Both the position numbers and the translations under genes were made by a program. The notes under the pieces are model-generated. The model made no database searches, was not told the origin of the DNA, and was given only the letters and a program-made list of their open reading frames with translations. From NCBI RefSeq assembly GCF_022836935.1, contig NZ_CP083239.1:4168001-4232000 (forward strand): a stretch of DNA of 64,000 nt, read 5' to 3'. Origin of the DNA: Ancylobacter polymorphus. Lineage in GTDB: Bacteria; Pseudomonadota; Alphaproteobacteria; Rhizobiales; Xanthobacteraceae. This document shows, piece after piece, positions 1 through 64,000 of the stretch (the stretch's first letter is position 1; the number at the start of each line of letters is the position of its first letter).

Positions 1-1
1 C

Positions 2-256
2 ATCCGCATCAACGCGGTCGGGCCGGGCCGCACCAAAACCGCGCTGTGGATCAACCGCGCCACCAAAATGGCTGCCGAGCGCGGCGTGCCGGTGGACGAG
101 ATCTACGCGGAATTCGCGGAAGAAATCCCGCTGAAACGCTTCGCCGAGCCGGACGAGATCGCGGTCATGGTCGCGTGGCTCGCCAGCCCGCTCGCCAGCT
201 ACATCACCGGCCAATCCATCAATGTCGACGGCGGCATCGCGCGCGGCCTCGTTTAA
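2..256 (+). CDS. Short-chain dehydrogenase/reductase (SDR), C-terminal fragment
   Basis: The gene is cut by the left edge; 84 codons remain, ending in TAA. The visible part carries the SDR C-terminal pattern: INAVGPG near the start, a variable substrate loop, a PDEIA helix, the LASPLASYITGQ segment and the closing NVDGG. This is the classical NAD(P)-dependent SDR fold, but the Rossmann and YxxxK motifs lie outside the window, so the substrate cannot be read. It lies 11 bases upstream of an MmgE/PrpD gene on the same strand and is probably the preceding cistron of the same catabolic operon. Confidence 0.85.
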   Translation: MRINAVGPGRTKTALWINRATKMAAERGVPVDEIYAEFAEEIPLKRFAEPDEIAVMVAWLASPLASYITGQSINVDGGIARGLV

Positions 257-267
257 AGGAGAACAGA

Positions 268-1635
268 ATGTCCCACAAAGACGTCACCCGCCAGCTCGCC
301 GCCTGGATCGTCGGCTGCAAGCTCGCCGACATTCCCGCCTCGGTTCAGGCCGAGGGCGTGCGCACCTTCTTCAACTGGATGGGCTGCGCCGTCGGCGGCG
401 CCCGCCACGAGACGGTGGACCGCGCGCTCGCCGGAATCTCGCCCTTCGCCGGCAAGCCGCAGGCGACCGTGATCGGGCGCGGCGAGCGGCTGGACGTGCC
501 GAACGCGGCGCTGATCAACGGCATCTCCTCGCATGTGCTCGACTATGACGACACCCATCTGAAGACCATCATCCACCCCGCCGGCCCGGTCGCCTCCGCT
601 TTGCTGGCGGCGGCGGAATATCACCCAATGACCGGCGCGGACTTCCTCAACGCGCTGATCGTCGGCGTGGAAGTGGAGTGCCGGATCGGCAACAGCGTCT
701 ATCCCGCCCATTACGATCGCGGCTGGCACATCACCGGCACGACCGGCGTGTTCGGCGCCGCCGCCGCCGTCGGCCACATGCTGAAGCTCGACGCCACCCA
801 GATGACCTGGGCGCTCGGCATCGCCGCGACGCAGGCCTCGGGACTGCGCGAAATGTTCGGCACCATGTGCAAGAGCTTGCATCCCGGCGCAGCCGCCCGC
901 AACGGCGCGCTCGCCGCCTTCCTCGCCAAGGCCGGCTTCGACAGTTCGCTGCAGGCGATCGAGGCGCCGCGCGGCTTCGCCAATGTGCTCTCCACCAAGC
1001 AGGATTATAACGAGATCCTCGGCGGGCTGGGCGAGACCTGGGAAGCGGGCCTCAACTCCTACAAGCCCTTCGCCTGCGGCATCGTCATCCACCCCACCAT
1101 CGACGGCTGCCAGCAGCTGCGCGAGGAGCTGGGCGACGCAGTGAACCAGATCGCCGCCGTGCGCCTGCGCACCCATCCGCTGGTGCTGGAACTCACCGGC
1201 AAGCGCACGCCGAAGACCGGGCTGGAGACCAAGTTCAGTGTCTTCCACGCCGCCGCCTGCGCCCTGCTGCGCGGCGATGGTTCGCCCACCGCCTTCACCG
1301 ACGAGGCGGCCAACGCGCCGGATATCATCGCCCTGCGCGACAAGGTGGACGCCACCTCCGACACCGCCATCCACGAGGCCTCCGTGGTGATCGAGGTGGA
1401 GTTCAATGACGGCCGCACGATCGAGAAGACCATCGACCGCGCCATCGGCAGCCACGACAAGCCGCTGAGCAACGAGCACCTCGCGCGCAAATTCGCCCAC
1501 CAGTCGGCGCTGGTCGTCGGCGACGAGGTGACGGAACGGCTCATGGCGCTGTGCTGGCGCCTGCCGGAGCTGACCGATGCCGGCGAGATCGCCCGCGCCT
1601 CGGTGCCGGCCGGCCTGCGCGACGCGGCGGAGTGA
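268..1635 (+). CDS. MmgE/PrpD family protein (copy 1)
   Basis: 455 residues, the usual length for MmgE/PrpD, a family that includes 2-methylcitrate dehydratase, cis-aconitate decarboxylase and iminodisuccinate epimerase. ATG 268 is chosen because AAGGAG sits six bases before it. Family hallmarks are visible: SHVLDYDDTH (about residues 90-99), GVEVECRIGNSVYP, GWHITGTTGVFGAAAAVG and KSLHPGAAARNG. The family converts polycarboxylates by dehydration, epimerisation or decarboxylation without a redox cofactor. Its neighbours are beta-decarboxylating dehydrogenases that overlap or nearly abut it, so it probably prepares a hydroxy-acid substrate for them. The exact substrate is unknown. A divergent paralogue lies at 7964-9391. 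Confidence 0.9.
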   Translation: MSHKDVTRQLAAWIVGCKLADIPASVQAEGVRTFFNWMGCAVGGARHETVDRALAGISPFAGKPQATVIGRGERLDVPNAALINGISSHVLDYDDTHLKTIIHPAGPVASALLAAAEYHPMTGADFLNALIVGVEVECRIGNSVYPAHYDRGWHITGTTGVFGAAAAVGHMLKLDATQMTWALGIAATQASGLREMFGTMCKSLHPGAAARNGALAAFLAKAGFDSSLQAIEAPRGFANVLSTKQDYNEILGGLGETWEAGLNSYKPFACGIVIHPTIDGCQQLREELGDAVNQIAAVRLRTHPLVLELTGKRTPKTGLETKFSVFHAAACALLRGDGSPTAFTDEAANAPDIIALRDKVDATSDTAIHEASVVIEVEFNDGRTIEKTIDRAIGSHDKPLSNEHLARKFAHQSALVVGDEVTERLMALCWRLPELTDAGEIARASVPAGLRDAAE

Positions 1636-1640
1636 GCGCG

Positions 1641-2738
1641 GTGACGACACACGCCCCTCTGCGCATCGGCGTTCTCAATGGCGACGATATCGGCCATGAG
1701 ATCGTCCCCGCCGCCCACGCCATCGCCGATGCGGCGGCGCGGGCGAGCGGCCTCGCCATTGACTGGCGCCCCATGCCGCTCGGCCGCAAGGCGCTGGACG
1801 AGCTGGGCCACACCATGCCGCCGGGCACGCTGGAGACGCTCGGCACGCTCGACGGCTTCATCCTCGGGCCCATCGGACATCAGGCCTATCCCAAGGTGCC
1901 GGAGGCGATCAACCCGCACCCGATCCTGCGCAAGAGCTTCGATCTGTTCGCCAATGTGCGCCCCACCCGCTCCTATCCCGGGCTCGGCTGCCTCTATGAC
2001 GACATCGACCTCGTCATCGTGCGCGAGAACAATGAGGGCTTCCAGCCGGACCGCAACGTGGTGGCCGGCTCGGGCGAGTTCCGCCCGACGCACGACACCA
2101 CCATCTCGGTGCGCGTCATCACCCGCGAGGGCAGCCGCAAGGTCGCCCGCGCCGCCTTCGAGATCGCCCGCGCCCGCAAGAAGCGGCTCACCGTGGTGCA
2201 CAAGAACACGGTGTTCAAGCTCGGCTGCGGCATGTTCGTGGAAGAGTGCTACGAGGCCGGCAAGGAATTCCCCGATGTCGCCATCGAGGAAGTCATCGTC
2301 GACACCTTCGCCATGAAGCTGGTGCGCGAGCCGCAGCGCTTCGACGTCGTCGTCACGACAAACATGTTCGGTGACATCCTCACCGACGAGGCGGCCGGCC
2401 TCGTCGGCGGGCTCGGCATGGCGCCGGGCCTGTGTATCGGGCGCGGCGAGATCGCCATGGCGCAGGCCACCCACGGCTCGGCGCCCGATATCGCCGGCAA
2501 GGGGCTGGCCAACCCCTATGCAATGATCGAATCCACCCGCATGCTCATCGAATGGCTCGGCCGCCGGCGCGGCATTCCCGCCGCCGCCGAGGCCAGCGCG
2601 CGGATGAAGGCGGCGATCGAGGCCGCGCTCGCCGATCCCGCCACCCGCACCCCCGACATTCGCGGCACCGGCACCCAGGCCGACATGACCCGCGCCATTC
2701 TTTCCCATCTGGAGACCCGCACCCATGCGCCGGCATAA
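1641..2738 (+). CDS. Isopropylmalate/isocitrate dehydrogenase family protein
   Basis: 365 residues from GTG 1641, which has GGCGGAG about nine bases upstream; GTG 1632, overlapping the previous stop as GTGA, is the alternative. The fold is that of NAD-dependent beta-decarboxylating dehydrogenases. Visible are [11 protein letters not shown] at the N terminus, FANVRP, the VRENNEG loop, the VVHKNTVFK lysine segment, the [19 protein letters not shown] metal-aspartate motif and [12 protein letters not shown]. These enzymes oxidise a 2-hydroxy acid with a 3-carboxylate and release CO2. The N terminus has GDD where the family usually has GDG. The FQPDRN stretch differs from LeuB and Icd, so the substrate is probably different. 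It is translationally coupled to its neighbours. Confidence 0.85.
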
Positions 2739-3831
2739 AATCGCGCTCATTCCCGGAGACGGCATCGGCTCCGACGTCATCAACGCCGGCCGCGAGGTGC
2801 TGGACGCGCTGGCCGCCAGCGATGGCGGCTTCGGCTTCGATTTCGAGAGCTTCGACTGGGGCTCCGACCGCTACCGCCGCACCGGCACGATGATGCCGGA
2901 AGACGGCGTCGACACGCTGCGCGGCTTCGACGCCATCTATTTCGGCGCGGTCGGCGACCCGAAGATTCCCGACCACATCACCCTGTGGGAACTGCGCCTC
3001 GCCATCTGCCAGGGGCTCGACCAATACGCCAATGTCCGCCCCTCGCGCCTCCTGCCGAACATCACCGGCCCGCTGCGGCCGGAACTCGGCAAGGACATCG
3101 ACTGGGTAATCGTGCGCGAGAACAGCGAGGGCGAATATGCCGGCGCGGGGGGTCGGGCGCATCGCGGCCTGCCGATCGAGGTCGGCATCGATGTGTCGGT
3201 GTTCACCCGCACCGGCATCGAGCGCGTCTGCCGCTTTGCCTGCGAGCTCGCCATGTCGCGCCCGCGCAAAAAGCTCACCATCGTCACCAAGTCCAATGCC
3301 CAGCGTCACGGCATGGTGCTGTGGGACGAGGTGTGCAAGGGCGTCATCAAGGACTTCCCCGAACTCGATGTCGACTGGATGCTGGTCGACGCCATGACCA
3401 TGCGCCTCGTTCTGCGGCCGGGCACGGTGGACACGGTGCTCGCCACCAATCTGCATGCCGATGTGCTCTCCGACCTCGCCTCGGCGCTGAGCGGCAGCCT
3501 CGGCATCGGCGCCACCGCGAACCTCGCGCCGGACCGTTCCACCCCTTCCATGTTCGAGCCGATCCACGGCTCCGGCTTCGACCTGATCGGCAAGGGCATC
3601 GCCAACCCGATCGGCTCCTTCTGGAGCGCGGTGATGATGCTGGAACATCTCGGCGAGACCGCCGCCGCCGCGCGGCTGATGGCGGCGATCGAGACCGTGA
3701 CGGCGGAGGGCACCACGCTGACACACGATCTCGGCGGAACGGCGGGCACGGCCCAAGTGACGGCGGCGGTGATCACTAGCCTTCAACGTCAAAGTGTCGC
3801 AGAAGCCGGCACAACCCGGAGCGTGGCGTAA
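2725..3831 (+). CDS. Tartrate dehydrogenase/decarboxylase-like (TtuC family)
   Basis: 368 residues; the ATG overlaps the 3' end of the previous gene by 14 bases. The sequence has IALIPGDGIG, FDWGSDRY, the ICQGLDQYANVRP block, VIVRENSEGEY, KSNAQRHGMVLWDEV and the NLHADVLSDLASALSGSLG aspartates. The F-x-WGS and ICQG-DQYANVRP blocks are typical of tartrate dehydrogenase (TtuC), which oxidises D-malate, tartrate or related 2-hydroxydiacids with NAD, Mn2+ and K+. Tartrate or malate is the family expectation rather than a demonstrated substrate, because this locus carries a second TtuC-like enzyme (6852-7937) plus an IMDH-type enzyme. Confidence 0.85.
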   Translation: MRRHKIALIPGDGIGSDVINAGREVLDALAASDGGFGFDFESFDWGSDRYRRTGTMMPEDGVDTLRGFDAIYFGAVGDPKIPDHITLWELRLAICQGLDQYANVRPSRLLPNITGPLRPELGKDIDWVIVRENSEGEYAGAGGRAHRGLPIEVGIDVSVFTRTGIERVCRFACELAMSRPRKKLTIVTKSNAQRHGMVLWDEVCKGVIKDFPELDVDWMLVDAMTMRLVLRPGTVDTVLATNLHADVLSDLASALSGSLGIGATANLAPDRSTPSMFEPIHGSGFDLIGKGIANPIGSFWSAVMMLEHLGETAAAARLMAAIETVTAEGTTLTHDLGGTAGTAQVTAAVITSLQRQSVAEAGTTRSVA

Positions 3832-3855
3832 AATCTGGAAGCGTTCCAGCGCCGA

Positions 3856-3867
3856 ATTGTTTACAAT
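3856..3867. promoter_or_regulatory. ATTGT-N2-ACAAT palindrome before GntR gene 1
   Basis: ATTGTTTACAAT has perfect 5-base arms around a 2-base centre, the usual shape of a GntR/FCD operator. It ends six bases before the ATG of the GntR gene, so binding there would block its own start. Its TACAAT half also resembles a -10 box. The same palindrome recurs at 6571 and 6760. Confidence 0.55.
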
Positions 3868-3873
3868 CGACGG

Positions 3874-4575
3874 ATGAGCATCATCAGCGATTCCGCGCCC
3901 CTCAGCGATCTGTCAGTTGTGAAGAGCGTCTCGCTCACGAGCGCGCTCGAGAAGGAACTCGAGCGCCTCATTCTCACGGGCGAGCTGGAGCCGGGGGTTC
4001 GGATCAACGAGATCCACCTTTCGAACCGCTTCGGCACCAGCCGCGGCCCGATCCGCGAGGCCACCCGCAGCCTGGAGGCCAAGGGCTTGGTCGAAGTCGT
4101 CCGCAATCGCGGTGTCTTCGTCCGGCGCCTCTCCGTCGAGGATGCGGTGGAAATCTACGATGTGCGTGCCGCGCTGTTCGGCCAGGCCGGGCGGCTCTTG
4201 GCCGAGCGCATGACCGACGGACTGCTGGCCGAGCTGACCCGTATGGTCGACGAGATGGACGCGGTCGCCGAGCGCGGCAGCTTCGACGACTACTACCCGC
4301 TCAATCTCGGCTTTCACAATCTCATCGTCGGCTCCTGCGGCAACCGCACGCTGCAGGCGGAGTACCACCGCTTCGTCAACAAGCTGCACCTGTTCCGCGC
4401 CCGCGCGCTGGTGCAGGGCGGCGGCCTCGCCGTTTCCAATCGCGAGCACCGGGCGATGCTGGAAGCGCTGGCCTCCGGCGATGGCGACCGGGCGCAGATG
4501 ACGCATTGGCGGCATGTGGCGCTGGCCAAGCGCCGGCTCATCGCCGCCGTCGACGGCCCGGCGCGGCACGACTGA
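3874..4575 (+). CDS. GntR family transcriptional regulator, FCD domain (copy 1)
   Basis: 233 residues. An N-terminal winged helix-turn-helix (about residues 20-85) contains LILTGELEPGVRINEIHLSNRFGTSRGPIREA in the normal GntR arrangement. It is followed by an all-helical FCD ligand domain with YDVRAALFGQAGRLLAER and a histidine-bearing NLGFHNLIVGSCGN helix that would ligate a metal. FCD regulators usually sense a carboxylate from the pathway they control. No ribosome binding site precedes the ATG, while a TACAAT sequence lies six bases upstream, so the transcript may be leaderless. It directly follows the MmgE-IMDH-TtuC genes and probably controls them. Confidence 0.9.
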   Translation: MSIISDSAPLSDLSVVKSVSLTSALEKELERLILTGELEPGVRINEIHLSNRFGTSRGPIREATRSLEAKGLVEVVRNRGVFVRRLSVEDAVEIYDVRAALFGQAGRLLAERMTDGLLAELTRMVDEMDAVAERGSFDDYYPLNLGFHNLIVGSCGNRTLQAEYHRFVNKLHLFRARALVQGGGLAVSNREHRAMLEALASGDGDRAQMTHWRHVALAKRRLIAAVDGPARHD

Positions 4576-4625
4576 GTCGGCTTTTTCGAGCGCCGAGTCC
4601 TCAACGCGACCCACTTCCGGAACAA

Positions 4626-4735
4626 CGTCATCCTGAGGTGCCCGGCGTTTCGCCGGGCCTCGAAGGATGTTGAAGCAGCCCGCCCGATGAGCATCCTTCG
4701 AGGCTCGGGCTGCGCCCGAGCACCTCAGGATGACG
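4626..4735. repeat. Long intergenic palindrome (CGTCATCCTGAGGTGC family)
   Basis: CGTCATCCTGAGGTGC at the left is mirrored by GCACCTCAGGATGACG at the right. Further complementary segments lie inside (CATCCTTCGAGGC against GCCTCGAAGGATG, and GGCGAAACGCC-like arms). The whole can fold into a branched hairpin. It lies between the convergent GntR and PdxA-like genes, a common position for REP-type elements of Rhizobiales, and may act as a bidirectional transcript end. Confidence 0.8.
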
Positions 4736-4772
4736 TCGCACTGGGCGAGGTCGCCCCATGTCCGTCGCGCCC

Positions 4773-5801
4773 TCACGCAGCGGCGGCGCGGGCCTCGATC
4801 TTGCGCGCGGCTACCCGGGCGGCGAGGCGGACGGCGGACTGGAACGCGCCGATATCGGCGACGCCCTTGCCGACAATGTCGAAGGCCGTGCCATGCGCCG
4901 GGGTGGTGAACACCACCTCCAGCCCGGCGGTGATGGTCACGCCCTTGTTGAAGCCCTTCAGCTTGGTCGCGATCTGGCCCTGATCGTGATACATCGCCAG
5001 CACGCTGTCATAGGCGCCGGCAAAAGCCTTGAGATAAACCGTGTCGGACGGGAACGGCCCCTCGCAGGCGATGCCCTCCTTCGCCATCGCCTCCACCGCC
5101 GGGCGGATGAAGTCGATTTCCTCGGTGCCGAACAGACCGCCCTCGCCGCCATGCGGGTTGAGCGCGGCCACCGCGATGCGCGGGCGGGCAATGCCGGCCT
5201 TGCGCATGGTCTCGTCCGCCAGTCGCAGCGCGCCGCAGATGCTGTCATAGGTCACCTGGTCCAGCGCCGTGCGCAGCGAGACATGCGAGGTGACGCGGGT
5301 CATCCACTGCCCTTCCAGCACGTTCATCTCGCTGAACGGGCCCTTATGGTCGAGCAGATGCGCGAACATCTTGTGTTCGTCCGGGAAGCGCCAGCCGCCT
5401 TTGAACATGGCCTGCTTGTTCAGCGGGGCGAAGCAGACGCCATCGACCTCGCCGGCCTTGGCGAAGTCGATGGCGCGGGACAGCGTGTCGCCGGTCAGCC
5501 GGCCGGACTCGGGGTTGGCGATGCCGAGCGGGAACAGGTCGGGGTCGGTATTGCCGAGATCGACCATGGGAATGCCGGGCGCGCTCCAGTCCACCGCGCC
5601 GGGCGAGGCGTAGCGCACCAGGTCAAGGCTGACCCCGGCATGGCGCGCGCCCATGTCCAGCACACGCGCATCGCCCACCACGACGATCCGCGCCACATCG
5701 TCGAAGCCGCCCTCGCTCAGCAGGCGCGCGGTCTGTTCCGGGCCGATGCCGGTGCAATCGCCGGGGGTGAGGGCGAGAATGGGAAGCGGGTGCGCGGTCA
5801 T
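4773..5801 (-). CDS. PdxA family dehydrogenase, PdxA2-like
   Basis: 342 residues on the minus strand from ATG 5801. The sequence is a 4-hydroxythreonine-4-phosphate dehydrogenase homologue: LALTPGDCTGIGPE at the N terminus, NKQAMFKGG, the metal histidines in VTSHVSLRTA and MYHDQGQI, and TTPAHGTAFDIVGKG near the C terminus. The TPAHGTAFDI form resembles PdxA2 (4-phospho-threonate/erythronate dehydrogenases of sugar-acid catabolism), whereas biosynthetic PdxA usually has a VDHGTALD form. The reaction is NAD-dependent oxidation and decarboxylation. It sits four bases downstream of a GntR gene inside a catabolic island, again pointing to catabolism rather than vitamin B6 synthesis. No DUF1537 kinase partner is seen in the window. 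Confidence 0.85.
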   Translation of the reverse strand: MTAHPLPILALTPGDCTGIGPEQTARLLSEGGFDDVARIVVVGDARVLDMGARHAGVSLDLVRYASPGAVDWSAPGIPMVDLGNTDPDLFPLGIANPESGRLTGDTLSRAIDFAKAGEVDGVCFAPLNKQAMFKGGWRFPDEHKMFAHLLDHKGPFSEMNVLEGQWMTRVTSHVSLRTALDQVTYDSICGALRLADETMRKAGIARPRIAVAALNPHGGEGGLFGTEEIDFIRPAVEAMAKEGIACEGPFPSDTVYLKAFAGAYDSVLAMYHDQGQIATKLKGFNKGVTITAGLEVVFTTPAHGTAFDIVGKGVADIGAFQSAVRLAARVAARKIEARAAAA

Positions 5802-5805
5802 GGAA

Positions 5806-6543
5806 CTACCTGTCCTTGGGGCGTGACTGTCGGGGATCGAGCGGGCCGGGTCGCGCCTCGGTGGCGCTGTCGTCTTCCAGCGTGCGCAGGAAGCGCGCCT
5901 TGCCGGCGAGGATGTGCCGCTCCAGCAGCCGGGCCGCGCCGGTGCCGTCGCTCTGGCGCAGCGCCTCGAAAATGGCTTTGTGCTCGTCATTGGAGGTGCG
6001 CATTGAGCCGGGCAGCACCAGCCCGCGCCGGCGGAACAGATGCAGTTCCGCTTCCAGCAGCGGGTAGAGCTCGATCAGCTTGTCATTGTCGGAAGCGAGC
6101 ACGACCTGGCGGTGGAACTCGTTGTTCAGCGTGTAGAAGGTGGCGATGTCGGGTGCCTCGATCGCCGCGTCCATCTGCGCGATCAGCTCCGCCATCTCAC
6201 GCAGCTGCACCGTGGTGATGATGGCGGCCGCCAACCGCCCGGCCGTGCCGAACAGGCCGGCGCGGATGTCGTAGAGGTCGAGTGCCTCCTTGGTGGAGAC
6301 CTCGCGCACGAAGAAGCCGCGATTGAGTTCGCTGCGCAGCAGGCCGATCTGCTCCAGCGCCCGGCACGCCTCGCGCACCGGACCCCGGCTGATGCCGAGC
6401 CGCAGCGCCAGCGTGCTTTCATTGATGCGCGTGCCGCCGGTGAGTTCGCCAGTGCCGATCATCCGCTCGATCTCGCGCTGGATCAGCGGCACGAAGGAGG
6501 CGGTGCGGGGCGTGCGCGGGGGAGGAGCGACCGGGCGGAGCAT
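5806..6543 (-). CDS. GntR family transcriptional regulator, FCD domain (copy 2)
   Basis: 245 residues, transcribed leftwards into the PdxA2-like gene with a four-base gap. The winged helix-turn-helix carries MIGTGELTGGTRINESTLA and LRLGISRGPVREACRALEQ. The FCD domain shows YDIRAGLFGTAGRLAA and the NNEFHRQVVLASDNDKLIEL metal-histidine helix. It is paralogous to the regulator at 3874-4575 and both genes carry the same upstream palindrome. It is divergent from the TtuC-like gene at 6852, so it is well placed to control both directions. The ligand is unknown but is expected to be an organic acid of this pathway. Confidence 0.9.
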   Translation of the reverse strand: MLRPVAPPPRTPRTASFVPLIQREIERMIGTGELTGGTRINESTLALRLGISRGPVREACRALEQIGLLRSELNRGFFVREVSTKEALDLYDIRAGLFGTAGRLAAAIITTVQLREMAELIAQMDAAIEAPDIATFYTLNNEFHRQVVLASDNDKLIELYPLLEAELHLFRRRGLVLPGSMRTSNDEHKAIFEALRQSDGTGAARLLERHILAGKARFLRTLEDDSATEARPGPLDPRQSRPKDR

Positions 6544-6570
6544 GGCGCCATTTCGTCGCCAAAATCGCTG

Positions 6571-6582
6571 ATTGTCAACAAT
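6571..6582. promoter_or_regulatory. ATTGT-N2-ACAAT palindrome, site near GntR gene 2
   Basis: ATTGTCAACAAT has perfect 5-base arms and begins 28 bases upstream of the start of the leftward GntR gene. It is the same motif as at 3856-3867, which suggests one operator recognised by one or both FCD regulators. Confidence 0.55.
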
Positions 6583-6759
6583 GATGATTGAAATGACAGG
6601 GATAGCCCGACAGATGGCGCCCCGCGTCTTGCCGCAGGGGAAGCGTAAATCAGTCGGACATTTTACACTTAAGTATCTGTTATAATTTTATTTTCTTTGA
6701 AACTGGCAACCACGCGCCTCCCAGATCGCCGCCAGGAGACAATCGGGCGCGCCGGAAAA

Positions 6760-6771
6760 ATTGTTGACAGT
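6760..6771. promoter_or_regulatory. ATTGT-N2-ACAAT-type palindrome, site near the TtuC-like gene
   Basis: ATTGTTGACAGT differs from the reverse complement of the 6571 site at a single position and lies 80 bases upstream of ATG 6852. It runs into a second small dyad, GACA-GT-TGTC (6766-6775). Its position fits an operator for the rightward unit. Confidence 0.5.
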
Positions 6772-6851
6772 TGTCGGTCCGTTGAACACTGTCCTGCCGC
6801 ACACGTCGCGGTGCCGCCGCCGAAATCCCGCCTGATCTCCAAGGAGTTTCC

Positions 6852-7937
6852 ATGACGACCTATTCCATAGCGGTCATTCCCGGCGACGGGATCGGCAATG
6901 AGGTGGTGCCGGAGGCGCAGCGCGTTCTGGAGGCGGCGAGCCGCATTGGCGGCTTCTCCTTCGACTGGACCCATTACGACTGGAGCTGCGAGCGCTTCGC
7001 CAAGACCGGGGCGATGATGCCCGCCGATGGCTTGCAGCAAATCCGCCACAAGGACGCGATCTTCCTCGGCGCCGTCGGCTTTCCCGGCGTGCCGGATCAT
7101 GTCTCGCTCTGGGGCCTGCTGATCCCGATCCGCCGCAGCTTCCACCAATATGTGAATCTGCGGCCGGTGAAGCTGCTCGCCGGCGTCGAAAGCCCGCTGA
7201 AGGGCCGCGAGGCCGGCTCGATCGACTTCTATGTCGTGCGCGAGAACAATGAGGGCGAGTATTCCTCCATTGGCGGCCGGCTCTATGAGGGGCTGGAGGA
7301 CGAGCTGGTGATGCAGCAGTCCATCTTCACCCGCCGTGGCTGCGACCGGGTGATGCGCTACGCCTTCGAGCTGGCCAAGGGCCGCAAGCAGCACGTCACC
7401 TCGGCCACCAAGTCGAACGGCATAAGCCACACCATGCCGTATTGGGACGAGCGCTTCGCCGCGATCTCGAAGGAATATCCCGGCTTCACCACCGACCAGT
7501 TCCACATCGACATTCTCACCGCGCATTTCGTCCGCAATCCGGACTGGTTCGACGTAGTGGTCGCCTCCAACCTGTTCGGCGACATCCTGTCCGATCTCGG
7601 CCCGGCGGTGGTGGGCTCCATCGGCATCGCGCCCGGCGGCAACATCAATCCCGAGAAGGACTACCCCTCCATGTTCGAGCCGGTGCACGGCTCGGCGCCG
7701 GATATCGCCGGCAAGGGCGTGGCCAACCCCATCGGCCAGATTTGGTCGGGAGCCATGATGCTGCGCCATCTCGGCGAGGAAGCCACCGCCGCCGCCATCG
7801 AAAAGGCGATCGAGGATGTGCTCGCCCGCCGCGACAGCCTCACCCGCGACCTCGGCGGCACCGCCGGCACGCGCGAACTCACCGACGCCATCATCGGTGC
7901 CCTGCCTTCCGTCGCCGCCCGTGCCCCGGCCGCCTGA
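6852..7937 (+). CDS. Tartrate dehydrogenase-like beta-decarboxylating dehydrogenase (copy 2)
   Basis: 361 residues; ATG 6852 follows AAGGAG by five bases. Motifs in order: SIAVIPGDGIGNEVVPEA, HYDWSCERFAKTGAMMP, the QYVNLRP substrate-arginine segment, YVVRENNEGEYS, ATKSNGISHTMPYWDER, and NLFGDILSDLGPAVVGSIG with the metal aspartates, then [14 protein letters not shown]. It belongs to the TtuC/IMDH family acting on 2-hydroxydiacids with NAD and a divalent metal. It is followed after 26 bases by an MmgE/PrpD gene, the same enzyme pairing as in the left half of the island. IPIRRSFHQYVNLRP differs from the ICQG form of copy 1, so the two probably act on different substrates. Confidence 0.85.
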   Translation: MTTYSIAVIPGDGIGNEVVPEAQRVLEAASRIGGFSFDWTHYDWSCERFAKTGAMMPADGLQQIRHKDAIFLGAVGFPGVPDHVSLWGLLIPIRRSFHQYVNLRPVKLLAGVESPLKGREAGSIDFYVVRENNEGEYSSIGGRLYEGLEDELVMQQSIFTRRGCDRVMRYAFELAKGRKQHVTSATKSNGISHTMPYWDERFAAISKEYPGFTTDQFHIDILTAHFVRNPDWFDVVVASNLFGDILSDLGPAVVGSIGIAPGGNINPEKDYPSMFEPVHGSAPDIAGKGVANPIGQIWSGAMMLRHLGEEATAAAIEKAIEDVLARRDSLTRDLGGTAGTRELTDAIIGALPSVAARAPAA

Positions 7938-7963
7938 CGCTCGACATAAAGAGGAAACGCCCC

Positions 7964-9391
7964 ATGACGCTGCACCAGACCAACCCCGCCCAGGCCCAGC
8001 CCATCGTCGAGGGCCTGACCCAGGACGTGGCCGAATTCGTCGTCGGCACCTCCTATGCCGATCTGCCGGCCGAGGTGGTCGAACTCGGCAAGAAGTCGAT
8101 CCTTGATGGCATCGGCCTCGCCCTCTCCGGCTCGGTGGCGAAAAGCGGCGAGCACATTCAGGCCTATCTCAAGGGCCTCGGCATCCAGGAAGGGCCGGCA
8201 ACCGTCATCGGCACCTCGCTCAAGGTGCCGCCGCGCTTCGCTGCCTTCGCCAATGGCGTCGGCATCCATGCCGATGATTATGACGACACCCAGCTCGCCG
8301 TCGCCAAGGACCGGGTCTATGGCCTGCTCACCCACCCGACCGCGCCGGCCCTGCCGGCCGCGCTCGCTGTGGCGGAAGCCGCCGGCACCTCCGGCACGGA
8401 GATGATGCTGGCCTATCACCTCGGCGTCGAGGTGGAGTGCAAGATCGCCGAGGCGATCAACCCGCGCCATTACCAGCACGGCTTCCACGCCACCGCGACG
8501 TGCGGCACCTATGCCGCCGCCGCCGCCGCCGGCAAGCTGAAGGGGCTGAATGTCGAGCAGATGGTGCGCGCCTTCGGCTGCGCCGGAAGCCAGTCGGCCG
8601 GGCTGCGGGAGAATTTCGGCACCATGATGAAGCCGTTCCACGCCGGCCGTTCCTCGGAGAGCGGCGTGGTGGCGGCCGATTTCGCCGCGCTGGGCTGGAC
8701 CACCACTGACAAGATCCTGGAAGCGCCGCGCGGCTTCTTCCAGGCGGCGGGCGGCGGCTTCGACCCCAGCGCCATCGTCGGCAAGCTCGGCCAGCCCTGG
8801 ACCTTCGCCTCGCCCGGCGTCTCCATCAAGCCGCATCCGTCGGGCTCGCTCACCCATCCCGGCATGACCAAGATGCTGGAGCTGATCCGCACCCATTCCA
8901 TCAAGGCCGAGGATGTGGAGCGCGTGGATGTCGGCACCAACCAGAACATGCCGAACGCGCTGATCCATCACCGCCCGAAGAACGAGCTTCAGGCCAAGTT
9001 CTCCATGGAATTCTGCATGGCCATCCTGCTGCTCGACGGGCGCGGCAGCCTGCCCGAATTCACCGACGAGACGGTGGAGCGCGAGGATGTGAAGGCGATG
9101 ATCGAGCGGGTGAACTTCCATGTCCACCCGGAGGCGGAAGCCGCCGGCTACGACAAGATGACCACCATCATCGACATCCACCTGAAGGACGGGCGCACCA
9201 TCTCCGGCCGGTCCGATTTCGGCAAAGGCAGCCCGGCCAACCCGATGACCTATGACGAAGCCGCCGACAAGTTCCGCGGCTGCGCCGAATTCGCCAAATG
9301 GGACAAGGCGAAGACCGAATCCATCGTCGAGACGGTGCGCCGGCTGGAGCAGCTGCGCGATATCCGCGAGCTCACGCGCCTCTGCGCCTGA
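7964..9391 (+). CDS. MmgE/PrpD family protein (copy 2)
   Basis: 475 residues; ATG 7964 is preceded by AAGAGGAA. Features shared with the copy at 268-1635 are HADDYDDTQL, GVEVECKIAEAINPRHY, HATATCGTYAAAAAAGKL, GLRENFGTMMKPFHAGR and LEAPRGFFQA. The family acts on polycarboxylates by epimerisation, dehydration or decarboxylation. It is about 20 residues longer than copy 1, with an insertion around KDRVYGLLTHPTAPALP. It is the second gene of the TtuC-MmgE pair and ends at a strong terminator. The substrate is unknown. Confidence 0.9.
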   Translation: MTLHQTNPAQAQPIVEGLTQDVAEFVVGTSYADLPAEVVELGKKSILDGIGLALSGSVAKSGEHIQAYLKGLGIQEGPATVIGTSLKVPPRFAAFANGVGIHADDYDDTQLAVAKDRVYGLLTHPTAPALPAALAVAEAAGTSGTEMMLAYHLGVEVECKIAEAINPRHYQHGFHATATCGTYAAAAAAGKLKGLNVEQMVRAFGCAGSQSAGLRENFGTMMKPFHAGRSSESGVVAADFAALGWTTTDKILEAPRGFFQAAGGGFDPSAIVGKLGQPWTFASPGVSIKPHPSGSLTHPGMTKMLELIRTHSIKAEDVERVDVGTNQNMPNALIHHRPKNELQAKFSMEFCMAILLLDGRGSLPEFTDETVEREDVKAMIERVNFHVHPEAEAAGYDKMTTIIDIHLKDGRTISGRSDFGKGSPANPMTYDEAADKFRGCAEFAKWDKAKTESIVETVRRLEQLRDIRELTRLCA

Positions 9392-9410
9392 CGCCGCCCC
9401 GTCGCGAGGA

Positions 9411-9441
9411 AGGGCGCCCCCTGCCCCGGGGCGCCCTTTTT
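9411..9441 (+). terminator. Rho-independent terminator after MmgE/PrpD copy 2
   Basis: AGGGCGCCCC (9411-9420) pairs perfectly with GGGGCGCCCT (9428-9437) around a 7-base loop, followed by a run of five T. It closes the rightward catabolic unit 20 bases after its stop codon and faces the leftward GST gene. Confidence 0.9.
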
Positions 9442-9454
9442 CATGCCCGCGCCG

Positions 9455-10321
9455 TCAGCCCTCCAGCTTGTCCTGCGTCCGCGTGTCGAAATCGCCGGCG
9501 TCGTGGCGCTCGCGCAGCTGTTCGTGCGGTTCGCCGGTCATGCGGTTGACCATGCGCCCGCGCTTCACCGCCTGCCGGGCGAACAGCTCATCCGCCCAGC
9601 GCAGGACGTTGGTGTATTCGTGCCCGGAGAGGAAGGTGCCGGCATCGCCATAGGTCCAGCCCTTCACCAGTGCGCCATACCAGGGCAGCACCGCCATATC
9701 GGCGATGGTGTAGTCGTCGCCGGCGAGATAGCGGGTCTCGGCCAGCCGCCGGTCCAGCACGTCGAGCTGGCGCTTGGCTTCCATGGCGTAGCGGTCGATG
9801 GCGTATTCGATCTTCACCGGCGCATAGGCGTAGAAATGGCCGAAGCCGCCGCCGAGAAACGGCGCGCTGCCCATCTGCCAGAACAGCCAGGACAGGCATT
9901 CGGCACGCTTGGCCGGCTCGGTCGGCAGGAAGGCCCCGAACTTCTCCGCGAGGTGCAGCAGGATGGCGCCGGATTCGAACACCCGGATCGGTGTCTCGCC
10001 CGAGCGGTCCATCAGCGCGGGGATTTTCGAGTTCGGGTTGACCTCGACAAAGCCGGAACCGAACTGCTCGCCCTCGCCGATCTTGATCAGCCAGGCGTCG
10101 TATTCCGCCCCGGTGTGGCCGGCGGCGAGCAGTTCCTCGAACAGGATCGTCACCTTCTGCCCGTTCGGCGTGGCGAGCGAATAGAGCTGGAACGGGTGCG
10201 TGCCCACCGGCAGCGCCTTCTCATGCGTCGCCCCGGCGATCGGGCGGTTGATGTTGGCGAAGGCGCCGCCACTGGCCTTGTTCCAGACCCAGACCTTGGG
10301 CGGCGTGTAAGTGTCGGACAT
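9455..10321 (-). CDS. yghU: Glutathione S-transferase, YghU family
   Basis: 288 residues, the length of E. coli YghU. The start at 10321 is chosen because the protein then begins MSDTYTPPKVWVWN, the family N terminus, with GGAG upstream. The thioredoxin-like domain has HPFQLYSLATPNGQKVTILFEE and NPNSKIPAL; the helical C-terminal domain has LAGDDYTIADMAVLPWYG. YghU proteins bind two glutathiones and show disulfide reductase activity. The gene is divergent from the ClC channel gene and has no evident operon partner. Confidence 0.9.
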   Translation of the reverse strand: MSDTYTPPKVWVWNKASGGAFANINRPIAGATHEKALPVGTHPFQLYSLATPNGQKVTILFEELLAAGHTGAEYDAWLIKIGEGEQFGSGFVEVNPNSKIPALMDRSGETPIRVFESGAILLHLAEKFGAFLPTEPAKRAECLSWLFWQMGSAPFLGGGFGHFYAYAPVKIEYAIDRYAMEAKRQLDVLDRRLAETRYLAGDDYTIADMAVLPWYGALVKGWTYGDAGTFLSGHEYTNVLRWADELFARQAVKRGRMVNRMTGEPHEQLRERHDAGDFDTRTQDKLEG

Positions 10322-10547
10322 ACGGGGTTCTCCATGCGCGGCGGCCGGCCCGCAGGCGGCGCCGAATCCGTGGGACATCGGGCGTGACTTTAGCCCGCCC
10401 GGCGGCGCGGTCATCCCCACAGCCATCACATCGCGGCGACGCGACCCAAGGTCAGGCGTTGCGCGTGGCCGCGTCCTTGCCTAGTCAGGCATCAGGGATT
10501 TGGGCGAGCGGGACTTGACCTCCGACAACACCTCCAGCGAGGACGGA

Positions 10548-12278
10548 ATGCCCCGGGGCCTGCGCCGGCTGGTGCGGGCGAGCGAACTCGGCATCGTTGC
10601 GCTCGCTGCGCTGGTCGGCGTCGCCGCCGGGCTGGTCGTCATCGCCATGAACATGGCCTTGCAGGGATTGCACGAACTGCTGTTCCGCATCCCCACCGCC
10701 ACCCATCTCTCGACCACGGCCGGCGTCCCCGCCCTCCTGCTGCTGCTCGTGCCCACGCTCGGCGGTCTCGCCTTCGGCCTGTGCGTGCGGGCCCTTCTGC
10801 GCACGCGCGCCAGCCCGCCGGTCGATCCCATCGAAGCCAATGCCCTGCATGGCGGGCGCATGTCGCCGGGCGACAGCCTCATTGTCGCGCTGCAGACGCT
10901 GTTCTCCAGCGGGGTCGGCGCCTCCGTGGGGCTGGAGGCCGGCTATACCCAGGCGGCGGCCGGGCTCGCCTCCTGGTTCGGCCGGGTGTTTCATGTCCGG
11001 CGCGGGGATCTGCGGCTGCTTGTCGGCTGCGGCGCCGGCGCGGCCATCGGTGCGGCCTTCGACGCGCCGCTGATGGGTGCGTTCTATGGCTTCGAGCTGG
11101 TGCTCGGCACCTATGCCATCCCCGCCTTCGTGCCGATGATGACGGCGACCTTCGCCGCCTCCCTCACCCAGCAGCTGCTCGCGCCGCCGCACCACACGCC
11201 GCTGCCCACACTGACCGCCCCGCACTTGTCCGATCTGCCGTCGGTGCTGCTGCTCGGCTTCTTCTGCGCGCTGGTCGGCATCGCGGTCATGCGCGGGGCG
11301 ACGCTGGTGGAAGCGGGCTTTCGCCGCTCCGCTTTGCCCGCCTGGCTGCGTCCGGCGGTGAGTGGGCTCCTCGTCGGCGCGCTCGCTTTGTGGAACCCGG
11401 CGGTGCTCTCGGCCGGGCATGGCGCGGTCTATCATTTCCTCGCCACCGACACCGGGCTCACCTTGGCGGCGCTGCTCTTGGTGGCGAAGGTCACGGCCTC
11501 CTCCGTCTCCATCGGCGCCGGCTTTCGCGGCGGCCTGTTCTTCGCCTCGCTGCTGATGGGGGTGATGGCGGGACGCGTGTTCGCCGGCGGCATGAGCCTG
11601 ATCCTGCCCGATGTCGTCACCGCCCACGCCTTCTACGCGCTGATCGGCATGAGCGCGCTCGCCGTCGCCGTGGTCGGCGGGCCGATGACCATGACGCTGC
11701 TGGCGCTGGAAATGACCGGCAATCTGCAATTGACCCTGTCGGTGCTGGCGGCGGCCGGCACCGCCTCGCTGGCGACGCGGCTGCTGTTCGGCTTCTCCTT
11801 CGCCACATGGCGCTTCCATCTGCGCGGCGAGAATATTCGCGGCGCGCATGATGTCGGCTGGTTGCGCGAGCTTACCGTCGCCACGCTGATGCGCCGGGAG
11901 GTGCCGCTCATCGAGGTCGACACCCCGCTGATGGAAGCCCGCCGGCGCTACCCGCCCGGCGCCGCCGCCGCTCTCGTCGCCACCGCGAATGGCCGCTATG
12001 CCGGCATGATCGCGCCCGCCGCGCTGTTCGAGCCGGTGGAGGACGACGCGCCCGCGAGCCTGCGCCCCCTGCTGCGCCATACCGACACCGCGCTGCGCCC
12101 GACCGCCACGCTGCGCGAGGCGCTGGACCTGTTCGAGCGCAGCGAGGCCGACGCGCTGGCCGTCACCCTGCCCGACGGCACGGTGGCCGGCGTGCTCAGC
12201 GAGGCGCAGGCGGTGAAGCGCTACAGCGACGAGATGCGCCGGCGGCTCAGTGAGGTCACGGGCGAGAAATTCGACTGA
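10548..12278 (+). CDS. ClC family chloride channel/transporter with degenerate C-terminal CBS pair
   Basis: About 576 residues from ATG 10548, which has GAGGA four bases upstream; TTG 10500 is an alternative giving 592. The membrane part has many hydrophobic helices. The gating glutamate is kept in a changed context: GLEAGYTQ stands where canonical proteins have GREGPTVQ. The helix-N filter motif reads GGLFFASLLMG. DAPLMGAFYGFELVLG matches the helix-H region. The last 130 residues look like two weak CBS repeats (LMRREVPLIEVDTPLMEA; TATLREALDLFERSEADALAV). It probably moves chloride or a similar anion, as channel or H+ antiporter. Confidence 0.88.
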   Translation: MPRGLRRLVRASELGIVALAALVGVAAGLVVIAMNMALQGLHELLFRIPTATHLSTTAGVPALLLLLVPTLGGLAFGLCVRALLRTRASPPVDPIEANALHGGRMSPGDSLIVALQTLFSSGVGASVGLEAGYTQAAAGLASWFGRVFHVRRGDLRLLVGCGAGAAIGAAFDAPLMGAFYGFELVLGTYAIPAFVPMMTATFAASLTQQLLAPPHHTPLPTLTAPHLSDLPSVLLLGFFCALVGIAVMRGATLVEAGFRRSALPAWLRPAVSGLLVGALALWNPAVLSAGHGAVYHFLATDTGLTLAALLLVAKVTASSVSIGAGFRGGLFFASLLMGVMAGRVFAGGMSLILPDVVTAHAFYALIGMSALAVAVVGGPMTMTLLALEMTGNLQLTLSVLAAAGTASLATRLLFGFSFATWRFHLRGENIRGAHDVGWLRELTVATLMRREVPLIEVDTPLMEARRRYPPGAAAALVATANGRYAGMIAPAALFEPVEDDAPASLRPLLRHTDTALRPTATLREALDLFERSEADALAVTLPDGTVAGVLSEAQAVKRYSDEMRRRLSEVTGEKFD

Positions 12279-12281
12279 ACC

Positions 12282-13703
12282 TCACAGCCCCCTGCGCGCC
12301 GGGGCATAGAAGCTCTCCGACATGTCGATCTCGTTCAGGGTGAAGCGGTGGTCGGTCGGCGGCTGGGCGCGCTGCTCGCAGTCGAGCCGCGGGCAGATGC
12401 GGCAGCCGACGCCGATGGGCACGGTCTGCGAGGGGTCGGAAAGGTTCATGCCGTCGGAATAGACCATCTGATGCGCGTGGCTGATATGGCAGCCCAGCCC
12501 GATGGAAAGATGCCGGCGCGGCGCATTGTGCCGGTGCCCGCCCTTGGTGATCGACTTGGCGATGCAGAAATAGCGCTGGCCCTCCGGCATCTGGCTCAGC
12601 TGCACATTGATCCGCTCCGGGTGGAAGAAGGCGGCATAGACATTCCAGCGCGGGCAGGCGCCGGAGTGGCGGGAAATATGGATGCCCGAAAGCGAGAAGC
12701 GCTTGGAGATGTTGCCGGCAATGTCGGTGCGCACGAGATGCAGCGGGATGCCGCTGCGCCCCGGCCGCTGCAGCGTGGTCATGCGGTGGCACACCTGCTC
12801 GAAGCTGGTGCGGAAACGGCGCTGGACGCGCTCGATATCGTAGCGCGTCTCCTGGCAGGCGGCGAGGAACGGCTCATAGGGCATGACCAACGCCGAGGCG
12901 AAATAGCTCGCCAGCGCGTTGCGGGTGACGATGGGCGCGTCGTCCGGCAGGTTGGCGGCGGCGATCAGCTCGTCGATCTGCCGCGACGCCGCGAGCAGGC
13001 CGAGCTGGTGGGCAACGACGAACAGCGCCGATTCCGGCGGCAGAACCTCGGCGGTGATGAGTTCATGCGCCCCGGCGTCATAGCGCCGGGCGATGCCGGC
13101 CGGCAGCGAGGCGGAGCGCCAGTTGAGGCCGAAGACATTGGCAAGATAGGTCTTCAGCCCGTGCTCGAAGGAATCCGAGGCGAAGTCGATGTCGTGGCGG
13201 ATGCGCTCGGCTTCCGCTTCCAGCGTGGGGAAGTAGTTGGCGTTCTCCTGGATGAAATCGGAAACGGCATCGGTGGAGGAGTGATAGCCGCCCTCGCCGT
13301 CGATCGCCCCCGTGGCGCCGGTGCGGTGCGCCTCGCGCAGCGTCTTGAACTGGTCGTAGAGCCGCACCACCGCCCGGCCGATGGCGGGATTTGAAGAGGC
13401 GAGGTCGCGTATGTCCTGATTGGTCAGCGCGTTCTCTGCGAAGAGTTCGTCGCTGAACAGCTCCATCAGGTCGCCGACAAGGCGGGTCTCGTCATTCTCC
13501 ACCAGCTCGCCCGGCTCGATGCCGAAATAGCCCGCCAGCTTCATCAGCAGCGGCACGGTGATTCGGCGGCGATTATGCTCGATGAGGTTGAGATAGCTCG
13601 CGGAAATGCCGAGCGCGCCGGCAAGGTCCGCCTGCGAGATGCGCCTGGCGCGGCGCAGCCTCTGCACCCGGCTGCCGATACGCGGTTCACTGGTGGCGAG
13701 CAT
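12282..13703 (-). CDS. XRE-type regulator of short-chain acyl-CoA/glyoxylate metabolism (ScfR family)
   Basis: 473 residues. An N-terminal XRE helix-turn-helix (about 10-65: ISQADLAGALGISASYLNLIEHNRRR) is followed by an IrrE/ImmA-like middle domain and a C-terminal region with conserved cysteines (HSGACPRWN, GLGCHISHAH, GVGCRICPRLDCEQR). This matches ScfR/RamB-type regulators, which sense acyl-CoA or acetate status and control glyoxylate-shunt or methylcitrate genes. It is divergent from the small gene and aceA that follow, so aceA is the likely target. TTTACA half-sites occupy the intergenic region. The GxxCxxC-like cysteines may bind a metal; that is inference. Confidence 0.85.
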   Translation of the reverse strand: MLATSEPRIGSRVQRLRRARRISQADLAGALGISASYLNLIEHNRRRITVPLLMKLAGYFGIEPGELVENDETRLVGDLMELFSDELFAENALTNQDIRDLASSNPAIGRAVVRLYDQFKTLREAHRTGATGAIDGEGGYHSSTDAVSDFIQENANYFPTLEAEAERIRHDIDFASDSFEHGLKTYLANVFGLNWRSASLPAGIARRYDAGAHELITAEVLPPESALFVVAHQLGLLAASRQIDELIAAANLPDDAPIVTRNALASYFASALVMPYEPFLAACQETRYDIERVQRRFRTSFEQVCHRMTTLQRPGRSGIPLHLVRTDIAGNISKRFSLSGIHISRHSGACPRWNVYAAFFHPERINVQLSQMPEGQRYFCIAKSITKGGHRHNAPRRHLSIGLGCHISHAHQMVYSDGMNLSDPSQTVPIGVGCRICPRLDCEQRAQPPTDHRFTLNEIDMSESFYAPARRGL

Positions 13704-13722
13704 GGCCCGGCCCTTTGCTGGC

Positions 13723-13821
13723 TTTACAAAAACGACCTGTAAACTTTACAAGCCTTATCAACTTAACACGCTCAAATCATTATCTTTCTTGCCTTTCGAA
13801 GTCGAGTGTTAAATCTTTACA
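13723..13821. promoter_or_regulatory. Cluster of TTTACA half-sites between ScfR-like gene and aceA unit
   Basis: TTTACA at 13723-13728 faces TGTAAA at 13738-13743, a perfect dyad with a 9-base spacer. Further TTTACA copies lie at 13745-13750 and 13816-13821. The stretch is AT-rich against its surroundings and starts 20 bases from the regulator's ATG (13703). It is likely the shared operator for autoregulation and for the aceA direction. Confidence 0.45.
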
Positions 13822-13845
13822 TCACACCCGCAGGGAGGAATTGAC

Positions 13846-14097
13846 ATGAGCGCGAGCACGGACACCCGCACCAATATGGGTGAAGAGGAATTCATCACCA
13901 TCATCGGCGGCGATGCCGAAGAGATCGGCCAGGTCTTCCGCGACCAGGGGCTGGCGGCGAAGGATTTCACCATCGTCCACCGCATCGGCCGGCACCGCAT
14001 CGCCATGGCCCCCGGCCAGGACGACATGAACGCCCTCGTCGGCGCCCTGCTCGGCGGCCGGCTGGTGGCGGCGACCTACACCCGCCGCGCGCGCTAG
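13846..14097 (+). CDS. Small conserved-looking protein of unknown function (83 aa)
   Basis: ATG 13846 follows GGGAGGAA, a strong ribosome binding site. The 83-residue product is soluble and mixed alpha/beta in appearance: an acidic [17 protein letters not shown] segment, then [21 protein letters not shown], a [19 protein letters not shown] helix and a basic tail. No signal peptide, cysteines or known motif is seen. It lies directly downstream of the divergent ScfR-type promoter and 178 bases before aceA on the same strand, so it probably shares aceA control. The function is not recognised. Confidence 0.7.
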
Positions 14098-14275
14098 GCG
14101 ATGGCCGCACGCCCCCGCTTCCGCCCGCCCCGCTTCGCCCCGCTCGACCTCGCGCCGCGCGACTTCAGGCCCGCCCGCGTCGAGGACGCGCGACGCGGCG
14201 TGGCCGGCGCGGGAGCCGCCCCCTCCTCGGCCCCCGCGTCTCTCTCTTCTTCCGATCTTGCTTCAGGAAACGACC

Positions 14276-15574
14276 ATGCTGGACCAGACTCGCCCCCACT
14301 CGCCCGACAGCTTCCCCGCCCCGACCTGGGCGCCCGACCGCTGGCGCGGCATTCATCGCAGCTACACTCCCGCTGACGTCGCCCGTCTCGCCGGCTCGCT
14401 GCGCATCGAGCACACGCTCGCCGCCAACGGCGCCCGCCGTCTCTGGGACCTGCTGCAGACCCAGGCTTTCGTGCCCACCATGGGCACCTATACCGGCATC
14501 CAGGCGGTGCAGCAGGTGAAGGCCGGGCTGGAGGCGATCTATCTCTCCGGCTGGCAGGTCGCGGCCGACGGCAATTCCGCCGGCGACATGTATCCGGACC
14601 AGAGCCTCTATCCCGTCGACAGCGTTCCCGCCGTGGTCCGGCGCATCAACAAGGCGCTAATGCGCGCCGACCAGATCCAGACCATGGAGCGCGCCGACGG
14701 CGCCAAGGGCCCGCAGCACGATTTCTTCGTGCCGATCATCGCCGACGCCGAAGCCGGCTTCGGCGGCCAGCTCAACGCCTATGAACTGACCAAGGCGCTG
14801 ATCGAAGCCGGCGCGGCGGCGGTGCATTTCGAGGACCAGCTGGCCTCGGAGAAGAAGTGCGGCCATCTCGGCGGCAAGGTGCTGGTGCCCACCCGCCAGT
14901 TCGTCCGCACGCTGAACGCCGCCCGCCTCGCCGCCGACGTGCTCGGCGTGCCGACCGTCATCATGGCGCGCACCGATGCGGAATCGGCCCGTCTCATCAC
15001 CTCCGATGTGGACGAGCTGGACCGGCCGTTCATATCAGGCGAGCGCACGCAGGAAGGCTTCTACCGCTACAATGGCGGCTTCGAAGCCGGCATCGCCCGC
15101 GCCATCGCCTATGCGCCCTATGCCGATTTGCTGTGGTGCGAGACCTCGACCCCGAGCCTCGACGACGCCCGCCGCTTCGCCGAAGGCGTGCACCGTGTGC
15201 ATCCGGGGAAGATGCTCGCCTATAACTGCTCGCCGTCCTTCAACTGGGCCAAGCATATGGACAAGGCGCAGATGAAGACCTTCCAGGCCGAACTGGGGGC
15301 CATGGGCTACAAGTACCAGTTCATCACGCTCGCCGGCTTCCACAACCAGTGCTTCACCACCTTCGAGCTGGCGCGGCGCTACCGCGAGGACGGCATGGCC
15401 GCCTATTCCGAGCTGCAGCAGCGCGAATTCGCCGCCGAGGCGCAGGGCTTCACCGCCACGCGCCACCAGCGCGAAGTGGGCACCAGCTATTTCGACGCCA
15501 TCGCCACCGTGCTGAGCGAAGGCCTGAGCGCCACCACGGCGATGCAGGACTCGACCGAGACCGCCCAGTTCTGA
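14276..15574 (+). CDS. aceA: Isocitrate lyase
   Basis: 432 residues from ATG 14276, preceded by AGGAA. The active-site signature KKCGH falls at residues 193-197 with the catalytic cysteine at 195. Other blocks are [52 protein letters not shown] and YNCSPSFNW. It cleaves isocitrate to glyoxylate and succinate in the glyoxylate shunt, in the cytosol. Malate synthase lies 393 bases downstream on the same strand and a ScfR-like regulator lies upstream. Together they make a complete shunt locus for growth on acetate, fatty acids or other acetyl-CoA sources. Confidence 0.97.
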
Positions 15575-15967
15575 GGCGGACCACCTTGTCACCCCGGGGC
15601 GGCGCATGCCGCGCGCCCGGTGGCGGTTCGGGGAAAACCGCCACCGGGTCCGGCGCGAGCCGGACATCCCCGGGGTGACGTTTTCGTCATCCCCTGGGTG
15701 ACATCTTTGTCATCCCTCGGGGTGACGTTTTCGTTGTTCCGGGCCACCTCGCCCCAAATGACGCTTGGTCAACCCAGGGTGAGCTTCACCCTTCGCTGCA
15801 ACGCAAACGCAGCGAGAGGCGTTGTCGGACAAGGATTGCCCCGTGCATCGCGGCCGCATCCGACTATCTGCGATGTTGCGCCGCACCCGCACTTTTGTTT
15901 ATGTGAATGCACAGCTGTGCCGGCGGCTCGCGGCAACCGGCCATCCGCTCGCGTGAAGGGACCCGTT
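15575..15967 (+). promoter_or_regulatory. aceA-glcB intergenic region
   Basis: No gene is supported in these 393 bases, although the malate synthase frame stays open upstream of its start. The region contains a GCGCCGGACCCGGTGGCGG-type inverted stretch near 15600-15660, the GTGAC-GTCAT tandem repeats (separate entry), and a lower-GC stretch about 15880-15930. A GAAGGG ribosome binding site lies just before ATG 15968. Confidence 0.5.
15668..15737. repeat. Three tandem 23-24 bp repeats with GTGAC-GTCAT dyads
   Basis: GTGAC occurs at 15675, 15698 and 15722, giving periods of 23 and 24 bases. Each copy has the shape CC-N2-GGGTGAC-N6-GTCAT, except that the third ends in GTTGT. Each is a near-dyad because GTGAC is almost the reverse complement of GTCAT. 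The array lies 230-300 bases upstream of malate synthase and could be a cooperative protein-binding array. Confidence 0.65.
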
Positions 15968-18154
15968 ATGACTCATACCGACGTCGCCGGCCTGAAGGTC
16001 GATTCCGCCCTTGTCGATTTCATCAATAATGAAGCCATTCCCGGCACCGGGGTGGACAAGGCCGCCTTCTGGGAGAGCTTTGCCGGCATCGTGCGCGACC
16101 TTGCCCCCCGCAACGCGGAGCTGCTCGCCCGCCGCGACGAATTGCAGGCGCAGATCGACGCCTGGCACCGCGCCCACCGCAACAAGCCGATCGACCCCGT
16201 CGCCTATGAGGTGTTCCTGGCGGAGATCGGCTATCTGCTGCCGGAGCCGGACGCCTTCGAGGTCGTCACCGACAAGGTGGACGAGGAACTCGCCCGCATC
16301 CCCGGCCCGCAGCTGGTGGTGCCGGTCACCAATGCCCGTTATGCGCTGAACGCCGCCAATGCGCGCTGGGGCAGCCTCTATGACGCGCTCTACGGTACCG
16401 ATGCGCTGCCCGAGGACGGCGGCGCCACCCGCTCCAACGGGTTCAACGCGGTCCGTGCCCGGCGCGTCATCGAGAGCGCCCGCGCCTTCCTCGACGAGAG
16501 CGTGCCGCTGGCCGGCGGCAGCCATGCCGATGCCGTGGCTTACCGCGTCACCGAGGGCGCGCTGGAGGTCGAGCTCGCCTCCGGCACCCGCACCGGGCTG
16601 AAGGACGCCGCGCAATTCGCCGGCTTCGATGGCGCGGCCGAAGCGCCGACGTCCGTGCTGCTGGTCAATCACGGCCTGCACATCGATATCGTCATCGACC
16701 GCGCCCACCGCATCGGCGCCACCGACGCCGCCGGCATCGCCGACATCGTCATCGAGGCGGCAGTGACCACCATCGTCGATTGCGAGGACAGCGTCGCGGC
16801 GGTGGACGCGCAGGACAAGGTGCTGGTCTATCGCAACTGGCTCGGCCTGATGAAGGGCACGCTCAGCGCCAGCTTCGCCAAGGGCCGCGAGACGGTGGAG
16901 CGCAGCCTCGCCGCCGATCGCCGCTACACCGCGCCCAACGGCGAGGAACTCACCCTGCACGGGCGCAGCCTGATGCTGGTGCGCAATGTCGGCCAGCACA
17001 TGATGACGGACGCGGTGCTGGACGCGCAGGGCCGGGAGATTCCCGAGGCCATTCTCGATGCCGCCGTCACCTCGCTGATCGCGCTGCACGACCTCAAGGG
17101 CGAAGGCGAATTGCGCAACAGCCGCGCCGGCTCCGTCTACATCGTCAAGCCGAAGATGCACGGCCCGGAAGAGGTCGCCTTCGCGGTGGACCTGTTCGCC
17201 CGTGTCGAGCAGGCGCTGGGGCTCGACCTCAACACGCTGAAGATCGGCATCATGGATGAGGAGCGCCGCACCAGCGCCAACCTTTCCGCCTCCATCCGCG
17301 CCGCCCGCGAGCGCGTGGTGTTCATCAATACCGGCTTCCTCGACCGCACCGGCGACGAGATCCACACCTCGATGGAAGCGGGCCCGATGGTGCGCAAGAA
17401 CGAGATGAAGGCGCAGGCCTGGATCAAGGCCTATGAGGACAACAATGTCGATGCGGGCCTCGAGGCACATCTCGACGGCCATGGCCAGATCGGCAAGGGC
17501 ATGTGGGCGATGCCCGACCGCATGGCCGACATGATCGCGCAGAAGGTCGCCCATCCGCTCGCCGGCGCCAACACCGCCTGGGTGCCCTCGCCCACCGCCG
17601 CCACGCTGCACGCGCTGCACTACCACAAGGTGGACGTGTTCCAGCGGCAGGCGGAACTGCGCCACCGCAAGCGTGCCTCGCGCCGCGACCTGCTCACCAT
17701 CCCCGTGGTCGATCGCGGCAATTGGGAGCCGGCGGCGGTGCAGGAGGAACTGGACAACAACATCCAGGGTATTCTCGGCTATGTCGTGCGCTGGGTGGAC
17801 CAGGGCGTCGGCTGCTCCAAGGTGCCGGACATTCACGATGTCGGGCTGATGGAAGATCGCGCCACGCTGCGCATCTCCTCCCAGCACGTCGCCAACTGGC
17901 TGATGCACGGCGTGGTCACGGCCGAGCAGGTCGAGGAGACGCTGCGCCGCATGGCCAAGGTAGTGGACGGCCAGAATGCGGGCGACCCCGCCTATGTGCC
18001 GATGGCCCCGTCCTATGACGGCTTCGCCTTCCGCGCCGCCCGCGACCTAATCTTCGAAGGCCGTGCCCAGCCCAACGGCTACACCGAATTCGTGCTCACC
18101 CGCCGCCGCCGCGAGGCCAAGCGCGCGCAGGCACAGGCTCAGGCCGCCGCCTGA
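15968..18154 (+). CDS. glcB: Malate synthase G
   Basis: 728 residues from ATG 15968 (GAAGGG upstream), the size of the monomeric G isoform. Recognisable stretches include [19 protein letters not shown] near the N terminus, [48 protein letters not shown] and [21 protein letters not shown]. It condenses glyoxylate with acetyl-CoA to malate, completing the glyoxylate shunt begun by AceA upstream. A longer open frame runs back to 15620, but it lacks the family N terminus and a ribosome binding site. A strong terminator follows the gene. Confidence 0.96.
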
Positions 18155-18200
18155 TCCACCGTTCGAGGAAGCGCCAAAAAACGCCAAGCGCCTGAAGAAG

Positions 18201-18232
18201 AGGCCGTCCCGGTGCACCGGGGCGGCCTTTTT
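18201..18232 (+). terminator. Rho-independent terminator after glcB
   Basis: GGCCGTCCCGGTGCACCGGGGCGGCC (18202-18227) folds back on itself with one wobble pair, followed by TTTTT. It lies 50 bases after the glcB stop and its T run touches the end of the convergent nitroreductase gene, so it probably serves both sides. Confidence 0.9.
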
Positions 18233-18846
18233 CATGACTCAGGCGCCAACCAGTGCGTTGTGAGCGCCGCCACATCCGGGCGCGGGCGGTCGGCAGGGGC
18301 CTCCTTGGCGGTGCCGATATGAAGAATGCCGGCCACCCGCTCGCCCTCCCCCACACCGAGGATCGCCAGCGCCGCCTTGTGCGTCGCCGCCCAGCCCGTC
18401 ACCCAGATGCCGTCGAACCCCATCGCCGCCGCGCCGGTGAGCAGGTTCATGCACACGGCACCGGCGGACAGTTCCTGCTCGAAGGCGGGAATGGCGCTGC
18501 CCTCCACCGGGCGGCTCACCACCACCACCGCCAGCGGGGCGGGAAACAGCCGGCCCATGATGGCAGCGAACTTTTCCCGCTTCTCCTCCGGCATATGGGC
18601 GTTGTTCTCGCGATAGGCCTGTGACAGCCGCGCGCCGATCTCGGCCCGCGCCGCGCCTTCGACGAGAATGAAGCGCCACGGCGCCAGCATGCCGTGATCG
18701 GGCACCCGGGCGGCGATGGCGAGCAGCCGCTGCGTCTGGTCCGCATCCGGCCCCGGCGCCTGCAGCCCGGCGGCGCCGACCGAGCGGCGGGTCTCCAGCA
18801 GCGTGAGCGCCTCCGGTGAGGGCGGGCGGCGGGTCGGCGCGATCAT
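18232..18846 (-). CDS. Nitroreductase family protein, YdjA-like
   Basis: 204 residues from ATG 18846. Visible are LLETRRSVGAAGLQAPGP, the FMN-contacting ARVPDHGMLAPWRFILVEG, SAGAVCMNLLTGAAAMGFDGIWVTGW and GILHIGTAKEAPADRPRP at the end. The RRS and PDHG-PWRF patterns match YdjA-type minimal nitroreductases, FMN enzymes using NAD(P)H. The natural substrate is unknown. It is convergent with glcB and divergent from a small acetyltransferase gene across a region holding a TATCGG-N6-CCGATA palindrome. Confidence 0.88.
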   Translation of the reverse strand: MIAPTRRPPSPEALTLLETRRSVGAAGLQAPGPDADQTQRLLAIAARVPDHGMLAPWRFILVEGAARAEIGARLSQAYRENNAHMPEEKREKFAAIMGRLFPAPLAVVVVSRPVEGSAIPAFEQELSAGAVCMNLLTGAAAMGFDGIWVTGWAATHKAALAILGVGEGERVAGILHIGTAKEAPADRPRPDVAALTTHWLAPES

Positions 18847-18880
18847 GGGCACTCTCTTCCCTGCGGAGGAGCCTGCGCTA

Positions 18881-18898
18881 TATCGGACCCAGCCGATA
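18881..18898. promoter_or_regulatory. TATCGG-N6-CCGATA palindrome
   Basis: Perfect 6-base arms around ACCCAG, 35 bases upstream of the nitroreductase start and 126 bases upstream of the divergent GNAT gene. The shape fits a dimeric repressor operator; no regulator gene lies adjacent. Confidence 0.35.
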
Positions 18899-19023
18899 AT
18901 TTCACCCCGAAGGCCGAAACGGGGGCGACGCTGCGTTCGTTTTGGTCGACAATATCCCACGGCGCCCGCCCAATCACGGCATCCGCTCACGAACCCGAAC
19001 CGGGCGTCCCCAAGGAGACCAGC

Positions 19024-19344
19024 ATGAGCATCAACGGCGAAATCCCGGTGCGCGACAACCGCGCCGCCGACCGGTTCGAAATCGAGCAGGACGGCCAGAC
19101 CGCCATCGCGCAGTACATTCTCGCGCATGACCACATCATCTTCACCCACACCGAAGTGCCGCCGGAACTCGGCGGGCGCGGCCTCGCCACCCGGCTGGTC
19201 GAGGCCGGTCTTGCCAGCGCCCGCCAGCGTGGCCTCGCCGTGGTGCCGCGCTGCTCGGTGTTCGGCCGCTACATGATGAAGCACCCCGAGACGCACGACC
19301 TGATGCCGGCGGAAATCCGCGCCACGCTCGGCCTGCCGTCCTGA
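19024..19344 (+). CDS. Small GNAT-like N-acetyltransferase (YidJ/NATD1 type)
   Basis: 106 residues; ATG 19024 follows AAGGAG. It is a minimal acetyl-CoA-binding domain: DNRAADRFEIEQDGQTAIAQY, FTHTEVPPELGGRGLATRLVEAGL with the Q/RxxGxG/A-type loop, then VVPRCSVFGRYMMKHPE. This matches the single-domain GCN5-related family found in most proteobacteria, whose substrate is unknown. It stands alone between the nitroreductase and ftsK genes. Confidence 0.85.
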   Translation: MSINGEIPVRDNRAADRFEIEQDGQTAIAQYILAHDHIIFTHTEVPPELGGRGLATRLVEAGLASARQRGLAVVPRCSVFGRYMMKHPETHDLMPAEIRATLGLPS

Positions 19345-19523
19345 CGCCCCGCTCCCCCGGTGGGCACAGCGCCGGGGGAGCCGCCACATTGCCGCCGGGA
19401 AATCTGCCGCCTCATACCGTTCGTTAACGCTGTTCGCCTAACCATATGGCACGGCCTCGACGGCGCCTCGCGCGCCGGGCGCGGCAGGCTCAACGGCAGT
19501 AGCGGCAAAGGTTTCAGCGTCCC

Positions 19524-22478
19524 ATGCGTAATCCGGCGCGTCCCTCCGATCCGAATGCGGACAAGGCTTCCGAGTCGAAGGCGAGCGCCCAGACTCATGT
19601 GTTTTCCCGCGCCAACCCGCAGGTGACCTACGCCCCGCCGCCGCCCAAGGCGCCGAAGCCGTCGGCCTCCCCCGTGGCGAAGGCGCCTCCGGTGGCCAAG
19701 GCGCCCGTCGTCGCGCCGCAGCACGAGATGGTGCCGAGCTGGCTGCAGCCCTTCACCATGCCGCCCAACACCCGCTTCACCCGCACGCCGGATTATCTGA
19801 TGCGCCAGCCGGTGGCGGCCCCGCAGCCGGAAGCGCCGGCGACCGCGACCGCCATCGTCGCCCCGCCGCGCCCCTCGCAGACGCCGGTGCTGCGCGTGCC
19901 GCCGCGCAAGCCGCCGCTCGGCGCCGCGCCGAAGCCGCTGATCGTGGCTCATGCCCGCCGCGCGCTCTCGGCCCAGCCCGAAGTGGTGCCCGCCGCGCCC
20001 ATCGCGAAGGCAGGGCCCGTCCCGCCTTCCGCAGGGCCCGCCGCGAAAATCGGCGCGCAGGGTGCGACGACGAACGTGACCAGCAGCGTGACGACGAACG
20101 CGGCCCCGCCGCCCGCCGCACCGCCTTCCGCCGCCCCCGCGCCGAAGCCGGTGGCCGCCCCGGTCGCCTCCATGATCCAGTTCGGCTACGACACCCCGCC
20201 GGTGATCCCGGCCGCCGTCACGCCCGCCGCCGCCTGGGTGCCGGAAGCCCCGTTTACCGCCGCCAATGATGTCGCGGATGTCTACGACCTCATCCCGCTG
20301 GAAGACGGCGCCTATGAGGATGAATTCCCCGAGGAGGAGCGCCTGCTCGCCGCGCGCTATGGCGCCCTGCGCGGGCCGGCCGCGCCCACGGCCGAGAATG
20401 CGCCGCTCCCTGCTGAAGCTCCGACCGTTGAGGACACCCTCGCCGAAGACACCCCCGTCTTCGCCGCGCCGACTTTCGTCGCGCAGGATGAGACGGATGG
20501 TGTCGCGTCCGAGGATGACGGCTTCGAGGACGAGGATTTCGCCGAGGAGACGGACGAGGACTTCTCCGACGAAGCCGAGGACGATACCGCCGACGAAGAC
20601 GCCTTCGAGGACGACGCGTCTGAGAACGATGCGGCCGTTGCGGCCCTCTGGGCCGCCGACGTAGAAGCCCCCGCCGAGGATCATCCCGCGGAAGAGGCGT
20701 TGAGCGAGGCGAGCATCACGCCTGCCGTGACGCTGGGCGGCTTCTCCGGCTACAGCGCCACGCCGGCCGACCTCTCCTTCTCCTGGCCGATGTTCGGCAT
20801 GGTGGCGGTCTCCACCGCCCCGCAGGCCCAGCCCCCCGTCGCGCCCGTTGCTCCGGCCGCTCCGGCTCCGGCACCCGTCACGGCGGCGCCCGCCGTCACC
20901 CCCGTGGCGCCGGCGCCGCGCGCGGCCCGTCCCGCCCCCCGCACGGAGACCGAGGCGAGCGACGGCTACGAACTGCCGCCGCTGGAGCTGCTCACCGAGC
21001 CGCCGCACAGCGAGCCGGACTATGAGCTGTCGGAAGAATTCCTCGACCGCAATTCGGTGAAGCTGCAGCAGGTGCTGCATGATTTCGGCGTGCGCGGCGA
21101 GATCATCGACGCCAATCCCGGCCCGGTGGTCACGCTCTATGAGCTGGAACCGGCGCCCGGCATCAAGTCCAGCCGCGTCATCGGCCTGTCCGCCGACATC
21201 GCCCGCTCGATGAGCGCGATTTCCGCCCGCGTCGCCGTGGTGGAAGGGCGCAACGTCATCGGCATCGAACTGCCCAACCAGCGCCGCGAGACCGTGTGGC
21301 TGCGCGAAATGCTGGCGAGCCACGAATTCGAGGCCGCCCGCGCCAAGCTCGGCATTGGCCTCGGCAAGACCATTGGCGGCGAGCCGGTCATCGTCGACCT
21401 CGCCCGCATGCCGCATCTGCTCGTGGCCGGAACCACCGGCTCGGGCAAGTCCGTCGCCATCAACACCATGATCCTCTCGCTGCTCTACCGGCACCGCCCG
21501 GACCAGTGCCGGCTGATCATGATCGACCCGAAGATGCTGGAACTCTCGGTCTATGAGGGCATCCCGCATCTGCTGACCCCTGTGGTCACCGACCCGAAGA
21601 AGGCCATCGTCGCCCTGAAATGGGCGGTGCGGGAGATGGAAGACCGCTACAAGAAGATGAGCCGCCTCGGCGTGCGCAACATTGACGGCTTCAACGCGCG
21701 CGTCGCCGAGGCGAACGCCAAGGGTGAGATCATCACCCGCACGGTGCAGAAGGGGTTCGACAAGGAAACCGGCGAGCTGATCGAGGAAGAGGAGATCATG
21801 GATCTCGCTCCCCTGCCCTTCATCGTCATCGTGGTCGACGAAATGGCCGACCTGATGATGGTGGCGGGCAAGGAGATCGAAGGCGCCATCCAGCGCCTCG
21901 CCCAGATGGCCCGCGCCGCCGGCATCCATCTCATCATGGCCACCCAGCGCCCGAGCGTCGACGTGATCACCGGCACCATCAAGGCGAACTTCCCGACCCG
22001 CATCTCCTTCCAGGTGACGAGCAAGATCGACTCTCGCACCATTCTCGGCGAGATGGGCGCGGAGCAACTGCTCGGCCAGGGCGACATGCTCTACATGGCC
22101 GGCGGCGGGCGCATTTCCCGCGTTCACGGACCCTTCGTCTCCGACCAGGAGGTGGAGCGCGTGGTCGAGCACCTCAAGAGCCAGGCCCGGCCGGAATATC
22201 TGGAAGAGGTCACCGCCGACGAGGATGAGGAGCCGGTGGTCGAGGACGCCGCCGTGTTCGACAAGTCGGCCATGGGTGCCGAGGACAGCGGCGATCTCTA
22301 CGACCAGGCGGTCGCCACCGTGCTGCGCGACAAGAAGGCGTCCACCTCCTACATCCAGCGCCGGCTGCAGATTGGCTATAACCGCGCCGCCTCGCTGATG
22401 GAGCGGATGGAGAACGAAGGGATTGTCGGCCCGGCTAACCATGCCGGCAAGCGCGACATCCTGCGCGACACGCGCTGA
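19524..22478 (+). CDS. ftsK: FtsK/SpoIIIE-type DNA translocase lacking the membrane domain
   Basis: 984 residues. The first 480 or so are low complexity: Pro/Ala-rich (about 20-240) then strongly acidic (about 300-395), with no membrane segments. The motor begins about 490 ([19 protein letters not shown]), with Walker [14 protein letters not shown] near 636-648, a Walker B-like [14 protein letters not shown] and [13 protein letters not shown]. The C-terminal gamma winged helix is present ([32 protein letters not shown]), which in FtsK reads KOPS sequences and touches XerD. It probably pumps DNA at division. Canonical FtsK has four N-terminal membrane helices, so this may be the second, soluble paralogue seen in some Rhizobiales. 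Confidence 0.92.
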
Positions 22479-22732
22479 ACCTTCCTCGCCCGGCCCCGCA
22501 TCGGCCGGGCACCCCCGCGACGGAACGGGCGCATGCCGGTTCCGTCTCCTGCGCCTGTCGGCAAGAGCACGCTCGCTCGCCCGTCCCCGCCGCGCCGCTC
22601 GCCTCAGCGCCTGGCTGCGCTGAGCCCCGTTGCCCGGCCGCATGCCCCTGCGGCAGCCCCTCGCGCCCCCTTCCCGTCCGGCGTCGCGAGCATTAGGTAT
22701 GCGGCCAGCATCCTGTCGCGAAAGGTTCGGCC

Positions 22733-24193
22733 ATGCCCCATTCCGTGTCCTACCCCGAGGTTCAGCTCTTTATTGACGGCCAGTGGCGCGGGGGCAGCGA
22801 CCATGGCGGCGCGCCCGCCAGCGAGAACGTCATCAACCCGGCGACCGAAGAGGTGCTCGGCACGCTTGCCCATGCCAGCCGCGCCGATCTCGACGCCGCG
22901 CTCGCCGCCGCCGAGAAGGGTTTCGCGGTATGGCGCCACACGCCGGCGCATGAGCGCTACAAGATCATGCGTAAGGCGGCGGAACTGCTGCGCGAGCGCG
23001 CCGAGGCCATCGCCACGCTGATGACGATGGAACAGGGCAAGCCCCTGCCCGAGGCGCGGATGGAAACGCTCGCCTCGGCCGACATCATAGACTGGTTCGC
23101 CGAGGAAGGGCGCCGGCAATATGGCCGGCTCATTCCCGCCCGCGCCGCCGGCGTGCAGCAGGTGGTGCACCGTGAGCCGGTGGGCGTGGTCGCCGCCTTC
23201 ACCCCGTGGAACTTCCCGATCAACCAGGCGGTGCGCAAGGTCTCGGCCGCTCTGGCCGCCGGCTGCGCGGTGATCCTCAAGGGCCCGGAAGAGACCCCGG
23301 CGAGCTGCGCCGAGCTGGTGCGCGCCTATGCCGATGCCGGCGTGCCGGCAGGCGTGGTCAATCTCGTCTTCGGCGTGCCGGCGGAGATTTCGCAGTACCT
23401 CATCCCGCACCCGGTGGTGAAGAAAATCTCCTTCACCGGCTCCACGGTGGTCGGCAAGCAGCTCGCGGCGCTGGCCGGCGCGCATATGAAGCGCGTCACC
23501 ATGGAACTCGGCGGCCACGCCCCGGCCGTGGTGTTCGAGGATGCGGATGTGGAGGTGGCGATCAAGCTGCTCTCCGGCGCCAAGTTCCGCAATGCCGGCC
23601 AGGTCTGCGTCTCGCCCACCCGCTTCCTCGTGCATGAAGACCTGTATTCCCGTTTCGTCGACGGTTTCACCGAGGCGGTGCAGGGCATGAAGGTGGGCAA
23701 TGGGCTTGAGGACGGCGTGCGCATGGGCCCGCTGGCCAATCCGCGCCGGGTCGAGGCGATGGAAGCGCTGACCGCCGACGCCCTCGCCAAGGGCGCCACC
23801 CTGCACGCGGGCGGCTCGCGCATCGGCAATAAGGGCTATTTCTTCGCGCCGACCGTGCTCACCGGCCTTTCCCCGGATGCGCGCATCCTCAATGAGGAGC
23901 CGTTCGGCCCGGTCGTGCCGATCATGCCCTTCACCTCCACCGAGGCGGTCATCGCCGAGGCCAACCGCCTGCCCTATGGCCTGGCGGCCTATGCCTACAC
24001 CACCTCCTCCGCCCGCGCCGATGAGTTCGCCCGCCGGGTGGAAAGCGGAATGGTGTCGATCAACCATCACGGCCTCGCTTTGCCGGAAGTGCCGTTCGGC
24101 GGCATCAAGGATTCCGGCTATGGCTCGGAAGGCGGCACCGAGGCGATGGAAGCCTATGTGAACACCAAGTTCGTCACCCAGCTCGGGGTCTGA
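22733..24193 (+). CDS. NAD(P)-dependent aldehyde dehydrogenase (succinate-semialdehyde dehydrogenase-like)
   Basis: 486 residues. Catalytic residues are present: Glu259 in TMELGGHAP and Cys292 in [13 protein letters not shown]. The cofactor site shows [21 protein letters not shown] and [21 protein letters not shown] and [17 protein letters not shown] match the GabD/aldehyde dehydrogenase family. It oxidises an aldehyde to an acid. Succinate semialdehyde is a guess from overall resemblance, and glycolaldehyde-type or other semialdehydes remain possible. It is a single gene followed after 63 bases by a DMT transporter on the same strand. Confidence 0.88.
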
Positions 24194-24256
24194 CGCGCCC
24201 TCGCCAGCAGCCGCGATGTGGGGTAACGAAGTACTGTCCCTCATCGCGGCCCTGTC

Positions 24257-25093
24257 ATGGACCTTGCTGTTCTTCTCGTCGTGCTGCTGTCGGCCCTGCT
24301 TCAGACCGGCTGGAACGTGCTGCTGAAGCTGCGGCTCGATCCGCTCTCGGCGCTGATGCTGGTCGTGCTCGGCGGCGGCGCGGTGGCTCTGCCTGTCGCG
24401 CTGTGGCTCGGCCCGCCGGAACCGGTGCTGTGGCCGTGGATGGCGGGCTCGATGAGCGCGCATCTCGCCTTTTATGGCTGCCTCGTCGGCGCCTATGCGC
24501 GGGCCGATCTCGGCCTCGTCTATCCCGTCGCGCGCGGCGGCGCGCTGCTGATGACCGCCGCCATCGCCATTCTGCTGCTGCACGAGCCGGTGCGCCCGAT
24601 CGGCGTCGCCGGAATCGCGCTGCTTTCCGCCAGCGTGCTGATCACCGGCTGGCGCAGCCGGGGGGAGGCCACGCAGGCCGCCGCACTGGTGCTGGCGCTC
24701 GGCTCGGGGGCGGCGGTCACCGCCTTTTCGCTCATCGACGGTACGGCGGGGCGGCTCGGCTCACCTTCGGTCTATACGGCGTGGCTGTTCGTCGCCGATG
24801 CGCTGGTGGTGGCTCTGGGCCTGCTGCTGTGGAAGGGCACCGGCTTTTTCGGGCCCGTGCGGCGGCATTGGGCTCTGGCGCTGGTCGGCGGCGCCATGCT
24901 GTTCGTCAGCTATTATCTGTGCGTGTGGGCGATGACACGGGCGCCGATCAGCCTGGTGGCAGCGGTGCGCGAGTCGAGCGTGCTGTTCAGTGCCGGCTTC
25001 GCCCTGTGGGTGCTGCACGAAAAGCTGCGCCCCGAACGCCTCCTCGCCGCCCTGCTGGTGGTGGCCGGGGTGACGCTGATCAAGCTGCATTGA
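24257..25093 (+). CDS. EamA/DMT family transporter (copy 1)
   Basis: 278 residues with about ten hydrophobic helices in two EamA halves. It starts MDLAVLLVVLLSALLQTGWN and has the KLRLDPLSAL loop, AYARADLGLVYPVARG in the first half and TRAPISLVAAVRESSVLFSAGFALWVLHEKLRPERL in the second. DMT members export amino acids, nucleobases or metabolites across the inner membrane; the substrate here is unknown. It is a tandem paralogue of the gene at 25548-26390, with the same N terminus, loop signature and C-terminal block. Confidence 0.88.
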   Translation: MDLAVLLVVLLSALLQTGWNVLLKLRLDPLSALMLVVLGGGAVALPVALWLGPPEPVLWPWMAGSMSAHLAFYGCLVGAYARADLGLVYPVARGGALLMTAAIAILLLHEPVRPIGVAGIALLSASVLITGWRSRGEATQAAALVLALGSGAAVTAFSLIDGTAGRLGSPSVYTAWLFVADALVVALGLLLWKGTGFFGPVRRHWALALVGGAMLFVSYYLCVWAMTRAPISLVAAVRESSVLFSAGFALWVLHEKLRPERLLAALLVVAGVTLIKLH

Positions 25094-25138
25094 GTGTTCA
25101 ATATCGCTTCGAATAATTAGCACCATATATTCAAACCA

Positions 25139-25225
25139 TCATGCAATGAATATAAAATAGACGACAATGGCGATAATCACCAAGACTGCATAATAGAATT
25201 TTTCACTCCACATAACTTCCGGCAC
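25139..25225 (-). CDS. 28-residue single-pass membrane protein, new small gene
   Basis: Reading the minus strand, AAGGAG (25232-25237) is followed after six bases by GTG 25225 and an open frame of 28 codons ending TGA at 25139. The product begins VPEVMWSEKF (initiator read as Met), continues into an unbroken hydrophobic run (YYAVLVIIAIVVYFIFI) and stops at Ala. This is one transmembrane helix with a short N-terminal head carrying two glutamates and one lysine. ATG at codon 5 is an alternative start. It occupies an AT-rich gap between the two DMT genes, opposite to both. It could be a small regulator or subunit of a membrane complex; no family is recognised. Confidence 0.6.
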   Translation of the reverse strand: MPEVMWSEKFYYAVLVIIAIVVYFIFIA

Positions 25226-25547
25226 GACACGCTCCTTCACGCCCGACGCAAGCGACTGTTACGCTGCGTCATTACATCGGAAGTAGCCGTCGAGCCGATC
25301 GTCGATAAGTGGTGAATCTACGTAACTCGAAGCGCCACCGGGACTGCGCCCGAAGTCATCCGATGCGGCGTTCGAGCGCCCGAAGGCCCTGCGCCGCTTG
25401 CCGGAGCCGAACCCCTGACGGGATCGCACAGCGTGCCGCCTCATCGTCGCCGGCGGGACGCTCATCAAGCGGCATGGGCGCGATAATTCTCGGCAGGACG
25501 GACGGAATCGGGTAGAGCCCGGCCTCCCTCCGCTGGCTGGCCGCCCC
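25226..25547. other. Intergenic region upstream of the small membrane protein and DMT copy 2
   Basis: 322 bases without a supported gene. Open frames here on both strands have no ribosome binding site and no recognisable protein. The stretch must hold the divergent promoters of the 28-residue gene and of the DMT transporter at 25548. No clear operator was found. Confidence 0.4.
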
Positions 25548-26390
25548 ATGGACCTTTCCGTCTTCCTCGCCGTCATCGCCGCCGCCGCGATGCATGCCGG
25601 CTGGAACGCGGTACTGAAGATCCGGCTCGACCCGTTTCTCGCGGTCGTGCTGGTCAATGCCGCCTGCGGCGTGCTCGCCTTGCCGGTGGCGCTGCATCTC
25701 GGTCCGCCGGCGGCGCATGTGTGGCCGTGGATCGCCGCCTCGGTCGCCATCCACCTCGTCTATTACCTCACGCTGGCCGGCGCCTATCGCCGCGCCGATA
25801 TGGGGCAGGTTTATCCGCTGGCGCGCGGCAGCGCGCCGCTGCTCACCACACTCCTCTCGGTGACGCTGGTAGGCGAGGCGGTGGATGCGCAGGGCTTTCT
25901 CGGGGTCGGGCTGCTGGCGCTCGGCATCCTGTCGCTTGCCTGGCCGCGCGCCGGCATCGCCGCCATCGACCGCACCGCGCTGCGCCTCGCGCTGATGTGC
26001 GGGGTGTCGATCAGCGCCTATACGCTGGTGGACGGGCTCGGCGCCCGCAGCGCCAGCTCGGCGCATGTCTACACCTCCTGGCTGTTCGTGGTGGACAGCC
26101 TGGTCATCACCCTGTTCGGCCTCGCCTGGAAGGGGCCGCGCGCGCTGGCGCCCACCCTCTCCTTCCTCGGCCCCGGCCTTGCCGGCGGGGCGATGTCGCT
26201 CGCCGCCTACTGGATTTCCATCTGGGCGATGACCAAGGCGCCGATTGGCCTCGTCGCGGCGGTGCGGGAATCGAGCGTGCTGTTCGGCGCGGTGATCGCG
26301 GTCGTGGTGCTGCACGAGCCCCTGCGCCGCGAACGCCTGATCGCCGCCGCGCTCATCGTCGCCGGGCTGGTGCTGATCAAGCTGCATTGA
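25548..26390 (+). CDS. EamA/DMT family transporter (copy 2)
   Basis: 280 residues, about ten membrane helices. It begins MDLSVFLAVIAAAAMHAGWN, then KIRLDPFLAVVLVN, AYRRADMGQVYPLARGSAPL and TKAPIGLVAAVRESSVLFGAV, closing with RERLIAAALIVAGLVLIKLH. It aligns from end to end with the gene at 24257-25093, so the pair comes from a duplication, but the middle regions are well diverged. It is an inner-membrane exporter of unknown substrate. The PIF1-like helicase gene follows after 62 bases on the same strand. Confidence 0.88.
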   Translation: MDLSVFLAVIAAAAMHAGWNAVLKIRLDPFLAVVLVNAACGVLALPVALHLGPPAAHVWPWIAASVAIHLVYYLTLAGAYRRADMGQVYPLARGSAPLLTTLLSVTLVGEAVDAQGFLGVGLLALGILSLAWPRAGIAAIDRTALRLALMCGVSISAYTLVDGLGARSASSAHVYTSWLFVVDSLVITLFGLAWKGPRALAPTLSFLGPGLAGGAMSLAAYWISIWAMTKAPIGLVAAVRESSVLFGAVIAVVVLHEPLRRERLIAAALIVAGLVLIKLH

Positions 26391-26452
26391 CGGCAAGGGA
26401 GGACGGCGCGCGCCCAGTCGCCCCGCCGGGCCTCCTGTGCTCCATTGCGCCG

Positions 26453-27799
26453 ATGAACGAGAAAGCCGCCCTGCCGATTCGCCCTTCCCTTCCCGCCGAC
26501 GCCTTTGCCGGGCCGCTGGCGCTGGTCGGTTCCGGCGCGCCGCTCATCATGGTGCTGGGCGGCGCGGGCACGGGGAAGACGACGTTTCTGCACGCGCTGC
26601 GCAAGCATGGCGGCGGCAAGCAGGCGTTTCTCGCCCCCACCGGCGTCGCGGCGCTGCAACTGGGCGGGCAGACCATCCATTCCTTCTTCGGCCTGCCGCC
26701 CCGGCTGATGGACCCCGACCAGGTGCGCCCGCGCAGCCCCAAGCGCACCCTGATGAAGAAGCTGGAACGCCTCGTCATCGACGAGATTTCCATGGTCCGC
26801 GCCGATGTGCTCGACGCGGTCGACCGCAGCCTGCGGATCGCGCGCGGCAATCCCGAGCCGTTCGGCGGGGTGCAGGTGGTGCTGGTCGGCGATTTCCTGC
26901 AATTGCCGCCGGTCGTGCCGCAGGCCGAACGGGAAATCCTCGGCCATCTCGGCTATGAGGGCCCCTTCGCCTTCGATGCCCGCGTGCTGCGCGAGGTGGA
27001 GCCGGCGCGGCTGCCCTTCATGCAGGTCTACCGCCAGACCGACGACACCTTCGTCCAGCATCTGGCGGAACTGCGCACCGGCCGCTTTGTCGGCGACGCC
27101 ATCGCCGCCATCAATGCCGCCTCGCATCGCGATCACCGGCCCGGGCGCATCCCGGTCGTGCTGGCCCCGACCAATGCGCGGGTGGACGCCTATAACCGGC
27201 GCGGCATGGAAGCGCTCTATGATGACGGCCGGCTGTTCGAGGGCAAGAGCGAGGGCGAGTTCGACCTCGCCAATGACCGGCTCCCCGTGCCGGAAACGCT
27301 GGCGCTGAAGGTCGGCGCCCGGGTGATGACGGTGCGCAACCATCCCGAGCGGCAATGGGTCAATGGCTCGGTCGGCACCGTTACCGGCCTCGCCCCGGAC
27401 CGCGCCTATGTCCGGCTCGATGGCGGCGGCATTGTCGAGATCGAGCGTACCAGCTGGGAGCGCATCCGCTATGACTGGGACGAGGCCACCGGCAAGGTCG
27501 CGGCCAAGGTGGTCGGCACCTATACCCAGCTTCCCCTCGTCCCCGCCTGGGCGGTGACGGTCCACAAGGCGCAGGGGCTGACGCTGGAGGATGTGCGGAT
27601 CGACTTCGACGCCGGCGCCTTCGCCGCCGGTCAGGCCTATGTCGCGCTTTCGCGCGCCCGCTCGCTGGAAGGGCTGTCGCTGGCCCGGCCGCTGCGCGCC
27701 TCCGACATCCGCATCGACCGCCGCGTCGCCGCCTTCACCGCCGCTTTCGAGGGCAATGGCAACCTGATGACCGCCGCGCGCGGGCTCGACGACGACTGA
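26453..27799 (+). CDS. PIF1/RecD-like superfamily 1B DNA helicase
   Basis: 448 residues from ATG 26453. Helicase motifs are in order: Walker A GGAGTGKT at residues 36-43, TGVAALQLGGQTIHSFFGLP (motif Ia), VIDEISMVRADVLDAVD (motif II), GVQVVLVGDFLQLPPV (motif III), VYRQTDDTFV (motif IV region) and the C-terminal VTVHKAQGLTLEDVRID and QAYVALSRARSLEGL (motifs V-VI). This is a compact bacterial PIF1-like 5'-3' helicase, expected to unwind structured DNA or help repair. No phage or mobile genes surround it, so it looks chromosomal. Confidence 0.9.
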   Translation: MNEKAALPIRPSLPADAFAGPLALVGSGAPLIMVLGGAGTGKTTFLHALRKHGGGKQAFLAPTGVAALQLGGQTIHSFFGLPPRLMDPDQVRPRSPKRTLMKKLERLVIDEISMVRADVLDAVDRSLRIARGNPEPFGGVQVVLVGDFLQLPPVVPQAEREILGHLGYEGPFAFDARVLREVEPARLPFMQVYRQTDDTFVQHLAELRTGRFVGDAIAAINAASHRDHRPGRIPVVLAPTNARVDAYNRRGMEALYDDGRLFEGKSEGEFDLANDRLPVPETLALKVGARVMTVRNHPERQWVNGSVGTVTGLAPDRAYVRLDGGGIVEIERTSWERIRYDWDEATGKVAAKVVGTYTQLPLVPAWAVTVHKAQGLTLEDVRIDFDAGAFAAGQAYVALSRARSLEGLSLARPLRASDIRIDRRVAAFTAAFEGNGNLMTAARGLDDD

Positions 27800-27833
27800 C
27801 CCTTTACATATTCCTACATGGTCGATAGATTAC

Positions 27834-27847
27834 TCTCCAATTGGAGA
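27834..27847. promoter_or_regulatory. TCTCCAATTGGAGA palindrome over the ribosome binding site
   Basis: A 14-base perfect palindrome whose right half (GGAG, 27843-27846) is the ribosome binding site of the 52-residue gene. A protein bound here, for instance the Rrf2 regulator encoded 285 bases downstream, could shut transcription; the hairpin could also mask the ribosome binding site in RNA. Confidence 0.4.
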
Positions 27848-27853
27848 ATGACC

Positions 27854-28012
27854 ATGAGTCAGACCGGCCTGCGCCGTACCCGCGACAAGCTGCTTTTCGC
27901 CTTGGCCTACGGCGCTGTCATCGCCGCCGTGCTGTTCCTGCATCCCGTGCCGGACGCGCGCGACGCCGGCAAGCTCGCCGCCAATGTCGAGGCGGGCGCC
28001 GCTGCGCGCTGA
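27854..28012 (+). CDS. 52-residue single-pass membrane protein
   Basis: ATG 27854 lies seven bases after GGAG; ATG 27848 would add two residues. The product has a basic head (SQTGLRRTRDK), one hydrophobic helix (LLFALAYGAVIAAVLFL) and a short tail after HPVPDARDAG, i.e. an N-in single-span topology by the positive-inside rule. It is followed on the same strand by the Rrf2 regulator gene. No family is recognised. Its strong ribosome binding site within a perfect palindrome argues that it is real and regulated. Confidence 0.5.
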   Translation: MSQTGLRRTRDKLLFALAYGAVIAAVLFLHPVPDARDAGKLAANVEAGAAAR

Positions 28013-28131
28013 TTGCCGGCCCGGCACTGGCCGAATCGGCGCCGGTCGCGCATTTTGCCGGAAGGCTGGTGGTGCCGGGCTCCGCCCGTCCGTTCCACCG
28101 GCCCGGGGGGTGGCGAGATGACGAAACGGAC

Positions 28132-28581
28132 ATGCTGACCAACAAGGGCAAATACGGCCTCAAGGCGATGCTCTATCTCGCCCGGCTCGAACCGGGCGCG
28201 AGCGCGATGGGGCAGGAAATCGCCACCGCCAACCACATTCCGAAGAAATTCCTCGACGCCATTCTGCTGGAACTGCGCAACGCCGGCATGCTGCGCTCCA
28301 AGAAGGGGCCGGGCGGCGGCTATGCGCTGGCGAAGACCCCGCGCGAGATCCGCATCGGCCACATCATCCGCGTGCTCGACGGCCCGCTGGCCCCGCTCAG
28401 TTGCGCCAGCAAGAGTGCCTATGTGCCCTGCGACGACTGCGAGGATCTGGCCACCTGCTCGGTGCGCATCACCATGAGCAAGGTGCGCGACGCCATGTCT
28501 GACATTCTCGACGGCATGTCGCTGCAGGACATGGTCATCTTCTCCCACGCCCCCAATGCCGACCTGATGTACAGCATCTGA
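28132..28581 (+). CDS. Rrf2 family regulator with a four-cysteine loop
   Basis: 149 residues. The N-terminal winged helix has MLTNKGKYGLKAMLYLARL, IPKKFLDAILLELRNAGMLRS and the GPGGGYALAK wing typical of Rrf2 (IscR/NsrR/RirA) proteins. Cysteines at 91, 100, 103 and 109 lie in the loop where IscR and NsrR bind an Fe-S cluster; three is the usual number, so four is slightly unusual. It likely senses iron, redox or nitric oxide through a cluster. The 14-base palindrome at 27834 upstream of the preceding small gene is a candidate target. Confidence 0.9.
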   Translation: MLTNKGKYGLKAMLYLARLEPGASAMGQEIATANHIPKKFLDAILLELRNAGMLRSKKGPGGGYALAKTPREIRIGHIIRVLDGPLAPLSCASKSAYVPCDDCEDLATCSVRITMSKVRDAMSDILDGMSLQDMVIFSHAPNADLMYSI

Positions 28582-28755
28582 GACGACGGGCGGCAGTGGA
28601 CGGGTTCCGGCTGAAGAGCCTCTGCTGGTTCCCGGATCGGCGGCGCGCCTGCGCCTTGTCCGGGACACGATGGCAGAACCGCCTTTTCCCGGCCCAGCGA
28701 CGGCGCAGCCGGAGCGCCGCGCCGGGACCCCGGATAAACCCTTCGGCAAATCCTC

Positions 28756-29955
28756 TCAGAAAAACGCCTGATGCCCGGTGATGGCCCGGCCGAGGATCAG
28801 CGCGTGGATATCGTGCGTGCCCTCATAGGTGTTCACCGTCTCCAGGTTCACCATGTGGCGCATGACCGGGAACTCGCCGGAAATGCCGTTGCCGCCATGC
28901 ATGTCGCGGGCGGCGCGGGCGATGTCGAGCGCCTTGCCGCAATTATTGCGCTTGAGCATGGAGATGGTCTCCACCGGCAACTGGCCGGCGTCGAACAGCC
29001 GGCCCGCGCGCAGGGCGAGCTGCAGGCCGAGCGTGATCTCGGTCGCCATGTCGGCGAGCTTTTTCTGGATCAGCTGCGTCGCCGCCAGCGGCTTGCCGAA
29101 CTGCTTGCGGTCGAGCGTGTACTGGCGCGCGGCGGCGTAGCAGGCTTCCGCCGCCCCCATCGTGCCCCAGCCAATGCCGAAGCGGGCACGGTTGAGGCAG
29201 CCGAAGGGGCCCTTCAGGCCGGAGACATTCGGCAGCAGGTTCTCTTCCGGCAGCTCGACCCCGTCCAGCACGATCTCGCCGGTGATGGAGGCGCGCAGCG
29301 AGAGCTTGTGCTCGATCTTCGGGGTGGTGAAGCCCTTCATGCCGCGCTCCACCAGGAAGCCGCGAATCTCGTCGCCATGGGCGGCGGACTTCGCCCACAC
29401 CACCGCGACATCAGCGATCGGCGAATTGGTGATCCACATCTTGGCGCCGGAGAGGCGGTAGCCGCCATCGATCTTCTCGGCGCGGGTGCGCATGCCGGCG
29501 GGGTCGGAGCCGGCATCCGGCTCGGTCAGGCCGAAGCAGCCGACGATCTCGCCCGTGGCGAGCTTCGGCAGGAATTTGCGCTTCTGCGCCTCGCTGCCAT
29601 AGGCGTTGATCGGGTGCATCACCAGCGAGGACTGCACGCTCATCGCCGAGCGATAGCCCGAATCGACCCGCTCCACCTCGCGCGCCACCAGCCCGTAGGA
29701 GACATAGCCGAGGCCCGCCCCGCCATATTCCTCGGGGATGGTGGGGCCGAGCAGGCCGAGCGCGCCCATCTCGTTCATGATCTCGCGATCGAAGTGCTCG
29801 TCCATATAGGCGGCGGTCACGCGCGGCAGCAGCTTTTCCTGCGCATAGTCACGCGCCGTGTCGCGCACCAGCCGTTCTTCCTCGGTCAGCTGCGCATCGA
29901 AATCGACCGGATCGGCCCAGTCGAAGGAAACCTTGGCGGACGGCGCGGCACTCAT
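28756..29955 (-). CDS. gcdH: Glutaryl-CoA dehydrogenase
   Basis: 399 residues. The acyl-CoA dehydrogenase fold is evident from [33 protein letters not shown] and [22 protein letters not shown]. The C-terminal [20 protein letters not shown] contains the catalytic base Glu378. The [19 protein letters not shown] block is specific for GcdH among acyl-CoA dehydrogenases. It oxidises and decarboxylates glutaryl-CoA to crotonyl-CoA with FAD, passing electrons to ETF, at the end of lysine, tryptophan and benzoate breakdown. The usual CoA-transferase neighbour is absent. It is divergent from the dpp operon. Confidence 0.93.
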
Positions 29956-30109
29956 GCGACTTCTCCCGGACGTACCGGCACCCGAGGCCGGCCGCCTCTC
30001 TTACAACGTCGCGCGGCGCTGTGCATCCGCCCTTCGACGGAGCCCGCGCCGCCGCAATTGACGCAGCGGAATACGACTTAGGTCGGGGGGTGGGGTATGA
30101 TTGCGCAAT

Positions 30110-30129
30110 ACTGAGACACGTGTTTCAGT
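30110..30129. promoter_or_regulatory. 20-base near-perfect palindrome between gcdH and dppA
   Basis: ACTGAGACAC is mirrored by GTGTTTCAGT with nine of ten pairs matching. It lies 87 bases before dppA and 155 bases before the divergent gcdH start. The size fits a TetR- or MarR-type operator; no such regulator gene is adjacent. Confidence 0.45.
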
Positions 30130-30215
30130 TGTGAAATCGGACCGTCGCGATGACGCAATAGGCCGGCCCAAACAATGGGCACGGCTCGCGCGGTTCATGA
30201 GAGGGGAATTCAGAG

Positions 30216-31814
30216 ATGCCGGCTTTTCCTGCCAAGGCCGCCCTTGCGGCTGCAATGCTCGTGGCGTTGTGCGCGCCGTCCTACGCCGCCAAGACGCTGG
30301 TTTACTGCTCCGAAGGGAGCCCGGAGAACTTCACCCCCGCCCTGAACACGACCGGCACCAGCTTCGACGCCGCCCGCCCGGTATACAATCAGCTCGTCGA
30401 GTTCGAGCGCGGCACGACCAAGGTGGTGCCCTCCCTCGCCGAGAGCTGGACGGTGAGCGAGGACGGCAAGGAAATCACCTTCAAGCTGCGCAAGGGCGTG
30501 AAGTTTCATTCCGGCGTGAACGGCTTCACCCCGACCCGCGATTTCAACGCGGACGACGTGCTGTTCTCGTTCGAGCGCCAATGGAAGCCGGAAAACCCGT
30601 ACCACAAGGTCACCGGCGGCGCGTATGACTACTTCAACGACATGAGCATGCCCGACCTGCTCAAGTCGATCGACAAGGTGGACGACTACACCGTCAAATT
30701 CGTGCTCACCGAGCCGAATTCGCCGATGCTGGCGAACCTCGCCATGGATTTCGGCACCATCACCTCGAAGGAATATGCCGACTTCCTGCTGAAGAAGGGC
30801 ACGCCCGAGCAGTATGACCAGATCCCGGTCGGCACCGGCCCGTTCTCCTTCGTCAACTACCAGAAGGACGCGGTGATCCGTTACAAGGCCAACCCGGCCT
30901 ATTTCGCCGGTAAGCCGGCGCTGGATAACCTCGTCTACGCCATCACCCCAGACCCGACCGCGCGCTACGCCAAGCTGAAGAAGGGCGAGTGCCATGTGAT
31001 GATCGCGCCGAACCCGGCCGACATCGCCGGCATGAAGACCGATCCGGTGGTCAACCTGATCTCCCAGCCGGGCCTCAACATCGGCTATCTCTCCTTCAAC
31101 ACGCAGAAGCCGCCCTTCGACAAGAAGGAGGTCCGGCAGGCCTTCAACATGGCGATCGACAAGGCCGCCATCATCAAGGACGTGTATCAGGGCGCCGGCC
31201 AGGCGGCGATCAACCCGATCCCGCCGACCATCTGGTCCTACAACACCGCGATCAAGGACTACCCCTACGATCCCGAGAAGGCGAAGAAGATGCTGGCCGA
31301 TGCGGGCGTGAAGACGCCGCTCGACATCGACCTGTGGTGGATGCCGGTGCAGCGCCCCTACAACCCGAACGCCAAGCGCATCGCCGAGATCATGCAGGCG
31401 GACCTCGCCAAGATCGGCGTCAACGCCAAGCTCGTCTCTTATGAATGGGGTGAATACCGCAAGCGGCTGCAGCAGGGCGAGCACATGACCGGCCAGCTCG
31501 GCTGGACCGGCGACAATGGCGACCCGGACAACTTCTTCTTCCTGCTCGGCTGCGCCGCGGCCCGCCCGGGCGGCCAGAACCTGTCCAAGTGGTGCAACAA
31601 GGACTTCGACGCGCTGATCAACAAGGCGAAGACCATTTCGGACACCGCCGAGCGCACCAAGCTCTATGAGCAGGCGCAGGTGATCGTGAAGGAAGAGGCG
31701 CCCTGGTTCACCATCGCCCATTCGGTGGTGTACGAGCCGACCCGCAAGGAAGTGGTGGACTACAAGGTCAGCCCGCTCGGCCGCCACGAATTCTACGGCG
31801 TCGACCTGAAGTGA
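30216..31814 (+). CDS. dppA: Peptide ABC transporter substrate-binding protein
   Basis: 532 residues with a Sec signal peptide (MPAFPAKAALAAAMLVALCAPSYA, cleaved before KTLVYCSEGS). The mature protein is an SBP_bac_5 cluster C receptor: LVYCSEGSPENFTPALN, VEFERGTTKVVPSLAESW, VLFSFERQW, GTGPFSFVNY and MGWT-like QLGWTGDNGDPDNFFF. It closely follows E. coli DppA, the periplasmic dipeptide and haem-binding receptor. It heads the dppABCDF operon. Three hairpins in the gap after it may protect its mRNA so that it is made in excess over the membrane subunits. Confidence 0.93.
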   Translation: MPAFPAKAALAAAMLVALCAPSYAAKTLVYCSEGSPENFTPALNTTGTSFDAARPVYNQLVEFERGTTKVVPSLAESWTVSEDGKEITFKLRKGVKFHSGVNGFTPTRDFNADDVLFSFERQWKPENPYHKVTGGAYDYFNDMSMPDLLKSIDKVDDYTVKFVLTEPNSPMLANLAMDFGTITSKEYADFLLKKGTPEQYDQIPVGTGPFSFVNYQKDAVIRYKANPAYFAGKPALDNLVYAITPDPTARYAKLKKGECHVMIAPNPADIAGMKTDPVVNLISQPGLNIGYLSFNTQKPPFDKKEVRQAFNMAIDKAAIIKDVYQGAGQAAINPIPPTIWSYNTAIKDYPYDPEKAKKMLADAGVKTPLDIDLWWMPVQRPYNPNAKRIAEIMQADLAKIGVNAKLVSYEWGEYRKRLQQGEHMTGQLGWTGDNGDPDNFFFLLGCAAARPGGQNLSKWCNKDFDALINKAKTISDTAERTKLYEQAQVIVKEEAPWFTIAHSVVYEPTRKEVVDYKVSPLGRHEFYGVDLK

Positions 31815-31821
31815 CCGGCCG

Positions 31822-31945
31822 GCCGGGGCCGCAAGCCCCGGCACGCCCCGCCTCCCGGACGCGGCCCGCCGCGTTCCGGGATCGCCCCTCGGCTGAGGCG
31901 CCGCGCCGTCTTGTGCTCCCGGAAGGCCGCCTGCCGGCTTCCGGG
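31822..31945 (+). repeat. Three stable hairpins between dppA and dppB
   Basis: GCCGGGGC/GCCCCGGC (31822-31842), CCCGGACGCGG/CCGCGTTCCGGG (31854-31880, one bulge) and CCCGGAAG/CTTCCGGG (31918-31945) follow one another in the 181-base gap inside the dpp operon. There is no T run, so they are more likely mRNA-stabilising 3' structures than terminators. Confidence 0.7.
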
Positions 31946-31995
31946 ACGACGGCGACTTGCCGGCAGAAGGCCCGCCCCATGGGTAGCACCCGCAC

Positions 31996-33006
31996 ATGCT
32001 GAAACTCATCTTCCGCCGTGTCGCGCTGACGCTGCCCACCTTCGTGGCGCTGATGTTCGTCACCTTCGTCGCCGTGCGCCTCGTGCCCGGCGACCCCATC
32101 GAGGCGCGCACCGGCGAGCGCGGCATCGACCCCGAACGGCTGGCGGCGCTGCGCCACGAGCTTGGCCTCGACCAGCCGGTGTGGAAGCAGTTCCTCGACT
32201 ACGTCTACGCCCTGCTGCACGGCGATTTCGGCGTCTCCATCGTCACCAAGACGCCGGTGCTGCACGAATTCCTCATCCTGTTCCCGGCGACGCTGGAACT
32301 CGCGCTCTGCGCCCTCGTCTTCGCGGTGGTGCTCGGCGTGCCCGCCGGCGTGCTGGCGGCGGTACGGCGTGGCTCGGTGCTGGACCATTCCGTCATGGCC
32401 GTGGCGCTGGCGGGCTATTCCATGCCCATCTTCTGGTGGGGCCTGCTGCTCATCATGTTCATGTCGGAATATCTGGGCCTGACCCCGGTTTCCGGCCGCA
32501 TGGACCTCATCAACTACTATTTCGAGCCCGTGACCGGCTTCATGCTGATCGACAGCCTGCTCTCGGGCGAGGACGGTGCCTTCAGCGCGGCGGTGGCGCA
32601 TCTCATCCTGCCCACCATCGTGCTCGGCACCATTCCGCTGGCGGTGATCGCGCGGATGACGCGCTCCTCCATGCTGGAGGTGCTGGGCGAGGATTATGTG
32701 CGCACCGCCCGCGCCAAGGGCCTCTCGCCGCTGCGGGTGGTCGGGCTGCACGCGCTGCGCAACGCGCTGATCCCCGTGGTCACCGTGGTCGGCCTGCAGA
32801 CCGGCACGCTGCTCGCCGGCGCGGTGCTGACCGAGACCATCTTCGCCTGGCCGGGCGTGGGCAAATGGCTGATCGAATCGATCTCGCGCCGCGACTATCC
32901 CGCGCTGCAGGGCGGCATCATGCTGATCTCCGCCATCGTCATCCTCGTCAATCTCATCGTCGACATGCTCTATGTCGCGATCAACCCGAGGATCCGGCAT
33001 GGCTGA
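31996..33006 (+). CDS. dppB: Dipeptide ABC transporter permease
   Basis: 336 residues, six membrane helices. The N terminus (FRRVALTLPTFVALMFVTFVAVRLVPGDP) and the loop DYVRTARAKGLSPLRVVGLHALRNALIPVV, which contains the EAA coupling motif that docks the ATPases, are typical of DppB. RTGERGIDPERLAALRHELGLDQPVWKQFLDY is the usual periplasmic segment. It forms the inner-membrane channel with DppC. It overlaps dppC by eight bases, showing translational coupling. Confidence 0.93.
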   Translation: MLKLIFRRVALTLPTFVALMFVTFVAVRLVPGDPIEARTGERGIDPERLAALRHELGLDQPVWKQFLDYVYALLHGDFGVSIVTKTPVLHEFLILFPATLELALCALVFAVVLGVPAGVLAAVRRGSVLDHSVMAVALAGYSMPIFWWGLLLIMFMSEYLGLTPVSGRMDLINYYFEPVTGFMLIDSLLSGEDGAFSAAVAHLILPTIVLGTIPLAVIARMTRSSMLEVLGEDYVRTARAKGLSPLRVVGLHALRNALIPVVTVVGLQTGTLLAGAVLTETIFAWPGVGKWLIESISRRDYPALQGGIMLISAIVILVNLIVDMLYVAINPRIRHG

Positions 33007-33979
33007 GGAAAACGCCATCGACGATCCGATGCCGACCACGCCCGAGCGGCTGCTGGTCAGCGATTCCGGCCTCAGCCTCAGTGCCGCCGCCGTGGCCGAG
33101 GTGGAGCCGGTGGGCGCGGAGCCCTCGCCGCTGCGGGCCTTCTGGTCCGCCTTCAGCGAGAATCGCGGCGCCGTGCTCGGCCTCGCCGTCGTCGTGTTCA
33201 TCACCCTGCTGGCGCTGTTCGCGCCCTTCGTCGCCCCGCATTCGCCGATCGAGCAGTTCCGCCAGAGCGTGCTGCTGCCCCCGGTCTGGGCCGGCGGCAA
33301 CTGGACCTTCCCCTTCGGCACGGACGCGGTGGGGCGCGACGTGCTCTCCCGCCTGATCTACGGCGCGCGCATCTCGCTCGGCATCGGCCTGTCGGTGATG
33401 GTCGTCTCGGTGGCTCTCGGCATCGTGCTCGGCCTCGCGAGCGCCTTCCTGCGCGGCATCGTCGAGGTGGTGATCATGCGCGTCATGGACATGGTCGTGG
33501 CGATCCCGAGCCTGGTGCTCGCCATCCTCATCGTCGCCGTGCTCGGCCCCAGCCTCACCAACACCATCGTGGCGGTGACGGTGGTGTATCTGCCGCGCTA
33601 TGTGCGCCTGGTGCGCGCCGCGGCGCTGGCGGAACTGTCGAAGGAATATGTCGTCGCCGCGCAGGTCGCCGGCGTCGGCCGGCTGCGGCTGATGTTCGTC
33701 ACCGTGCTGCCGAACTGCCTCGCCCCGCTCATCGTGCAGGCCGCGCTCGGCATTTCCGACGCGATCCTGGAAGCGGCGGCGCTCGGCTTTCTCGGCCTCG
33801 GCGCGCAGCCGCCGACGCCGGAATGGGGCGCCATGCTGGCCGATGCGCGCGAATTCATCCGCTCCGCCCCGTGGATCGTCACCCTGCCCGGCCTCGCCAT
33901 TCTCGTCACCGTGGTCGCCATCAACCTGATGGGCGACGGCCTGCGCGACGCGCTCGACCCGAAGCTGAGGCGGAGCTGA
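32999..33979 (+). CDS. dppC: Dipeptide ABC transporter permease
   Basis: 326 residues from ATG 32999 inside the end of dppB. A hydrophilic N-terminal tail of about 55 residues, longer than usual, precedes six membrane helices. The EAA loop reads YVVAAQVAGVGRLRLMFVTVLPNCLAPL. The FPFGTDAVGRDVLSRLIYGARISL block is diagnostic for DppC/OppC. It partners DppB in the inner membrane. Its TGA overlaps the ATG of dppD. Confidence 0.93.
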   Translation: MAEENAIDDPMPTTPERLLVSDSGLSLSAAAVAEVEPVGAEPSPLRAFWSAFSENRGAVLGLAVVVFITLLALFAPFVAPHSPIEQFRQSVLLPPVWAGGNWTFPFGTDAVGRDVLSRLIYGARISLGIGLSVMVVSVALGIVLGLASAFLRGIVEVVIMRVMDMVVAIPSLVLAILIVAVLGPSLTNTIVAVTVVYLPRYVRLVRAAALAELSKEYVVAAQVAGVGRLRLMFVTVLPNCLAPLIVQAALGISDAILEAAALGFLGLGAQPPTPEWGAMLADAREFIRSAPWIVTLPGLAILVTVVAINLMGDGLRDALDPKLRRS

Positions 33980-34964
33980 TGTCCCTGCTCTCCATCCGCA
34001 ATCTCTCCGTCACCTTCGCCACCGGGCGCGGGCCGTTCCGCGCCGTGGACAAGGTGGATCTCGATGTCGCCCCGGGCGAACTCGTCGCCATTGTCGGCGA
34101 ATCCGGTTCCGGGAAATCGGTGGCGATGCTGGCGGTGATGGGCCTGCTGCCCTGGATCGCCACCGTTACCGCAGACCGGATGATGTTCGACGGGCGCGAC
34201 CTGCTCGCCCTCTCCGCCCGCGAACGGCGCAAGATCATCGGGCGCGACCTCGCCATGATCTTCCAGGAGCCGATGTCGAGCCTCAACCCCTGCTTCACCG
34301 TCGGCTTCCAGATCCGCGAGGCCATGGCCACGCATCTCGATCTCTCCCGCGCCCAGCGCCAGGCGCGCGCGGTGGAATTGCTGGAGCTCGTCGGCATTCC
34401 CGAGCCGGAGCGGCGGCTGAAGGCGTTTCCGCACCAGCTCTCCGGCGGCATGAGCCAGCGGGTGATGATCGCCATGGCGCTCGCCTGCAACCCCAAGCTC
34501 ATCATCGCCGACGAGCCGACCACCGCCCTCGATGTCACCATCCAGGCGCAGATTCTCGATCTGCTGCTGAAGCTGCAGAAGGAGAGCGGCGTCGGCCTCG
34601 TGCTCATCACCCATGACATGGGCGTGGTGGCGGAAACGGCGCAGCGCGTGTGCGTGCATTATGCCGGCCAGCAGGTGGAGATGCAGGACACGCGCGGCCT
34701 GTTCCGCGACCCGCACCACCCCTACACCGCCGCGCTGCTGGCGGCGCTGCCGGAGCGGGCGCAGGGCCGGCTGCTGCCTTCCATTCCGGGCATCGTGCCG
34801 GGGCTGGCGGACCGGCCGGCGGGCTGCCTGTTCTCGCCGCGCTGCCGCTTCGCCACCGAGACCTGCCGCACCGTGCCGCCGCCGCGCGCGGGGGCGGAAC
34901 TCGGACTCGCCCTCTGCCACACGCCGCTCCTTGCCGGTGTGCCCCAGCGCCGGGAGTTCGCGGC

Positions 34965-34968
<4 letters not shown>
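33979..34968 (+). CDS. dppD: Dipeptide ABC transporter ATP-binding protein
   Basis: 329 residues; ATG 33979 shares its A with the dppC stop. Walker A is GESGSGKS, the Q loop is IFQEPMSSLNP, the signature is LSGGMSQRV and Walker B is KLIIADEPTTALD. The C-terminal oligopeptide-transporter extension has cysteines in GCLFSPRCRFATETC, a motif that binds an Fe-S cluster in this family. It energises uptake with DppF. It overlaps dppF by four bases (ATGA). Confidence 0.94.
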
Positions 34969-35982
<1,014 letters not shown>

Positions 35983-35990
<8 letters not shown>

Positions 35991-36855
35991 GGCTGAACAG
36001 CACCGGGACGGTGAAGGTGATGGTGCTGCCAGCGACTTCCGGCGGCGGGGGCGGCACGGGGGAGGCGCGGCGCACCATGGCGACCGCCTCCTCGTCGAAG
36101 CGCGGATTGCCCGACGAGCCCGCCAGCCGCGCCGAGAGTACTTGCCCCGCCCGGTTGATCGAAAACGCCACGCGCGCCTTGCCGCTGGCGCTCTCCCCGC
36201 CGGGATAGCGCTTGTGGCGATTGAGATGCGCCATCAGCCGCGAACGCCAATTGGCCGGCACCCGGCTGTTGGAGGTCGCCGCGCCCGACGTCGGAGCGGC
36301 GATGCGCTCGGCATTCTGCGCGTCGATCGCCGGCGCGGCCGAGGTGCGCGGCGCGGGGGGAAGGTCGCTCTTCTTTTCCTTCTTCGGCTTCGGCTTGGGC
36401 TTTGGCTGCTCCTTGGGCGGCTCCGGCTTTTCCTCCGGCGGGGGAATTTCCTGCACCAGCGGCGGGGGCGGCGGCAGCGGCACCTCGATATCCCTAGCCG
36501 GGCTTTCCGCGACCTCGGGTATCGGCTCTTCCGGCGGCAGCGGCTCGGGCGGCGGGGTGTCCTCCACCTCCTCGGCCAGCGGGTCCGGCGGGGTCTCTTC
36601 TTCCACCTTCTCCTGCGCCTCGACCATTTGCGGGCCGGGCGGCAGCTCGGTCGGCTCGGCCGCCGGCGCCACCGGCATTTCCGCCAGTTCGATCATGATC
36701 GCCGCCGGCTCCTCGGTCATGACGACCGGGGGATCGGTCAGCATATAGCCGAGCGCGCCGCCATGGACGGCCAGCACCACGGCGCCGCAGCCGAGCCACA
36801 GCCCGGCCTCGCGCAGGCGATGCCCGCCGCTGCCACGGACCAGCAGCAGGCTCAT
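35983..36855 (-). CDS. tonB: TonB energy transducer
   Basis: 290 residues. One membrane helix near the N terminus ([21 protein letters not shown]) is followed by a long Pro/Glu/Lys-rich periplasmic spacer, ending with [12 protein letters not shown]. The C-terminal TonB domain (about 205-290) has [33 protein letters not shown] and [19 protein letters not shown]. It carries proton-motive energy from ExbBD to outer-membrane receptors for iron chelates or B12. It overlaps exbD by four bases; the order exbB-exbD-tonB is one operon. Confidence 0.93.
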
Positions 36856-37415
36856 GGCGCCGGCGCTCCGGGGGCGGCAGGAGCGGGCGCTGCGGGTGCG
36901 GCCGGGGCCGGCAGAGGCGCGGAAGCCGGCGCGGCAGAGGCGGGCGCGCTCCCGGTGGCGGGCGCGGCAGAACCCGGCGTGGCGGCGGCCGGCTGGCCGG
37001 TCATCTCGATGCCGACCAGCGCGATCTTGAGGTAGCCGGCGGCGCGCAACAGGTTCATCACCTCCATCAGCGCGCCATAGTCGACGGTCTTGTCGGCGCG
37101 CAGGAAGATGCGGGTGTCGCGCTTGCCCTCCGTCGTGCGGTCGAGCGTCGCCCCCAGCGTCTCGCGCGCCACATCGTCATTGCCGATGGCGAGCACCAGA
37201 TCGCTCTTGACGGTGAGATAGACCGGCTTGTCCGGGCGCGGCTGCACCTGCGCGTTCGAGGCCGGCAAATCCACCGCCACATCGACGGTGGAAAGCGGCG
37301 CCGCCACCATGAAGATGATCAGCAGCACCAGGATCACGTCGATGAACGGGGTGACGTTGATCTCGTGGTTCTCGACGAGATCGTCCGTGTCGGTGCTCTG
37401 CAGCTTCGCGCCCAT
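36852..37415 (-). CDS. exbD: ExbD
   Basis: 187 residues. The N-terminal helix contains the proton-carrying aspartate in [22 protein letters not shown]. The periplasmic domain has [23 protein letters not shown] and [28 protein letters not shown]. About 45 extra residues of Ala/Pro repeats follow at the C terminus, which canonical ExbD (about 140 residues) lacks. It forms the TonB-energising motor with ExbB, six bases upstream. Confidence 0.93.
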
Positions 37416-37421
37416 GGCGGC

Positions 37422-38525
37422 TCACTCCGCCGCCGCGCGCACGCGCTGCGGGGCGGCGCGGGCGGCGTCGCGGCGGTCGAGATCGCGCGAAAGCAGCCGC
37501 AGCACCTCGGCCGAGGCATCGCCCATCAGCACGCGATAGCCCGACACCTGGCGCGAGAAATGGTTGTAGATCACGACAGCCGGAATGGCGGCGACGAGGC
37601 CGATGGCGGTGGCGAGCAGTGCCTCGGCGATGCCGGGCGCCACCACGGCGAGATTGGTGGTCTGCGCCTTCGAGATGCCGATGAACGAGTTCATGATGCC
37701 CCACACCGTGCCGAACAGGCCGACGAAGGGCGCGGTGGCGCCGATGGTGGCGAGCAGGCCGGTGCCGCGCGTGATCGCCCGCCCGGCCGCCACCTCGATG
37801 CGGGTGAGCGAGATCGACACGCGCTCCTTGATGCCGTCGGCCGGCAAGGGGCCGGAGCGCTTGAGTTCCAGATCGGTGGCGCGCAGCATGGCGCCTGCCG
37901 GGCCGCGCGGATCGACGCGGCGCGCCTCCTCCAGCGTGGCGCTGGCGAGATAGCCCTTCAGCGCGCGCCGCAGCCGGCCCTTGGCGACGGCGAGTTCCAT
38001 CGTCTTGGCCAGCCACACCGTCCAGGTCACCACCGAGGCGAAGGCGAGGCCGATCATGACCGCCTTCACCACCCAGTCCGCCGCCATGAACATGCCCCAG
38101 GGGGACAGGTCATGCGGGAGTTGGGCGGCGACGCTCGAATCCTCGCCCGCCTCAAGCGGAAGGCCGGCCGCCGGGTCGGCGGCCGCATCCCCGGTGGCAG
38201 GAGCAGCGACAGGGGGAGCGGCGGCCGAGGGAGCGGCGACCTGGGGATCGACGGCAACCGGCGCGGCCTCGCCGGCCGGGGACGGCGCAGCGGCGCCGCC
38301 CGTGGTCGGGGCCGTAGTGCCGGAAGCCGGCGGCACCAGCGGATCAAATGTGGGGGCGGCAGGCGCGGTCGCCGCCGGCGGCGCGGAGAGGGCGGGCGAC
38401 GCCGGTGCCGTTTCCTGCGCCGTTTCCTGCGCCCACGCCCCCACCGGGCCGGCGACCAGCAGCGCCAGCGCCAGAACGAGGTTCAGCGCGCGGCGCAGGG
38501 CGGTGGTCTTGGGTGTCGTCGGCAT
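37422..38525 (-). CDS. exbB: ExbB with signal peptide and long Ala/Pro-rich N-terminal region
   Basis: 367 residues from ATG 38525. A signal peptide ([24 protein letters not shown]) is followed by some 100 residues of Ala/Pro/Thr low complexity and then the three-helix ExbB core: [51 protein letters not shown] and [24 protein letters not shown]. This is the extended alphaproteobacterial ExbB form. It forms the pentameric stator around ExbD and conducts protons to drive TonB. It is the first gene of the exbB-exbD-tonB operon. An upstream in-frame start near 38639 is possible but would hide the signal peptide. Confidence 0.9.
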
Positions 38526-38724
38526 GGCTTCGCGAAGCTCCGGTCTTCCCCGGCGCTCCAGCCCACAGGCGGAGATGTCCACGGGGACGTCCTCAGTCCC
38601 GGCTTCCATAAACCTGCGATGACTAGGTCGACAACACAAAATCCTTCACAAATACAAATGTAGAACCCTTCAAAACTGGATTTAGGCAGGATCGTACAAT
38701 TTTACATTATTCTAGACTAAGACT
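38526..38724. promoter_or_regulatory. Promoter region of exbB-exbD-tonB
   Basis: 199 bases; the part from 38630 to 38720 is markedly AT-rich for this window and contains TTTACATTATTCTAGAC at about 38700-38716. That resembles an imperfect Irr/ICE-like iron-response dyad, but the match is weak. No gene is seen. Iron control would suit a TonB system. Confidence 0.3.
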
Positions 38725-40161
38725 TCAGCCCACCGAGACACCGATCACCTTGCCGGGGTTGAGCGTGCCGGCGGGGTCGAGCGCGCCTTTGAGCCGGTGC
38801 ATCAGGTCAAGCGCCACCGGGTCGGCGTAATGGGCCAGTTCCTCGCGCTTCAAAAGGCCGATGCCGTGCTCGGCGGCGATGGAGCCGTCCATGTCGTCGA
38901 CAATGTCGTGGACGATGCGGTTGAACCGCTCCCACAGCGCGAGGAAGGCGGCCTTTTCCATGCCCACGGGCTGGCTGAGGTTGAAATGGATATTGCCGTC
39001 GCCGACATGGCCGAACGGGCACGGGCGCAGCCCCGGCAGCGCCGCCATGCAGGCGGGCAGCGCGCGCTCCAGAAATTCCGGCACGCGTGAGACAGGCACC
39101 GAGACATCGTGCTTGATCGAGCCGCCCTCATGCTTCTGCGCTTCCGACATGTCCTCGCGCAGCCGCCACATATTGGCCGCCTGCGCCTCGCTGGTGGCGA
39201 TGGCGGCATCGAGCACCTCGCCCGCCTCCATCGCGGCGCCGAGCCCCTCCTCCATCAGCGCGGCGAGGTCGAAGGCGCGGGTGGGCGAGGAAAGCTCGGC
39301 CAGCACGTACCAGTCATAGGTCTCGCGCAGCGGGCGCACCGTGCCGGGCATGTGCTTGAGCACCGTCTCCACGCCGAAGGCGGCCATCAGCTCGAAGGTG
39401 GTGAGCGCGTCGCCCGCCTCCCCGCGCAGCCGCTTCAACAGGGCGAGCGCGGCGGAAGGGTCCGGCACGGCGAGGAAGGCGGTGGCGCGCTGCGCCGGCT
39501 GCGGGAACAGCTTCAGCACGGCGGCGGTGATGATGCCGAGCGTGCCCTCGCTGCCGAGGAAAAGCTGCTTGAGGTCGTAGCCCGCATTGTTCTTGCGCAG
39601 CCGCTTCAGCCCGTTCCACACCCGCCCGTCGGCCAACACGACTTCCAGCCCCAGCGCGAGCTCGCGCGCATTGCCATAGCGCAGCACGGCGGTGCCGCCG
39701 GCGTTCGACGACAAGTTGCCGCCGATGCGGCAGGAGCCCTGCGAGGCGATGTGCAGGGGGAACAGGCAGCCCGCCTCCTCCGCTGCCGCGTGCACCTTGT
39801 CGAGAATGCAGCCGGCTTCCACCGTCATCGTCATGTCGACGGGATCGAAGGCGCGGATGCGGTCCAGCCGGGAGAGCGAAAGCAGCATCTGGCCGAACGG
39901 CATCTGCCCGCCCACCAGCCCGGTATTGCCGCCCTGCGGCACCAGCGGTACCCCCGCCCGCGCGCAGGTCTCGACCACGAACGCCACCTCCTCGGTGGAG
40001 CCCGGCCGCAGCACCGCCGGCGCCTCGCCCTTATAGAGCCCGCGCTCCTCGTGCAGGTACGGCGCCATGTCGGCCGGATCGGTGAGCACATGCGCGGCGC
40101 CGAGGCGCTGGGCGAGGGTGGCGAGCAGGGGGGAGAGGGGGGACGAGGCTGCGAGCGTCAT
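38725..40161 (-). CDS. FAD-linked D-2-hydroxyacid dehydrogenase (D-lactate/D-2-hydroxyglutarate type)
   Basis: 478 residues. The FAD_binding_4 domain shows VLRPGSTEEVAFVVETCARAGVPLVPQGGNTGLVGGQMP and GSCRIGGNLSSNAGGTAVLRYGNARELALGLEVVLADG, with GYDLKQLFLGSEGTLGIITAAVLKLFP. The C-terminal FAD-oxidase domain ends AAEHGIGLLKREELAHYADPVALDLMHRLKGALDPAGTLNPGKV, with the conserved GHVGDGNIHFN before it. It oxidises a D-2-hydroxy acid to the keto acid, passing electrons to ETF, cytochrome or quinone. D-lactate and D-2-hydroxyglutarate are both plausible. It stands alone, divergent from the ParDE operon. Confidence 0.87.
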   Translation of the reverse strand: MTLAASSPLSPLLATLAQRLGAAHVLTDPADMAPYLHEERGLYKGEAPAVLRPGSTEEVAFVVETCARAGVPLVPQGGNTGLVGGQMPFGQMLLSLSRLDRIRAFDPVDMTMTVEAGCILDKVHAAAEEAGCLFPLHIASQGSCRIGGNLSSNAGGTAVLRYGNARELALGLEVVLADGRVWNGLKRLRKNNAGYDLKQLFLGSEGTLGIITAAVLKLFPQPAQRATAFLAVPDPSAALALLKRLRGEAGDALTTFELMAAFGVETVLKHMPGTVRPLRETYDWYVLAELSSPTRAFDLAALMEEGLGAAMEAGEVLDAAIATSEAQAANMWRLREDMSEAQKHEGGSIKHDVSVPVSRVPEFLERALPACMAALPGLRPCPFGHVGDGNIHFNLSQPVGMEKAAFLALWERFNRIVHDIVDDMDGSIAAEHGIGLLKREELAHYADPVALDLMHRLKGALDPAGTLNPGKVIGVSVG

Positions 40162-40181
40162 TGAACTCTCAGGGGCAAGCG

Positions 40182-40198
40182 GTATGATGAATTCATAC
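40182..40198. promoter_or_regulatory. GTATGA-N5-TCATAC operator before parD
   Basis: Perfect 6-base arms around TGAAT, ending 17 bases before the parD ATG. Type II antitoxins of the ribbon-helix-helix class repress their own promoter through such dyads, so this is very likely the ParD/ParDE operator. It also lies 20 bases upstream of the divergent FAD dehydrogenase start. Confidence 0.6.
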
Positions 40199-40215
40199 TA
40201 ACGAGGGAGGGCCGG

Positions 40216-40500
40216 ATGGCGAATGCCGAGAAGCGCACCTTCAGTCTGCCACGTGAGCAGGCGGAATTCATAGACCGGCTGGTGGACTCGGGCACCTATG
40301 GCAGCGCCAGCGAAGTGATCCGCGCCGGCCTGCGCGCGCTTCAGGAACGCGACGCGGCCGTCGAACGCTGGCTGCGCGAGGACGTGGCGCCGGTGATAGC
40401 CGAAATGCAGGCGCACCCCGAAAGGGGCATCCCAGCGGAAGATGTCTTCAACGAAATCCGCGCCCTTCACAGCCAGCGCATCCAGCGTCGTGGCGTATAA
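40216..40500 (+). CDS. parD: ParD-type antitoxin (CC2985 family)
   Basis: 94 residues. The N-terminal ribbon-helix-helix (EKRTFSLPREQAEFIDRLVDSGTYGSASEVIRAGLRALQERD) binds DNA. The C-terminal helical tail (GIPAEDVFNEIRALHSQRI) would wrap the toxin. It neutralises ParE and represses the operon, probably through the GTATGA-N5-TCATAC dyad upstream. The stop overlaps the start of parE. Confidence 0.9.
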   Translation: MANAEKRTFSLPREQAEFIDRLVDSGTYGSASEVIRAGLRALQERDAAVERWLREDVAPVIAEMQAHPERGIPAEDVFNEIRALHSQRIQRRGV

Positions 40501-40795
40501 GATCATCATCTCGCCCGAGGCTCGGAGCGACCTGATCAGCCTTTTCAGGTTTGTCGCGGAGCGCTCGGGAAAAGACACCGCGCTCAGCTATGTCGAGCGG
40601 ATCGAAGCATACTGCTGTTCCTTCACGGATTTCCCCGTACGCGGCACCTGCCGTGACGATATAGTCCCCGGCCTGCGCATCGTCGGCTTCGAGCGGCGCG
40701 TGACGATTGCCTTCCATATCGAACGCGAGCGCGTGGTATTCGACCGCGTCCTGTATGGAGGGCGCTCACTCGAACGGCTCGGCGACGACGACTGA
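40490..40795 (+). CDS. parE: ParE/RelE superfamily toxin
   Basis: 101 residues from GTG 40490, overlapping the parD stop; ATG 40442 would add 16 residues of unrelated character. Features are YKIIISPEARSDLISLFRFVAER, ALSYVERIEAYCCSFTDFPVRGTCRDDIVPGLRI and the C-terminal VVFDRVLYGGRSLERL, the ParE pattern. ParE toxins poison DNA gyrase; here that is expected from family only. It is translated by coupling to parD, as usual for such pairs. Confidence 0.88.
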   Translation: MAYKIIISPEARSDLISLFRFVAERSGKDTALSYVERIEAYCCSFTDFPVRGTCRDDIVPGLRIVGFERRVTIAFHIERERVVFDRVLYGGRSLERLGDDD

Positions 40796-40840
40796 CCACG
40801 CCCCCTTGCCCCCGCGCGTCTTTCCCCCTATCCCCGCGCC

Positions 40841-42655
40841 ATGGCGCCTCCTCTCCTTCTGCTTCAAGACACCAAGCTCACCTTCGGCGGCACGCCGCTG
40901 CTGGAGGGGGCGGAGCTTTCCGTTTCCGCCGGCGAGCGCGTCGGCCTTGTCGGTCGCAACGGCTCGGGCAAATCCACGCTTTTGAAAATCGCCGCCGGCC
41001 TCGTTTCGGCCGATAGCGGCGCGCGCTTCGTGCAGCCCGGCGCCACGGTGCGCTATCTGCCGCAGGAGCCGGACCTCTCCGGCTTCGAAACCACGCTCGC
41101 CTATGTCGAGGCCGGCATGGGCCCGGGCGATGCGGAATACCGCGCGCAATATCTGCTCGGCGAACTCGGCCTCACCGGCACGGAGCACCCGGCCAATCTC
41201 TCCGGCGGCGAGGCCCGCCGCGCCGCGCTTGCCCGCGTGCTGGCGCCGGAGCCGGACATTCTGCTGCTGGACGAGCCGACCAACCATCTCGACCTGCCGG
41301 CCATCGAATGGCTGGAAGCGGAAATCGCCTCGCTGCGCTCCGCCCTCGTGCTCATCAGCCATGACCGCCGCTTCCTGCAGGACCTCACCCGCGCCACCGT
41401 CTGGCTCGACCGGGGCCGCACGCGGCGCATGGAGCGCGGCTTCGCCTTCTTCGAGGAATGGCGCGACCAGGTGCTTGAAGAGGAAGAGCGCGACCAGCAG
41501 AAGCTCGCCCGCAAGATCGTCGCGGAAGAGCACTGGATGCGCTACGGCGTCACCGCGCGGCGCAAGCGGAACGTGCGCCGCGTCGGCGAGCTCGCCGCCC
41601 TGCGCGCGCAATATCGCGAGCATCGCGGCGCCGTCGGCACCATTTCCGTCACCGCCACCGAGGCGGAAGTCTCCGGCAAGCTGGTGATGGAAGCCGAGCA
41701 CATCTCCAAGGCCTATGGCGATCGCGTCATCGTGCGCGATCTTTCCATCCGGATCCAGCGCGGCGACCGCATCGGCATTGTCGGGCCCAATGGCGCGGGC
41801 AAGACGACGCTCCTGAAGATGCTGACCGGCGAACTCGCCCCGGACAGCGGCAAGGCCAAGATGGGCACCAATATCGAGATGGCGACGCTGGACCAGCGCC
41901 GCGCCGCGCTCGACCCCAACCGCTCGGTGCGCGACACGCTCACCGACGGGCGCGGCGACCAGGTGTTTGTCGGCGGCAATCCGCGCCATGTCATCGGCTA
42001 TATGAAGGACTTCCTGTTCACGCCGGAACAGGCCGGCACCGCCGTCTCCAAGCTCTCGGGCGGCGAGCGCGGGCGGCTGCTGCTGGCCTGCGCGCTGGCG
42101 CAGGCCTCCAACCTCATGGTGCTGGACGAGCCGACCAACGACCTCGATCTGGAGACGCTCGACCTCTTGGAAGAGATGATCGACGACTATGCCGGCACAG
42201 TGCTGCTGGTGAGCCATGACCGCGACTTCCTCGACCGCACCGTCACCGCCACCATCGCCTATGAGGGCGACGGCCATTGGGAAGTCTATGCCGGCGGCTA
42301 TTCCGACATGGTGGCCCAGCGCGGCCATGGCGTGAAGGCGAAGGCGGCGGCCGCGGCGGCGAGCGCGAAAGCCGCGCCCGCCAAGGCGACGGAGGCTGCC
42401 CCGGCCTCCGGCGCCAAGCGCAAGCTCTCCTTCAAGGAGAAGCACGCGCTAGACCAGCTTCCCAAGCGCATGGCGCAGCTGGAATCGGACATCGCCCGCC
42501 TCAACAACACGCTGCACACGCCGAATTTCTACACCCGCGACCCCGCCGGCTTCCAGAAGGCCACCGCCGAGCTGACCAAGGCCCAGGCCGAACTCGCCAA
42601 GGCCGAGGAGGAATGGCTGGAGCTGGAAATGCGGCGCGAAGAGCTTGAGGGGTGA
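40841..42655 (+). CDS. uup: ABC-F ATPase, Uup-like
   Basis: 604 residues with two ABC cassettes and no membrane segment. Walker A sites are GRNGSGKST (38-46) and GPNGAGKTT. Signatures are LSGGEARRAALA and LSGGERGRLLLA; Walker B motifs are ILLLDEPTNHLD and LMVLDEPTNDLD. Between them lies the charged P-site tRNA-interaction linker (EEWRDQVLEEEERDQQKLARKIVAEEHWMRYG). An Ala-rich stretch and a C-terminal coiled coil (LPKRMAQLESDIARLNNTLH, then a Glu/Lys-rich helix) identify the Uup subgroup. ABC-F proteins act on the ribosome or, for Uup, on branched DNA intermediates. Confidence 0.9.
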   Translation: MAPPLLLLQDTKLTFGGTPLLEGAELSVSAGERVGLVGRNGSGKSTLLKIAAGLVSADSGARFVQPGATVRYLPQEPDLSGFETTLAYVEAGMGPGDAEYRAQYLLGELGLTGTEHPANLSGGEARRAALARVLAPEPDILLLDEPTNHLDLPAIEWLEAEIASLRSALVLISHDRRFLQDLTRATVWLDRGRTRRMERGFAFFEEWRDQVLEEEERDQQKLARKIVAEEHWMRYGVTARRKRNVRRVGELAALRAQYREHRGAVGTISVTATEAEVSGKLVMEAEHISKAYGDRVIVRDLSIRIQRGDRIGIVGPNGAGKTTLLKMLTGELAPDSGKAKMGTNIEMATLDQRRAALDPNRSVRDTLTDGRGDQVFVGGNPRHVIGYMKDFLFTPEQAGTAVSKLSGGERGRLLLACALAQASNLMVLDEPTNDLDLETLDLLEEMIDDYAGTVLLVSHDRDFLDRTVTATIAYEGDGHWEVYAGGYSDMVAQRGHGVKAKAAAAAASAKAAPAKATEAAPASGAKRKLSFKEKHALDQLPKRMAQLESDIARLNNTLHTPNFYTRDPAGFQKATAELTKAQAELAKAEEEWLELEMRREELEG

Positions 42656-42728
42656 GGCGGGGGCGGCCTGCGTGCTTCGAGACGCGGCGCGGCTCCATCA
42701 TCAGATCCATCATCCGATCTTGAACTGT

Positions 42729-42816
42729 CCTCATCCCCGGGCTTGACCCGGGGACCCAGCCTTGCTGCCGTGAGCCAATGGAAACCTGGGTCCCCGGGTC
42801 AAGCCCGGGGATGAGG
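42729..42816. repeat. 31-bp perfect inverted repeat (CCTCATCCCCGGGCTTGACC family)
   Basis: Arms 42729-42759 and 42786-42816 are exact reverse complements around a 26-base loop. It lies 20 bases before the TrmH-type gene and after the ABC-F gene on the same strand. It is a typical dispersed palindrome of alphaproteobacteria and could terminate or attenuate transcription between the two genes. Confidence 0.85.
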
Positions 42817-42835
42817 GAGAGATGAGAGTGCCATC

Positions 42836-43639
42836 ATGATGCTCATCCCCCTCACCTCCCCCGACGACCCGCGCATCGACGCCTACCGCGTCATCAAGGA
42901 GCGCGATCTGGTCGGGCGCGGCGGGCGCTTCATCGTCGAGGGGCGCACCGTGCTGGATGTCGCGCTCTCGCCCCGCAACCGGTTCGCGCTGGAATCACTG
43001 CTGCTGGCGGAAAGCAGGATCGAGGCGCTCGCCCCCCTGCTGGCGCAGGCGCCGCAGGACCTGCCGGTCTACACCGCCAGCCAGGCGATCCTCGACGGCA
43101 TCACCGGCTTCCACATCCATCGCGGGCTGCTCGGCGTCGGGTTGCGCGGCGAGATGCCGTCCATGGCGGCCACCATCGCCGCCCTGCCGGAGGACGCGCT
43201 GGTCGTGGTGCCGCTCGGCATCACCAATCACGACAATGTCGGCGGCATCATGCGCAACGCCGCCGCCTTCGGGGCGGATGCGGCGCTGTTCGACTTCGCC
43301 TCCTGCGATCCCTTGTACCGCAAGGCGATCCGCGTCTCCGTCGGCGGCAGCCTGATCGTACCCTTCGCCCGCGAAGGCTCGGCCGAGGCGCTGCTCGACC
43401 TGCTCACCGCCGTCGGCTTCGAGCTTCTGGCGCTCAGCCCCGCCGGGGCGGCGACGCTGGACGAGGTGCGGCCGGCCCGGCGCACCGCGCTGCTGCTGGG
43501 CGCGGAAGGGCCGGGCCTGCCCGATTCCATCCTCGCCCGCACGCGCACGATCCGCATTCCCATGCGCGGCGGCTTCGACTCGCTCAATGTCGCGACAACC
43601 AGCGGTATCGCACTACACGCGCTTGCCCGTGGCCGGTAA
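42836..43639 (+). CDS. TrmH/SpoU family RNA 2'-O-methyltransferase
   Basis: 267 residues; ATG 42836 and ATG 42839 are adjacent possible starts. The SPOUT motifs are present: motif 1 GITNHDNVGGIMRNAAAFGADAALF, motif 2 LLLGAEGPGLPDSIL, and motif 3 MRGGFDSLNVATTSGIALHALAR, which forms the trefoil knot and binds S-adenosylmethionine. A substrate-binding N-terminal domain (VIKERDLVGRGGRFIVEGRTVL) precedes it. It methylates a ribose in tRNA or 23S rRNA; the site cannot be told. Downstream is a terminator about 100 bases away. Confidence 0.9.
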   Translation: MMLIPLTSPDDPRIDAYRVIKERDLVGRGGRFIVEGRTVLDVALSPRNRFALESLLLAESRIEALAPLLAQAPQDLPVYTASQAILDGITGFHIHRGLLGVGLRGEMPSMAATIAALPEDALVVVPLGITNHDNVGGIMRNAAAFGADAALFDFASCDPLYRKAIRVSVGGSLIVPFAREGSAEALLDLLTAVGFELLALSPAGAATLDEVRPARRTALLLGAEGPGLPDSILARTRTIRIPMRGGFDSLNVATTSGIALHALARGR

Positions 43640-43743
43640 ACCACGCGTGAGATGCGAATCAACGCTCGACAATCCGACCCCCGAGGCGCATCCTCAGATG
43701 CACTTCTACAGGCGGCACGCCGTCTGATTGATCGTCAACTTCC

Positions 43744-43775
43744 AAAGGCCCGAGGCATGTCCTCGGGCCTTTTTT
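43744..43775 (+). terminator. Rho-independent terminator
   Basis: AAAGGCCCGAGG (43744-43755) pairs perfectly with CCTCGGGCCTTT (43761-43772) around CATGT, followed by T residues to 43775. It lies 105 bases after the TrmH-type stop, so it may end that transcript or a short RNA encoded in the gap. Confidence 0.88.
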
Positions 43776-43873
43776 CTTGGCCCCGCCCGCTTTGGACGCG
43801 GCACTTTTGCTGGTATGGCGGCAGGTGCGCGGCGCGCCCTTTGGCCGGACGGCGGAACCGCTTAGAGCACGTT

Positions 43874-43965
43874 CCGATCTGATTGCATCGCAATCAGATC
43901 GGTAAAACGTTCTCTATGCATCACTTAGAGACTGATTCACCGATCAGGTTGTTTCAACCTGATCG
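43874..43965. repeat. Pair of intergenic hairpin repeats
   Basis: CCGATCTGATTG/CAATCAGATCGG (43874-43885 and 43891-43902) and CGATCAGGTTG/CAACCTGATCG (43941-43951 and 43955-43965) are two perfect hairpins. They sit inside a region flanked by AGAGCACGTT and GGCTCTAGG. They resemble the dispersed GATCTGATTG repeats common in Rhizobiales genomes. Confidence 0.75.
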
Positions 43966-44032
43966 GATCAGGCTCTAGGCTGGGGAGCCTGAGCGACGCG
44001 GCCGGCTCGACGGCCCGAACGGAAGCTGAAAG

Positions 44033-44641
44033 ATGCCGGACCACCTCCCCCCTCCCCGCCCTGCCGTCGTCAAGCTCGGCGGGAGCCTTGTCGGCGACCC
44101 CGCCCTGACGCCGCTGCTGGCGACCCTGGCGCGGCGCGGCGCGCCGCTCGTTCTCGTCGCCGGCGGCGGCCCGCTGGCCGATGGCGTGCGGGCGCTGCAG
44201 CCGCGCCTCGGCCTGTCCGATGCCGCCTGTCACCGCATGGCGATCCTCGCCATGGAGCAGACCGCCCACGCCTTGGCCGATCTCGCACCCGGCCTCGCCC
44301 TTGCCGCCACGCCGGCGGAGATCGCGGCGGCGCACGCAGAGGGCCGCGCCGCGCTGTGGCTGCCCGCCGCAATGGCGCTCGCCGCCCGCGACCTGCCGGA
44401 AAGCTGGGAGCTGACCTCCGACAGCCTCGCCGCCTGGCTCGCCCACGCCCTCAGTGCCACGCGCCTGACGCTGGTGAAGTCGGCCCCCGCCCCCACCGGC
44501 AGCGGCCCGGCGGACTGGGCGGCAGCGGGGCTCGTCGACCCGCTGTTTCCCGCCTTCGCCGCCCGCCTCGCCGGCCCGGTCGAGGTGACCCTGCCGGCGG
44601 CGCTCCTCGCCGCCTCCGCCCAGAAGGACATTGCCGCATGA
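44033..44641 (+). CDS. Amino acid kinase family protein, probable MfnE-like kinase
   Basis: 202 residues. The fold of amino-acid/UMP kinases is shown by VVKLGGSLVGD at the N terminus, LVLVAGGGPLADGVRALQ, ELTSDSLAAWLAHALSATRLTLVK and VDPLFPAFAARLAGPVEV. In methanogens MfnE, of this superfamily, phosphorylates the furan intermediate of methanofuran synthesis. The clustered mfnB homologue (47220-47942) supports the same role for methylofuran here. It is the first gene of a tight five-gene operon and overlaps the next by ATGA. A specific assignment needs biochemistry; the kinase fold is secure. Confidence 0.8.
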   Translation: MPDHLPPPRPAVVKLGGSLVGDPALTPLLATLARRGAPLVLVAGGGPLADGVRALQPRLGLSDAACHRMAILAMEQTAHALADLAPGLALAATPAEIAAAHAEGRAALWLPAAMALAARDLPESWELTSDSLAAWLAHALSATRLTLVKSAPAPTGSGPADWAAAGLVDPLFPAFAARLAGPVEVTLPAALLAASAQKDIAA

Positions 44642-45195
44642 GCGCGACCAAGGGACTTTATCCGCGCTGGGCCTGGGCGCTCACCGGCTCCGGCCATTAC
44701 TTCACCGAATCCATCGCCCTGATCAAAGCGCTGGACGCGGTGGACCTGTTCGTCTCGAAGGCGGCGGACGAGGTGCTGCGCATGTACAAGCAGGACCTGC
44801 CCAAGGACACCCGCATCTTCAAGGAGACGACGGCCAGTTCCGCCCCGGTCGGCCGGTTCTATGAGGGCCTGTACCACACGCTCATCGTCTCCCCCGCCTC
44901 CTCCAACACGGTGGCGAAGGCGGTGTTCGGCATTTCCGACACGCTGGTGACCAATTGCTTCGCCCAGGCCGGCAAGTGCCGTGTCCACGCCATCGTCTTC
45001 GCCTGCGACACCGCGCCCGAGATGATCACCATGGCGCCCAAGGGCCCGGTCCCGGTCTATCCGCGCCGCATCGACCTTGAGAACACCGCGAAGCTGAAGG
45101 AGTTCGACGACACGGTGGTGGTCGAATCCATCGGCGATCTCGAAGCCGCCATCGCCGCGCGGCGCCTCCACCTCGCGGACAAGGCCGCCACCTGA
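44638..45195 (+). CDS. afpA: Archaeal-type flavoprotein AfpA (DmrB/MptN-like flavoprotein)
   Basis: 185 residues; the ATG overlaps the previous stop. It belongs to the flavoprotein/decarboxylase (HFCD) family: WAWALTGSGHYFTESIAL at the N terminus, VDLFVSKAADEVLRMY, LIVSPASSNTVAKAVFGISDTLVTNCFAQAGK and PVPVYPRRIDLEN. In methylotrophs this archaeal-like flavoprotein is found in H4MPT islands; archaeal relatives include dihydromethanopterin reductase DmrB. It may reduce a pterin or other cofactor with FMN. Its exact reaction is unproven. It is followed by the DHPS-like gene after one base. Confidence 0.8.
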   Translation: MSATKGLYPRWAWALTGSGHYFTESIALIKALDAVDLFVSKAADEVLRMYKQDLPKDTRIFKETTASSAPVGRFYEGLYHTLIVSPASSNTVAKAVFGISDTLVTNCFAQAGKCRVHAIVFACDTAPEMITMAPKGPVPVYPRRIDLENTAKLKEFDDTVVVESIGDLEAAIAARRLHLADKAAT

Positions 45196-45196
45196 C

Positions 45197-46660
45197 ATGG
45201 CGGAGAACCCCGCCCCGCCCGGCCGGCCGGAAAAAGTCGCCCTCGTCACCGGCTCGCTGGCCGAGCCGCGCCTGACCAAAATCGCCGGCGAGATCGCCGA
45301 TGCCAGCCTCGCCCCTGTCGTCGTCAATGTCGGGGTCAAGGTCGCGGCGCTGATGACGGCGGAGATCGTCGAGCGCCGGCTGAAGCTGCCCGAGGGCACC
45401 GACCGCGTGCTGATGCCCGGCCGCTTCCGCGGCGATCTCGACCGGCTGCAGCGCTTCTTCGGCGTGCCCTTCACCCGTGGCCCCGACGAGATGGCCGATT
45501 TGCCGGATTATTTCGGCCAGAAGCGCCGGGCGGCGGACCTGTCACAGCACGATGTCACCATCTTCGCCGAGATCGTCGACGCCACCGTGCTCGATATCGA
45601 CGCGCTCATCGCCCGCGCCCTGTTCTTCAAGGGCGAGGGCGCCGATGTGATCGACCTCGGCTGCCTGCCGGACACGCCGTTTACGCATCTGGAAGAAGCC
45701 ATCGCCGCCCTGCACGAGCAGGGGCTGAAGGTCAGCGTCGATTCCTTCGATCTCACCGAGCTCACCCGCGCCACCCGCGCCGGCGCGGATTATCTGCTCA
45801 GCCTGAACGAGAACACGCTCGACGTGGCGAAGGAAGGCCCCGCCGTCCCCATTCTCGTGCCGGCGACGCAGGGCGACCTCGCTTCGCTCTGCCGGGCGGT
45901 GGATACCTGCCTCGCCTCCGGCCAGCGCTTCTATGCCGACCCGATCCTCGACCCGATCCATTACGGCTACACCGCCTCCGTGGTGCGCTATGCCGAGCTG
46001 CGCCGGCGCTACCCCGACATTCCCATCCTCATGGGCATCGGCAATGTCACCGAGCTGACGGATGCGGACACCACCGGCATCAACGCCATACTCATGGGCA
46101 TGATCTCGGAGCTGCGCATTCAGGCGGTGCTGGCGGTGCAGGTGAGCCCGCATTGCCGCACGGCGGTGCGCGAATTCGACCGGGCGCGGCGGGAATATTT
46201 CGCCGCCCGCCAGGCCGGCGCGCTGCCGCAAGGCTTCGGCGGCGGGCTGATGGCGCTGCGCGACCGCAAGCCCTATGCCGCCTCGCCCGAGGAAATCGCC
46301 CGGCTGGCGGGTGAGGTGCGCGACCGCAATTTCCGCATCGATGTCACCGAGGCCGGCATCCACATCTACAATCGCGACGGCCACCATGTGGCCAGCGAGC
46401 CCTTCGCGCTGTTTCCCCATCTCGGCGTCGAGGCGGACGGCGCGCATGCCTTCTATCTCGGCGTCGAGACCGCGCGGGCGGAAATCGCCTATAAGCTCGG
46501 CAAGCGCTACGCCCAGGATGAGGGGCTGAAATGGGGCGCGGCGGGCGAGATCGCCGGCAGCCCGGAGGAAGCCCACCGTTTGACATTCAAGGAGGCCGGC
46601 ACGACCTTGCAGGCCAAAGCCAGCACCAAGGCCGCGCCGAAAGCCGGAGAGACGCCGTGA
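45197..46660 (+). CDS. Dihydropteroate synthase-like protein (DUF6513 type), H4MPT-linked
   Basis: 487 residues. The N-terminal part (VALVTGSLAEPRLTKIAGEIADASL, VVNVGVKVAALMTAEIVERRL) is a small unassigned domain. The middle is a DHPS-like TIM barrel: EGADVIDLGCLPDTPFTHLEEAI, LKVSVDSFDLTELTRATRAGADYLLSLN, ADPILDPIHYG and IPILMGIGNVTEL. The rest has RDRNFRIDVTEAGIHIYNRDGHH. Homologues occur in methanogens and in organisms using H4MPT, so a role in making the pterin cofactor is likely but unproven. It is not the folate FolP: the length and flanks differ. It is translationally coupled to the DUF447 gene. Confidence 0.75.
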   Translation: MAENPAPPGRPEKVALVTGSLAEPRLTKIAGEIADASLAPVVVNVGVKVAALMTAEIVERRLKLPEGTDRVLMPGRFRGDLDRLQRFFGVPFTRGPDEMADLPDYFGQKRRAADLSQHDVTIFAEIVDATVLDIDALIARALFFKGEGADVIDLGCLPDTPFTHLEEAIAALHEQGLKVSVDSFDLTELTRATRAGADYLLSLNENTLDVAKEGPAVPILVPATQGDLASLCRAVDTCLASGQRFYADPILDPIHYGYTASVVRYAELRRRYPDIPILMGIGNVTELTDADTTGINAILMGMISELRIQAVLAVQVSPHCRTAVREFDRARREYFAARQAGALPQGFGGGLMALRDRKPYAASPEEIARLAGEVRDRNFRIDVTEAGIHIYNRDGHHVASEPFALFPHLGVEADGAHAFYLGVETARAEIAYKLGKRYAQDEGLKWGAAGEIAGSPEEAHRLTFKEAGTTLQAKASTKAAPKAGETP

Positions 46661-47223
46661 TCCGTGAAGCCATCGTCACCACCCGCTCGCTCAATGGCGA
46701 GCCGCACATCGCCCCGATGGGCGCGACGGTGATCGAGGGCGGCTATCTGCTCATGCCCTTCCGCCCCTCGCGCACGCTGGAGAACCTCGCCGCCACCCGC
46801 ATCGCCGTGGTCAATTTCACCGACGACGTGCGCATTTTCGCCAGCTGCGTCGTCGGCCGCCGGCTGAATGTGGATGTGAAGAAGGCGACCTATATCGACT
46901 GCCCCCGCCTTGCCGATGCGCTCTCGCATGACGAGGTGACGGTGGAGCGCGCGGAGGACGACCCGCAGCGGCCGAAATTCTTCTGCAAGACCTATCATTC
47001 CGAAGGCCACACCCGCTTCGACGGCATGAACCGCGCCAAGGCGGCGGTGCTGGAAGCCGCCGTGCTGGTGAGCCGGCTGAACATGCTGCCGGACGAGAAG
47101 GTCGATCAGGAAATGGCCTATCTCGCCATCGCGGTGGAGAAGACCGCCGGGCCGGACGAGCTGGAAGCCTGGGGCTGGATGCTGGAGGCCGTGGCGGAAC
47201 ACCGCCGCCGGCGCGCCTCGTGA
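46657..47223 (+). CDS. DUF447 family protein, H4MPT-linked
   Basis: 188 residues from GTG 46657 (GTGA overlap, GGAGAGA upstream). Recognisable stretches are REAIVTTRSLNGEPHIAPMGATV, FRPSRTLENLAATRIAVVNFTDDVRIFASCV and GHTRFDGMNRAKAAVLEAAVL. The start resembles a flavin-reductase-like or split-barrel fold, as in archaeal DUF447 proteins; FMN binding is plausible. The family is shared by methanogens and H4MPT bacteria. Here it sits between DHPS-like and mfnB-like genes. The function is unknown. Confidence 0.75.
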   Translation: MIREAIVTTRSLNGEPHIAPMGATVIEGGYLLMPFRPSRTLENLAATRIAVVNFTDDVRIFASCVVGRRLNVDVKKATYIDCPRLADALSHDEVTVERAEDDPQRPKFFCKTYHSEGHTRFDGMNRAKAAVLEAAVLVSRLNMLPDEKVDQEMAYLAIAVEKTAGPDELEAWGWMLEAVAEHRRRRAS

Positions 47224-47942
47224 GCCCGGCCGCGCCCGGCCTGCTGGCCAGCGTCACCGATCTGCACGAAATGGAGCTGGCGCGGGCCGGCGGCGCCGAT
47301 ATCGTCGATCTCAAGCAGCCGGCTTTCGGCGCGCTGGGAGCCTGGAGCACGCAAGCCCTCACCGCCGCCGTCATGCTGTGGAGCGCCTGGGGCGAGCAGC
47401 TCGGCGCGGCCGGGCGCCCGGCGCTCAGCGCCACGGTGGGCGACCAGCCCATGGTGCCCGGCCTCATCCGCGCCGCCGCCGAGCGTGTAGCCGGCACCGG
47501 CGTGCCGCTGGTCAAGGTCGGCCTTTTCGTCTCCCCCCATGCCCATGAGTGCATCGAGGCGCTGGCCCCGCTCGCCAGCCGGGTGCGGCTGATCGGCGTG
47601 CTTTTCGCCGACGAAGCGCCGGATTTCGCCGTGCTTGCCGCGCTCGGCCGCGCCGGCTTCGCCGGGGTGATGATCGACACCGCCGACAAGAAGGCGGGCC
47701 CGCTGACCGCGCATCTCGACCCGCTCACTCTGGGCCAGTTCGTCGCCGAGGCGCGCCGGCACGGGCTGATGACCGGCCTCGCCGGCTCGCTGCGGCTGGA
47801 GGATATCCGGGCGCTGGTCGGCGTCGGCGCCGATTATCTCGGCTTTCGCGGCGCGCTGTGCGAGGGCGGCCGCACCGGCACGCTCGACCCCGCGCGCCTC
47901 GGCCAGGTCCATACCCGCCTGCGCGAGCCGAGCGACCATTAG
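47220..47942 (+). CDS. mfnB: (5-formylfuran-3-yl)methyl phosphate synthase, MfnB-like
   Basis: 240 residues from GTG 47220 (GTGA overlap). The TIM-barrel features of MfnB are visible: LLASVTDLHEMELARAGGADIVDLKQPAFGALGAW with the catalytic DLK lysine, PALSATVGDQPM, VKVGLFVSPH, GVMIDTADKKAGPLTAHL and the AGSLRLEDIRALVGVGADYLGFRGALCEGG phosphate-binding end. MfnB condenses two glyceraldehyde-3-phosphates to the furan precursor of methanofuran. It is the last gene of the coupled operon and identifies it as a methylofuran/H4MPT cofactor operon. Confidence 0.88.
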   Translation: MSPAAPGLLASVTDLHEMELARAGGADIVDLKQPAFGALGAWSTQALTAAVMLWSAWGEQLGAAGRPALSATVGDQPMVPGLIRAAAERVAGTGVPLVKVGLFVSPHAHECIEALAPLASRVRLIGVLFADEAPDFAVLAALGRAGFAGVMIDTADKKAGPLTAHLDPLTLGQFVAEARRHGLMTGLAGSLRLEDIRALVGVGADYLGFRGALCEGGRTGTLDPARLGQVHTRLREPSDH

Positions 47943-48042
47943 GGTGGCGAATGATCACCCTCGTTTAGAGTCGGTAACTTTTTTGTAAGTTTGAACGCTC
48001 ACGAACCGTCCTCGGAGCAAAATTCTTTACTGAAGTGAATAA

Positions 48043-48081
48043 ATGGCGCCGCTCAACGGCAATCTGCCGGAGCGGCGCCAT
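48043..48081 (-). terminator. Hairpin terminator of the tRNA-like gene
   Basis: ATGGCGCCGCTC (48043-48054) and GAGCGGCGCCAT (48070-48081) are exact complements, with an inner CGGCA/TGCCG stem. On the minus strand the hairpin begins one base after the tRNA-like discriminator position and is followed by TTTATT. It probably ends that transcript. Confidence 0.65.
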
Positions 48082-48082
48082 A

Positions 48083-48168
48083 ATAAGGTGCGGGATTCGA
48101 ACCCGCGAGACAGTTTCCCGTCTGCCTGAGTTTCAATCAGGTGCCTTCAGCCACTCGGCCAACCTTCC
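48083..48168 (-). tRNA. Class II (serine-like) tRNA gene with off-register anticodon, possibly degenerate
   Basis: 86 nt on the minus strand. The D arm GCC-GAGTGGCTGAA-GGC, a perfect anticodon stem CCTGA/TCAGG, a long variable arm (AGAC-GGGAAACT-GTCT) and a perfect T arm GCGGG-TTCGAAT-CCCGC make a good class II body of serine type. The anticodon loop is TTGAAAC, putting GAA (Phe) at 34-36; a serine loop TTTGAAA would read UGA. The acceptor stem GGAAGGT/ACCTTAT has a mismatch at 2-71 and a G-U at 1-72, the discriminator would be U, and no CCA is encoded. A TATAAG -10-like box lies at 48196-48201. It is either a decaying tRNA-Ser or a non-canonical tRNA. Confidence 0.6.
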
Positions 48169-48289
48169 AATCCGCAACGTTGCTGCAGCGGACTTCTTAT
48201 ATCGCACAGTGGAATCCAGCATGCAATTGGCGGCGCAACAGCCATAGTATAGAGCTTGCCCGAGCCTAACGATAACCAGCGCCTCCACA

Positions 48290-48389
48290 CGTCATCCCGG
48301 CCGTAGCGCAGCATAGAGCCGGGATCACGTGCTGGGCGCGGGCGTGGAGACGATCCCGGATCGGTCCTGACGGACCGTCCGGGATGACG
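48290..48389. repeat. REP-like palindrome, CGTCATCCCGG family (copy 1)
   Basis: CGTCATCCCGG at the left is mirrored by CCGGGATGACG at the right, with internal GCCGGGATC and GATCCCGGATC segments giving a branched fold. A second copy of the same design lies at 50016-50104, so the two flank the mgtE gene. The rest of 48169-48626 has the tRNA-like promoter and the mgtE leader; no other gene is seen. Confidence 0.8.
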
Positions 48390-48626
48390 GCGAAGCCCGG
48401 ATGCGTGCTGCATGCGTGCCGCCTTGACTTTACCATCGTGCAGGTTCATTCCCCCGCCCGCCGCGTGTCACCGCGGCGCAATTGGAATCCCCTAACCATG
48501 CCCAGCGACAGTACCAGTCGATTGTCCGGCCGGCCGCGGCCGGCGCTGTGATCCGGCATCGGGCCTGACCCGGTTTCGGCTCCCCGCGCCGCCCGCCACG
48601 GGCCGGACAGCGGAAAGAGAGCCGAA

Positions 48627-50006
48627 ATGGACGAACGGACGGAAGACCGCCGCGACGACACGCTTGTAAATGCCGCAGCCCTCGCGGCCGAGCTTGCCGA
48701 AGAACACCCCGCCGATATCGCCGAAGCGCTGGACGAGCACGAGCCGGAAACCGCCTCCGCCGTGCTCGCCAGCCTGCCGCGCGAGCAGCAGGTGGAGGTG
48801 CTGGACGGCCCCGATGTCGATCTCACCAGCGAGCTGATCGAGGCCCTGCCGGTCGAGGAGGCGGTGCGCCTCGTCTCCGACATGTCGGCCGACCGCGCGG
48901 CGGACCTGTTCCGCTGGATGGACGAGCCGGCCCGCTCGCATCTGTTCGCCCGCCTGCCGCACGAGACGCAGGTCGAGCTGAACAAGCTGCTGGCCTGGCC
49001 CGAGCACAGCGCCGGCGGGCTGATGACCACGGAATTCGTCACCGTCCCGGCGAGCTGGACGGTGGGCGAGACCCTGCACCATCTGCGCGAGATCGAACGC
49101 ACGCGCGAGACCATCTACGCCATCTATGTGCTCGACCCCGCGACGCAGAAGCTGCTCAAGGCGGTGACGCTGCGCCGCCTGATCACCGGCGAGCCGGAAG
49201 CGTCCATCCTCTCCGTGGCGCCCAAGCACGACCCGATCACCGCCGACCCGCTGATGGACCGCGAAGACGTGGCGCGGCTGATCACCAAATACGACCTGCT
49301 CGCCGTCCCCGTGGTGGACGAGAACGAGCATGTGCTCGGCATCGTCACCGTGGACGACATGATCGACGCCATCATCGAGGAAGGCACCGAGGACGCGCAG
49401 AAATTCGGCGGCATGGAAGCGCTGGACGAGCCCTATATGGAAATCGGCTTCTTCGACATGCTGAAGAAGCGCGGCGGCTGGCTCTCCATCCTGTTCCTCG
49501 GCGAAATGCTCACCGCCAACGCCATGCAGCATTTCGAGGACGAGCTGGAGCGCGCCATCGTGCTCACCCTGTTCATCCCGCTGATCATGAGCTCCGGCGG
49601 CAATTCCGGCTCGCAGGCGACCTCGCTCATCATCCGCGCGCTGGCGCTGGGCGAGATCAAGCTGAAGGACTGGTGGCGCGTCGCCCTGCGCGAGCTGCCC
49701 TCCGGCCTCGTGCTCGGCTCCATGCTGGCTGTGCTCGGCGTCACCCGCATCACCGTCTGGCAGCTCGCCGGCTTCCACGATTATGGCGAGCACTGGGTAC
49801 TGGTGGCGGCGACGGTGGGCGCGGCGCTGATCGCCATCGTCACCTTCGGCTCGCTGATCGGCTCGATGCTGCCCTTCGTGCTGCGCCGGCTCGGCTTCGA
49901 CCCCGCCAGCGCTTCGGCGCCCTTTGTCGCCACCTTCGTCGATGTGACCGGCCTGGTGATCTATTTCACCGTCGCGCTGGTCATCCTCAAGGGCACGCTG
50001 CTGTAA
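48627..50006 (+). CDS. mgtE: MgtE-type magnesium transporter
   Basis: 459 residues. An MgtE_N domain (LAEEHPADIAEALDEHEPETASAVLASLP) is followed by two CBS domains (LMTTEFVTVPASWTVGETLHHLRE; MDREDVARLITKYDLLAVPVVDENEHVLGIVTVDDMID). A plug helix and five membrane helices follow, with the signature IPLIMSSGGNSGSQATSLIIRALALGEI and the pore FVATFVDVTGLVIYFTVALVIL. It is a Mg2+-gated channel of the inner membrane. It is flanked on both sides by the same REP-like palindrome and does not appear to belong to the C1 operons around it. Confidence 0.95.
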   Translation: MDERTEDRRDDTLVNAAALAAELAEEHPADIAEALDEHEPETASAVLASLPREQQVEVLDGPDVDLTSELIEALPVEEAVRLVSDMSADRAADLFRWMDEPARSHLFARLPHETQVELNKLLAWPEHSAGGLMTTEFVTVPASWTVGETLHHLREIERTRETIYAIYVLDPATQKLLKAVTLRRLITGEPEASILSVAPKHDPITADPLMDREDVARLITKYDLLAVPVVDENEHVLGIVTVDDMIDAIIEEGTEDAQKFGGMEALDEPYMEIGFFDMLKKRGGWLSILFLGEMLTANAMQHFEDELERAIVLTLFIPLIMSSGGNSGSQATSLIIRALALGEIKLKDWWRVALRELPSGLVLGSMLAVLGVTRITVWQLAGFHDYGEHWVLVAATVGAALIAIVTFGSLIGSMLPFVLRRLGFDPASASAPFVATFVDVTGLVIYFTVALVILKGTLL

Positions 50007-50015
50007 GGCGCGCAA

Positions 50016-50104
50016 CGTCATCCCGGCCGAGCGCAGCGAGAGCCGGGATCGTCCTACCTTGCGGAACACGATCCCGGATCGGCCTCTCGGCCGTCCGGGA
50101 TGAC
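50016..50104. repeat. REP-like palindrome, CGTCATCCCGG family (copy 2)
   Basis: CGTCATCCCGGCCGAGCGCA at the left, GTCCGGGATGAC at the right, with GCCGGGATCGT and ACGATCCCGGATC internally. It closely resembles the copy at 48290. It fills the gap between the convergent mgtE and fhcC genes and probably ends both transcripts. Confidence 0.8.
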
Positions 50105-50118
50105 AACCAACGGCCCCG

Positions 50119-50919
50119 TCACCCCCGCGCCAGCACCTCGCCGTGCCCGCCGATCAGCGTGTCGCCGACGAGGCGGCGGGCATGGGTCCAACCCTCCAGC
50201 CGGGCGGAAAGCTCCGGGACGCGCCGGGCGATGAGGCGTAGCGCCACGAGTTCATGCGTGCCGGTGTCGACGAAGCCGGCCGGCAGGTCCGGCACGGCGT
50301 CGACGAAGAGGGTGCCGCGCTTCATGCCGCGCCCCATCAACGGGCCGATGGCGCCGCCGACACTCACCGTGCCGGCGATCATGTCGGTGGCGAGCCCCTC
50401 CCCGGCCTGGCCGGCGATGGTGATCAGCCCGCCGCGCTGGCGCTCGGCCGCGCGCGGGCCGGCATCGCCGCCGATCGCCAGCACCCCGCCGGAAAGCCCG
50501 CGCCGCGAACCCGATCCGGCCGCGCCGGCATGCGACCCCGCACTCCCGGCGAGTTCGATCCGCCCGCCGGACATCTCGCTGCCGAGGAAATCCCCGGCAT
50601 CGCCGCCAATCCGCAGCACGCCGCCGCTCATGCCCCGCCCGGCAAAGGCGCCGACCCGCCCGTCGACGATCAGTTCGCCCTTGGTCATGCCGGCGCCGAC
50701 GCCGTCGAGCCTGACATCGCCGATCTCGATCAGCAGCACGCCGTCGGGCGCGCCCTCGATGAAGAACAGCTCCGCCAGCTTCACGCTGCGCCCGCCACAC
50801 GGCACCTCAAGGTGCTCCAGTTCGCGCAGCGGCAGCGGGCAAGTGACTTCCGGCGTCAGGCCCGAGAGGTCGACGCGGGCCTCGAAGGGCGCGCGCGGCT
50901 TGAGAGAAACCCCGCTCAT
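50119..50919 (-). CDS. fhcC: Formyltransferase/hydrolase complex subunit C
   Basis: 266 residues. It is homologous to formylmethanofuran dehydrogenase subunit C: a right-handed beta helix made of repeating glycine-rich turns (GAGMTKGELIVDGRVG, GRGMSGGVLRIGGDAG, GSEMSGGRIELAGSAG, then two or three more ending GRGMKRGTLFVDA). In methylotrophs FhcC is a scaffold of the Fhc complex, which transfers formyl from H4MPT to methylofuran and hydrolyses it to formate. It overlaps fhcD by four bases and ends the operon. Confidence 0.95.
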   Translation of the reverse strand: MSGVSLKPRAPFEARVDLSGLTPEVTCPLPLRELEHLEVPCGGRSVKLAELFFIEGAPDGVLLIEIGDVRLDGVGAGMTKGELIVDGRVGAFAGRGMSGGVLRIGGDAGDFLGSEMSGGRIELAGSAGSHAGAAGSGSRRGLSGGVLAIGGDAGPRAAERQRGGLITIAGQAGEGLATDMIAGTVSVGGAIGPLMGRGMKRGTLFVDAVPDLPAGFVDTGTHELVALRLIARRVPELSARLEGWTHARRLVGDTLIGGHGEVLARG

Positions 50920-51830
50920 GCCGTCTCTCCCGCGCCCTGCATGATCTCACGCAGCTTGAAATGGAACGGCCCGAGATTGCCGCCATAATTGCCGGCGTCG
51001 ATCGCCACCACCCCCGCTTCCGCGCCCAGCGCGCAGACGGCGGTGATGCCCACCCTGGTCGCTTCCGCCACCGCTTCGAAGCTCACCCCGTCAATGACGA
51101 TTTCCAGCACCGAGCCGACCTCAGGGGGAAGCTGGCTCGGCACCGTGCCGCGCAGCGTCGGGCAATAGGCGTCGTTGGAGGAGGCGAACAGGCCCTTATA
51201 TTTCGAGCCGACCTTGGAGCCGGAGCGCACCACCCCGCCGGGGAACGGCAGGATGATGCCCGGCACCTGCACCATGGCCGCCACCGCCGCCTCGGCCGCC
51301 TTGAGCGCTTCGCCGCGCGAGCGGGCGAGGATGAGGAAATTGCCGCCGCCGACGCCTTCCACCGAGCCGGTGTCCTCGTCGCAGACGAACTCACCTTCCA
51401 TGACCGGCACGCGCCAGAAGCGCTTATCGCCGATCTTCTTGGAAATCTGGTGCCCATCGCCGAAATAGCGGATGGTTTTCGCCAGCGGCACGCGCTTGCC
51501 GCCCTCGATGCCGGCATAGCAGGCCGTGGTCGGGCAGGTCAGCACGCATTGGCCGAGCCGCAGCGGCACCACCTTCTTCAGCGAGCCGAAATCCATCGCG
51601 AAAATGAGCAGGGACACGCCCGGCCGCCCGTCCGGCGTCTCCTCAGGGCTGAGCGTGCGCTCGATCCCCGCCTCGCAGCCGCAGCCGATGACGGAAGTGG
51701 CGAAACCCGTGGTGGTGCGCCCGGCGATCAGCGCCCATTCCGGCGTGTCGGCGGTGACGATGAGCCGCGTGCCCACCATCGGAAAGGCTTCCGCGAAGGT
51801 GTCGCGGATCTCGACGCCATTGAGGATCAT
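50916..51830 (-). CDS. fhcD: Formylmethanofuran-H4MPT formyltransferase subunit D
   Basis: 304 residues from ATG 51830, giving the family N terminus MILNGVEIRDTFAEAFPM. Other Ftr blocks are VIGCGCEAGIERTLSPEETPDGRPGV, LGQCVLTCPTTACYAGIEGG, GDGHQISKKIGDKRFWRVPVMEGEF and GKYKGL-like SKYKGLFASSNDAYCPTLRG. It carries the formyl transfer from formyl-H4MPT to methylofuran. It is separated from fhcA by an inserted palindromic element of about 112 bases, whereas the other fhc junctions are tight. Confidence 0.95.
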   Translation of the reverse strand: MILNGVEIRDTFAEAFPMVGTRLIVTADTPEWALIAGRTTTGFATSVIGCGCEAGIERTLSPEETPDGRPGVSLLIFAMDFGSLKKVVPLRLGQCVLTCPTTACYAGIEGGKRVPLAKTIRYFGDGHQISKKIGDKRFWRVPVMEGEFVCDEDTGSVEGVGGGNFLILARSRGEALKAAEAAVAAMVQVPGIILPFPGGVVRSGSKVGSKYKGLFASSNDAYCPTLRGTVPSQLPPEVGSVLEIVIDGVSFEAVAEATRVGITAVCALGAEAGVVAIDAGNYGGNLGPFHFKLREIMQGAGETA

Positions 51831-51881
51831 CGGGCGCCCTCCTGCAACGTCGACAGCACGCGGCACTCATTCCGCCCTGCT

Positions 51882-51993
51882 CCCTCTCCCCGACGGGGAG
51901 AGGGGTGGGGTGAGGGGCCGGGACGCCCGGACGTACGGAGCGCGTGCCCCCTCACCCGGCGCTGCGCGCCGACCTCTCCCCCACGGGGAGAGG
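51882..51993. repeat. Palindromic element inside the fhc operon
   Basis: CCCTCTCCCCGACGGGGAGAGGG at the left and ACCTCTCCCCCACGGGGAGAGGT at the right are each self-complementary. The intervening GGGTGAGGGG pairs with CCCCCTCACCC, so the whole folds into a cruciform. This is a common Rhizobiales intergenic repeat type. Here it lies between fhcA and fhcD within one operon and may reduce expression of fhcD and fhcC. Confidence 0.8.
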
Positions 51994-52014
51994 TGAGAAG
52001 TCCGTCGATGCCCC

Positions 52015-53682
52015 TCACGACGCCCCCCCTTCGCATTTCAGGATGGTCGGGCCGGCGCCGTTGCGCAGCTCGCCGTCGCTGATGCGGAAATGCTGGGCCT
52101 TCAGCCCCACCGCCTCGTCGAACCAGCGCTGCATGTCCTTCTCGACCGAACGGTCGAATTCCGGGCGGGCGACATGGGTGGTGCCCTGCGCCAGTTCCAC
52201 CACCACGCCGTCCTTCACGATCAGCCGGCCGTTCTTGAACACCATGCGGGTGGTCGAGAACATCGCCTCGCGGTCGGCGTCCTCGGTGTGCACGGCAATG
52301 TCCGCCACCGCGCCGGGGCCGAGATGGCCCTTGTCGGTCAGCCCGAGAATACGGGCCGGCGCGGCGCGGGTGAGGATGGCGATCTCCTCCAGCGTATATT
52401 CGCGGGTGATCTGCCCCAGCAGCGTGTGCGCCTGCGCCGCCTTGTTCAGCGTCGCCAATTGGGCGTTGCGGAAATCGCGGTCCATCAGCAGGCGGATGAG
52501 GTGCGGATAGGTGGTGAACGGCCCGCCATTGGGATGGTCTGTCGTGAGGAAGATCCGCCACGGGTCTTCCACCAGCAGGAACAGTTCCAGCCCGATCGCC
52601 CATTGCAGCGCGTTGACGAAGGATTTGTCCTTGTACTCGAACGGCACCACGCCGCAGGCGGCGTCCAGCTCGATATCCATGCCGATGGACTTCTTCGGGC
52701 TGGCGAGACCGCGATTGCGGTATTGCGACATGTAGTCGGCGGAGGCCGTGATGGTCTGGCCGAACATCACCTGCCCGACATCGACGGAGATGTTCGGGTT
52801 GGCGTTGACCATTTCCGCGATGCGCGCCGCCGAGGAGGAGAAGCGGCGGTCGCCCTCCGTGCCGTAGGAGTGGAACTGCAGATGCGTCAGATGCAGCCGC
52901 CGCCCCTCGGTGGCGAGCATGGTGGCGAGCGTCGTGTCGTCATTGCCGGGCACGCCGAGATTGCAGCCATGCAGATGGATCGGGTGCGGAATGCCGAGTT
53001 CCGTCACCGCCCGGATCAGCGTGGTCAGCACCTTGCGCGGCGTCACCCCGTAATGCGGGTTGGCCTCGTCGAGGTCCATCTTGCGGGCGTTGAACTTGAA
53101 GGCGTTGATGCCGCCGGGATTGACGATCTTGATGGCGAAGGCCTGCGTCGCCTCGATCATCCAGCCGACATAGGCGTTCACCTGCTCCTGCCCGGCCCCG
53201 GCGGCCAGCAGGCGCTGGAAATAATCGTCATTGCCCAGCACCAGATAGGCGCCGGTGTCGAGATTGGGAATGTCGGCCATTTCCAGATGCGCACCGCGCG
53301 CATTGGCGCCGACCATGGCCGGCTCGAACACGGTGGTGTAGCCGAGTTCGGCGTAGCGGCAGCCGGTGGCGTGCGCGGTGGGCACCGCCCGGCCGCCGCC
53401 GCAGCCGCAGAAATTGCCGGGCATTTCCGGAAAGGCCCGCCGGTCTTCCTGCATCAGCAGGCGGGCGAGGTTCATCTTGCCGCCGGCGATATGGCTGTGC
53501 AGATCGATGCCGCCGGCCATGACGACGGCGCCGCCAAGGTCGTATTCCGCATCGGCCTTGAGATCGGTGGCGGCGACGATGCGCCCGTCCTCGATCTCGA
53601 TATCGCGCACGGCACCGCTGGCGACGCCGTTTTCGCCATTGGCCGGGTCGAGCACACGCCCGCCCTTGAGCCGCAGTCTCAT
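52015..53682 (-). CDS. fhcA: Formyltransferase/hydrolase complex subunit A
   Basis: 555 residues with an amidohydrolase fold. Metal-site histidines lie in DLHSHIAGGKMN (62 and 64), PIHLHGCNLGVPGND and HLTHLQFHSYGTEG, with the aspartate in FLTTDHPNGGPFTTYP. The MAGGIDLHSHIAGGK and CGCGGGRAVPTAHATGCRYAELGYTTVFEPAM blocks match FwdA/FhcA. In the Fhc complex it hydrolyses formyl-methylofuran to formate. Its ATG directly abuts the fhcB stop. Confidence 0.95.
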   Translation of the reverse strand: MRLRLKGGRVLDPANGENGVASGAVRDIEIEDGRIVAATDLKADAEYDLGGAVVMAGGIDLHSHIAGGKMNLARLLMQEDRRAFPEMPGNFCGCGGGRAVPTAHATGCRYAELGYTTVFEPAMVGANARGAHLEMADIPNLDTGAYLVLGNDDYFQRLLAAGAGQEQVNAYVGWMIEATQAFAIKIVNPGGINAFKFNARKMDLDEANPHYGVTPRKVLTTLIRAVTELGIPHPIHLHGCNLGVPGNDDTTLATMLATEGRRLHLTHLQFHSYGTEGDRRFSSSAARIAEMVNANPNISVDVGQVMFGQTITASADYMSQYRNRGLASPKKSIGMDIELDAACGVVPFEYKDKSFVNALQWAIGLELFLLVEDPWRIFLTTDHPNGGPFTTYPHLIRLLMDRDFRNAQLATLNKAAQAHTLLGQITREYTLEEIAILTRAAPARILGLTDKGHLGPGAVADIAVHTEDADREAMFSTTRMVFKNGRLIVKDGVVVELAQGTTHVARPEFDRSVEKDMQRWFDEAVGLKAQHFRISDGELRNGAGPTILKCEGGAS

Positions 53683-54918
53683 TTACCCCTCCGCTATGCG
53701 ACGCACAGCCTCGGCGACGCTGGGAAGCGTCGCGACGCGCAAGGCGCCGAGCGGCAGGCTTACGATGGAATCCATGCGGAACACCGTGCCGGCGTGGTCG
53801 ACGCCGGGAGTGCCCACGGGGATCAGAACATCCGGTTCTTTGTCGAATATTGTCTCGGGATGGGCAAGAGCGATGATCTTGCCCGCGAAGGCCGGCGGCG
53901 GCTCCGGCCGGAAGGCGGAAATCCACACCAGCACATCGGCATCGGCGAGCGCCGCCTCGGTGGCGAACAGCGTGCCGTCATGCGTGCTCGCCTGCCCGCG
54001 CACGGCGGTACGCAGGGGATAGCCGAGCCGCCACAGCAGCAGCTGGTTGACGCCGATGAGGTTGTCGCGCCCGCCGAGCGGGAACACGCCGGCCCGTGTG
54101 GTGACGTTCAGCCGGTCGACCAGCGCGGTGGCGCGCGTGGCGACGAGATCGCCATCGGCACGTTCCGCCGCGTTCCAGGTCACGACCGCGTAATGGGCGT
54201 TGCGCAGATCCTCGGCCAGCGCGGCGAGCGCCTCAGCGCCAATGCCGCCGAAGCTATCCCCCGGCGGGCGGCGACCGGCCACCAGCGTGCCGAGCGCTTC
54301 CAGCGCCGCCACCGGGTCCTCGGCGGCGTGGTGGACGACCTGCGCGCTGGCAAGCTGCCCGCGCGCCTTCTCCCCCGGCGCGGCGCCGAGGAAGACCACG
54401 CGGCGGTTGGCGCCGGCGAAGAGCGGCGTCGCGGGAAAGAAGCGCTCGAACAGCTGGCCCCAGGTCCCGCTGGGGTCATCGCCGACGACGAGCAGCAGGT
54501 CGCAGCGGTTGCGCACCTCCGCCAGCGTGGTGGACAGCCAGCCGGTGCGCTGGGCGGCGGCGTAGTTCCGGAACAGCCCCTCGGAGGCGTAGTGGTCCAG
54601 CACCCCGCCGAAGCGGATGGCGAGATCGACCGCCGCCCCGGCACCGGCCATGTCGACGCCCAGCCCGCCGATCAGCGGCGCGCGAGCCGAGGCGAGAATC
54701 TGGCGGGCCGCGTCGGTCGCTTCGGTCTCACTGGCGGTCTCACCGGCCACACGCGCCACCGGATCAGCGGTATCCAGACGCCGCAAAAGCCGCGCCGCCT
54801 CGGGGCAGATCGGGGCCTTGGCCCGCACCTGCCGGCCCTCGACCTCGACGGTCAGGTCGTCGCAGCCGAGCCCGCAAAAGCCGCAGGCCACATTCTCGAT
54901 CGTCTGAACATCGGCCAT
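53683..54918 (-). CDS. fhcB: Formyltransferase/hydrolase complex subunit B
   Basis: 411 residues, homologous to the molybdopterin-binding subunit B of formylmethanofuran dehydrogenase. The start has the CGFCGLGCDDL cysteine motif (12-22), followed by KAPICPEA, ASEGLFRNYAAAQRTGWLSTTLAEV, LLVVGDDPSGTWGQLF and VFPLGGRDNLIGVNQLLLWRLGYPLR. Bacterial FhcB has lost redox activity, since Fhc hydrolyses formyl groups rather than oxidising them. It is the second gene after the pterin dehydratase on the same strand with an 18-base gap. Confidence 0.94.
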   Translation of the reverse strand: MADVQTIENVACGFCGLGCDDLTVEVEGRQVRAKAPICPEAARLLRRLDTADPVARVAGETASETEATDAARQILASARAPLIGGLGVDMAGAGAAVDLAIRFGGVLDHYASEGLFRNYAAAQRTGWLSTTLAEVRNRCDLLLVVGDDPSGTWGQLFERFFPATPLFAGANRRVVFLGAAPGEKARGQLASAQVVHHAAEDPVAALEALGTLVAGRRPPGDSFGGIGAEALAALAEDLRNAHYAVVTWNAAERADGDLVATRATALVDRLNVTTRAGVFPLGGRDNLIGVNQLLLWRLGYPLRTAVRGQASTHDGTLFATEAALADADVLVWISAFRPEPPPAFAGKIIALAHPETIFDKEPDVLIPVGTPGVDHAGTVFRMDSIVSLPLGALRVATLPSVAEAVRRIAEG

Positions 54919-54936
54919 TGCTAATTACCTGAAACG

Positions 54937-55317
54937 TCAGTCGTATTTGATGTAGGCGAAACGCAGGTCGCCGCGCGGCGTGCCTTCCAGCGCGCTGTCG
55001 GCCTCGGTCCCCGGCTGCCAGCCGACAACATCCTCGATTTTCTTCGCCAGTTGAAAGTCCCGCTCGGTAATGCCCTTAGCGTCGTGCGACATCAGCCGCA
55101 CCTCGACCCAGGCATAGGAAGCGGTGATATCGGGATGGTGCCAGGCGGCCTCCGCCAGATGGCCGACGGCGTTGATCACCATCAGCGTGCCCTTCCAGCT
55201 GGAGGTGCGATAGGTACGCCGAATCCAGCCCTCCTGCAGCTTCCACTGCGGAAGGCAGGCGGCAAGGCGTTCCTCCACCTCCTTGTCGGTGAAGGTCTTT
55301 TTGGGATCCAGCGCCAT
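54937..55317 (-). CDS. Pterin-4a-carbinolamine dehydratase family protein
   Basis: 126 residues. The PCD/DCoH motif is intact: AEAAWHHPDITASYAWVEVRLMSHDAKGITERDFQLAKKIEDV, with the catalytic His-His-Pro-Asp. Canonical proteins are about 95-105 residues; here a C-terminal tail (GWQPGTEADSALEGTPRGDLRFAYIKYD) is added. It dehydrates 4a-hydroxypterins. In H4MPT islands it is recurrently linked to fhc genes and may act on a methanopterin-type substrate. It leads the fhcBADC operon, divergent from the RFAP synthase gene. Confidence 0.88.
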   Translation of the reverse strand: MALDPKKTFTDKEVEERLAACLPQWKLQEGWIRRTYRTSSWKGTLMVINAVGHLAEAAWHHPDITASYAWVEVRLMSHDAKGITERDFQLAKKIEDVVGWQPGTEADSALEGTPRGDLRFAYIKYD

Positions 55318-55452
55318 CCCTGGCGTCCTCCTGGCGGCATGTGCCCGTTCTGTTGCGGGCGTCGGTTAACGATTCGGTAGCACGCAAGCGCCGCCTCCGG
55401 CAAACCCCGAAATCATCACCGCGCTTGTCCCCGACGGCGTCCGGGCCTTACG

Positions 55453-56493
55453 ATGGTGGACGAGGAAACGCTGGTGAACACCACGACACGCCAATTGCGC
55501 TCGGCAAACGAGCCCCAGGACCGGGCAACGGTGCGCATCACCGCGCCGGGGCGGCTGCATCTGGGATTCCTCGATCTCGCGGGCACGCTCGGCCGGCGTT
55601 TCGGCAGCCTCGGCATCACGCTGGACCGCCCCTCGACCGTCGTGCGCCTGCGCCGCGCGGCCACACTTTCCGCCACCGGCCCCGATTCCGGCCGCGCCCT
55701 TGGCGCCGTTGAAAAAGCGGCGGCCCGTTTCGGCCTCGATACGCGGGTGGAAGTGACGGTGGAAGCGGCGCTGCCGCCGCATTCCGGCCTCGGCTCCGGC
55801 ACCCAGCTCGGCCTCGCCGTCGCGACCGGCCTCTGCCTCATCAACGGGCTGGACCTTTCCCCGCGCGAGGTCGGCGCGGCTTTGGGTCGCGGCGCGCGCT
55901 CGGCCATCGGCATCGGCGCCTTCACCGAGGGCGGGGTGATCCTCGACGGCGGCAAGAAGCGCGGCTCGGACGCCCCGCCGCCCATTCTCTCGCGCCTGCC
56001 TTTTCCCGAGAACTGGCGCATCCTGCTGGTATATGACCACGGCCATCAGGGACTTAGCGGACCCGAGGAAGTGCAGGCGATGGAAGGGCTGCCACCCTTC
56101 GCCGACACGCTGGCCGGGCACATGGCGCGGCTCGCGGTCATGGTGGCGCTGCCGGCGCTGGCGGAAGGCGATGTGGATTACTTCGCCGCTGCCATCGGGG
56201 AAATGCAGCGACTGCTCGGAGACCACTATGCGAGCGCCCAAGGTGGCCGCTATACAAGTTCATCCGTCGCCGAGGTGATGGAGTGGCTGGAGGCGCGCGG
56301 TCTGCGCGGCCTCGGCCAGAGTTCCTGGGGTCCCACGGGTTTCGCCATTGTCGGCAGCCCCGAGGAGGCCGACCAGCTTCTCAGCGAGGCCCGGGTCCGC
56401 TTCGGCGACCGGCCCGCTCTGGCTTTCGACTGTGCGCGCGGCAGCAATGCCGGGGCGCGGATCGAATGGCTTGCCTGCGTCGAGCAGTGCTAG
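55453..56493 (+). CDS. mptG: Beta-ribofuranosylaminobenzene 5'-phosphate synthase (RFAP synthase)
   Basis: 346 residues. It belongs to the GHMP-kinase fold: RITAPGRLHLGFLDLAGTLGRRFGSLGI, and the PPHSGLGSGTQLGLA loop (108-122). The C-terminal part has GQSSWGPTGFAIVGSPEEADQL. RFAP synthase joins 4-hydroxybenzoate or 4-aminobenzoate to PRPP with loss of CO2, the first committed step of the H4MPT arylamine side chain. In methylotrophs it is known as orf4. It heads the rightward C1 operon and shares a 135-base divergent promoter region with the pterin dehydratase-fhc operon. Confidence 0.92.
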   Translation: MVDEETLVNTTTRQLRSANEPQDRATVRITAPGRLHLGFLDLAGTLGRRFGSLGITLDRPSTVVRLRRAATLSATGPDSGRALGAVEKAAARFGLDTRVEVTVEAALPPHSGLGSGTQLGLAVATGLCLINGLDLSPREVGAALGRGARSAIGIGAFTEGGVILDGGKKRGSDAPPPILSRLPFPENWRILLVYDHGHQGLSGPEEVQAMEGLPPFADTLAGHMARLAVMVALPALAEGDVDYFAAAIGEMQRLLGDHYASAQGGRYTSSSVAEVMEWLEARGLRGLGQSSWGPTGFAIVGSPEEADQLLSEARVRFGDRPALAFDCARGSNAGARIEWLACVEQC

Positions 56494-56582
56494 CGACGGT
56501 TTTGGCGTAACGCCCGCGTCGCTCCCTTCCTCTTCCGCATGAGAGGCCGCAAGGCCCGATTCTGACCTAGGGAACGCACGCC

Positions 56583-57479
56583 ATGGCGGATATCGCCCCC
56601 ATCCTCCACATCATCTCGCCGCTTCGCCACGTCAGCCCGTTCGACGTCAACATGGCGGTCGATGCCGGCTACACCACCATCCTCCCCTATTCGGGCGTCA
56701 CGCTCGACGAGGTCGGCGACCTCACGCAGGACATGATGTTCTCGCGCCATCCCGACGCCGCCCCGCGCACCGGCCTGTTCATCGGCGGCAAGGATGCGGG
56801 CCTCGCGCTCGACATGGCGAACAAGGCGAAGAGCGTCCTGTTCCCGCCCTTCGAGATTTCCGTCTTCGTCGACCCCGCCGGCTCCTTCACCACTGCCGCC
56901 GCCATGGTGGCGGAGGTGGAGCTGAAGCTGCGCCCGGCCCGGCCGGAAGGGCTCAAGGGCGTGAAGGTGCAGGTCTATGGCGCCACCGGCGTCGTCGGCG
57001 GCATCGCCGGGGTCATCGCCGCCCAGGCGGGTGCGCAGGTGACGCTGGTCAGCCACCGCGAGATCGAAGCGGTGGAAGCCAAGGCGCGCGATTTCAAGCA
57101 GCGCTTCGGTGTCGACCTCGCCAGCGCCACCGGCAAGAGCGAGGACGACAAGCGCGCTTTGGTGGCGGAGGCCGAGGTGGTGCTGGCCTGCGGCCGCGCC
57201 GGCGTGGAAATCCTCTCCGCCGACGTCCTGGCGGGCGCGCCCCATCTTAAGGTCGCCGCCGATGTCAACGCCGTGCCGCCCTCGGGCATTGCCGGCATCG
57301 ACGCCCACGCCAATGGCACGCCGCTCGCCCATGGCGCGCTCGGCATCGGCGCCCTCACCATCGGCCATCTCAAATACCGCGTGCAGCATGAACTTCTGCA
57401 GCGCATGCGCGTCGCCCCGGCGGCGATGACGATCGGGTTTGAAGATGCCTTCCTGCTCGCGCGATCGCTCACGGCCTGA
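56583..57479 (+). CDS. mtdB: NAD(P)-dependent methylene-H4MPT dehydrogenase
   Basis: 298 residues, the size of Methylorubrum MtdB. The start ILHIISPLRHVSPFDVNMAVDAGYT is the MtdA/MtdB pterin-binding domain; the Rossmann loop is VYGATGVVGGIAG (131-143). VAADVNAVPPSGIAGID and GALGIGALTIGHLKYRVQ follow. It oxidises methylene-H4MPT to methenyl-H4MPT with NAD or NADP. Position beside mch and absence of folate genes favour MtdB over MtdA. The next gene starts within its 3' end. Confidence 0.93.
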   Translation: MADIAPILHIISPLRHVSPFDVNMAVDAGYTTILPYSGVTLDEVGDLTQDMMFSRHPDAAPRTGLFIGGKDAGLALDMANKAKSVLFPPFEISVFVDPAGSFTTAAAMVAEVELKLRPARPEGLKGVKVQVYGATGVVGGIAGVIAAQAGAQVTLVSHREIEAVEAKARDFKQRFGVDLASATGKSEDDKRALVAEAEVVLACGRAGVEILSADVLAGAPHLKVAADVNAVPPSGIAGIDAHANGTPLAHGALGIGALTIGHLKYRVQHELLQRMRVAPAAMTIGFEDAFLLARSLTA

Positions 57480-58605
57480 GGACGCGTTCGATGTCGTCCT
57501 TGTCGGCATCGCCGCGCGCGGGCTGGCGGCGAGCGCCCGTCGCGCCGGCCTCAAGCCACTTGTCCTCGACCTGTTCGCGGACGAGGACACGCGCGCGCTG
57601 GCCGCACGCAGCGTCCAGTTGGCTCGCCGGGACGGGCTCGCGCTCGACCCGGACGACCTGTTCGCCCAGCTCGGCCGCCATGCCGGGCGGGATACGCCGC
57701 TCGTGCTCGGCGCCGGCTTCGAGGACTCGCCCGACCTCGTTGCCCGGCTTGGCGCGCGCTATCGCCTCGCCGGCAGCGGGGCGGAAGCCATCGCCGCGGT
57801 CAAACAGCCCTTCGATTTCGCCGAGGGCCTGGCCACGCTCGGCATCCCGCATCCCCGGGTGTTTTCCGGCCCGGCCCCGAACGGCGTACCGACCCTGGAA
57901 AAGCGCGTCGGCGGTTCCGGCGGGGGGCATGTCCGCCCATCGCCACAGGCGCGCGGGCCAGGCTGGTATCTGCAGGAACGGGTGGACGGGCGCGCCGTCT
58001 CGGCCCTGTTCCTCGGCAATGGAAGGGCAGCCCGGCTTCTCGCCTTTTCCGAGCAATGGTGCGCGCCGGCCGAAGGGGCGCCGTTCCGCTATGGCGGCTG
58101 CGCGGGCCCGCTCGCGCCGGAACCCGCCCTTGTCGCCGAAATCGACTCCGCGCTGTCCCGCCTCACCGCCAGCGTCGGCCTCACGGGGCTGGCGAGCGCC
58201 GATCTCATCCTCGGCGCTGGGACGTGGCATCTCATCGAGGTCAACGCGCGGCCCGGGGCAACCCTCGATATCTTCGACGCGCCGCCGCTGCCGCCGCTGC
58301 TGCGCCTTCACCTCGACGCCTGTGCGGGCGAACTGCCGGACCTCCCGCTCCTTGTCGCCGGCGCGGGCGTGGAAGTCCGGGCCGCCGGCGTATTTTACGC
58401 ACCCGCCCCCATCGAGGTGAGGGACGCCCTGCCCCACTGGGCAGCCGACCGTCCCGCCCCCGGCACGCGCATCGCGGCGGGAGAGCCCGTCTGTACGGTG
58501 CAGGCGACCGGTCGCGACCTTGCCGAGGCCTGCGCCGTTCTGGCGCGGCGCATGAATCACCTTTCGCGCGCGCTCGGCACAGCCGGCCGCGCTGCTGCGG
58601 AGTAA
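57445..58605 (+). CDS. orfY: ATP-grasp protein OrfY of the H4MPT island
   Basis: 386 residues from ATG 57445, which overlaps mtdB by 35 bases; the exact start is uncertain. A Rossmann-like N-terminal lobe (FDVVLVGIAARGLAASARRAG, LVLGAGFEDSPDLVARL) is followed by an ATP-grasp domain with EKRVGGSGGGHVRPS, WYLQERVDGRAVSALFLGNG and LTGLASADLILGAGTWHLIEVNARPGATLDIFD. OrfY is conserved immediately before mch in methylotrophs and is thought to ligate a group in H4MPT or methylofuran synthesis; its substrate is not known. Confidence 0.85.
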   Translation: MPSCSRDRSRPEDAFDVVLVGIAARGLAASARRAGLKPLVLDLFADEDTRALAARSVQLARRDGLALDPDDLFAQLGRHAGRDTPLVLGAGFEDSPDLVARLGARYRLAGSGAEAIAAVKQPFDFAEGLATLGIPHPRVFSGPAPNGVPTLEKRVGGSGGGHVRPSPQARGPGWYLQERVDGRAVSALFLGNGRAARLLAFSEQWCAPAEGAPFRYGGCAGPLAPEPALVAEIDSALSRLTASVGLTGLASADLILGAGTWHLIEVNARPGATLDIFDAPPLPPLLRLHLDACAGELPDLPLLVAGAGVEVRAAGVFYAPAPIEVRDALPHWAADRPAPGTRIAAGEPVCTVQATGRDLAEACAVLARRMNHLSRALGTAGRAAAE

Positions 58606-58612
58606 CTCTCCC

Positions 58613-59584
58613 ATGTCGTCTCCCCTTCACAACACGCCGGAACTGAGCGTGGCCGCCCTGTCGGCGCCGCTCGTCGAGGATCTCTTGGCCAACGCCACCA
58701 CGCTGCGGCTTGGCATCAGCAAAAGCCCCTGCGGCGCCCGCCTTGTCGATGCCGGCATCGCCGCCCGCGGCGGGCTGGAAGCGGGCCGGCGCATCGCCGA
58801 AATCTGCCTCGGCGGCCTGGGCTCGGTCAGCCTCTCCACCAGCGGGCGTTTTCCGCGCTGGGGCACGATGGTGACGGTGACCACCGCCGACCCGGTCCTC
58901 GCCTGCCTCGGCAGCCAATATGCCGGCTGGAGCCTCGCGGAAGGCGACTTCTTCGCCCTTGGCTCCGGCCCCGCCCGCGCCTTGTGGGGTAAGGAGGCGC
59001 TGTTTCAGGAACTCGGCTACCGCGACCGCGCCGACCATGCCTGCCTGGTGCTGGAAGTCGACAAGCTGCCGCCGGACGTTCTGGTCGCCCGCATCGCCGA
59101 AGAATGCGGCATCGCGCCGGAAAAGCTCACTCTCATCCTCACGCCCACCTCCAGCCTCGCCGGCACGGTGCAGATCGTCGCCCGTGTGCTGGAAGTGGCG
59201 CTGCACAAGACGCACGCGCTGCATTTCCCGCTGGACCGGGTGGTGGACGGTATCGGCGCCTCGCCCCTGCCGCCGCCGGCGCCGGACTTCGTCGCCGCCA
59301 TGGGCCGCACCAATGACGCGACGCTCTATGGCGGCGATGTGCAGCTCTTCGTCACCGGGCCGGAGGACGAGGCCCGCGCTCTGGCGGAAGGACTGCCAAG
59401 TTCCTCCTCGCGCGACCATGGCCGCACCTTCGCAGAGATCTTCACCGCCTATAAGGGCGATTTCTACGCCATGGACCCGATGCTGTTCAGCCCTGCCCGC
59501 GTCACCGTGACAGCGCTGGAAACCGGCCGCAGCTTCACCTTCGGCGCGTTCCATGACGACATTCTGGAGCGCTCCTTCGCATGA
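58613..59584 (+). CDS. mch: Methenyl-H4MPT cyclohydrolase
   Basis: 323 residues. Archaeal-type Mch is recognised from GISKSPCGARLVDAGIAARGGLEAGRRIAEICLGGLG, FPRWGTMVTVTTADPVLACLGSQYAGWSL, FFALGSGPARALWGKE and FPLDRVVDGIGASPLPPPAPDFVAAMGRTNDATLYGG. It hydrolyses methenyl-H4MPT to formyl-H4MPT, between MtdB and Fhc. It overlaps orf5 by four bases. Confidence 0.95.
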   Translation: MSSPLHNTPELSVAALSAPLVEDLLANATTLRLGISKSPCGARLVDAGIAARGGLEAGRRIAEICLGGLGSVSLSTSGRFPRWGTMVTVTTADPVLACLGSQYAGWSLAEGDFFALGSGPARALWGKEALFQELGYRDRADHACLVLEVDKLPPDVLVARIAEECGIAPEKLTLILTPTSSLAGTVQIVARVLEVALHKTHALHFPLDRVVDGIGASPLPPPAPDFVAAMGRTNDATLYGGDVQLFVTGPEDEARALAEGLPSSSSRDHGRTFAEIFTAYKGDFYAMDPMLFSPARVTVTALETGRSFTFGAFHDDILERSFA

Positions 59585-60489
59585 GCGTGGAACGCTCCGA
59601 CACGGTCGTCATCTTCACCGAGGATGCCGACTGGCACACGCGCCGGCTGAAGGCGGCGATCGCGCGCGAGGGCTTTCCCGTTCTCGTGCTCTCCCTGAAT
59701 GATTGCGGCTTCGCCATTGGCGGCACCGCCCACGGGCTGTTGCTGCCGGGGCTGGGTGACGCCCTGCCGGCCGCCGCCTTTGTCCGCCTCATCGCCAAGG
59801 GCTCGACCGAGCAGATCACCGCGCGGCTCGGGCTGCTGCACGCACTCTCTGCGCTGGGGGTGAAGGTGATGAACGACGCCCGCGCCATCGAGCGCTGCGT
59901 CGATAAATCCATGACCAGCTTCCTTATCGCCCAGGCCGGCCTGCCGACCCCGCGCAGCTTCGTCGGCGAGGACCGGGCGGCCATGCAGGCGCTGCTCGAC
60001 GCCGCGCCGGGCGACATGGTGCTCAAGCCGCTGTTCGGCGCGCAGGGGCGCGGCATACGCCGGCTGGCGCCGCGCGCCCTGCTGCCCGAGCCCGAGAAGG
60101 TCGGCGGGCTTTACTATCTGCAGGATTTCGTCGCTGCACCCTCCGCCGAAAGCTACCAGGACTGGCGGGTCTTCGTCATTGGCGGCACGGTGACGGGCGC
60201 CATGCTCCGCCGCTCGCCGGTGTGGATCACCAATATCCACCAGGGCGCCGTCGGCGTGCCAGCACCGTTCGATGCCCGCGCGCATGAACTCGCCATCCGC
60301 GCCACGGCGGCGGTGGGCGCCGACTATGCCGGGGTGGACCTGATCGAGGACGCGCAGGGGCAGTTTCAGGTGCTGGAGGTCAATTCCATGCCGGCCTGGA
60401 AGGGATTGCAGCAGGCGACGGGCCTCGACATCGCGAGCGCACTGGCCCGCCATCTCGCCGCGACGCTGGCGGTGACGGTGGCGGCATGA
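59581..60489 (+). CDS. orf5: RimK-like ATP-grasp protein Orf5 of the H4MPT island
   Basis: 302 residues with the RimK-type ATP-grasp fold: VMNDARAIERCVDKSMTSFLIAQAGLPTPRSFV, DMVLKPLFGAQGRGIRRL, YYLQDFVAAPSAESYQDWRVFVIGGTVTGAMLRRS and YAGVDLIEDAQGQFQVLEVNSMPAWKGLQ. RimK/MptN relatives add glutamate to the tail of H4MPT or F420 in archaea; the same may hold here. Its place directly after mch matches orf5 of Methylorubrum, needed for C1 metabolism. Both ends overlap neighbouring genes by four bases. Confidence 0.87.
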   Translation: MSVERSDTVVIFTEDADWHTRRLKAAIAREGFPVLVLSLNDCGFAIGGTAHGLLLPGLGDALPAAAFVRLIAKGSTEQITARLGLLHALSALGVKVMNDARAIERCVDKSMTSFLIAQAGLPTPRSFVGEDRAAMQALLDAAPGDMVLKPLFGAQGRGIRRLAPRALLPEPEKVGGLYYLQDFVAAPSAESYQDWRVFVIGGTVTGAMLRRSPVWITNIHQGAVGVPAPFDARAHELAIRATAAVGADYAGVDLIEDAQGQFQVLEVNSMPAWKGLQQATGLDIASALARHLAATLAVTVAA

Positions 60490-61310
60490 ACGCCAACGCC
60501 ATCGCGGCCGCGTTCCGCGCCGCCTGCCATGCCGAACTCGACGCGCTGAAAGCCGGCAATGTCCACCGCTTCAGCGCCGGCCACGGCATGGAGGTGGCGC
60601 ATTTCGAGCGGGCGGCGCAGGCGGCAGCGCCTTTGCTCGCCGCGCCGGGCGCCCGTGTGGGCGAGCGGATCGAGAGCGCGGTGGCGGCCTCGCTGGCGGC
60701 GACGGGCCTCAACACCAATCTCGGCATCCTCCTCCTCTGCGCACCGCTGGCGGCGGCGGCGGAGAAGTCCGGCCCGCTGCGGGCCTCACTCGATGCCGTG
60801 CTCGCCGGCCTCGACATCGCGGATGCGCAGGCCGCCTTCCGCGCCATCGCTGCGGCCAATCCGGGCGGGCTCGGCCGGCACGGGGAACATGATGTCGCCG
60901 CGCCGGCTCGCATCGGCCTCGTTGAAGCCATGGCGGAAGCGGCGGGGCGCGACCGCATCGCCCGGCAATATGTCACTGGATTCGCCGATCTGTTCGAGAT
61001 CGGCCTCCCCCGTCTCGCCGCCCTCGCCGATGCCGAGCCGGAAGCGCGCACCGAGGCGGTGCATCTCGCCTTCATGGCCGCGTTCCCGGACAGCCACATC
61101 GCCCGCAAATTCGGCGAGGCCACCGCCGAACAGGTGCGCCGCGAGGCGACTTTAGTCGCAGAAGCCGTCGATTTCCGCGCCCCGGCCACCACCCGCCGCG
61201 CGCCGCTGCTCGCCTTCGACGCAAGCCTGAAGGCGCGCGGCCTCAACCCCGGCACGAGCGCCGATCTCACCGTGGCGACGCTGTTCGCGCAGGCGCTGCT
61301 CAGCCCATGA
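60486..61310 (+). CDS. orf7: Triphosphoribosyl-dephospho-CoA synthase-like protein Orf7
   Basis: 274 residues, all-helical, of the CitG/MdcB family: CHAELDALKAGNVHRFSAGHGMEVAHFERAAQAAAPLL, RIESAVAASLAATGLNTNLGILLLCAPLAAAAEKSG, NPGGLGRHGEHDV and a closing LKARGLNPGTSADLTVATLFAQALL. CitG uses ATP and dephospho-CoA to make a ribosylated prosthetic-group precursor; orf7 in H4MPT islands may perform a related ribosyl transfer. Its 3' end overlaps that of the opposite-strand HisA-like gene by 11 bases. Confidence 0.87.
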   Translation: MNANAIAAAFRAACHAELDALKAGNVHRFSAGHGMEVAHFERAAQAAAPLLAAPGARVGERIESAVAASLAATGLNTNLGILLLCAPLAAAAEKSGPLRASLDAVLAGLDIADAQAAFRAIAAANPGGLGRHGEHDVAAPARIGLVEAMAEAAGRDRIARQYVTGFADLFEIGLPRLAALADAEPEARTEAVHLAFMAAFPDSHIARKFGEATAEQVRREATLVAEAVDFRAPATTRRAPLLAFDASLKARGLNPGTSADLTVATLFAQALLSP

Positions 61311-61998
61311 ACGCCGCGATATCCGCACGCGACAGCCGCCCGTCATGCAGCGCGCTGGCGAGCAGCACGCCAGCGACGCCGAGTTCGGCCAGACGATGAA
61401 GGTCGTCCACATCCCGCACCCCGCCCGCCGCATAGACGCGCCGGCCCTCCGCCTGTGCGAGGATGGCGGCGAGACGGTCAAGATCCGGCCCCTGCCCGGC
61501 ACCGACCCGCGCCAGCGTCATCACGATCACCGCTTCCGGCCAGAGGGCGGCGTTGCCGTGCAGGCCTTCCGGCCCGCGCGGGCCTTCCGGTCCGTAGTCG
61601 AGCGAGAGCAGCCCGGCACCGGCGGCCAGCGCCGCCTCGGCTTCGGCAAGGCCGGCAAGGCTTTCACTGCCAATCACCGGCCGGCCGGGACCGTAGGCGA
61701 CACGGCGGGCGAGCGCTTCGGGGGCGCTCTCCCCCGCATCGACCCACAGGGTGAGCCCGGGATGACGCGCGGCCAACGTGATCAGCACGGCGTCATGCCC
61801 CCCGCGCCTGGCAATGGCGTCGAGATCGGCGATGTAGAGCGTGCGGAAGCGGCCGAGCGCCAGCAGCCCGTCAGCCACGTCCAGCGGGGCGGCGCTGGTG
61901 GACAGCGGCGTCTCGATCGGCCGGTAGGCCTCGCGGGCGCCGCGGCGTGCGTGGACCACCGCACCTCCCATCAGGTCGATCACCGGTATAAGTTCCAC
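61300..61998 (-). CDS. HisA/HisF-like TIM-barrel protein in the H4MPT island
   Basis: 232 residues from GTG 61998, with AGGAAG seven bases upstream. The barrel begins VELIPVIDLMGGAVVHARRG like HisA, then RFRTLYIADLDAIARRGGHD, LWVDAGESAPEALARR, VIGSESLAG, LLSLDYGPEGPRGPEG and VYAAGGVRDVDDLHRLAELGVAGVLLASALHDG with the C-terminal phosphate site. The true HisA catalytic pair is only partly visible: Asp in VIDLMGG, and SLDYG in place of the second. HisA-like proteins recur near H4MPT genes of bacteria and archaea, suggesting a cofactor role. It occupies the place where fae is usually found, on the opposite strand. Confidence 0.78.
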   Translation of the reverse strand: MELIPVIDLMGGAVVHARRGAREAYRPIETPLSTSAAPLDVADGLLALGRFRTLYIADLDAIARRGGHDAVLITLAARHPGLTLWVDAGESAPEALARRVAYGPGRPVIGSESLAGLAEAEAALAAGAGLLSLDYGPEGPRGPEGLHGNAALWPEAVIVMTLARVGAGQGPDLDRLAAILAQAEGRRVYAAGGVRDVDDLHRLAELGVAGVLLASALHDGRLSRADIAAFMG

Positions 61999-62028
61999 CT
62001 TCGGCCTTCCTCTCTGGTACGCGGGTAG

Positions 62029-62997
62029 ATGCTGGTCTTTGTCGTTGAAACGGTCACCGGGGGTGGCGCCCTCGGTGCGGAACTTCCGGCCTCGCTGATA
62101 GCCGAAGGCGCGCTGATGCGCGACACGCTGATCGGCGACCTGGAGGATCTTCCCGGCGTCCGGGTGGTCACCACCCATGATGCGCGCTTCCCCGCCCCGC
62201 CGCGCGGCACCAGCACGGCGCTGCGCCTCGGCGACGACCCCGCCTCGGTGTGGCGGCTCATGGCGCGGGAGGCCGATTGCTGCTGGCCGATCGCGCCGGA
62301 AAGCGCGGGCGTGCTCGAACGCCTCGTCTTCGACCTGCGCGCCCAGTGCCGGCGGGTGGTGGCGCCGGAGGCGGAAACCATCGCGCTCTGCGCCAGCAAG
62401 CGGCGCACGGCGCAAGCACTGGCGGCCGCCGGCGTGGCCGTCATTCCCACCTGGCCGCTCGACGCACTGCCGGCGGAGGTCCCCGGCCCCTTCGTGGTCA
62501 AACCGGATGACGGCGCCGGCGGGGTCGGGCTGCGCGTCATCGACCAGCGCCCGACGCCACCCTATCCGCCGGGCCATGTCATCCAGCCCTTGGTCGCGGG
62601 CGAGGCGGCGAGCCTCACTTTGCTGTGCCAGAACGGGCGGACCCATGTTCTGACCGCCAACCGTCAGCACATCGCACGCGACGATGGCAGGTTGCGCTTC
62701 ACCGGCGTCACCGTCGGCGCGTTCCCGGTTGACGAGGCGCTGCGGTCTTTCGGCGAGAGCATCGGCGCGGCGCTGCCGGGTCTGCACGGTCTCGTCGGGG
62801 TCGACTACATCGCGACAGCGGACGGTCCGGTAGCGGTGGAGGTCAATCCGCGCCTCACCACCTCCTATGCGGGCCTGCGCCGGTCGCTGGCGGTCAACCC
62901 GCTGGCCTTCATGAGCGAATTCATCCGCGACGGCGCGGTGCCGGACCTGCCGCACCTGCCGCCTGCCCTTCCCGTCGACATCGTGCCTGAGGAATGA
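62029..62997 (+). CDS. orf17: ATP-grasp protein Orf17, MfnD-like
   Basis: 322 residues. It begins MLVFVVETVTGGGALGAELPAS and has an ATP-grasp core: ALCASKRRTAQALAAAGVAVIP, GPFVVKPDDGAGGVGLRVI, VIQPLVAGEAASLTLLCQNG, LTANRQHIARDDGRLRFTGV and LVGVDYIATADGPVAVEVNPRLTTSYAGLRRSL. This resembles archaeal MfnD, which attaches glutamate to tyramine in methanofuran synthesis; bacterial methylofuran has tyrosine, so the acceptor probably differs. It starts 30 bases from the divergent HisA-like start and overlaps the next gene by four bases (ATGA). Confidence 0.84.
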   Translation: MLVFVVETVTGGGALGAELPASLIAEGALMRDTLIGDLEDLPGVRVVTTHDARFPAPPRGTSTALRLGDDPASVWRLMAREADCCWPIAPESAGVLERLVFDLRAQCRRVVAPEAETIALCASKRRTAQALAAAGVAVIPTWPLDALPAEVPGPFVVKPDDGAGGVGLRVIDQRPTPPYPPGHVIQPLVAGEAASLTLLCQNGRTHVLTANRQHIARDDGRLRFTGVTVGAFPVDEALRSFGESIGAALPGLHGLVGVDYIATADGPVAVEVNPRLTTSYAGLRRSLAVNPLAFMSEFIRDGAVPDLPHLPPALPVDIVPEE

Positions 62998-64000
62998 CCG
63001 TGAAGAGAATTGCCCGCCTGGGATGGGATGTCGGCGGCGCCCATGTGAAGCTCGCCGCCTTCGGGCAGGATGGACGGCTCAAGGCCGTGCGCATCGCCCC
63101 CTGCCCGGTGTGGAAGGGCGAGGAGGCGCTTGCCGCCACGCTGCGCGACCTGCGCGCCGAGTTCGAGCCCGGCGTGCCCTCTGCCGTCACCATGACCGCC
63201 GAGGGCGCCGATCTCTGGCCGGACCGCCACGCCGGCGTGGTCGGCACCGTGGGTCTGCTGATGCAGGCGCTGGCCGGCGCGCCGCTGGCGCTGTTCGCCG
63301 GGCCGGAAGGCTTCGTGCCGCCCGAGCGCGCGGCCGAGCATGCCGAGGCCATCGCCTCGGCCAATTGGTACGCCACCGCCGCCGTTCTGGCGCATCTCCT
63401 GCCCGGCGGCATTCTCGTCGATATCGGCTCGACCACGGCCGACCTCATTCCCTTCGAAGCCGGGCGGGTGACGGCGCGCGGCTTCTCAGATGCCGAACGC
63501 CTCGCCAGCAATGAGCTGGTTTACACAGGCGCCGCCCGCACGCCGGTGATGGCGCTGGCGGCCGAGGCGCCATTCGCGGGCCGCTGGCTGCCGTTGATGG
63601 CTGAGCTGTTCGCTACCACGGCGGATATTCACCGCCTTACCGGCGACCTGACCGAGGAGGCGGATCTCTACCCGAGCGCCGATGGCGGGCCGAAGACGGC
63701 AGAGGCCAGCGCCCGCCGCCTGCTGCGGATGATCGGACAGGATCTCACGCCGCCGCTCCTGCCCAAGGCGAAGGCGCTGGCGCGCCACCTCGCGGAGGCA
63801 CAGATCACCCGCATCGGCCGCGCCTTCGACTGTGTCGCCTCGGCGCAGGAGAACGCGCCGGAGATGCTGGTCGGCGCCGGCGTCGGCCGTTTCATGGCGG
63901 CGCGGCTCGCCGAACGGTGCGACCTGACCTATCTCGACCTTGCCGACGTGCTGACCGACGACCCCGCCCTCTCACGCCAGGCGGCGGACTGCGCCCCGGC
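62994..64000 (+). CDS. Hydantoinase/oxoprolinase-type H4MPT-linked protein (MfnF-like), 3' end outside window
   Basis: At least 335 residues from ATG 62994 (ATGA overlap); GTG 63000 is an alternative. The actin/Hsp70-like ATPase core is evident: RLGWDVGGAHVKLAAFG, AVTMTAEGADLWPDRHAGV, GGILVDIGSTTADLIPFEAGRV and LVGAGVGRFMAARLAE. The family is confined to organisms using H4MPT; an archaeal member (MfnF) joins the furan and tyramine parts of methanofuran. The same role for methylofuran is inferred from the MfnD-like partner directly upstream. No stop codon is reached by the window end. Confidence 0.85.
   Translation, partial: MTVKRIARLGWDVGGAHVKLAAFGQDGRLKAVRIAPCPVWKGEEALAATLRDLRAEFEPGVPSAVTMTAEGADLWPDRHAGVVGTVGLLMQALAGAPLALFAGPEGFVPPERAAEHAEAIASANWYATAAVLAHLLPGGILVDIGSTTADLIPFEAGRVTARGFSDAERLASNELVYTGAARTPVMALAAEAPFAGRWLPLMAELFATTADIHRLTGDLTEEADLYPSADGGPKTAEASARRLLRMIGQDLTPPLLPKAKALARHLAEAQITRIGRAFDCVASAQENAPEMLVGAGVGRFMAARLAERCDLTYLDLADVLTDDPALSRQAADCAP

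Follow-up and report, generated by a model that had tools for sequence, protein, structure and literature searches.

MmgE/PrpD proteins constitute a large family for which few reactions are known, and the substrates described so far share a four-carbon 1,4-dicarboxylate core (PMC12290011, sections available). In the same sections, methylsuccinate isomerase has no detectable activity with citramalate or (R)-malate (PMC12290011), and mammalian cis-aconitate decarboxylase is described as lacking the tyrosine of the epimerases (excerpt of PMC7347537). The tartrate (ttu, TAR) system of Agrobacterium vitis (Allorhizobium ampelinum) S4 is located on pAtS4c, and two ttuC copies are implied in other types of TAR region (excerpt of PMC9219206). 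On pAtS4c, the genes around and including TtuC encode, in a row, LysR, MFS, tartrate dehydrogenase, glycerate kinase, and pyruvate kinase, an arrangement that also occurs in another locus, L201. Among fluoroacetate dehalogenases (FAcD), such as RPA1163 and Alr0039, the latter is listed as defluorinating enzyme NOS0089 (excerpt of PMC11022551). The PF04166 family includes PdxA, D-threonate-4-phosphate dehydrogenase, and TphB.

The island considered here opens the window, i.e., the whole stretch of 64,000 nucleotides analysed from Ancylobacter polymorphus. Every gene that an earlier note had listed is present where it was reported, with the corresponding Pfam domains (Table 1); its "four beta-decarboxylating dehydrogenases" are strictly three Iso_dh-family proteins and one PdxA-family protein. 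The complete SDR gene (S1, L007:17462-18256) starts left of the window and overlaps the AbrB-family gene. The conserved set also includes the hydrolase-rhodanese pair and TctA/TctB/TctC, all left of the window; TctC of the Ancylobacter genome under study is split by an apparent frameshift; it is intact in L065, an A. polymorphus record. Spacing is operon-like (11 bp for SDR-MmgE1, 4 bp for PdxA/GntR2, and 26 bp for TtuC_B-MmgE2), and the MmgE1/IsoDH and IsoDH/TtuC_A genes overlap. The island is taken to exclude the genes at 14258-18154 that resemble isocitrate lyase and malate synthase.

Table 1. Genes of the island and its left flank (window positions, or L007 coordinates where given; L007 coordinate = window position + 18000)
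Feature	Position	Strand	Family evidence or remark
TTT (tripartite tricarboxylate) transporter TctA/TctB/TctC	left of AbrB-family gene, outside window	-	
FAcD-like hydrolase and rhodanese pair	L007:10047-12562, left of window		
AbrB-family membrane protein	L007:16294-17478, left of window		precedes S1
SDR dehydrogenase (S1), C-terminal part	1-256	+	PF13561, PF00106
MmgE1, MmgE/PrpD family, predicted epimerase-type	268-1635	+	PF03972/PF19305
IsoDH, Iso_dh family	1632-2738	+	PF00180; subfamily with Gln for homoisocitrate dehydrogenase Tyr
TtuC_A, A. vitis TtuC-type tartrate dehydrogenase (putative)	2725-3831	+	TIGR02089; LRLxICQ motif
GntR/FCD regulator 1	3874-4575	+	PF07729, PF00392; TIGR03338 below cut-off
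PdxA-family dehydrogenase	4773-5801	-	PF04166
GntR/FCD regulator 2	5806-6543	-	PF07729, PF00392; 42% identity to regulator 1
TtuC_B, tartrate/D-malate dehydrogenase type	6852-7937	+	TIGR02089 and NF006048 over cut-off
MmgE2, MmgE/PrpD family	7964-9391	+	PF03972/PF19305

The genes are conserved together as a catabolic set that brings a transporter of its own, which supports the earlier note and goes against the lack of co-conservation that would have refuted it. In a sample of 249 genomes of the same order, close orthologs of MmgE2 and IsoDH (the latter at 76% or above) occur in an identical set of six genomes. Hydrolase orthologs occur in these six and in one more genome (at 74%), and PdxA at E <= 1e-90 is found in five genomes, all among the six. 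Neighbourhoods were tallied in the best 80 of 407 relatives, themselves drawn from 506 stretches. Several of these loci are short contigs, metagenome-bin labels are taken as written, and three loci (L065, L091, and L125) are shared with the order sample (as G077, G129, and G189). Of the conserved genes, MmgE2 is the most widespread (at least 80 loci), and the nearest named relatives of the island are from Ancylobacter. Among the loci listed, SDR adjoins MmgE1 in 19 of the 19 loci with both, the hydrolase adjoins rhodanese in 23 of 23, and MmgE1 and IsoDH are same-strand neighbours in 24 of 26. Plant-associated, soil, and marine bacteria carry relatives of the island, either chromosomally or on plasmids. 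In the Burkholderiales version, LeuC/LeuD-like and methylisocitrate-lyase-like genes replace MmgE1/IsoDH. In 15 of the best 80 loci, MmgE2 is accompanied by the TTT transporter only, with none of seven partner families tallied (TctB, TctC, and MmgE paralogues other than MmgE1 are omitted from this tally); MmgE2 may therefore serve another pathway there.

Both MmgE proteins share with iminodisuccinate (IDS) epimerase and (S)/(R)-methylsuccinate isomerase the fold family and the catalytic His/Tyr/Lys set (excerpt of PMC12290011). In the alignment, MmgE2 keeps the IDS epimerase residues H85, D88, H99, Y145, H150, K198, and K266, and MmgE1 keeps the same columns, its His/Tyr/Lys set being conserved in at least 95% of 27 sequences. 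The pattern expected of a two-base epimerase, a catalytic His and a Tyr with a Lys pair, is thus found in both, whereas a third MmgE paralogue type, encoded in other loci, is without the Tyr. Of the chemistries that the earlier note had considered for MmgE/PrpD (isomerisation, dehydration, or decarboxylation), this two-base set favours that of the epimerases. The island proteins are nevertheless distant from the characterized enzymes: their best PDB matches have E values of 7.5e-54 and 7.1e-46, MmgE2 contains a conserved insertion (QLAVAxDRVYGLL), and, unlike methylsuccinate-isomerase systems, the island has no itaconate or methylsuccinate genes among its annotated ORFs.

Most island enzymes belong to known families, but to branches of undefined exact function. 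In IsoDH, a Gln replaces the catalytic Tyr of homoisocitrate dehydrogenase (alignment to 3asj); its 13-residue motif is found in 35 aligned sequences, and a 48% homologue in L177 retains the Tyr. Against the NCBIfam models for 3-isopropylmalate, isocitrate, and homoisocitrate dehydrogenases the protein stays under every cut-off (best 277.7 bits). The PdxA-family protein, with 4jqp as best PDB match, likewise scores 254.3 against a pdxA cut-off of 290.35. Asn, Arg, and Asp of the genome's other PdxA correspond to Thr, Phe, and Ala in the island protein; we take the Asn and Arg positions to be phosphate ligands of PdxA, on which no text was found in the open-licence literature. The island is also without a kinase. 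Elsewhere the genome encodes a LeuB-scoring protein, another Iso_dh protein, and a PdxA, of which the LeuB-type and PdxA proteins have higher family scores; housekeeping roles are therefore rejected as a full account of the island dehydrogenases. The alternative of separate duties for the four enzymes in leucine, B6, or tartrate metabolism, which would refute the earlier note, holds only in part: TtuC_A appears to be of tartrate type and is widespread without the island.

Judged by its sequence, TtuC_A resembles tartrate dehydrogenases of the A. vitis TtuC type: it scores 508.8 with TIGR02089 (cut-off 470.4), and it shares with the TtuC of pAtS4c 64% identity and an unusual active-site motif, LRLxICQ. 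TtuC_B exceeds the cut-offs of TIGR02089 and NF006048 (548.9 and 526.2, respectively), keeps the usual Arg and Tyr, and has its best PDB match in 3flk. The two copies recall the other TAR region types (excerpt of PMC9219206). TtuC_A is found at 61% or above in 53 of the 249 genomes, 48 of them without the island, and its presence is therefore of little help in defining what the island itself acts on. Its Arg-to-Cys replacement was discarded as a novelty of the island, being present in the A. vitis enzyme and in 12 of 12 homologues without a nearby MmgE, chosen by hand from the order sample. Around these 12 homologues, a TtuC_A/TtuC_B tandem occurs in eight loci, an FAcD-like hydrolase in six, and glycerate-kinase homologues in four; the hydrolase is associated with the TtuC pair even where MmgE is absent. 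In place of the MFS transporter, LysR regulator, glycerate kinase, and pyruvate kinase of the TAR operon, the island has the TTT transporter, GntR regulators, MmgE, IsoDH, PdxA, hydrolase, and rhodanese. Among the ORFs of the best 80 of 407 relatives and the earlier loci, the glycerate kinase, pyruvate kinase, and LysR of L201 have no match and its MFS has one, in L041, far from the island. No glycerate kinase was found in the analysed surroundings of the island itself, and the genome's one MOFRL gene lies far from it.

The hydrolase has Alr0039 (3qyj) as its closest solved relative and shares with fluoroacetate dehalogenases the Asp nucleophile, the carboxylate Arg pair, the His/Trp/Tyr halide pocket, and the His base (at least 95% of 31 aligned sequences have the complete Asp, Arg, Arg, His, Trp, Tyr, and His signature). 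In the oxyanion region it reads HGNPLT where they have HGxPQT, and in every locus examined it lies within a cluster of diacid genes; halide release by this enzyme is putative. Its rhodanese partner keeps CxGRTR in domain 2.

Taken together, the co-conservation, the kinship of TtuC_A with pAtS4c and of the hydrolase with Alr0039, the association of the TtuC pair with the hydrolase, the MmgE residues, and the C4 diacid core suggest an extended tartrate-type catabolism of C4 dicarboxylates with MmgE epimerases. This is the best reading, held tentatively and at somewhat less than even chance, and its substrate is putative. The sequences establish the gene set, its co-conservation, the family memberships, the active-site residues, and the kinship of TtuC_A with A. 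vitis TtuC; the reactions, substrate, order of steps, and regulation that we infer are as follows. The TTT transporter would import a 1,4-diacid with a hydroxyl or other substituent at C2/C3. The hydrolase, with its Asp nucleophile and two Arg holding the carboxylate, may displace a leaving group beside the carboxylate to yield a 2-hydroxy acid. MmgE1 and MmgE2 would invert the carbon beside a carboxylate via an enolate, with His and Tyr as bases, providing one stereoisomer for the dehydrogenases. TtuC_A probably oxidises tartrate, and TtuC_B might oxidise and decarboxylate acids of the meso-tartrate or D-malate type, while IsoDH and a non-phosphate PdxA could handle further stereoisomers or homologues. 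The two GntR regulators would control the island. Several observations stand against this tartrate-type reading: no MmgE/PrpD enzyme is known to use tartrate or malate (methylsuccinate isomerase does not detectably act on (R)-malate), MmgE2 stands with the TTT transporter alone in 15 loci, glycerate kinase is missing nearby, the Burkholderiales genes are exchanged, TctC is split, TtuC_A is widespread without the island, and the rhodanese has no role in the scheme.

Three other explanations appear unlikely, each to a similar degree. The island might be built of at least two modules that act on related hydroxy-di/tricarboxylates, with MmgE/PrpD dehydratases or decarboxylases and an IsoDH acting on an isocitrate-like acid. 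The MmgE1-IsoDH pairing, the homoisocitrate and isocitrate dehydrogenases nearest to IsoDH in the PDB, and the Burkholderiales genes, which fit hydratase-lyase chemistry, are consistent with this. However, both MmgE proteins keep the Tyr that mammalian cis-aconitate decarboxylase lacks (excerpt of PMC7347537) and fall far below the PrpD cut-offs: the best scores with the 2-methylcitrate dehydratase model are 53.6 (MmgE1) and 47.4 bits (MmgE2) against 950, and other NCBIfam PrpD models are likewise below cut-off. Of the two parallel two-step modules suggested by the earlier note, MmgE1/IsoDH holds, whereas TtuC_B/MmgE2 is not general: the two are neighbours in 14 of 24 loci listed, namely the 13 nearest relatives (L065-L077) and L116, and elsewhere MmgE2 adjoins the transporter, the AbrB-family gene, or others.

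It is similarly doubtful that the substrate is a diacid with a halide or sulfur leaving group, admitted by the FAcD-like hydrolase, with sulfur handled by the rhodanese and the remainder being shared C4-acid metabolism. The conserved hydrolase signature, its adjacency to rhodanese, the CxGRTR motif, and a distant rhodanese homologue whose neighbour in L181 is a Cys/Met PLP enzyme favour it. Yet many proteins of unknown role have a complete FAcD signature, six listed loci contain the hydrolase but no rhodanese and three show the reverse, and no recurrent fluoride or halide exporter appears among the neighbour families tallied. A specific sulfur substrate is left as a rival; a single sulfur enzyme was found among 10 ORFs scanned near rhodanese homologues. 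A loose funnel of independent one- or two-gene diacid routes beside shared transporters and regulators is also improbable: gene order and content do vary (of the 67 non-nearest loci among the best 80 of 407, 30 have none of the seven partner families and 26 have at least four) and TtuC_A often stands alone, but MmgE2, IsoDH, hydrolase, and PdxA are distributed almost identically across the order, which, like the strict pairs, argues against it.

In agreement with the earlier note, no described pathway with this gene set was found in the open-licence literature. The tight linkage across many bacteria points to an acid that is common in nature and whose use is unexplained; the island provides at least two candidate MmgE/PrpD reactions that are new and open to testing, and it links an FAcD-like hydrolase with the metabolism of diacids. 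If the tartrate-type reading is right, labels such as "transcriptional regulator AbrB", "4-hydroxythreonine-4-phosphate dehydrogenase", and "haloacetate dehalogenase" would mislead in such clusters. A bolder and rather improbable view is that of an undescribed, widespread pathway, in which an FAcD-type hydrolase coupled to a multi-domain rhodanese removes the leaving group (halide, sulfur, or epoxide oxygen) of a naturally occurring substituted diacid, and new MmgE/PrpD epimerases, a Tyr-less IsoDH, and a non-phosphate PdxA feed the product into tartrate-type metabolism. If so, FAcD-like enzymes would gain a physiological role outside fluoroacetate.

The gene list of the earlier note is confirmed and extended by the ORFs and family assignments in the window: SDR, MmgE1 (MmgE/PrpD family), IsoDH (Iso_dh family), TtuC_A and the regulator GntR1 are encoded rightward, as are TtuC_B and MmgE2, while GntR2 and PdxA are encoded leftward. 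In the 18 kb obtained upstream of the window (locus L007, position = window position + 18000), an AbrB-family membrane protein directly precedes the SDR; left of the window, the minus strand carries a tripartite tricarboxylate transporter gene, TctA, with TctB- and TctC-like ORFs recognised via similarity to other loci. The TctC reading is split over two frames, either through an error in sequencing or because the gene for this binding protein of the transporter is truly damaged; the frame is intact (363 codons) in order-sample genome G077. Among the best 80 loci, Ancylobacter and its relatives are the named genomes with the most similar MmgE2 (89-99% in L065-L073). ORFs to the right of the island were named by reading the sequence; ORFs similar to the first two cluster only within the nearest relatives.

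Features flanking the island genes
Feature	Position	Remark
Alpha/beta hydrolase (fluoroacetate-dehalogenase-like)	L007:10047-10976	beyond TctA
Rhodanese, three matched stretches	L007:10973-12562	beyond TctA
TctC, split over two frames	L007:14910-16002	window about -3090 to -1998
Glutathione-transferase-like (-) and CLC-type channel-like (+) ORFs	window 9455-12278	after the island
Isocitrate-lyase-like and malate-synthase-G-like ORFs	window 14258-18154	few kb right of the island

A sample of 249 genomes of the order was searched with five island proteins and with TtuC_A as a sixth. MmgE2 matches 16 genomes at E <= 1e-60, six of them at 70% or more, and IsoDH matches 22 at E <= 1e-70, with the same six at 76% or more and the next best at 54%. 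The hydrolase is found in eight genomes at E <= 1e-90: the same six (at least 71%), G211 (74%) and G037 (49%). PdxA occurs in five (E <= 1e-90), all within the six island genomes, and is absent from G040; MmgE1 occurs in 31 (E <= 1e-60), among them the same six (at least 57%) as well as G188 and G236 (55-56%). By hand arithmetic that ignores that two of the six belong to one genus, the odds of two genes sharing the same 6/249 genomes by accident are about 1 in 3e11, and the island genes are also physically close in these genomes. Against this, TtuC_A is not island-specific, matching 84/249 genomes at E <= 1e-90; 48 of the 53 with a match of at least 61% lack the island.

A genome-contig scan with seven MmgE2 orthologs gave the best 80 of 407 relatives as loci. 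In the 67 beyond the 13 nearest, MmgE2 is accompanied by IsoDH (23), TtuC_A (20), TtuC_B (11), PdxA (24), MmgE1 (18), the hydrolase (27), rhodanese (24) and some TctA (43); at least four of seven partner families occur in 26 loci and none in 30, and 15/67 have TctA with none of the seven. Within the best 80 of 407, the hydrolase-rhodanese (23/23) and SDR-MmgE1 (19/19) pairs are fixed wherever both genes occur. The catabolic pathway of two parallel modules suggested by the earlier note is partly supported, as MmgE1 is paired with IsoDH in 24/26 of these loci but MmgE2 with TtuC_B in only 14/24.

Large island versions occur on plasmids of Pacificitalea, Phyllobacterium and Neorhizobium. In Paracoccus versutus and P. 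yeei, MmgE1 is found with a transporter and another MmgE, and no island dehydrogenases occur in the stretches obtained; TcuA and a phosphosulfolactate-synthase gene adjoin the P. versutus MmgE cluster (L042:2771-5094). None of the island neighbours surrounds the Caballeronia MmgE1 homologue (55%). A Burkholderiales-type version (L113, L132, L133, L142) combines MmgE2 and rhodanese, with the hydrolase detected in 3/4, and is neighboured by TcuA-like, chromate-transporter-like, enolase-superfamily, TauD-like and LeuC/LeuD-like genes, and in L142 by a methylisocitrate-lyase-like gene. L090 and L113 lie in metagenome bins titled Bordetella parapertussis, a title that looks doubtful because these bins are similar in content to environmental Burkholderiales bins. 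A second recurring module (L039-L043, L049) comprises a tripartite transporter of the TctA2 type, a third MmgE type and a FabG-like SDR.

The residues named for iminodisuccinate epimerase in excerpts of PMC12290011 and PMC7347537 (H85, D88, H99, Y145, H150, K198 and K266) are all kept in MmgE2 (7/7, as H102, D105, H124, Y170, H175, K223 and K289), and MmgE1 keeps the same columns, whereas the third MmgE type of other loci has no Tyr there. Across 27 MmgE1 and 81 MmgE2 sequences these patterns are conserved in at least 95%, a few positions being weaker. IsoDH carries Gln at the Tyr position of homoisocitrate dehydrogenase (PDB ID: 3asj), within [13 protein letters not shown], a stretch conserved across 35 sequences; among its homologues, L177 (48%) retains Tyr and L178 (47%) has Leu. 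Near the C-terminus, the island PdxA has Thr, Phe and Ala in place of the Asn, Arg and Asp of the other PdxA encoded in this genome. We take this Asn and Arg to be phosphate binders; no literature text on phosphate binding by them was found. The hydrolase shares GHDRGAR, YHWFF, CEDYRA and the final GH with Alr0039. The top PDB match of the rhodanese is 1yt8, and its second domain keeps TCAGRTR.

TtuC_A has Cys at the Arg position of 3flk, within the motif LRLxICQ; this C95 is present in 31/31 island-type sequences, and R91/C95/Q96 in 12/12 homologues from hand-chosen loci without MmgE. TtuC of pAtS4c from Allorhizobium ampelinum S4 is 64% identical, shares the motif and lies in a row of LysR, MFS, tartrate dehydrogenase, glycerate kinase and pyruvate kinase genes, as also found in L201. 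According to excerpts of PMC9219206, the S4 tartrate system is located on pAtS4c and a second ttuC copy is absent from that region type; excerpts of PMC2063504 describe TtuD as homologous to class II glycerate kinase. The 12 chosen loci include a TtuC_A-TtuC_B tandem in eight, glycerate-kinase homologues in four, and a fluoroacetate-dehalogenase-like hydrolase nearby in six, with the full signature in five and Trp for His in the sixth. In Hyphomicrobiales loci without MmgE (L193-L197, L200), this hydrolase accompanies TctC and the tandem pair; in a Bosea plasmid locus, a TctC-TtuC pair is followed by a dissimilar alpha/beta hydrolase.

Several points stand against a tartrate-type function: the loci with the transporter and MmgE2 only, the rhodanese, which it leaves unexplained, and the apparent frameshift in this genome's TctC. 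Moreover, we know of no MmgE acting on tartrate or malate. Methylsuccinate isomerase showed no detectable activity with (R)-malate or citramalate, according to an excerpt of PMC12290011. Our best reading, tentative and of somewhat less than even confidence, is nevertheless that the genes may form an extended island for tartrate-type diacids, with MmgE proteins as epimerases, each reaction of which we infer.
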